DNA of 28,801 nucleotides, from positions 1 through 28,801 of the IMG/VR virus record IMGVR_UViG_3300035206_000598, one strand, 5' to 3'. Shown here piece after piece: positions 1 through 28,801 of the stretch (positions within the stretch are counted from its first letter, which is position 1; each line of letters begins with the position of its first letter). Below the pieces are notes generated by a model. It searched no databases. It saw only the letters and a program-made list of their open reading frames with translations, and had not been told where the DNA came from. Origin of the DNA: a virus. The position numbers and the translations under genes are program-made.

Positions 1-131
1 AGTTTACCCTCATTTTGACGTGAGGATAACCGTCACTCGATTACGCACCAGTGACTGGTACGATTACCCACGTTTATTATAGTGTCTGAGGCTCCACACT
101 ACGTACAAGATACAATATTTCGTCACTATTA
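1..131 (-). promoter_or_regulatory. Structured leader or small RNA with possible pseudoknot
   Basis: This stretch follows a terminator and a late-type promoter word, and no start codon with a ribosome binding site is visible in it. Bases 1-105 contain 48 G or C, richer than the AT-rich genes around it. On the minus strand it can fold into three hairpins: 62-44 (8 pairs, loop UCA), 29-4 (9 pairs, TTATCCTCA with TGAGGGTAA) and 101-80 (6 pairs plus a closing G-U). Each contains or ends in a G-U pair that would be an A-C mismatch on the plus strand, which favours a minus-strand RNA. TGACG (35-31) can also pair with CGTCA (20-16) in the loop of the 29-4 hairpin, giving an H-type pseudoknot. GAGGG at 11-7 is in the stem and could be the Shine-Dalgarno of a gene starting just outside the window. 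Its function is inferred. Confidence 0.4.
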
Positions 132-140
132 TATTTATCT
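132..140 (-). promoter_or_regulatory. T4-late-type promoter word AGATAAATA pointing out of the window
   Basis: The 9-mer AGATAAATA, read on the minus strand, is identical to words upstream of the 235-residue gene and gp25, and resembles the T4 late consensus TATAAATA. It lies just past the terminator at 157-187, as expected for the start of a new transcription unit running towards position 1. Unlike the other copies it has no gene start 17-20 bases downstream. The structured leader lies there instead. Confidence 0.5.
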
Positions 141-156
141 AAAATCTGGCATACAT

Positions 157-187
157 AAAAAAGCAGGGTTTAAAACCCTGCTTTTTT
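157..187 (-). terminator. Strong, bidirectional intrinsic terminator
   Basis: Fourteen perfect pairs (AAAAAAGCAGGGTT with AACCCTGCTTTTTT) flank a TAA loop. The GC-rich core is GCAGGG/CCCTGC, and the flanking A/T runs give a U-tract whichever strand is read. It begins 18 bases after the stop of the 623-residue fibre gene, so it probably ends the late structural transcript. The symmetry means it could also stop transcription from the opposite direction. Confidence 0.92.
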
Positions 188-205
188 TATTCATAATACG
201 AAATA

Positions 206-2077
206 TTATGCATTTACTTGAACAAAAGCTTCAATAGAACCTACTTCGTCATTTTCTTTATTTTCAAGTGCTCGTCCAATAACACCCCAGAGAAGCGTTA
301 ACTGGTCTCCGTTGTCGTTACAATGCTTAATAAAATCTTGCGGTAATGCCTGGGCAACGCCTGGAATTTCACTGTTAATTAAGCGGTCGCCTTTATTAAC
401 CTTACCAATTACTTTAACTGGTGCTCGCCCTGTTAATGTAACGTATGGATGGGTATTAGAAGTACCTGCTTCGGAATTCATCTTATAAGCAGGTTGTGTC
501 GAAACAACGCCAAATACTGAAGTTGAGCAGAAGCCATTTGCTGTAGTTATTTCATTAACTCCACCTAACTGAACTACAGTACCCGGACTTAACGTTTCGT
601 CTGCATGATATCGTTCTGCCATATCAGCATATTGTGCCGAAGTTGCTAATGCGTAAACAGTACCCGCTTGCATATTTGCGTCTGAATGTGTTGATCCGTC
701 GGCCGAAGTTGTTGCTCTCCAACGATCTGATGATTCTTCCCAAACAAAGTAAGCATCTGATGCGCCTCGCTCTGCTTGCATACCAATGTATGTTGCCGAA
801 GCAGATGAATTACCACTAGCTAACTGAATTATTGCATCTTCAACTGCTAAATTTGTGGTATCAACTGTTGTTGTTGTACCATTAATAGTCAAATCACCTG
901 TAATAACAACATCATTATCGAATGTTTTAGTGCCGCCGATGTTTTGATTGCCGGTGGTCAACACAATACCGCCCAGTGATACACCGCCTATTTGTGATGA
1001 ATTTGTAGCAGTATCAGCATTACCAGTAATATTAATTGTATAATTACCAGATAGTCTACCAGAAGGTACAGTTCCGGATACTAAATTGGTTGCATTTGTA
1101 TAATAAGATGCGGCTTGCCCATTTAATTGCGTTGCACTTGTTGCTGTTGTTGCATTACCAGCCAAAGCACCTGTAAATGTTGTAGCATAAATGTTTGCAA
1201 ATCTTGCAGCTCCACTACCTACTGTGTAAGAATTATCTGCATCTGGCAAGGTACTTGCATTTGTGGCCACAAACGGAGCGGCCGCTGGATTTGTAAAATT
1301 AGCATAATCCAAATAATATGCTGGTAGCTGGCCGCCAAGTTTTGTCGAATCACTTGCATTATTAACAGTTGCGTCTGTGTATGCGGTGTTAATATTCATA
1401 CCACGTGTAACTTTACTATTATTAGCAAGATTACTATCAGTATCACATGCACCATGTACTGCTGTTACTAACGTTTGTTGACCCTGGCCGGTTGGCTCTG
1501 TTGCTAAGAAATGAAATGTTTCTTGAGCAAAAACAGCAACAATATTATCTGCTGTGATTGTAGATGCTGGTGTTGCTGGGTCTCGTATAAACAGTACAGC
1601 AACAGTTTTTGCACCTCCATCATTTGTACTTGTTAAATCTGTCGTTGACGTTACTTTAACGAACGCCATTTCGGTTCCATGTGCACCAGGTATACTTGCG
1701 TTAACCCATGCCGCGCTTGAACGAATTTGTAATTGTTTATCGTCAGTATCATAAAATAAATCACCATCACGTGCACTGGCAGGTGCGGTTGTACCAACAT
1801 AAACTTGTAATCTTTCAAATGAATTAGTATCTCCAGTTATGGAACAAACTTTAAGTACGTTCTCATTCTTATCATACCATAACTGGCCTTTAAGTGGACT
1901 TGTTGGCGCAGATGTTTTTGCAAAATTTTCAAGCAAGTAAACAAAGTTACTTGCAATAATCTGACCATACCCACTATAGTTTTTACCTAGTAATGATAAA
2001 GAAGTATTTGTATCCACTGTACCTGGATTTACATTCGTTAAAAAATTACCGTCGAATGTATTAATTGTATATGTCAT
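206..2077 (-). CDS. Tail fibre protein, 623 aa, with YADMAERY C-terminal domain
   Basis: This is probably a distal tail fibre or fibre-like virion protein, a host-contacting appendage on the baseplate. The first ~85 residues (TYTINTFDGNFLTNVNPGT, then a SGYGQ...NFVYLLENFA stretch and GQLWYD) match the N-terminal domain of fibre proteins common in marine T4-like phages, probably the baseplate attachment part. The middle is low-complexity Thr/Ala/Asn/Gly, with units such as NADTATNSSQIGG near residue 350 and a GDLTINGTTTTVDTTNL strand-rich section, typical of trimeric fibre shafts. From about residue 480 a compact domain begins with AQYADMAERYHAD and PGTVVQLGG. It resembles C-terminal domains of many phage structural proteins, including Peptidase_G2-like chaperone domains, but I cannot identify a catalytic site. 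The ATG is preceded by AGGATAAAGAGAGAG, a good ribosome binding region, 20 bases after the previous gene. The terminator follows. Confidence 0.8.
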   Translation of the reverse strand: MTYTINTFDGNFLTNVNPGTVDTNTSLSLLGKNYSGYGQIIASNFVYLLENFAKTSAPTSPLKGQLWYDKNENVLKVCSITGDTNSFERLQVYVGTTAPASARDGDLFYDTDDKQLQIRSSAAWVNASIPGAHGTEMAFVKVTSTTDLTSTNDGGAKTVAVLFIRDPATPASTITADNIVAVFAQETFHFLATEPTGQGQQTLVTAVHGACDTDSNLANNSKVTRGMNINTAYTDATVNNASDSTKLGGQLPAYYLDYANFTNPAAAPFVATNASTLPDADNSYTVGSGAARFANIYATTFTGALAGNATTATSATQLNGQAASYYTNATNLVSGTVPSGRLSGNYTINITGNADTATNSSQIGGVSLGGIVLTTGNQNIGGTKTFDNDVVITGDLTINGTTTTVDTTNLAVEDAIIQLASGNSSASATYIGMQAERGASDAYFVWEESSDRWRATTSADGSTHSDANMQAGTVYALATSAQYADMAERYHADETLSPGTVVQLGGVNEITTANGFCSTSVFGVVSTQPAYKMNSEAGTSNTHPYVTLTGRAPVKVIGKVNKGDRLINSEIPGVAQALPQDFIKHCNDNGDQLTLLWGVIGRALENKENDEVGSIEAFVQVNA

Positions 2078-2097
2078 AATTCTCTCTCTTTATCCTT

Positions 2098-2805
2098 TTA
2101 TTGCATTTGAATTCGGATTGTATAAACAATCTCAATTATTCTATTTAATGATTTCTGTATAGGGTGGAAAATAACATGTGTTAGCATATAGCACTTTGAA
2201 TTAAAATCTAATATTGTTGCGGCGTCTGTTGCAGTTCCTGCTATTTCATTACCAGTTGCTACATCAAGACTAAAAAGTCCTAACTCATCAAATACAAAAT
2301 CATCCATAAAGTCTGTACTATTATCAAAATTAGACTGAACACTGGGTTCACCAAACTCTAATGTACAAGTCACTTTAATATCTGTATAACTTGTTGAACT
2401 TGGCAAAACTTCAATTTTATTTTTTGATGTTGCAGTATTTGACGCTGCCAGATCATCAACAACTTTAAAATATTTTAATGCATATAAATTAGAAGTTGGC
2501 GATGTATAATCGGGTGCTTCACTAACATTAGTTGTTTTATATGTAATCTTTCCTAAAGTGTTAACGTTTGAACCGCCATTACCAAACCCCATGTAATGAA
2601 TATCATAATTAGCCTTACCTGCTAATGTTTGTGCAAGATGTTTAGCCATATTACCAAAGTGAATTGCGTTTCTCTTATTAACTAATTCAACTGGTTCTTC
2701 TTCATCTGTTATATCACGAATTAAAATATGACCTTCCATTCGAACACCACCGGTCTCGTCTGGTTTTTCAGTTGTTAATTCTTTATGCTTATTTTTATTT
2801 TCCAT
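2098..2805 (-). CDS. Virion structural protein, 235 aa, fibre-gene neighbour
   Basis: The exact role is unknown. The sequence is acidic and charged at the N-terminus (MENKNKHKELTTEKPDE), then has a conserved-looking core: MEGHILIRD, VELVNKRNAIHFGNMAKHLA and a glycine turn at MGFGNGG. That core resembles a small virion protein commonly placed beside tail-fibre genes in marine T4-like phages. The C-terminal half, with FVFDELGLFS and a final IVYTIRIQMQ strand, reads as a beta-rich domain. No signal peptide or membrane segment is visible. The ATG lies 20 bases downstream of an AGATAAATA word, with only a weak GAG as ribosome binding site. It sits between two fibre genes, so a fibre connector or baseplate-attachment role is likely but inferred. 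Confidence 0.65.
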   Translation of the reverse strand: MENKNKHKELTTEKPDETGGVRMEGHILIRDITDEEEPVELVNKRNAIHFGNMAKHLAQTLAGKANYDIHYMGFGNGGSNVNTLGKITYKTTNVSEAPDYTSPTSNLYALKYFKVVDDLAASNTATSKNKIEVLPSSTSYTDIKVTCTLEFGEPSVQSNFDNSTDFMDDFVFDELGLFSLDVATGNEIAGTATDAATILDFNSKCYMLTHVIFHPIQKSLNRIIEIVYTIRIQMQ

Positions 2806-2825
2806 TATAAAAACTCATTATTACT

Positions 2826-2834
2826 TATTTATCT
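2826..2834 (-). promoter_or_regulatory. T4-late-type promoter word upstream of the 235-aa gene
   Basis: AGATAAATA on the minus strand, 20 bases before the ATG at 2805. It is identical to the words at 25574-25582 and 132-140. It probably drives the 235-residue gene and the following 623-residue fibre as one transcript ending at 157-187. Confidence 0.5.
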
Positions 2835-2857
2835 ATTATAATTCTATTAGTATATTA

Positions 2858-2971
2858 TCAATAGCCCCATTGCTCAATCTGAAACATTCGGTTTATATCA
2901 GTTGTATTATCGTTGCCTCTGGTGTCGCATAATACCCATTTAAGTGTTGCGGCGCCGCTTACTTTAATATC
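2858..2971 (-). pseudogene. Orphan tail-fibre C-terminus, 37 codons, out of frame
   Basis: Directly after, and overlapping the stop of, the 297-residue fibre, the +1 frame reads 37 sense codons to a TGA at 2860-2858. The peptide includes VSGAATLKWVLCDTRGNDN and ends NRMFQIEQWGY. It looks like the end of a real fibre protein rather than chance sequence: it is hydrophobic and aromatic with balanced composition, and similar NRMFQIE-type endings occur in marine phage fibres. There is no start codon. The frame is closed upstream by a TAA at 2983-2981, so only about three further codons could be added. It could be the remnant of a replaced fibre gene, the 3' end of the 297-residue gene cut off by a one-base indel, or less likely a frameshift product. 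It matters because such tips usually contact the receptor. Confidence 0.55.
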
Positions 2972-3863
2972 AACTATATATTATCTCATCATAAGTCCTC
3001 CAGTCACTGCCAGTATAAAACACACCAATTGATTTGCTGTTTGTTGAGACTACCATATCTGTTGCTGATCCCATAATAGTATTACCATTGCGGCCAATTG
3101 TTAAGTTATTTGTTGCATATGCACCACCTGCATCAGCAAAAAATATTGCGTCTCCCGCTGATGGTGATGCTGGTAATGTTGCTGTCACTGGCGCACTTGT
3201 CGTATTAACGCCATATCGTGTTCCTGCTGTTGCATTGAATGCCGCTGTTTGAATTGAAAATGACCCTTCATCCGTACCAGTAGTATATCCAGCTGCTGAA
3301 TGGTCGCCCCAACCAAATGCTGTATCCCAATTTGCACTACCTGCGGCTACAATTCTTGCATCTGCTCTTGCATCTGTATAATAAAGATTTGTTCCTTCTG
3401 GTAATGTAGTTGTTGCTACGCCAGTTAAATCTAAATTAGCACCTACTTGTAAAGCAATACGTGCATCTGCTCTTGCATCTGTATAATAAAGATTTGTTCC
3501 TTCTGTTAGGTCACCCGTGTCGGCAGCTGCTATACGTGCATCTGCTCTTGCATCTGTATAATATAAATTAGTAACTTCTGGTACTACGGCAGTATTAAGT
3601 GTTTGAAAGGATTTATCACCCCTCCAATATGTAGTAGTAGCACCGGCTGTAATTGTTGGTTCTTTGCCTGCTAATGATGTTGTTATAGTTGCGGCATAAT
3701 TAGCGTCATCACCTAATGCAGCTGCCAACTCATTTAGAGTATCCAATGCACCGGGTGCGAAATCAACTAAATTAGTTATCTTTGTATCTAAGTCAGTAAA
3801 GTTTCCATCTAACTCTGCATGAGTTAATGCTGATCCTTTGACTGCTCTATATGTTAATGTCAT
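2970..3863 (-). CDS. Short tail fibre protein with NLYYTDARADARI repeats, 297 aa
   Basis: This is a fibre-type virion protein. The N-terminus MTLTYRAVKGSALTHAELD, followed by NFTDLDTKI, is a common start in marine phage fibre proteins and probably docks to the baseplate. Residues ~95-170 hold three copies of (T)NLYYTDARADARI, a motif typical of phage fibre shafts. Next comes FGWGDHSAAGYTT, also a fibre signature. The C-terminal ~100 residues have beta-strand character and end YTGSDWRTYDEIIYS. The start ATG has a good AGGAAAG ribosome binding site 5-6 bases upstream. The stop (TGA, 2972-2970) overlaps an out-of-frame fibre-like ending, so the gene may be truncated by about 37 residues. The giant gene ends 36 bases upstream. 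Confidence 0.8.
   Translation of the reverse strand: MTLTYRAVKGSALTHAELDGNFTDLDTKITNLVDFAPGALDTLNELAAALGDDANYAATITTSLAGKEPTITAGATTTYWRGDKSFQTLNTAVVPEVTNLYYTDARADARIAAADTGDLTEGTNLYYTDARADARIALQVGANLDLTGVATTTLPEGTNLYYTDARADARIVAAGSANWDTAFGWGDHSAAGYTTGTDEGSFSIQTAAFNATAGTRYGVNTTSAPVTATLPASPSAGDAIFFADAGGAYATNNLTIGRNGNTIMGSATDMVVSTNSKSIGVFYTGSDWRTYDEIIYS
3355..3580 (-). repeat. Three-copy direct repeat in the short fibre gene
   Basis: Copies lie at 3357-3400, 3462-3505 and 3537-3580. The first two are identical over 44 bases on inspection. The third diverges in the half read last on the plus strand. Start-to-start spacings are 105 and 75 bases, both multiples of three, so copy-number change would keep the frame. 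Each copy encodes NLYYTDARADARI. Confidence 0.9.
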
Positions 3864-3880
3864 TATTCTTTCCTATCAAA

Positions 3881-3889
3881 TATTTATTA
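3881..3889 (-). promoter_or_regulatory. Late-type promoter variant TAATAAATA upstream of short fibre
   Basis: Minus-strand TAATAAATA ends 17 bases before the ATG at 3863, close to the 19-20 base spacing of the AGATAAATA copies. It is one of few motifs in the 36-base gap after the giant gene. The call rests on position and similarity to TATAAATA. The sequence is so AT-rich that chance is possible. Confidence 0.35.
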
Positions 3890-3899
3890 AATTTATATG

Positions 3900-6800
3900 C
3901 TATGCCAAGGCATTTCCTGGACGATTCTTAAAGAAGATTGCCTGCGGTGATACTGAAAAATATATACCACCATATTCAACATAATCAGAATCAACATAAT
4001 CAGCATCAACATATGCCGCCGGATCCCATGTAGTTTCAGTATCGTATGTCAGTATGTTATTAACATCACCACTAAAAATTGCTATACCATTAGCATGGTC
4101 TTGGGCACTAGTAGTACCAGTTCCTCGACGACAATGTAACAATTTATTATTTACTATATCAATATCTAAATATTCAACTCTTTCACTGCCAATGAATACC
4201 ACACCAGGTGTTGTATAACCAGTTCCTAGCGAATTTAAATATGGTTCAGGCAGTACTTTTGCATCTGTAACACTGATCTCAGTATCTAATTTTGTTATAG
4301 CCGTTGATGCTGTTGTCTTTGTAGCATTTGGCAGAGCATAATATTTTGTCTCTCCATCAGCATCATAATATATTCTAAAACTTATTGATTCTGTTACGCT
4401 ACCTAAAATATAATGATTATTAGTTTGTACTGTGATTTGTAAACCTTCCTTACTACTAATTGGTATTAATTCATCTGGCCATTGTTCGTGCGTTGGGCGA
4501 ACATATCCTTTGCTATCCCTGTCTTTCCTGTCTATAGATAAATTAGGAATACCTTGTTGATCAAAATCACCAATAAGGAAATCAGGATCGTGAACAGGAC
4601 GTTTAGTTATATCATAATTTGCTGGTTCAGGCTTACCATAATATTTTTGACCAATGACATATGGATATGCCGGCGTATTATTTTCATCTACTGTAACATA
4701 ATATGCATATATACCACCTGGCTTTTCTGGTGTTGACGCAAATCGGCCGTTGTACTCATCTAAATCGCCCAGTCCGGCAACATATTCATAATCTTCATAA
4801 TATGTACCATCATAACTACCAGCTGGTATCGTGGTTTCGCTCCCTATTGCAACCCTGGTACCTGTTTTTAATCTATAACTTGACCGTACTTTTCGTAAAA
4901 TATTCTTAACTGTAAAAATTATAATAGTTCCACTTGCAGGAGCTGTACCAAATGTTATTTGGCTCTTTTCACTTCCGGTGGCACCTGTATATGTAAAATC
5001 AGTTGTAACAGTCTGTTCTACACCATCAACTAATATTTTTATAAAACTATCGTGCATCATTGATGTATTATATTCAGGGCCTGATGGTCCATTAAAAACT
5101 GTTGTAGTGCCGTCGCCAATATAAGATGTACTTGGGTAAACATTTGGACCATAAATTGGAACTCCATCCCATGCATAACCTAACAACGGACTATGCTCAT
5201 TAATAACATCATTATAAATCCCAATTGGATTGGCATAATAATGATATGTGCCATATAAATCAACTGCGCCTCCGTGTTCGTCTCTCCATCTCCAATAAAA
5301 TTTTTCTGTTCCAGGTCCATAGCCTGCTGTACTTCCAGCAGTATACATAGCATCATAATTCCAAACACCATCATTGCCATGACTATCTCGAGTTTTAGTA
5401 CTATATAAAACTACACCATTTCTTAATAATGCAATCGGACCTTGCGGTATTTTCACTTTATCTGCTGTAGGTGGTACACTTACTTCACCAGGTATGTTCC
5501 ATGTCATGTTTTGATGTATAATTACATTTGGATTATTTTCATCTAAATGAGGCCAATTGATATCATACCAATTTGATGGATGATCCGGTATACCGCTTGC
5601 TGTTACATAAATAAACTTTTTAGTATAATGAACTTTCTCTACACCTGCTTTTGTTACTGAATTATAAATATGCCAACCAATCCTATCATTACCATATTCT
5701 GCTGTAGCTTCTACTGCAAAATTTGGAAATTCTGGAAACATAACAGGTAATGTCTGTCCTTGATCCCATTTTAATAATGTTTTGCTGAAACCATCTTCAA
5801 CAACCGTATAATCCCACGGCTGACTATCCCAGCCCCATTCTTGCGGCATCGGCGAATCATTTTCAAATGTTGTTAAATCAAATCGTTCACCATCTTCGAT
5901 TTCAATTTTAGATGTATCATAAAATGCCTCGTACACATTCTCCAATAACAACCTTTGTAAATTGTCATATTCCCTAATAAAATTATTAATTTCTATTCCT
6001 GCTTCGGATGCAGGGCCGGCTCCTAAATCCACAGCATCAATTTCACTGTCAAAAGAATAATTTTGTCCTGTCCTTAAAACAGCATTAATATCATAATCAT
6101 ATCTTTGTACTGCGGCATGTACTGTTAATGTTAAATCTTCATGATAACCATTTGCTAACTTATAATACACATCAGCACCTTGTAATTGATCATATGTTAT
6201 TATTGTGGATCCTGATAGTTCATTAGCAACAATTATTGGATGATTTTTAATATTATCAGTAACTGTTAACTTCATAGTTGCCAATTTGGCAAGATCTGCG
6301 CTTGTAGCACTAGAATATTTTACAATACGCTGTGATGCATGATCATCAGGACTACCGAGAACCAAATCACCTACTGTTGTTCGAGTATTTAAATCTGTTA
6401 TAGCAGTACGCCTGCGTTGTGCATTCGTAAACTCCATTTCATGATGCACTGTACGTGAATCTACCCCTACATTACCGGTGGTTACATATGTTTTTGCCTG
6501 TAAAATATTATTATCAACTCTATCAAATACTAAACTAATCTTAGATGCCCGTAATAAATTAGTATCCGTATGGTTATCTAAGTAATCTTTATAAATTCCG
6601 GTTTGTAAAATTTCATCATAGCTCGGATGTACTCCGGTTAATAACGGTTGTACTTTACCAGTATTACGATTATAATACGGTGGATTATCAAAATCAGTAA
6701 TATGTGATTTTGCAATGTCTAATTCTAAATTTTTAATACCCCTAAATTCTCTAACTTTTGATGTATAAGGTTTAATTTCATTAATATACTCTTGCAAATG

Positions 6801-9800
6801 AGGCAAAAGTTCAACTTTAAAATTAGGAAGCTGCTTAACATTATCTTCGGCCGAAGAAATATTTAAATATGAACTCTTGAGTATCCAATCTACATCACCT
6901 TGCTCCGAAAGAACATATGATATCATACCAAAGAATATTTCATTTATTCTAACCAGCCAATCAATTGTAAAAACATTATTAAAAATAGTATCGATAATAG
7001 TACGAAAATCAGTACTTTGCGCCAACGTAAATGTATCTGTATACGCTATTGTTTCAAAGTTTATAGTCTGTTTTTCTGCACCTATTTTTAAGAATGTTTT
7101 TGTAGCAAGGACATACTTATAAACACGCCATCTATTTGTACCATCATTTTCGACTTTTACAATATCACCATCAAGCAACCCGGTTAATAATTTTCTTTTT
7201 GCTATTGTATCTACTGTATATTTAATTACAGTATCGGTAGAATATCCAGTGGCCCACCAATCAATATAAGTTATAAATTGATTATTATAAACATTAATAT
7301 CCCATCCTGTTTTATCATCATTAACCGGTAATGTTGTTAAAATTGCATTCATTAAAACAACAAAATTCTTTCTTGCTAATTTTACATTTTTAAACCACGT
7401 TTGTCGCGGACGATATAATGTACCATATCGCATTTCTTCATGCAATATAGTAGTATCAGGTATTGCTAATCCTGTTTTATCATATCCTACTAAACTATCA
7501 ATCATTTTATTAATAAAATAAAGAGGTATAGTACTTCGCGAATCATCTTTTCTCAATAAAACCCATTGCTTATGTATATTCCCTTCATCTTTTTTTACTT
7601 TATATTCTAACTGTAATCGAGAATCTTCTGCTGTTATTAAATGATCAATGTTATTAACAACCATTGCGCCGCCGGGCTTTCTATAAGTTATTTGCAATAT
7701 ATCACCTAAAATTGCCGGAGTAGTTAATATAATAGATTGTATCGTGCCGTTCGCTGATATAACACCGTTGGAATATGTTACCTTAATACCATTAAGCCTT
7801 ACAGCTGCAATGAGCGACGGATCTATGCCTACCGTAGAAATAGTCTGTGAAGCACCTGCAACAGTAATAACATCATCTACTCTTTCATAATAATTACTAA
7901 TTGGAGCATACCATTGTGTATTTTCCAAAGTAGATATATATGTTGCAACACTACTTGCGCTTCGTAAACGCCAGTCAACATTTGGTATAGTTGTTTTATT
8001 TTTTACCCAAAAGTAATAATTCGTTACAAATTTACTTGTAGCAAGATCCCATTCTTCAACTTGACTATACTGTGCTATACTTTTAACTGTACCAGTACCT
8101 GTATACTGTGACGGTTCTACTGTACTTTTCACCCATTCATATATATCAATACTCGACCCGGGAAACATTTGATTCCAATACTTTCTGCGATATCTATTGT
8201 CTCCTTGCTCTGCATCATAAAACTTTACTGTAGATATATCCCACCAAAGGTGTCCTACTTGCCTACTATCCCATAGAAGATCTTCATTCACTAATGAACT
8301 AGCATCATCGCTAACAGTATATCTTGCAGGATCTCTATTTAATTTATATGAAATCTCAGTATCTGCTAACCCACTAATAATACCTTTTGGAAAATCTAAC
8401 AACGACAAGTCTGCATCAACTGCTTTTTCATTTGCATCAAACAATGTAGCAACATCAAACAGTGCCGAATTAATTCGCTCTTCTTCAGTTCTATGTGATT
8501 CAAACCATGTATCGAAACTAGTAATATCAGTAAAACCAGTATTTACTTCTAAACCTGTTCCAATAATTGCATCAACATTAATAACTGGTGTATTAGTTAA
8601 CAACGGCAAATATGTAATATCGCCCTGATTAACAATTGCTATTTCCTCAACCGGGCCTGCTATGTTTGCAGTTGCAGATGCACCGGCGCTTCCTCCTCCA
8701 GTAAATACTACAGTCGGAACTGATGTATAGTTACCTGGCTCTTCTACTGCTACACTTGTAACAACACCCGAAATAGTCGCAGTTGCGGTTGCTTGCCGCG
8801 GAGTGCATCCGCCGCCACCGCCATATGCAGGAGCATCAATTTTTAAATCAGGGGCGGCCTGAAATGTATCACTAATTGTAACATCAAGAGATTTTACTTT
8901 AAACAATAAATCTAATGTTAAACCTGTTCTACCTGTTGAAGGAGACGATGTTGTTGCACAGTTTGTATGTGACGGTAATACGGTATAGTCGCCGCCATCA
9001 GTGATTGTTATACCGGTAACCGAACTAATTGGTACTATCGTGATCACCGCTACAGCACTTGATCCACCACCGCCAGTAAAGGTAACCGACGGTGCTGATG
9101 TGTATCCATCTCCTGCAAGAGTTATTGTAACACCAGTAACTATGCCTGTACCAACATCAATTGTTGCCGTTGCTGTTGCTGTTGTACCACTTGTAGGCGG
9201 ATCTATAGTAACAGTCGGTGCTGATGTATATCCAGAACCTGGATTAGTTACTGTTATACTATTAACTTCCCCGACACCTACCGATGAAACAGTACCTGTT
9301 GCAGTAGTACCTGTTCCGCCTGTTACCATTATTACATCATTTACTGCATAACCTGTGCCTGGCGTATTTACAGTCATTCCAACACAACCGCCATCTGTAC
9401 CAACTTCCATATGTACTGCTACTGTTGAGTCATCATCCCTAATTCCTTTACCGGCTGATACTACTAACTTACCTGTGTGGGGGGAATTAAATGTTGCTGT
9501 TAACTCATTAATAGAAGTATGTGTAATCGTTGGAAAATCATAGTTACCTTTAATATTATAATGCTTATCAGCAGTATTAGCTGAGAATACACTACCGCCG
9601 GATACAATTGCTTTACCTGCGGTTGCTGTTGGGAATGTTATAGTTAAATTATTATTATCAATATATTTAATAGCAGGATTATCATACAATCCTTTAATAT
9701 TATAATACAATTCTGATTGTCCATTAAATGTAGTACCTTCAGATATAATTGCTTTACCTGCTGTTGCTGTTGCAAATGTAATTGTTAATGTATTAGCATC

Positions 9801-12800
9801 CACAAATGTAATAGTAGGTTGATCAGATAATCCACTTATACTATAATATTTTGCAGGATCAATTGTTACGCTATAATCTCCAGATTGTATGCTTGCGCCC
9901 AATACTGCAACATCAACATTTACATATGTATTATTTAAATTATGTGTAATAGTCCAAGTAGTTGCAGCTGTTGCTTCTGTATGAGCAAAACTATTACTCG
10001 CACTTACAGAATTATTAACTGCTACATAACCTGTTTTAGTTACACCTGTTGGGAATATAACTTTAACATTATTAGTATCAGTATATTCAATTAAAGGTTG
10101 ATCTAGTGAAGACCTTGCAGATATATTATTATTATATATAACATCTACATTTGCAATATCTTGTCCTAAACTATGTGTAATTGTCCATGTGTTTGCAGCC
10201 GATTGCAAACCACTAACAAAATCTGAATCGATAACAACTATTTTACTTATAGTTGCTGAATCATTATATGTTATTGTTAAATTATTAGCATCAATATGTG
10301 TAACTTGTGCTTGGTTATATGTATTATGAATTATGTTATTATTATTATCAACTAATTCTACATTAACGTACTGCTTATTTAAAGCATGATTAATAGTAAA
10401 CAAAATATTTCTATCGCCCAAATCAATGTTATTACCTAGCATTGCTACATCAACAACAACATACTTCTTACCTAAATTATGATTTACATTCCATGTTGTT
10501 GCGGCAACGCCAACATTTGACGTGTGTTCATGGCCATAATTAGGTGAAACACTATTATCATCATTATGTGTAACTACTACATAACCAGATTTGGTTACAC
10601 TAGTTGGAAACATAACTTTAATATTATTAAGATCGGTATATTCAATTAATGGATGATCATATCTACCAATAGCAGATGTGCTATCATTATATATAATATC
10701 TACATTAGCAATATCCTGATTCAAACTGTGTGCAATTGTCCAAATGTTTGCAGTTGATTGCAAACTACTTGTAAACCGTGGTTTAATTACACTAACTTTA
10801 TCTATATTTGTAGCACCACCTGTTATTCTTAAACTAGTTGTACTAAAATAATCAATAGAAGCTTGTTCATAGATGCTACTAACTAAATTATCTGCGGCAT
10901 CAATAAGTGCAATATTAACATATTGCGAGCCTAAATTATGTTGGACTACGGCCCAATTACCTAAGCCGGCCATATCTAAATTAGCACCCGGAAATGCTAC
11001 GTCAACATTTACATGACGTTTACCTAAATTATGCGTTATTGTCCATGTTGATGATGCTGAAGTTTGACTATGGGTATAACCTGTTCCAGGAGTTGCGCCT
11101 GGGACATAATTATCACTATATGTTACAGCAACACGACCAGATTTTTCAACACCAACAGGAAAAACAATAGTAAGATTGTTTGCATCTGTATATTCTATTA
11201 ACGGATGACTATAACGACCGGTTGCACCTTTATCATCGTTATATATAATATCAACATTAACATACTGTTGCCCTAAATTATGTGCAACTGACCACATACG
11301 TGAATTTGTAATTAGTGGGCTAACAAACTCAGATTTAATAACATCAATATATCCAGTAGTTACTACTCCATTCCAATCTACAGTTAAATTATTAGCATCA
11401 ACATATGTAATTATCGGTGCTCTATATTCGGGCCCTATAGACTTATGCAAAAAGTCAAAAAGTTCTAAATTAACATATTTCTGATTTAAATTATGTTCGA
11501 CGTTCCAAATCTTACCAACAGAAACAAGAGATTCATATACTTCAACGCCCGGTAAATTTTGATAACCTGCTCCTGCATCTGTAATATTAATACTAACAAT
11601 TACTGATTGTATTACTGAGCTTGCAACCGCAGTCGAAATCTTACCGCCTCCTGAGAAAGAAACAGCAGGAGGACTTGTATATCCAAGGCCGCCGGCGGTA
11701 ACAGTTACATCTTTTACACCATATTTAATTTTTGTAATTTTACCAACTGGTTTTATTTTTGTTTCTGTTAAAAATGTATCAATAGTAAATGTCTTATCAA
11801 TATCAGAAGGTGTATAATTATTACCACCAGTTGCTATTGAAAGCAAATTTAATCCATAATGGTCTTTAAGATCAACAAGTTTACTTACTAACCAACCATT
11901 TGGTACATTATCCACCCAAACAAGATCCAATACACTATAAAAAGTTTTATTTGTTTTTACATCATTAAATGCATCAACTTTTGTAGCAAACCTACGGAGA
12001 TGCCAATATTGTATTAGATTTGAACTATCGGCAGTACTTTCTTCAAAATCATCAATAACAAATATACCTTTCTTTTTAATAGCCATCGAAACAGTAAAAC
12101 TACCGGATCCAAATATACTACCCGAAACAGTAGATATTATAACATTTCCTGCTCCTGCTACAATAGTATTATAAGGGCCAATATTATTTGTATTATAAGT
12201 TCCATTAATAGCTATAAACCCAGGTAATATACTATTTGCAGTACCTGTATCTCCTACTTGAATTTCCGTCGGCGATGGCGACGAAATTACAGTAAGTAAA
12301 AAGTCTTTTATAAAATCACGATCAGCGGCAACTATATCATATATTGGTATTTCATTAACATTAGTTAAGGTTGTTACATCGTTGGTATTCAAATCAATTA
12401 TAGTAACTATACCGCTACGAATATCAATTCCTTTATTTACATACACAACTTGTTCTTCGACAACATAGCCACCAGCTATACCTATAACAGTATTATTTTC
12501 ATCTGTAACATTAGTTAATACTACAACATCATTATCTTTAAATGGATGAGATTGTACAGGACTTGATATTAACGATGATGTTTGTGCTTTTAAACCAAGT
12601 CCAGGTAACGCTGTTCCTGACACATGCAATGACGAGCCATTATATTGCAATTTTAAATTACCATTAACATCAGTATCAGCAACAAAATCTTCATCTGTGA
12701 TAGCTTCATTTATATCTTTAATCACATCATCTATCATTATTACCCGATTATCAACAAATGATACTTCGTTATTTTCGTCATCTGTAAAAAATAATGCATT

Positions 12801-15800
12801 ATATGCGTTGCCAACACCTTTTGCTACTTCGATCCTGCCTGCAAATTCACCAGTAAATGTAATTTCTTTTTCTTCTGAATTTAATGTTATAAAAACATCA
12901 GGTATATTTGCAGAAACTAAATCATTATATATTTCATTATATGTTAAATCATTATAATACAAGTTACTTTCTATACCAACATCGCTATCAAACAATGTTT
13001 GTTTAGTATCAAATGTTAAACTACTATTTGTAGTGGTTAATTGCAAATAGCCATTATGGCTCGATGCTGTTACATTTGGTACATTAGCATTAATATTACC
13101 AATGATGCCACCCATATAAGATGCATCAGGGCCTGAATCAGTTAAAGTATCACCAGTTACAAACTGTATAGTTGTACTGTCAATTTGAATCTCTGAATCT
13201 ATAGTAACGTTTGGATTAAAAACTTGACCAATAACCGTCAGCGGACCAACCGGTATTGAAGAAAACACAACCTGAGTTTCACTCGTTGGTGTTCTAACAT
13301 AAATACTCTCGTCTTTACGAACCAAATTAGCATTTGCTACACTAACATACATTGTTGGTATTTCTGTTTCAAACGACGACGAACTTAATGTTATACTAAT
13401 CGGTTCATTACCATCAAGTGATACAAATAGCTTATCACCTACTTTTGCTGTAATTGCCGATTCCTCTGTTGTGGCTGCGGCTGTTGTCGATAGAGAACTT
13501 GTTATAGTAGGTATAACTTCGTCTACAACATTAATTTCTGTTTTTCCTGTACTTAATAATTGGCTATGCTGGACTTTTAAATTTGTTTCAACTAACTTAT
13601 ATACACCGAATTCATCATTGTTTATATCAGCAACATGAACAACCGAACCAACCGAAGGCTCAATTGTTGCTTGTGCTACAGTGTTTAATGCAGCTAATGC
13701 CTTAGCATTAAATGCTCGATAAGTAATATCTTCATTATGTACATATCCAGCAGTTGGCAGCCATGTATCTTCAGTATAACCGATTGGTAACTTTGGCCAA
13801 ACTTGTGTCTTTGGCAATGTTGGCTTATTAACCCAACGAGAATCATTTATATAATTTATTTGAATTAAATCATCTGTTAAAAGATCAATATTACTATCTT
13901 CATACGTAAACTCAATTAATGGATTTTGTACTCTGACATCATTTGCTTTTAATTGGAATTCATTTTTTGTGTTATTAGCAATAGCGCCAAAGTCACCAAT
14001 TTTAAATGCATACTCTTCAAAAACCGACATATTATTATTAGCAAGTTTCGAGTTACGAAGCAGTTTATTAATACTTTGTATATTACCTTTTTGTCGAAGC
14101 ATACCTTGAAAAAATTCAAAAGATATATTTTCATCTTCAGTAATATTATCTAAATAATCTCGTTGTTGGTATCCAAATAAATGCCTTGCACTATCTAATA
14201 ATGTTTCTGTAACTGGTACATCATGGATTTTAAATAATTTTTGATAATCACTTGCAGTTGTATCAAAATTTGGTATAATTGTATCGCCTCGAACAATATA
14301 GCCATCTGCTCTTAGTGCACCTGTCCAATTTCCAGTTTTTACAAGATTTAATTTTAATCTGTCCTGCCGTAAACGCAACAATGGATCGTAAATCAAATCA
14401 TTAAAATCTGTTATATTATCAAAAATAATAGAATGTTCGCTTTTATATGGATTTAATTTTAAACCATAAATGCCAATACCGTTAACATTATTAACAATAA
14501 AATAATCATTTTCTCGTTTAATATCTAAATCTCTGACAGGCATTGCAATACCGTCTTTATCAACAATGCTATATGTAGCGTTAATAACTTCTCGTATAGT
14601 ATCAATACGCCCAATGTTTGTAGTATTAATTTTAACCTTATTAGCCGCCGGGCTTAATGATAAAAATGTACCAACTTCCCAAGTTGACATCTGTGCCCAA
14701 AATAAAAACTCTTTTGCAGAATATTCCCAATCTGTTATATCCTCCACTTCGCTATCATACTCATCAAATATAAATCCTAAAGATTCTAAATATTTTCCAT
14801 ATGAAAGAAGAAAAGTAAATACATCTTGAACTGTTTGAAATTCTGTTCCATATGGTATTTCAGCAAGTACATCATAATGTTCACGATATCGATTAACTCG
14901 TATATTACCAACTTCTACAACATCATATGTTCCAGTATCAATACAAGGTATAAATCTAAAATTAGCATTAAAAGAATCAAAACCTGAAACAGAATAACCT
15001 GTTTCAGTAATAGCAATCTTAACTCCACTATAAACACGTATTCCTTCACTATATCCATGATATAGTAAAATAGTTTTATTTTCTTCTGGTATAAAAATAC
15101 TATTAGATGTTCGTGTCGTACTATAACTAGCTGCTATTGCAGTTAAATTATTACTAACAAAACCGCCGGCTTTATAACCCAATGCAACGCCTGCTGTTTT
15201 AAAAACATCTAATATTACATTTGTATATTCCTTACTCTCACTTGAAAGATGAGAATAAATCCATGGTTGATATCCATAAATTATATTCGCATCAGCATAA
15301 AATTTAAAATCTTTTAATCTTTTTCTTTTGCTAGTGTCTTTAAAAATTACTTGCTTCTTATTTGCTAACGCCCTGGTAAAATTTAATGTATCCCATGCTT
15401 TTGTACAATATTCAGCCGGCCGAGTCAAATATAATAATTTATTTAAAATCCATGGCCAAACAACATTAACATGTGCATTATATTCAGCAGGACCAACGTC
15501 ACTAAACTGCCATGGCAAATGTCGATCGGCAATATGCGGAACAGTATATTCACCAGCAATAATCTTCGTCGATGCTAGGCCAAAAATTCCTGCTTCAACA
15601 GGATCTAATAATTTACCTAAATGATCAACCGGAATAACACTACTTAATCCTACTCGTCTAAACGGATTATCAGTTAAATAACTACCATCTATATAATTTT
15701 CTCGGGGGCCGTTACGAATAATTCCATTTTCTAAATCATTCCATAATGCAGTATTAGTATTACTATAATCAGTTCCATATGTTGCAACCCACCACGATGG

Positions 15801-18800
15801 CCTAATACCAAAGCCAAGCATTTCCCATGGCCTTGTATGTGGATTAACAGTATCATAATAATCTAAATAAATGCCGCGCCAATTACCAGATACTGTTTCG
15901 CCATCTTTATCTAATTCTTTACTATAATTCCATGTAAACGGTAAACTTTCATCATACGTACGATGTGTTATTAAATCTATATCATGCTCGACGCACCAAC
16001 GTTGAACAATAGGCTCAAGTATCCGATTAAATTCAAAACGTGAATAATCACTTGTTCTAAACTTACCAGGCGCAACCTTAAAATAATTTACAATTGGCAA
16101 ATACTCTTTTATAAATCTATCAGAGATAGCATTATACATTCTTTTTTCAAGTTCTAATAATGCATCATCTCTATGATCTCCAAATAGTAATATTCGAGAA
16201 CCGTCGTGCCCTTGAATAAACTTTCGATCGGCGCCAACATATGTATCATCTGTTAACACATGTGGAAGATATACAGAATGCATTCCTACCATACTTGGAG
16301 TAAGTGGAACAAATGAATTTTGTATATCTTCGAAAATACGGATTTCTACAGCTGAAGATCGTAATACTGTATCCTTAAAAGTAATTCTAGTTACTGACGC
16401 ACCAAATTCATTTATTGTTACATCAATTGTATATTCAATATCTTTTAATAGCAATACCGGTGCTTTTCCATCAGTACGATCTTCAGGTTTAGTAAGATAT
16501 ACATATACTATTTTTTCTCTATTATCTAATTGTGCATCAGTAACTAGTCCTCCCTCTATATCAATATATGTAATATTAAATTCTGGGTAAACAATCTGTT
16601 CTTTATAATTAGTACCGTATGCAAATGCGTGTGTTTCTGTAAATATTTTTAAATTACTTCGATACGAATACATATCTTCTAAAACCGTATCAACAAATTT
16701 GCTTATATCTACGGTATCTGTTTGTGTACCATAATATTCTGCTCTTTGCAAAAATTTTGCTTTAAACGCTTCGTATTCGTGCTGATTATATCGTATGCTT
16801 GAAACGATGTCAAAGCTGTTATTATCAGCTAACAAAACCATCATAGGTAATAACGAACTTTCGTGTTGTAGAATTTTTGTACCTTTGCTTCTGTCTTTCG
16901 CTGTATCTCGATAATTGTTTATACCTATTTCATTACCAAGTATGCCTGTTTGTGCTTTTATAATTGATGAAAAATGTCCTTGCAACTCACTTACTGTAGC
17001 TTCATTAATATCTAAATTATCAGGATTTGCTTCCAAATTATCAGGAATTTCATAATAATGATTATCGTTAATATTAACAAATGTTTTTGTATTTGCACGA
17101 ACTTCTATAACTTGTTTTGCTGAAATTATTTTATTTGTTACAAAAGTTAGTACCCTATTTACAACATTATAATCATAAGACCTTGTTGCAGTTGATTGCT
17201 TTGCTTCAACACCATCAACTGTAACAATAATATCGGCTAATCCTCCAGTGATCACCGGCGTAACATTTAATGTATATATTTGATCACCTGTGTTACTAGC
17301 AATAAATGTTTCAGTAACCAATTGCTTACTATATGCATCTGTAGGATTCCATCCATTTACAAATATAGATATCATTTTATCGTTCGGATCGGATCCCGAA
17401 CCAGATAAATTATATTGATTAGCATACTTATAACCATTAACATTATCAATTGTATCTTCAAAATTATTAATAAAAACAATGTCGGCGGTTTGACCAAATT
17501 CTTTATATTGTAGTGCTTTACCTATATAAGTATCTGCTATGCCACTAGTGGCTGTTTTATAACTAAAAATCTTACTACCAGCAAATGTACTGTTAGAATA
17601 TACACTTGTATCATCTAATTTATTTTTATCTGAATCATATAATTGATACAAAGGTTCATCATTTTGCTTATCTTTAAGTTGCGACAATTTCCATTCAAAT
17701 CCATTCCAATAAAATTCTCGGCCTAAATAATATTTTCCCTTTATAGCAAAAACTTTCTGGTCAGGTTTTACAGTTGTTGTTGGTGTCAATACACATGTAG
17801 CACCTGTAAATGAAACCGTAAATATTGTTCCAAATGCGCTCGATCCAGCACCTACTGTTACATCCCAATCACCTGTTGCTCCTGATGGCATATCTGCATA
17901 TGGCCCTGGTGGTGTTTGAACACCTAACGGATGCGAGCCAGGATCCCAATTATCTGCATCCCATAAATTAAAATTTAATAATTTATCATTTAAAAAGATA
18001 ATAGTATCGCCGGCTTTTAATGTATAACTATCAACAACAGGATTTGTTGCACCATGTACATCATCATATTTTGTTACACTTGCAATAGATACACTACCTA
18101 TACCTTCTAATCCATATCTGTATAATTCTAAATCATTATCAAATTCAATAATAGGTCGTTTGGCTTGGCGCAAACTATCTAACGAAAATGTCTCAGATAA
18201 TACATCCAACGACGCATCCCATTTTGTACTATCATACGGATCTGTTCCTAAATCCCATGGATGCAAAGTTTCTTTTGTAAATATTCCGCCTGTTACAGCA
18301 CCAGTAACTTGTAAAAGAACATCTTTATGATACCAACCATTTGTTCTGCTCCATGCATTTTGATTTATCGCACCCCGCTTAATAGTAACATAATCTATGC
18401 GTTGCTCTAATGGCGTAGCTTCGCTAATAATAGTACCAGCCCAAACTACTTCGTCCCAAAAATCACTATCCCATGGGTGTTCTGTTTCACTACCCGGAAT
18501 CATATAAGGCAATGTATGATTAAAATCATCACTGTTTACATCTATTAGTTGAATACTTGTGCCTACACCTTCAACAATAAATTCTTTATTAAGGTATGTC
18601 GTTGGTGTAATATTAGCACCACCAAATTCTATTTTCATTCCATTAGAAAATTTAATGCCATTTGAAGCCGTAAAAGATGCCTGTCCTATTACATCAGTTG
18701 TAACAACAATTGGTGCTGACAACGGTGCAGTAATTTCTATTTTAACCGGTCCATTATCATACCAATAATAATTTTCATAATTAATAAATTTATCCATATC

Positions 18801-19166
18801 AATAGGCGGTGCCCATGAATATGCTTTTGATTTAAATAATCTATCTTGATTAGAAATATTACTACCTGCAACAGACAATAATTTTAAAACGTCATCATAA
18901 AAAAGTACGTTAGTAATATCAGCAGTATCAACATCTTTAATAGTTAAAACTGGTTCAAGCTGATAATTTTCTCTACTTTGATCAACCTCAGGGAAATAAA
19001 AATCATTTTCAAAATCATGTACACCAGGGATTTTACGACCAACGAAACCTGCAGCCCGAATTACATCTTCTTCATTAAACCATTGGTCTACTGTGTTTTT
19101 AAAAAACTTATCAAGAACATCAGTCTGATGTATTGCTGGTAATTTTTTAAATACTCTTTCTTTCAT
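3900..19166 (-). CDS. Giant baseplate-associated structural protein, 5088 aa, YHYH-type domain
   Basis: This is one open frame of 15.3 kb. Position straight after gp6 suggests a gp7-like baseplate wedge role, but T4 gp7 is only 1032 residues, so homology is unproven. The N-terminus (residues 1-140) has LPAIHQTDVLDKFFKNTVD, GFVGRKIPG and DKFINYENYYWY, a signature of very large marine T4-like phage proteins. Residues ~1-2500 are mostly non-repetitive. About 2500-3510 is a repeat cassette: Gly-rich GxGYTSxP units, three tandem trios of W-x-I-x-H-N/S-L modules, then more Gly-rich units. About 4630-4680 is a YHYH-type domain (GTYHYYANPIGIYND, then GYAWDGVPIYGPN) with the fourth motif residue Tyr rather than His. 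About 4953-5038 is a module also found inside the gp5-type protein. The ATG is two bases after the gp6 stop (TAATAATG) without a clear Shine-Dalgarno, implying translational coupling. Confidence 0.82.
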   Translation of the reverse strand: MKERVFKKLPAIHQTDVLDKFFKNTVDQWFNEEDVIRAAGFVGRKIPGVHDFENDFYFPEVDQSRENYQLEPVLTIKDVDTADITNVLFYDDVLKLLSVAGSNISNQDRLFKSKAYSWAPPIDMDKFINYENYYWYDNGPVKIEITAPLSAPIVVTTDVIGQASFTASNGIKFSNGMKIEFGGANITPTTYLNKEFIVEGVGTSIQLIDVNSDDFNHTLPYMIPGSETEHPWDSDFWDEVVWAGTIISEATPLEQRIDYVTIKRGAINQNAWSRTNGWYHKDVLLQVTGAVTGGIFTKETLHPWDLGTDPYDSTKWDASLDVLSETFSLDSLRQAKRPIIEFDNDLELYRYGLEGIGSVSIASVTKYDDVHGATNPVVDSYTLKAGDTIIFLNDKLLNFNLWDADNWDPGSHPLGVQTPPGPYADMPSGATGDWDVTVGAGSSAFGTIFTVSFTGATCVLTPTTTVKPDQKVFAIKGKYYLGREFYWNGFEWKLSQLKDKQNDEPLYQLYDSDKNKLDDTSVYSNSTFAGSKIFSYKTATSGIADTYIGKALQYKEFGQTADIVFINNFEDTIDNVNGYKYANQYNLSGSGSDPNDKMISIFVNGWNPTDAYSKQLVTETFIASNTGDQIYTLNVTPVITGGLADIIVTVDGVEAKQSTATRSYDYNVVNRVLTFVTNKIISAKQVIEVRANTKTFVNINDNHYYEIPDNLEANPDNLDINEATVSELQGHFSSIIKAQTGILGNEIGINNYRDTAKDRSKGTKILQHESSLLPMMVLLADNNSFDIVSSIRYNQHEYEAFKAKFLQRAEYYGTQTDTVDISKFVDTVLEDMYSYRSNLKIFTETHAFAYGTNYKEQIVYPEFNITYIDIEGGLVTDAQLDNREKIVYVYLTKPEDRTDGKAPVLLLKDIEYTIDVTINEFGASVTRITFKDTVLRSSAVEIRIFEDIQNSFVPLTPSMVGMHSVYLPHVLTDDTYVGADRKFIQGHDGSRILLFGDHRDDALLELEKRMYNAISDRFIKEYLPIVNYFKVAPGKFRTSDYSRFEFNRILEPIVQRWCVEHDIDLITHRTYDESLPFTWNYSKELDKDGETVSGNWRGIYLDYYDTVNPHTRPWEMLGFGIRPSWWVATYGTDYSNTNTALWNDLENGIIRNGPRENYIDGSYLTDNPFRRVGLSSVIPVDHLGKLLDPVEAGIFGLASTKIIAGEYTVPHIADRHLPWQFSDVGPAEYNAHVNVVWPWILNKLLYLTRPAEYCTKAWDTLNFTRALANKKQVIFKDTSKRKRLKDFKFYADANIIYGYQPWIYSHLSSESKEYTNVILDVFKTAGVALGYKAGGFVSNNLTAIAASYSTTRTSNSIFIPEENKTILLYHGYSEGIRVYSGVKIAITETGYSVSGFDSFNANFRFIPCIDTGTYDVVEVGNIRVNRYREHYDVLAEIPYGTEFQTVQDVFTFLLSYGKYLESLGFIFDEYDSEVEDITDWEYSAKEFLFWAQMSTWEVGTFLSLSPAANKVKINTTNIGRIDTIREVINATYSIVDKDGIAMPVRDLDIKRENDYFIVNNVNGIGIYGLKLNPYKSEHSIIFDNITDFNDLIYDPLLRLRQDRLKLNLVKTGNWTGALRADGYIVRGDTIIPNFDTTASDYQKLFKIHDVPVTETLLDSARHLFGYQQRDYLDNITEDENISFEFFQGMLRQKGNIQSINKLLRNSKLANNNMSVFEEYAFKIGDFGAIANNTKNEFQLKANDVRVQNPLIEFTYEDSNIDLLTDDLIQINYINDSRWVNKPTLPKTQVWPKLPIGYTEDTWLPTAGYVHNEDITYRAFNAKALAALNTVAQATIEPSVGSVVHVADINNDEFGVYKLVETNLKVQHSQLLSTGKTEINVVDEVIPTITSSLSTTAAATTEESAITAKVGDKLFVSLDGNEPISITLSSSSFETEIPTMYVSVANANLVRKDESIYVRTPTSETQVVFSSIPVGPLTVIGQVFNPNVTIDSEIQIDSTTIQFVTGDTLTDSGPDASYMGGIIGNINANVPNVTASSHNGYLQLTTTNSSLTFDTKQTLFDSDVGIESNLYYNDLTYNEIYNDLVSANIPDVFITLNSEEKEITFTGEFAGRIEVAKGVGNAYNALFFTDDENNEVSFVDNRVIMIDDVIKDINEAITDEDFVADTDVNGNLKLQYNGSSLHVSGTALPGLGLKAQTSSLISSPVQSHPFKDNDVVVLTNVTDENNTVIGIAGGYVVEEQVVYVNKGIDIRSGIVTIIDLNTNDVTTLTNVNEIPIYDIVAADRDFIKDFLLTVISSPSPTEIQVGDTGTANSILPGFIAINGTYNTNNIGPYNTIVAGAGNVIISTVSGSIFGSGSFTVSMAIKKKGIFVIDDFEESTADSSNLIQYWHLRRFATKVDAFNDVKTNKTFYSVLDLVWVDNVPNGWLVSKLVDLKDHYGLNLLSIATGGNNYTPSDIDKTFTIDTFLTETKIKPVGKITKIKYGVKDVTVTAGGLGYTSPPAVSFSGGGKISTAVASSVIQSVIVSINITDAGAGYQNLPGVEVYESLVSVGKIWNVEHNLNQKYVNLELFDFLHKSIGPEYRAPIITYVDANNLTVDWNGVVTTGYIDVIKSEFVSPLITNSRMWSVAHNLGQQYVNVDIIYNDDKGATGRYSHPLIEYTDANNLTIVFPVGVEKSGRVAVTYSDNYVPGATPGTGYTHSQTSASSTWTITHNLGKRHVNVDVAFPGANLDMAGLGNWAVVQHNLGSQYVNIALIDAADNLVSSIYEQASIDYFSTTSLRITGGATNIDKVSVIKPRFTSSLQSTANIWTIAHSLNQDIANVDIIYNDSTSAIGRYDHPLIEYTDLNNIKVMFPTSVTKSGYVVVTHNDDNSVSPNYGHEHTSNVGVAATTWNVNHNLGKKYVVVDVAMLGNNIDLGDRNILFTINHALNKQYVNVELVDNNNNIIHNTYNQAQVTHIDANNLTITYNDSATISKIVVIDSDFVSGLQSAANTWTITHSLGQDIANVDVIYNNNISARSSLDQPLIEYTDTNNVKVIFPTGVTKTGYVAVNNSVSASNSFAHTEATAATTWTITHNLNNTYVNVDVAVLGASIQSGDYSVTIDPAKYYSISGLSDQPTITFVDANTLTITFATATAGKAIISEGTTFNGQSELYYNIKGLYDNPAIKYIDNNNLTITFPTATAGKAIVSGGSVFSANTADKHYNIKGNYDFPTITHTSINELTATFNSPHTGKLVVSAGKGIRDDDSTVAVHMEVGTDGGCVGMTVNTPGTGYAVNDVIMVTGGTGTTATGTVSSVGVGEVNSITVTNPGSGYTSAPTVTIDPPTSGTTATATATIDVGTGIVTGVTITLAGDGYTSAPSVTFTGGGGSSAVAVITIVPISSVTGITITDGGDYTVLPSHTNCATTSSPSTGRTGLTLDLLFKVKSLDVTISDTFQAAPDLKIDAPAYGGGGGCTPRQATATATISGVVTSVAVEEPGNYTSVPTVVFTGGGSAGASATANIAGPVEEIAIVNQGDITYLPLLTNTPVINVDAIIGTGLEVNTGFTDITSFDTWFESHRTEEERINSALFDVATLFDANEKAVDADLSLLDFPKGIISGLADTEISYKLNRDPARYTVSDDASSLVNEDLLWDSRQVGHLWWDISTVKFYDAEQGDNRYRRKYWNQMFPGSSIDIYEWVKSTVEPSQYTGTGTVKSIAQYSQVEEWDLATSKFVTNYYFWVKNKTTIPNVDWRLRSASSVATYISTLENTQWYAPISNYYERVDDVITVAGASQTISTVGIDPSLIAAVRLNGIKVTYSNGVISANGTIQSIILTTPAILGDILQITYRKPGGAMVVNNIDHLITAEDSRLQLEYKVKKDEGNIHKQWVLLRKDDSRSTIPLYFINKMIDSLVGYDKTGLAIPDTTILHEEMRYGTLYRPRQTWFKNVKLARKNFVVLMNAILTTLPVNDDKTGWDINVYNNQFITYIDWWATGYSTDTVIKYTVDTIAKRKLLTGLLDGDIVKVENDGTNRWRVYKYVLATKTFLKIGAEKQTINFETIAYTDTFTLAQSTDFRTIIDTIFNNVFTIDWLVRINEIFFGMISYVLSEQGDVDWILKSSYLNISSAEDNVKQLPNFKVELLPHLQEYINEIKPYTSKVREFRGIKNLELDIAKSHITDFDNPPYYNRNTGKVQPLLTGVHPSYDEILQTGIYKDYLDNHTDTNLLRASKISLVFDRVDNNILQAKTYVTTGNVGVDSRTVHHEMEFTNAQRRRTAITDLNTRTTVGDLVLGSPDDHASQRIVKYSSATSADLAKLATMKLTVTDNIKNHPIIVANELSGSTIITYDQLQGADVYYKLANGYHEDLTLTVHAAVQRYDYDINAVLRTGQNYSFDSEIDAVDLGAGPASEAGIEINNFIREYDNLQRLLLENVYEAFYDTSKIEIEDGERFDLTTFENDSPMPQEWGWDSQPWDYTVVEDGFSKTLLKWDQGQTLPVMFPEFPNFAVEATAEYGNDRIGWHIYNSVTKAGVEKVHYTKKFIYVTASGIPDHPSNWYDINWPHLDENNPNVIIHQNMTWNIPGEVSVPPTADKVKIPQGPIALLRNGVVLYSTKTRDSHGNDGVWNYDAMYTAGSTAGYGPGTEKFYWRWRDEHGGAVDLYGTYHYYANPIGIYNDVINEHSPLLGYAWDGVPIYGPNVYPSTSYIGDGTTTVFNGPSGPEYNTSMMHDSFIKILVDGVEQTVTTDFTYTGATGSEKSQITFGTAPASGTIIIFTVKNILRKVRSSYRLKTGTRVAIGSETTIPAGSYDGTYYEDYEYVAGLGDLDEYNGRFASTPEKPGGIYAYYVTVDENNTPAYPYVIGQKYYGKPEPANYDITKRPVHDPDFLIGDFDQQGIPNLSIDRKDRDSKGYVRPTHEQWPDELIPISSKEGLQITVQTNNHYILGSVTESISFRIYYDADGETKYYALPNATKTTASTAITKLDTEISVTDAKVLPEPYLNSLGTGYTTPGVVFIGSERVEYLDIDIVNNKLLHCRRGTGTTSAQDHANGIAIFSGDVNNILTYDTETTWDPAAYVDADYVDSDYVEYGGIYFSVSPQAIFFKNRPGNALA
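4050..4312 (-). other. DTEI/SE/NKLL/RG module near the giant's C-terminus
   Basis: Residues ~4953-5038 of the giant. Landmarks in order are LDTEISV, a proline, IGSERVEY, NNKLLHCRRGTG, a histidine in DHANG and a closing SGD. The same landmarks appear in the module within the gp5-type lysozyme domain (DTEILV, VSSEWISW, NKLLGVKRGLYG, KHIKG, YGE). I recognise the general pattern as a small beta module of marine phage structural proteins but know no assigned function. Confidence 0.6.
8640..9400 (-). repeat. Glycine-rich GxGYTSxP repeat region of the giant
   Basis: Encodes residues ~3255-3510, several degenerate units of the form GSGYTSAPTVTF-TGGG followed by an alanine/threonine strand (for example ATATATI) and a V-T-x-V strand. 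Units differ in length and have diverged in DNA. Unit boundaries are approximate. Such units probably form beta-strand turns in an elongated structure. Equivalent units occur in the gp6-type protein. Confidence 0.75.
9545..11525 (-). repeat. Tandem W-x-x-x-H-N-L modules of the giant, three trios plus two partial units
   Basis: Nine modules, each starting with a pattern like TWTITHNLGKKYVNVDV, form three trios of three distinguishable types. Type A ends in IELID-like and VIKS-like strands. Type B has IIYN, PLIEYTD and SGYVAV. Type C has VDVAxxG. Trios span about 11525-10966, 10965-10416 and 10415-9880, each near 550 bases. Two shorter units beginning YNIKG follow, then HMEVG. Module boundaries were placed by eye. 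The type-B copies still share long stretches of DNA identity, for example around 10728 and 10171, implying fairly recent duplication. Confidence 0.8.
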
Positions 19167-19168
19167 TA

Positions 19169-22100
19169 TTATCTAATCTTTAAATTTTGTTCCGTATATC
19201 CTTTGACTACTTCGACATTATTAACATTAGCAACACTTAAAAACAACTCATCGGGCTCTGCTTTTACTTGAAACAAATTACCAAAGTTACTCTCTGCTTG
19301 CGTTGGCACAATAACTATACTACTAAGATGTGACGATAAATTCTGATGAATATATGCTGCCAGTTCAGTATAATAAAAGCTCTCACCAAGATCCCAATTA
19401 TCTATACTAAAGAAATCATTTGTAACCGATACTACTCGACTTCGTAATTCATTGTCACTTAATGTACTTCCTATTACCTTGATAATTTTAAATGTTGCTT
19501 GTAAACTGCTCTGAGCATCAGCACCAAACAATAATTTAAACTTAACAGGTTTATAAATTATCTCATCACTAATACTTTTATAAGTGCTTAAGGTATCCAT
19601 AGAAACTGCTAGCTCCGCCGTTGTTGGCTCAATTGGAAATTCGCCAATTGAACTATTATTTGCCTTCCACGAAAGAACATTTGTATAATATGAACGAGTT
19701 AATACAAATATATCAATAAGATTTGTTGGGCTTGGGTCTACACGCTGATCAATAGGCGCATAATGCTTCCATTGGAAAAATACATCTTCGGCTGGATTAT
19801 CTATAATAGCCGAGGATGTTATAGTAGGTGTAATATGTGTACTACGTCCAACATATGCTTTAAATTTTATTGTACCATCTGTGTCGTTTACCAATAATGT
19901 TGCAGTATAAGGCGATGTTGTACTAATTTTCTTAAACTCTTTTGTGTCAGATCTATAAATATACTTTCCTGCATAATCGGCGCCATTAGATAAAATTATA
20001 TTTTCTTCTGTTTGATTCACTGCTTCCAAAACATTCTTAGTTAATTTATAATAAACATATCCATCAAACTCGGTATACGTTTCTTGAAATATATGCCTAT
20101 TAGTATTTACAAACCGATCAAAACTTAAAGGATCATCAGGTACCATGTCATTGTCAGAATCATAAAATGTTATCAATGCTTTTTTAGGATCTCGATAGCC
20201 GTCTTCATATGTCAACAAATTAGACATATTAAATTTAATATCATTGGTAAAATTCTTTGTACTTCTAATAGAAATTGTACCTGTTGCTGTTAACCCAGGA
20301 CTAGGAGGATTACCAAATGTAACAACATCGGTTGCCGAATACCCACTACCAGCATCTGTAATTTGTACACGACTAACAAATCCTTTTACCATAATCTGAC
20401 TTGCGCCAGCACCGCCAGTAGTTGTTGGGTAAGTAAAAAACGGTTGCCCTGTATAACCATATCCTGTGTCAGTAATTTCTAGCGATCGAATAACACCACT
20501 TGGTTCAATAGTAATATCTGCGGCATTATCAGCGGCTGTATATCCAGTACCACCTTGTATTATATTAATTGCAGATATATTTCCTGCAGAATTTACATAA
20601 ACTTCACCTGTAGCCGTTACTGGAGTAACTCCCGAAGGAGGACTTGACGGTGCCGGAAATGTTATTGCTACAGGTGCTGGATCTGTTTCCGGAGGTGTAC
20701 CTGGCGTATAGCTAGTACCGCTATTTGTAATTGTAGTATCAACTACGCTATTTGATAATGTGGCAGTAGCAGTAGCACCATTGCCGCCTCCTCCGGTAAA
20801 ACTAATAACCGGATTAGAACTATAACCACTACCAGGGTTATCTACATTAACCGCAGTTACTTCACCAATAAGTGACGGGGCTCCTGTTGCAGTAGTTTTT
20901 GTTCCACAGGTACCAGCTGGTGCACCTATTGTTATTGTAGGTGTAGTTTGATAGCCTTCGCCTGCAGGTGACAACACAACAGATTTAACTTTAAAATTAA
21001 GATCAAGAGTTAATCCTATACCTACTGACCCGGTGGCTCCTGTTGTAATGCAACTAATAACAGTCGGTAATACTGTATAATCACCACCAGTTGTAAAACC
21101 TGAGGTGGATGCAACATCCATTGTAAAGTCTGCGGCGCCGCCGCCTCCTAAATTAGCATCTGCAATTGTAATAGTATCATCAACTTTATGATTGTTGTCA
21201 CCGCGTGTAACAACAGTAACAGATGTAACTGCACCGGTACCATCAACAGTAATGTCAAATGTACCTACTACACCCGTTCCAGATGTCGAGCCGGTTACAC
21301 CAGTATATGTTCCTGCTGTTCTTAATGCATCAGCTGCACCAAATGTATCCATGCTCCTGTGACCGCCATAAAGTCCTGTGACTGCACCTGCTGAAACCGA
21401 TGCAATGGTAACTGTTGCAGATGTTCCTGTGCCACCTATAACTGTATAAACTTTACCTACATCACCAGAAACAAAACCTGTTCCCCTACTATTAATTATT
21501 ACTGGCGGACAATCTGAAGGTACAGTAATATCATCACCAACTTCCATATGTGGTGTACCAACTGCTTGTACTTGACTGCCATGTAATTCACCATGTGTAA
21601 TAATAGCTTTACCGGCTGTTGCTGTCAAGAATTGAATAGTTAAAGTATTTTCATCAACATATGTTATTGTTGGGTAATCATATAATCCTTTAATATTATA
21701 ATACAAAGTAGGTGATATTGTTGCAGTATAATCTGCACCTGATTCGAACATTGCACCAAGAACTGCGATATCAACATGACAATGCTTCATACCTAAATTA
21801 TGTGAAACCGTCCAAGTGGTTGCCGAAGATGTTTGTGTATGTAAATAACCATTGCCGACTGCTCCGTCATTACCAGCACTGTTATGTACTAAAGCATAAC
21901 CCGACTGCGTGACACCAATAGGAAATATTACACGGCATTGTGTTTCTGATGTATATTCGATCATTGGATAATTTTCTTTGCCTTGTAAAGACACATTTGC
22001 AGAATCAACAATATCAATATTAACTATCCCATCTGTTCCTATTAAATTATGTTCTATTATCCAAATATTGCTTGCCGGAATTAATGTATTAAAACCATAT

Positions 22101-25100
22101 CGTGATTTAATAATATTAACATAACCAGTTGTTGCGGTATTCCATGCAATTGTTAAACTATTTGCATCTGTATAAGTTACTGTAGGTGCATTATAAACAG
22201 TACTCATCACTTGATGATTTGCATCTATAATTTCAAAATTAACATATTGCTGATTAAGATTATGATTAACTGTCCAAGTACTTCCTATATAACCTGGCGG
22301 GTCTATATATACTGATGGTATATTTTGATATCCACCGCCGTGATAACCAGGCGACCCAAAAGTAAAACCTGTTAATGCTTGTGATATAATAGCAGTAGCA
22401 GTTGCTTGTGTACCCGAACCACCAGGTGCAGATATATTTACTGTTGGCGACAAAATATAAAGTGTGCCGCCGGCGGTTACTGTAATAGCACCCACTGCAT
22501 CATTTGCTAATATTATAGTAGCTGTTGCATTTGTAGAAAGATTTGCTTTTAATTGTATCGATCGCCCATTACTAGCCAATACACCATTATTATTAATAGA
22601 TATTTCAGTTTGATTACCGCTTGAATCAACTACATTACTATCTAAATATGTCAATGCATTATTAGCTGGTACGTATCCAACTCCACCGAGGCCGCCTTCG
22701 ATTACATTCCATGACAAGGATGATATTGCAGTTGCTTCTTCAACTTCGCCGGATGCACTAAAAGTTACTACGGGTGCAGCTTGATATCCAGAACCAGGAT
22801 TAGTTAATGCTACATTATCAATTTGTGCTCTCTTATCAATATTTACTTTTAACAATGCAACTAAATCTTTTTTTGCTTGCCCTGTTTTAATATCAATTGT
22901 TTTATATGCATTATTAAAATAAAATCGTACATCTTCCTCACTTTCAAAAATATATCTTAAACCGCGAGTAGTTATAAGGTATGTAGCATCTGTAGCCGAA
23001 GTGGCTGCTTGATATTCTGCTTTAATAATCCAACTTGCATCTTTATTATCACTTGTATTATCCTGTGCAAATGCCTGACTATATGCAGTACTTGTTAACT
23101 CTAAATTGTTCGGAGATATAACATATAAAGAAGATGATTTATAATCAAAACCTATACCAAATGTATTTTTTAAATCAAGTTGTGCAGTAATACCAACTTT
23201 TTCAACTTGATTAAATATACGTCTAAATGTTGGGAAAAACTTTGTTAATATATAACCATGTGGTATTTCCTTATTTAATTCTATCGGACCTGCTGTCCGG
23301 CCGAATGGATCACCATTATTAATAACATTTTCTATAGTAGCATATTCGGTAATAGTTCCGGTTGAATCAGTAAATTCTAGCAAACATTTTTCTATTAAAT
23401 ACGCACGTTTACCACTGGCTATAGAACCTATAGCCATCGAATTACTAAAACTAAAAGTAGTTTCATTTAATACAAAATAACCTTTATTATGTAATTTAGC
23501 CTGAGGCAATGTTACCCATTGCAATTGCTCAGTTGTTGTAAGTTTCCATGCCGATACACCATCAATACGCTGTATTTCCTTTCTATATGTATCATAATAA
23601 AAATTTGTTAATTCATCTAAACTTAATTGGGGTTGTAAATACCGCTGAATTATGCTATTGGAAGTTAACGATGCTGTTAAACTAAATGTTAATTCAGCAT
23701 TTTGCTCATCTTTATATAGCATACCATCATCAGCAAATACATTTAAATTTTGTACTGTGCCAGTTGGATCGTTTATATCAATATTTCTGCTATGCCCTGA
23801 ATGCGTACGATTGATTGCTTTCATTTTAAGAATACCCGAATTCTTAAACATTGGGTAGATATTATAATCCTCACCAGTAATCATTCGATCTTGTGTATAA
23901 AAAGTTCGAGATGCGTTTTCCTTAATAACACTAATAGGCTCTGATTCCAAACTATTGCCTATATTTGTTACTAACTGCAAAACAATTGATAATACTTGTG
24001 TTGCACCAGTTGCATCAACATATGAAAGTCGAATTGTTTGTAAACCAACATCCTCTGATTTTATAACTGCATTACTATTGGCGCTACTTCTATACCATAC
24101 ACGTATAATACCATACGGAATATCACCAAAATTACCATCAGAAAATCGTACAGAAATAGTATCATTCGCATGACTATTAACTTTAAATATTTTTCTTGTG
24201 CCTTCTATTATATTATTATAAACAACATTAGTACCAGAGATAGCAGGCACTTTTTCCCAATTATGTAAAACTTGTCCGGTGCTATTAATCGTTTGCACCC
24301 AAACATCAAATTCATTAATACCCGGCACATCAATGTCGAGTTCTCTGTTTGGCAATGGCGTTGCTACATCAAAATCTTGATATGCTAATGTTCCTTGTTT
24401 TGCATATCCAAAAAAGCCAGTATTAGCACTTCCGTTACCCAATCCATCATTTAAATAAAGAATACCAAAATTATCTGTTGGATTTGGTGCTACTTCTTTA
24501 ACATATAATTGATCATCAAAGATAGCATTTACTATCTCCAACGGATATGATCTTCCATTAACTGTTGCCGATAACGGATGAACAACTTTAAAATTATCAA
24601 CTACATCAACATGATAAACTTCAGTTGGAATATTATTAAGTGTTCCTTTTTTAACAGGAGTGCCAAATGGATTTTGCGTAATAAAAGCCTGATTTAATAT
24701 TAAAATAAACTGCTCTAAAAACGCAGTATTATTAGGATCATTCCATACAATAGACCTATTAGTCAAATTTGTACCATTACTATCAAATATTTCTTCTGTA
24801 GTTCTAATAGAATGAAACTTCAACATACCAGTTCCTGGTATATTTCTTTTTGGTGTATAATTCAACATATTTGCCAAACGCAATATACTTTCTTGGCGTT
24901 CGGCTGTGTCTAAAAAGTTTTCTCTAACATTTAAATCTTGCCTAAATGCGATGGTTTGCCCCATATATGCAAGTAATTCAACAATAGCAATAAATTCACT
25001 ACTTTCGATAAAATCATTAAAATCTTCTGGAAAATTATCTTGCAGATATTCAACCATTGCTTGCTTAATAGTATCAAAGTCATATGCAGTAAAATTAATT

Positions 25101-25174
25101 TGATTAAAAGTTCTATAAATCGTTCTAAAATCTTCTGCGGCAAATAAATTACTTTGTCGTTGTGCTTGTGCCAT
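19169..25174 (-). CDS. 6: Baseplate wedge subunit gp6-like, 2001 aa, with large internal repeat insertion
   Basis: In T4, gp6 forms the ring of wedges that holds the baseplate together. The N-terminus (AAEDFRTIYRTFNQINFTA, then YLQDNFPEDFNDFIESSEF and LLAYMGQTIAFRQDLNVRE) is a strong match to gp6-type wedge proteins of the baseplate J superfamily. The C-terminal ~360 residues (LLFGADAQSSLQ, LRSRVVSVTNDFF, YTELAAYIHQNLSSHLSS) also look like the conserved gp6 end. T4 gp6 is 660 residues, so this one is about three times longer. Most of the excess is residues ~790-1640, a cassette of Gly-rich and W-x-V-x-H-N-L repeats that also occurs in the downstream giant. The ATG is 5 bases after the gp25 stop, with AGGAA as ribosome binding site inside the end of gp25, so translation is probably coupled. 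Confidence 0.9.
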   Translation of the reverse strand: MAQAQRQSNLFAAEDFRTIYRTFNQINFTAYDFDTIKQAMVEYLQDNFPEDFNDFIESSEFIAIVELLAYMGQTIAFRQDLNVRENFLDTAERQESILRLANMLNYTPKRNIPGTGMLKFHSIRTTEEIFDSNGTNLTNRSIVWNDPNNTAFLEQFILILNQAFITQNPFGTPVKKGTLNNIPTEVYHVDVVDNFKVVHPLSATVNGRSYPLEIVNAIFDDQLYVKEVAPNPTDNFGILYLNDGLGNGSANTGFFGYAKQGTLAYQDFDVATPLPNRELDIDVPGINEFDVWVQTINSTGQVLHNWEKVPAISGTNVVYNNIIEGTRKIFKVNSHANDTISVRFSDGNFGDIPYGIIRVWYRSSANSNAVIKSEDVGLQTIRLSYVDATGATQVLSIVLQLVTNIGNSLESEPISVIKENASRTFYTQDRMITGEDYNIYPMFKNSGILKMKAINRTHSGHSRNIDINDPTGTVQNLNVFADDGMLYKDEQNAELTFSLTASLTSNSIIQRYLQPQLSLDELTNFYYDTYRKEIQRIDGVSAWKLTTTEQLQWVTLPQAKLHNKGYFVLNETTFSFSNSMAIGSIASGKRAYLIEKCLLEFTDSTGTITEYATIENVINNGDPFGRTAGPIELNKEIPHGYILTKFFPTFRRIFNQVEKVGITAQLDLKNTFGIGFDYKSSSLYVISPNNLELTSTAYSQAFAQDNTSDNKDASWIIKAEYQAATSATDATYLITTRGLRYIFESEEDVRFYFNNAYKTIDIKTGQAKKDLVALLKVNIDKRAQIDNVALTNPGSGYQAAPVVTFSASGEVEEATAISSLSWNVIEGGLGGVGYVPANNALTYLDSNVVDSSGNQTEISINNNGVLASNGRSIQLKANLSTNATATIILANDAVGAITVTAGGTLYILSPTVNISAPGGSGTQATATAIISQALTGFTFGSPGYHGGGYQNIPSVYIDPPGYIGSTWTVNHNLNQQYVNFEIIDANHQVMSTVYNAPTVTYTDANSLTIAWNTATTGYVNIIKSRYGFNTLIPASNIWIIEHNLIGTDGIVNIDIVDSANVSLQGKENYPMIEYTSETQCRVIFPIGVTQSGYALVHNSAGNDGAVGNGYLHTQTSSATTWTVSHNLGMKHCHVDIAVLGAMFESGADYTATISPTLYYNIKGLYDYPTITYVDENTLTIQFLTATAGKAIITHGELHGSQVQAVGTPHMEVGDDITVPSDCPPVIINSRGTGFVSGDVGKVYTVIGGTGTSATVTIASVSAGAVTGLYGGHRSMDTFGAADALRTAGTYTGVTGSTSGTGVVGTFDITVDGTGAVTSVTVVTRGDNNHKVDDTITIADANLGGGGAADFTMDVASTSGFTTGGDYTVLPTVISCITTGATGSVGIGLTLDLNFKVKSVVLSPAGEGYQTTPTITIGAPAGTCGTKTTATGAPSLIGEVTAVNVDNPGSGYSSNPVISFTGGGGNGATATATLSNSVVDTTITNSGTSYTPGTPPETDPAPVAITFPAPSSPPSGVTPVTATGEVYVNSAGNISAINIIQGGTGYTAADNAADITIEPSGVIRSLEITDTGYGYTGQPFFTYPTTTGGAGASQIMVKGFVSRVQITDAGSGYSATDVVTFGNPPSPGLTATGTISIRSTKNFTNDIKFNMSNLLTYEDGYRDPKKALITFYDSDNDMVPDDPLSFDRFVNTNRHIFQETYTEFDGYVYYKLTKNVLEAVNQTEENIILSNGADYAGKYIYRSDTKEFKKISTTSPYTATLLVNDTDGTIKFKAYVGRSTHITPTITSSAIIDNPAEDVFFQWKHYAPIDQRVDPSPTNLIDIFVLTRSYYTNVLSWKANNSSIGEFPIEPTTAELAVSMDTLSTYKSISDEIIYKPVKFKLLFGADAQSSLQATFKIIKVIGSTLSDNELRSRVVSVTNDFFSIDNWDLGESFYYTELAAYIHQNLSSHLSSIVIVPTQAESNFGNLFQVKAEPDELFLSVANVNNVEVVKGYTEQNLKIR
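20260..22810 (-). repeat. Repeat cassette inside the gp6-like gene
   Basis: In coding order: GSGYQAAPVVTF-type glycine units (22810-22310), one A-B-C trio of W-x-x-x-H-N-L modules (about 22290-21740), a YYNIKGLYDYPTITYVD unit, a PHMEVGDD link (near 21540), then many more GxGY units to about 20260. The giant has the same elements in the same order, with three trios in place of one. Short DNA identities persist: CCTTTAATATTATAATAC near 21685 and 9690 and CCAACTTCCATATGT near 21540 and 9402 (plus-strand reading). Outer limits are approximate. Confidence 0.75.
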
Positions 25175-25179
25175 TTAAT

Positions 25180-25554
25180 CTATTCCTGTAAATCTACATC
25201 AAATTGTATAACAAGTTCTTCTGTAATACCATCTGGCAAATATGTAACTTGTGTTTCTAGCAAAATAACCTGATTATACTCCGATAATTTCATAGTTTCC
25301 AATTTGATCCTAGGCTCTTCCTCAATAATCCGAGTAGCATCCTCTATTATTAATTCTTTAGTCGATGTATCCATTGGTTCCATTAATAAATCATATATTA
25401 TAGTTCCAAATGTAGGAAGCATCATTCTTTCGCCTTTCCTTGTACTAAAATGATTTAATAAATCTCTTTTTACTAAATCAAAATCAGTCAAAGTATAAGG
25501 TGGTTTTTTCTTATCTACTGTACTAAAGCCAATAAAAGTTGGGGAATCTGCCAT
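25180..25554 (-). CDS. 25: Baseplate wedge subunit gp25, 124 aa
   Basis: This is a small wedge protein that, in T4, sits between the hub and gp6 and helps start sheath assembly. It belongs to the GPW/gp25 family shared by contractile injection systems. The family's Glu-Pro-Arg motif is present at residues 80-82 (IEEEPRIKLE). The conserved region around RKGERMMLPTFGTIIYDLL is also typical. Length is near T4 gp25 (132 residues). It begins at ATG 25554 after a 65-base gap containing an AGATAAATA word 19 bases upstream. The ribosome binding site is weak. It ends with TAG five bases before gp6. The gene order gp25-gp6 is the classic wedge arrangement. Confidence 0.95.
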   Translation of the reverse strand: MADSPTFIGFSTVDKKKPPYTLTDFDLVKRDLLNHFSTRKGERMMLPTFGTIIYDLLMEPMDTSTKELIIEDATRIIEEEPRIKLETMKLSEYNQVILLETQVTYLPDGITEELVIQFDVDLQE

Positions 25555-25573
25555 TCTTATATACCGTTTTAAT

Positions 25574-25582
25574 TATTTATCT
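25574..25582 (-). promoter_or_regulatory. T4-late-type promoter word upstream of gp25
   Basis: AGATAAATA on the minus strand, 19 bases before the gp25 ATG, in the gap after the gp5-like gene. It is identical to the copies at 2826-2834 and 132-140, with near-identical spacing to the start at 2805. It probably drives gp25, gp6 and the giant. A nearby palindrome CTTTATAAAG (25588-25597) is an alternative TATAAA-like element. Confidence 0.5.
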
Positions 25583-25619
25583 GAAATCTTTATAAAGGGT
25601 TATTAGTATATGGCTAATT

Positions 25620-28322
25620 TTAAGTTAGTGTTGAAAATAATTTTGCTTCTTTTAATCGACGTGCAGTCAGGCCTGAATTTATGGCAGTTTGTGGAACTTT
25701 TGAAACTATGCCATTTTCATATACAGGAACAATTTTTGCTACTCTATTATATCTCATAAATTCTGTTGTTGCCTTCGCAAAGTTTTTTTGATTTATTGCA
25801 GTAACAACTGTAGAATTTGCAAACGCAACCGGTCCCAAACTATGAGCTAAACTAATTAATGCATCAGATTGATTTTTTGTAATAGGTGATTTTATGTGTT
25901 TTCGAACTGCTTCAATTGCTTTTGTTATATCATTATCAAACAATGCATCGGCTTCTGGCCGAGTAATACCATTAAGATATGTTTCACCGTAAAATGTAAG
26001 TGGTGTACCTTTTATATGTTTCTGTTGACGGCTACCATACAACCCTCGTTTAACACCTAATAGTTTATTAGGGGTTTTCTTAGTCCAAGAGATCCACTCT
26101 GAGCTTACTCCTAGTTTTGCTTTATGTGCAAACGGTGGGTAATTTTCTGTAGAATTTACCAAAATTTCTGTATCTGATTCTCCTACTTCCCGCACTGTAT
26201 TTTGAACTACAGTACCTGGATTAAGAATATGGCCGTACCCAATAGATTGTTTCTTAGTATGCGAATTTGTATCAACAGATAGATTTAATCCTTCAGATTC
26301 TTTTATTATATTCACACCCTTCCCTGATAAATCAGCAGCTGCTGGCGGAGTAGCAGTTGAGTTGCCGCGTTTCTCATATACAGGATTACCAAAAGCATCA
26401 TATCCTACACCAACATATTGCCCAGGGACATCATTTGCAGTTGGAGTGCCATCAACAGGTTCGGGTACTTCAACTATTTCTGGACTATAGGGAGGTTGAA
26501 CCTTTCCTATGGAATATTCAACTGGCTTTTCTTTTACTTCAAGTTTATCTGCAGGAATTTCCACGCCAGATACGGCTTCAAAAAATCCTGTTGTTGTTTC
26601 ATCAATATGATAAAGAGTACCCCAACCCGGCTTACCCCGAAGTCCACCATATGGCTCCATTGTAGGATATCGCGTTAGTCTGCGTTTGACAGTATCTGTT
26701 ACTGGGCCTTCCTTCGGGTCATACTTAACCATATCTTCAAATTCTTGTAACTCTGGTTTTTTCGCTTCATTTGCGCCGCTGACCCGATCAATCCAAATTG
26801 TGCCGGTCGGCGCTACCGCAACTCCGTCATTCCATTCCACAAACGCGGCATCGCCAGCAATCAGATCATCTGCTGTAAAATGCATCTCCGGGCCGGCACC
26901 CATTTTAAGTGAATCGGCGGCCTTTATATTCATTTCACCACCAGAAAAATGTTTAACACCGATTTTACCATCTGTGGATAACACCGAGTCAGACGATATT
27001 ACTGCATTACCTTTTGTGCGAAGCATGGAGCGGCCGTCCACTCTTTGAAAATGATTACTTGCTGTTCTGCCATTAAACACACCACTAACAATTTGCCGAT
27101 AATAACTACCATTTACTAATCGATGATTATAATTACCGTCACCCATTGTATGATATACAGATCCCTTGTCAATTGTAGTATGCACTTCACCTTCTATATT
27201 ATGTAAAATAATCGAACCCTCTGGAGGTGGCGATTTTAATCCTGCAATCTTTGAATACTGAAATTTCAAGCCTAGTTCATCTTGATCTTTTTTCTCTTCA
27301 TTTGTTTTATAATCATTTGGCATATAAATGTTTAAATCTCTACCAATATCTAAATTAAAATCGCGATCTGCTCTCATATTAATATCTTCATTAGATCGTA
27401 AACTTATTGTATTATTACTAAAAACTTCTACATTACCATTTCTATCTAATTCGACCCAGGCAGTACCCATCTTATTACAAATATAAACAAAACCATGTGT
27501 ATCATTTAACAACAATTGTGCACCACCTCTGGTACGTAATCTAATAAGTCTATTTTCACCTTCGATATCACCGTCATCCATAACAAATGTATGGCCGCCG
27601 GCTCTTTTAAATGTTTTTTCTACATCTATTGCATCTGGGTCTATTGGACCAGGAGTACTCATGCCATATACATTAGCAGGTGTTTCTCGTTGTGCAGAAC
27701 TAGTAGTCCATCCTCGATACGGATCTTCGTGCTGTGCTGTTTGACTCATTCTGTCATATTGCCTTTTATGCCAAGGACGAAGAGACGGAAGTAGCGGGTT
27801 AGTAATCCCTTTATCAAACTTATTATACTCAGATACATTTTGAAATTCATGTACTGTATCAGGAGAATCATGCTCATCATATGCCGCAAGACCTGGAACA
27901 TTAAAGTTCATAAAATTATCATATAAAACTCCTATCCAAATACCACGGGCTTGATCACCATTAATGAACATTATAAGAACTTTATTGCCTACATCAGGTG
28001 GAACTGCCCAAAAACCATAACTAGTGGGTGTATGATCATAATCTATACCCAATTCCCAAAATCGTTCCATAGCAGGAGTCGAGCCGCCAAATGGTGCACA
28101 ATAACTTACTGTTCGCCAAATTGCTCTATTATCTTCATCGCCGCCCCAATCAGGTAGGTATACTTGTAATCTACCCATATGCTGTATGTCGCGAGTATTT
28201 TTTACAATCCCAACATAAACACCATAAAATTTTTGGTCGGTTGATAATTCATTATTAAAATAACCCGGTTGTACCTTTGACCGACCTAAATTTGGGACAT
28301 CTGATTTTCTTCTAATAGCCAC
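25620..28322 (-). CDS. 5: Baseplate hub spike/lysozyme gp5-like, 900 aa, lysozyme at C-terminus
   Basis: This is the central spike that punctures the envelope and locally degrades peptidoglycan. Residues ~30-175 are a gp5-type OB-fold (FYGVYVGIVKNTRDIQHMG, LQVYLPDWGG, then GNKVLIMFINGD). Residues ~255-345 are a beta-helix-like shaft (FVMDDGDIEG, LLLNDTHGFVYICN, SLRSNEDINMRADRDFN), as in gp5/VgrG. A proline-rich linker occupies ~600-665. From ~667 there is a T4-lysozyme (GH24) domain: IIKESEGLNL, SIGYGH, then ITRPEADALFDNDITKA and ITKNQSDALISLAHSLG. In T4 the lysozyme lies between the OB-fold and the beta-helix, so the order here differs. Residues ~704-779 are an inserted module that splits the lysozyme and recurs in the giant. 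The start is GTG, with AGGAG 10 bases upstream, 34 bases after the preceding gene. Confidence 0.9.
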   Translation of the reverse strand: MAIRRKSDVPNLGRSKVQPGYFNNELSTDQKFYGVYVGIVKNTRDIQHMGRLQVYLPDWGGDEDNRAIWRTVSYCAPFGGSTPAMERFWELGIDYDHTPTSYGFWAVPPDVGNKVLIMFINGDQARGIWIGVLYDNFMNFNVPGLAAYDEHDSPDTVHEFQNVSEYNKFDKGITNPLLPSLRPWHKRQYDRMSQTAQHEDPYRGWTTSSAQRETPANVYGMSTPGPIDPDAIDVEKTFKRAGGHTFVMDDGDIEGENRLIRLRTRGGAQLLLNDTHGFVYICNKMGTAWVELDRNGNVEVFSNNTISLRSNEDINMRADRDFNLDIGRDLNIYMPNDYKTNEEKKDQDELGLKFQYSKIAGLKSPPPEGSIILHNIEGEVHTTIDKGSVYHTMGDGNYNHRLVNGSYYRQIVSGVFNGRTASNHFQRVDGRSMLRTKGNAVISSDSVLSTDGKIGVKHFSGGEMNIKAADSLKMGAGPEMHFTADDLIAGDAAFVEWNDGVAVAPTGTIWIDRVSGANEAKKPELQEFEDMVKYDPKEGPVTDTVKRRLTRYPTMEPYGGLRGKPGWGTLYHIDETTTGFFEAVSGVEIPADKLEVKEKPVEYSIGKVQPPYSPEIVEVPEPVDGTPTANDVPGQYVGVGYDAFGNPVYEKRGNSTATPPAAADLSGKGVNIIKESEGLNLSVDTNSHTKKQSIGYGHILNPGTVVQNTVREVGESDTEILVNSTENYPPFAHKAKLGVSSEWISWTKKTPNKLLGVKRGLYGSRQQKHIKGTPLTFYGETYLNGITRPEADALFDNDITKAIEAVRKHIKSPITKNQSDALISLAHSLGPVAFANSTVVTAINQKNFAKATTEFMRYNRVAKIVPVYENGIVSKVPQTAINSGLTARRLKEAKLFSTLT
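25985..26215 (-). other. Module inserted into the gp5 lysozyme domain
   Basis: Encodes residues ~704-779, between the IGYGH catalytic-face motif and the helix starting ITRPEADALF. T4 lysozyme has only a short beta-hairpin region here. Landmarks DTEILV, VSSEWISW, NKLLGVKRGLYG, KHIKG and FYGE match those of the module at 4050-4312 in the giant. Boundaries are approximate. Confidence 0.6.
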
Positions 28323-28331
28323 TAATTAAAT

Positions 28332-28337
28332 TCTCCT
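28332..28337 (-). promoter_or_regulatory. Ribosome binding site for the GTG start of the gp5-like gene
   Basis: Minus-strand AGGAGA, ten to eleven bases before the GTG at 28322. No ATG lies closer in frame, and the residues that follow (AIRRKSDVPNLGRS) read as the genuine N-terminus, so GTG is the likely initiator. Confidence 0.6.
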
Positions 28338-28356
28338 ACTATTTCAAAAACTAAAT

Positions 28357-28801
28357 TCACTGGACTAGATCTAGTCCAGTCCATTCATGATATGGTATTG
28401 GCTCTCTAAGAACCGAATTTATCTCAACCGTTAAATCTCTTTTACACTTTAATACTTGCGAAAACTCACCACCTGAGAATCTATTTTCTACTTCTGTAAC
28501 AAAGTAAATAGCATTTAAACTACTTCTCTCATTAATTTGGAAAATACCAGCATTATTATAATCTGTAATACTATTAGATAATATTAGTAAATATGGTTGC
28601 TGAAATGTTGGTGATATAGAATTAAAATTTGGTACATGAAATTTTGCAGGTATCCAATAAGGATCGCCACGTATTTCTAAATCTACTTCGACCATGTCAC
28701 CGCCTTCTTTTTTTGCCATAATCTCGGACAATATATTATAACCCCGATCATAATCTTCCCTTGTACCTGTACTTTGCTTAGGAATTATACTAGGTAATTG
28801 C
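28357..28801 (-). CDS. C-terminal part of a hub-like structural protein, runs off the window
   Basis: The frame is open to the window edge, giving at least 147 residues. The first visible part reads QLPSIIPKQSTGTREDYDR, so the TTG at 28731 is an internal codon and not the start. The final ~110 residues contain VEVDLEIRGDPYWIP, QQPYLLILS, GIFQINERSSLNAIYFVTE and FSGGEFSQVLKCKRDLTVE. The pattern Y-x-V-T-x-V-x-x-x-F-x-x-G-x-F-x-Q-x-L resembles the C-terminal domain of baseplate hub proteins, and the gene directly precedes the gp5-like spike, consistent with a hub role. I cannot name it more precisely. A 22-base perfect palindrome overlaps the stop codon. Confidence 0.65.
   Translation of the reverse strand, partial: QLPSIIPKQSTGTREDYDRGYNILSEIMAKKEGGDMVEVDLEIRGDPYWIPAKFHVPNFNSISPTFQQPYLLILSNSITDYNNAGIFQINERSSLNAIYFVTEVENRFSGGEFSQVLKCKRDLTVEINSVLREPIPYHEWTGLDLVQ
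28359..28380. repeat. Perfect 22-base palindrome over a stop codon
   Basis: The sequence is perfectly self-complementary around AGATCT, with a core TGGACTAGATCTAGTCCA extended by two bases on each side. It encodes the last residues of the hub-like protein (TGLDLVQ) and runs into its TGA. In RNA it could form about 9 pairs with a 4-base loop. No T-run follows, so it is not a standard intrinsic terminator. A transcript processing site, protein-binding site or chance are all possible. Confidence 0.75.

Follow-up and report, generated by a model that had tools for sequence, protein, structure and literature searches.

A colinear module cassette shared by the gp6-like baseplate gene and the adjacent giant gene of an uncultured T4-like phage clade

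Two adjacent virion genes and their cassettes

The window analysed here, a stretch of 28,801 nucleotides (IMG/VR record IMGVR_UViG_3300035206_000598, positions 1 to 28,801), derives from an uncultured giant T4-like phage and carries on its minus strand two intact ORFs, separated by only 2 bases, each with a cassette of modules that is common to this phage and its close relatives. The first ORF (19169..25174, minus strand) encodes 2001 aa, with a conserved core of residues 1-778 and 1644-2001. It matches phrog_10646 (E 0) and phrog_219 as well as 83 phage records at 80% coverage or more, and is 39-42% identical to gp6 of PA5oct, SCTP-2 and Atu_ph07 and 36% to gp6 of GAP32; an 8-sequence profile of its core retrieved the gp6 structure 9f4a from the PDB at E 0.0087. 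The adjoining gene (25180-25554) matches Pfam GPW_gp25. From its core sequence and this gp25 neighbour, the product is recognized as a baseplate wedge protein of the gp6 type (P2 J / T4 gp6). Directly after gp6 lies a giant virion gene (3900..19166, minus strand; 5088 aa; conserved residues 1-1755 and about 3545-5088), which matches phrog_10938 (E 7e-286) and has homologues in the giants that adjoin gp6 in PA5oct, Atu_ph07, GAP32, Phosso and RaK2. The same position is annotated gp7 in P-HM1 and S-SSM7, and a YHYH domain is the sole part that the giant has in common with these cyanophage gp7 proteins; a 12-sequence profile of its N-terminal 1760 residues had no PDB match up to E 1. A gp7-like identity of the giant would follow from gene order and the YHYH domain rather than from homology to a solved gp7.

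Homology of the first protein to gp6 of other jumbo phages ends at residue 778 and restarts at 1644, and the gp6 cassette is therefore an insert (20246..22840, minus strand, residues 779-1643), with a GC content of 0.39 against 0.31-0.32 in the core. All parts of both cassettes lie on the minus strand and are given in the order of translation. The gp6 insert begins with a glycine-rich part containing GxGY motifs (22283..22822, residues 785-964; phrog_460, phrog_701, phrog_19630), followed by one trio of W-x3-HNL modules, namely A (22070..22282, residues 965-1035), B (21821..22069, residues 1036-1118) and C (21557..21820, residues 1119-1206), the last made up of a WTVSHNL half (21707-21820) and a YNIKG half (21557-21706). 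An HMEVG link (21536..21550, residues 1209-1213) leads to a second glycine-rich part (20246..21535, residues 1214-1643) which holds GGDYTVLP, GLTLDLNFKVKS and a Cys-containing stretch and matches phrog_708, 32294, 5342 and others. Within it, an 80-residue unit, DTFGAAD...FTMDVAS (21107..21349, gp6 1276-1356), weakly matches the short tail fibre family phrog_4527; in the window this unit occurs in gp6 only and is absent from the giant.

In the giant, a first glycine-rich part (11514..11720, residues 2483-2551) precedes three trios: trio 1 (10959..11513) with A1 (11301-11513), B1 (11052-11300) and the half-module C1 (10959-11051); trio 2 (10407..10958) with A2, B2 and the half-module C2; and trio 3 (9852..10406) with A3, B3 and the first half of C3. 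Three module second halves then stand in tandem (9420..9851; YSISG, YNIKG, YNIKG), one belonging to C3 and two more after it, followed by the HMEVG link (9399..9413, residues 3252-3256) and a second glycine-rich part (8577..9398, residues 3257-3530) with GGDYTVLP, GLTLDLLFKVKS and a Cys-containing stretch, colinear with those of gp6. The first-pass annotation had counted one trio in one gene and three in the other; this tally stands, with one in gp6 and three in the giant, and with the qualification that C1 and C2 are 31-residue half-modules and that A2 (AVVQHNL) and A3 (FTINHAL) have lost the Trp. What it had described as a separate YNIKG unit is instead the latter half of a full-length W-x3-HNL module, as in other phages (cf. 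SFVGRYDYPTITFVDANTLTLTF), and its range of 9400-22810 omitted the glycine-rich tail of the giant, the full extents being 20246-22840 in gp6 and about 8577-11720 in the giant.

Colinear likeness and restricted distribution

The first-pass claim that both genes contain the same cassette in the same order is borne out by alignment, which establishes colinear homology of the inserts. The best alignment of the gp6 and giant inserts scores 315 bits, against 53 or less in 200 composition shuffles, and same-order alignments pair gp6 967-1578 with giant 2923-3613 and gp6 893-1144 with giant 2483-2731. Beyond HMEVG, the anchors GGDYTVLP (gp6 1363, giant 3391), GLTLDL (1387, 3415) and the Cys-containing stretch (1423, 3454) fall in step; low-complexity glycine-rich sequence can converge, and the specific parts of this likeness are only A-B-C, HMEVG and GGDYT-GLTLDL. 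DNA identity between the genes reaches 62.6% over 697 bp and 80% over 105 bp, and the short identities reported earlier at both links were confirmed: the 15-mer CCAACTTCCATATGT, which encodes HMEVG on the minus strand, is found only at 9400 and 21537, with an expectation of 0.

A survey of related phages, proposed along with the original observation, found the cassette in both genes within a clade of close relatives. Modules are present in gp6 of six of six clade members (the window and contigs L007, L008, L016, L018 and L083) and in all four clade giants that could be read (the window, L007, L008 and L027). L084, a contig from a basal relative of the clade (59% identity), breaks off before reaching the insert. 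They were found in none of 71 complete gp6 orthologues outside the clade in IMG/VR; the insert is likewise missing from gp6 of PA5oct, SCTP-2, Atu_ph07, GAP32 and Phosso, and a search of the whole genomes of eight named relatives returned no module. Across the orthologues compared, the gp6 insert is confined to the clade. In a 107 kb relative the module is limited to gp6 and the giant. Trio number has changed within the clade, as evidenced by two trios in the giant of L027 and three in those of the window and L008. The glycine-rich units have a broader distribution, with GxGY counts of 11, 9 and 7 in the giants of Atu_ph07, Phosso and L102 and 11 in P-HM1 gp7, as against 0-2 in outgroup gp6 proteins.

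Origin and maintenance of the two copies

A module tree that included 42 modules from other phages as outgroups united the gp6 and giant modules of each type against all of the outside modules (A 100/98, B 100/99, C 98/91), showing that each of A, B and C goes back to a single source for the two genes. A tree forced to hold gp6 A, B and C as a single clade is worse by 76 log units (p-AU 0.00122), a result that rejects independent acquisition of the gp6 trio, the outcome that the first-pass annotation had set against its proposal of whole-cassette copying between neighbours; that proposal is well supported by the A, B and C trees together with this rejection. Within each type, modules from different phages cluster by the gene and the position they occupy, so the copying is not recent, and on these trees both genes carried the cassette before the sampled phages split. 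Our preferred reading, to which we assign a probability of about 0.8, is that the cassette represents one block of tail-protein modules copied within a single ancestral phage genome between gp6 and the neighbouring giant. The trees provide good support for an intragenomic event older than the clade, and place it on the clade's stem, before the sampled phages diverged, with both copies kept since. The copying step would likely have been recombination, unequal or illegitimate, between adjacent genes rich in repeats, after which units may have been gained and lost in frame and alleles presumably reshuffled at module borders by homologous recombination.

As to direction, we favour the giant as source and gp6 as recipient, because glycine-rich units are usual in the gp7-position giants of relatives and almost absent from gp6, and because gp6 resembles a one-trio array whose A is nearest A1, B nearest B2/B3 and C nearest C3. 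The opposite course, in which the cassette entered gp6 first and was then copied into the giant and multiplied there, seems rather unlikely. It would accord with the simplest form, a single trio, residing in gp6, and with the failure of the trees to reject the giant modules as single clades (p-AU 0.37 for B, 0.17 for A, 0.46 for C); set against it are the distribution of outgroup glycine-rich units and the placement of gp6 B inside giant B (95/90, with B2/B3) and of gp6 A with A1 (92/77), in trees of modules of about 60 residues, many of whose forks have weak support and for which the program gave a long-branch warning. As to whether gp6 modules nest within those of the giant, the grouping of gp6 B with B2/B3 only suggests that they may, as a giant-B clade was not rejected.

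Under the preferred reading of copying within one genome, a role for the cassette can be put forward only tentatively: it may decorate the surface of the baseplate wedge, using a module found also in tail fibres and probably serving reversible contact with the cell surface, or spacing. Such decorations would be carried by two proteins, which a gp7-like giant would bring close together. It is doubtful that the arrays of gp6 and the giant form a matched pair, with like modules interlocking in the wedge, or engaging one shared ligand on the assembled baseplate, and being selected together. In T4, a single wedge contains both gp6 and gp7, and gp8 touches gp10, gp7 and gp6 (PMC3004832), and both copies are kept in every readable clade member; however, module numbers differ between the proteins and among phages (three or two trios versus one), which fixed pairing would not predict, and single-gene carriers of the module are common. 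If it were true, the pair would constitute a two-protein module brush on the clade's wedge, diversified by recombination at module borders and by changes in the number of trios.

It is improbable that ongoing gene conversion inside each genome keeps the copies alike. The YNIKG halves are 66-77% identical in DNA between the genes of one phage, compared with 74-89% between gp6 orthologues, in a tree that leaves their order unsettled, and dS is 0.9-1.3 between the window paralogues, close to or a little under the 1.3-1.8 of window-L008 orthologues, both being near saturation; yet modules A, B and C cluster according to gene and not to phage. A comparison with the nearly identical strain L016 bears on the same process. 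The two gp6 genes differ at 10 positions in codons 1-1038 and at 46 in codons 1039-1229 (Fisher p 1e-28, for a breakpoint picked after the data were seen), and the step in divergence falls at the A/B module border. Where the window and L016 differ (42 sites), trio 3 of the giant in the window agrees with L016 in 17 cases and with the window in 11, with no clear preference, and conversion from that giant was rejected as the source of the step. The step is possibly a recombination tract at a module border, and could instead reflect a chimeric metagenome contig. Separate acquisition from different phages, or construction of a trio within each gene by internal duplication, is scarcely credible even for a module type that is widespread and mobile (56 loci; 50 outside contigs), since each type unites both genes and a gp6 clade is rejected, while the non-module parts HMEVG, GGDYT and GLTLDL are colinear too and searches of named phages and GTDB genomes turned up no trio of this kind.

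The module at large and known systems

The W-x3-HNL module spans about 60 residues, with W3, H7 and G55 invariant in an 83-sequence alignment that excludes the Trp-less A2 and A3 of the giant. We confirmed it at 56 loci, clade members included; 13 of the 50 contigs outside the clade have it in at least two nearby genes, and carriers elsewhere comprise tail-fibre, baseplate-wedge and virion proteins. It has no match in Pfam, NCBIfam or PDB, nor did a PDB profile search with the 83 modules find a credible relative. Searches of named phages by tblastn gave no matches to the gp6 trio (E up to 1e-3), the giant array (1e-2) or the module consensus (1e-2); at E up to 10 the trio drew weak matches only (best E 0.1), mostly to Rhodobacter phages. 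The gp6 glycine-rich part (1e-3) and the 80-residue unit (10) also gave none, in searches whose filter may mask glycine-rich queries and which are not evidence of absence. None of 165 pattern matches of the trio alignment in GTDB genomes was confirmed. Structure predictions were of very low confidence, both for gp6 680-1707 by AlphaFold2 with a five-sequence alignment (pLDDT 33) and for a second, single-sequence prediction (pLDDT 35).

The same module, with the same W/H/G signature, is recognizable in phrog_21918 (matched by the giant at E 7e-31), 30556, 34633, 28944 and 16122 and in the tail-fibre carriers phrog_6320, 5073 and 819, although all of these carriers are other proteins and the A, B and C modules of the clade form groups of their own. 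The sharing of domains among phage tail proteins is established; tail fibres, spikes and baseplate proteins often show it, with recent exchange observed (Smug et al. 2023, PMC10684548). The cassette is a clear case of this known domain shuffling and overturns nothing. It resembles that mosaicism in placing homologous domains in unrelated structural proteins, and differs in that a whole ordered multi-module block is shared by two adjacent genes of one genome, with the copying placed on the stem of a clade. Its value is as a clean, tree-placed instance of an entire domain array moved between neighbouring virion genes of different function, with array-length variation inside the clade and, at a module border, what may be a recombination tract. 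The W-x3-HNL module has neither a Pfam entry nor a solved relative; it is frequent among phage structural genes, often in two or more that are neighbours, and so merits a first structure determination and a test of binding.

Gene order around the cassettes is that of known phages. PA5oct, Atu_ph07, Phosso, GAP32 and RaK2 have the gp25-gp6-giant order and homologous cores (SCTP-2 for gp6 only), but no trio occurs in these six genomes and their gp6 measures 1154-1319 aa, versus about 2000 in the window. The cyanophages S-SSM7 and P-HM1 have the order gp25-gp6-gp7, with gp7 of 3007-4446 aa bearing GxGY units and, in P-HM1, a YHYH domain 44% identical to that of the window's giant over 136 aa; they differ in a gp6 of 616-624 aa free of the glycine-rich insert, in the absence of W-x3-HNL modules, and in giant N-termini not detectably related. 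In PA5oct, both gp6 and the giant are noted as detected by mass spectrometry.

A cassette shared by gp6 and its giant neighbour

The window is an entire virus record of 28.8 kb, presumably a fragment, with all major genes on the minus strand: a T4 gp5-like hub/lysozyme (25620-28322) with a phage-base-V OB domain and a C-terminal phage lysozyme domain, gp25 (25180-25554), gp6 (2001 aa, 19169-25174) and a giant gene (5088 aa, 3900-19166). The remaining three genes are fibre-like or unknown. One encodes a 623-aa fibre-like protein (206-2077) with a match to phrog_6427 (unknown function) at residues 464-574 and a sub-threshold Pfam match to BppL_N; in a 297-aa fibre-like gene a 54-base repeat (YYTDARADARI) occurs three times, at 3350-3583. 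The closest named relatives of gp6 (36-42% identity) are jumbo myoviruses of the PA5oct, SCTP-2, Atu_ph07, Phosso and GAP32/RaK2 types, most of which keep the gp25-gp6-giant order; SCTP-2 has no giant beside gp6. In cyanophages S-SSM7 and P-HM1 a giant at the same place is annotated gp7. However, the YHYH domain (Pfam YHYH, E 1.3e-25) is the sole part common to these proteins and the window's giant, and a profile of the giant's N-terminal third gave no match to solved gp7; hence we name it "gp7-position" rather than gp7.

The first-pass annotation described one cassette, in the same order, in both genes, and this is borne out: the two inserts are colinear across roughly 600 gp6 residues, their alignment scoring 315 bits against a maximum of 53 in 200 shuffles. 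The DNA identity noted at the HMEVG link comprises 15 bases at the HMEVG codons, at positions 9400 and 21537 only. Past this link both genes continue, in order, with GGDYTVLP, GLTLDL(N/L)FKVKS and a Cys-containing stretch, a colinearity that makes the cassette specific far beyond generic glycine repeats. A complete W-x3-HNL module spans about 60 residues, with a first half W...H.L and a second half PxIxYxDxNxLTIxF...GxaxV; "YNIKG", previously taken as a separate unit, is the second half of module C. The count of one trio in gp6 and three in the giant stands, but C1 and C2 of the giant are only half-modules: the gp6 trio consists of A, B and C, the last of these complete, and the giant array of A1-B1-half C1, A2-B2-half C2, A3-B3-C3 and two further second halves before HMEVG, with Trp lost from A2 and A3.

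Common origin and direction of copying

In a tree with 42 modules of other phages, gp6 and giant modules united type by type (A 100/98, B 100/99, C 98/91), and within each type rows sorted mostly by gene and position across phages, with or without outgroups. Independent acquisition from different phages, raised earlier as the alternative, fares poorly: forcing the gp6 modules into their own clade is rejected (p-AU 0.00122). These results show that the neighbouring genes shared the cassette, as first proposed, before the clade (the window and its close relatives) split; both have inherited it ever since. No recent conversion of A, B or C between the genes was seen in the module trees; for the short second halves the tree data do not separate conversion from inheritance.

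The distribution among relatives was also surveyed. Homology of gp6 to other phages stops at 778 and restarts at 1644. All close IMG/VR relatives, by gp6 (contigs L007, L008, L016, L018, L083) or by the giant (L007, L008, L027), have the cassette wherever the contig spans the site; that of L084 (59% identity) stops short of the insert. In a 107 kb relative, cassette modules occur in gp6 and the giant and nowhere else. Neither 71 other complete gp6 ORFs (lengths 1101-1508 aa, with some near-identical sequences among them) nor eight whole genomes of named relatives contained a module. Only for these eight genomes is the lack of modules in the giant well documented, IMG/VR outgroup giants often having been read just in part.

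Nesting of gp6 modules within those of the giant is suggested by the groupings of gp6 B with B2/B3 (95/90), A with A1 (92/77) and C with C3; however, holding the giant modules as clades is not rejected (p 0.17-0.46). GxGY content is the better argument for direction. Because these units are frequent in several outgroup gp7-position giants (Atu_ph07 11, Phosso 9, contig L102 7, P-HM1 11; 0-1 in GAP32, RaK2 and PA5oct) and nearly absent from outgroup gp6 (0-2), copying from giant to gp6 is favoured, at about three to one.

Continuing change within the clade

The cassette is still moving within the clade. The giant has three trios in the window and L008 and two in L027, where C2-A3-B3 and a single second half are missing. 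Between the window and L016, 6.5 kb of sequence is near-identical, with the exception of gp6 codons 1039-1229 (window 21488-22060), which hold 46 of their 56 gp6 differences. The onset lies at the A/B border, in module B, where 10 differences in 3114 bases give way to 46 in 573 (Fisher p 1e-28, the breakpoint having been picked after the data were seen). Either recombination produced this step or the contig is chimeric; the window's own giant does not stand out as the donor. In addition, an 80-residue (240 bp) glycine-rich unit lies in frame at one site in the window's gp6 (21107-21349). L008 has it at another site in gp6 (1414-1493) and at two sites in the giant (3416-3495 and about 1188-1267), those in gp6 and the giant being different and non-homologous. 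Its behaviour resembles that of a small mobile element of tail genes that inserts in frame. The window's copy matches an L008 giant copy at 79% (amino acids), versus 58% for the L008 gp6 copy.

Possible function and wider occurrence

In the cassette of both genes pN is well under pS in more distant pairs, and its protein sequence is therefore under constraint. The association of the module with tail fibres and its place in the wedge suggest surface decorations that may make contact with the host cell or set the spacing of fibres. The ring of the T4 baseplate is formed by gp6, and gp8 contacts gp10, gp7 and gp6 (PMC3004832). If the giant were gp7-like, its array and that of gp6 would lie close together, so that interlocking would, by analogy, be possible; strict pairing, however, is at odds with module numbers that are variable and unequal between the proteins.

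Among viral contigs the W-x3-HNL module gave at least 599 pattern matches, and 56 loci were confirmed; the proteins that carry it are tail-fibre, baseplate-wedge and virion proteins. Two or more module-bearing ORFs, mostly side by side, occur in 13 of 50 contigs outside the clade, a count from fetched stretches of which about ten remain when near-copies are set aside. Since the module is common and it is established that phage tail proteins share domains (PMC10684548), the cassette represents a clear example, ordered to an unusual degree, of a process already known. In unrelated contigs (L039, L045/L046, L052, L058, L059, L062, L063, L078) modules occupy two to five neighbouring virion ORFs, the smallest encoding proteins of 70-80 residues, scarcely more than one module.
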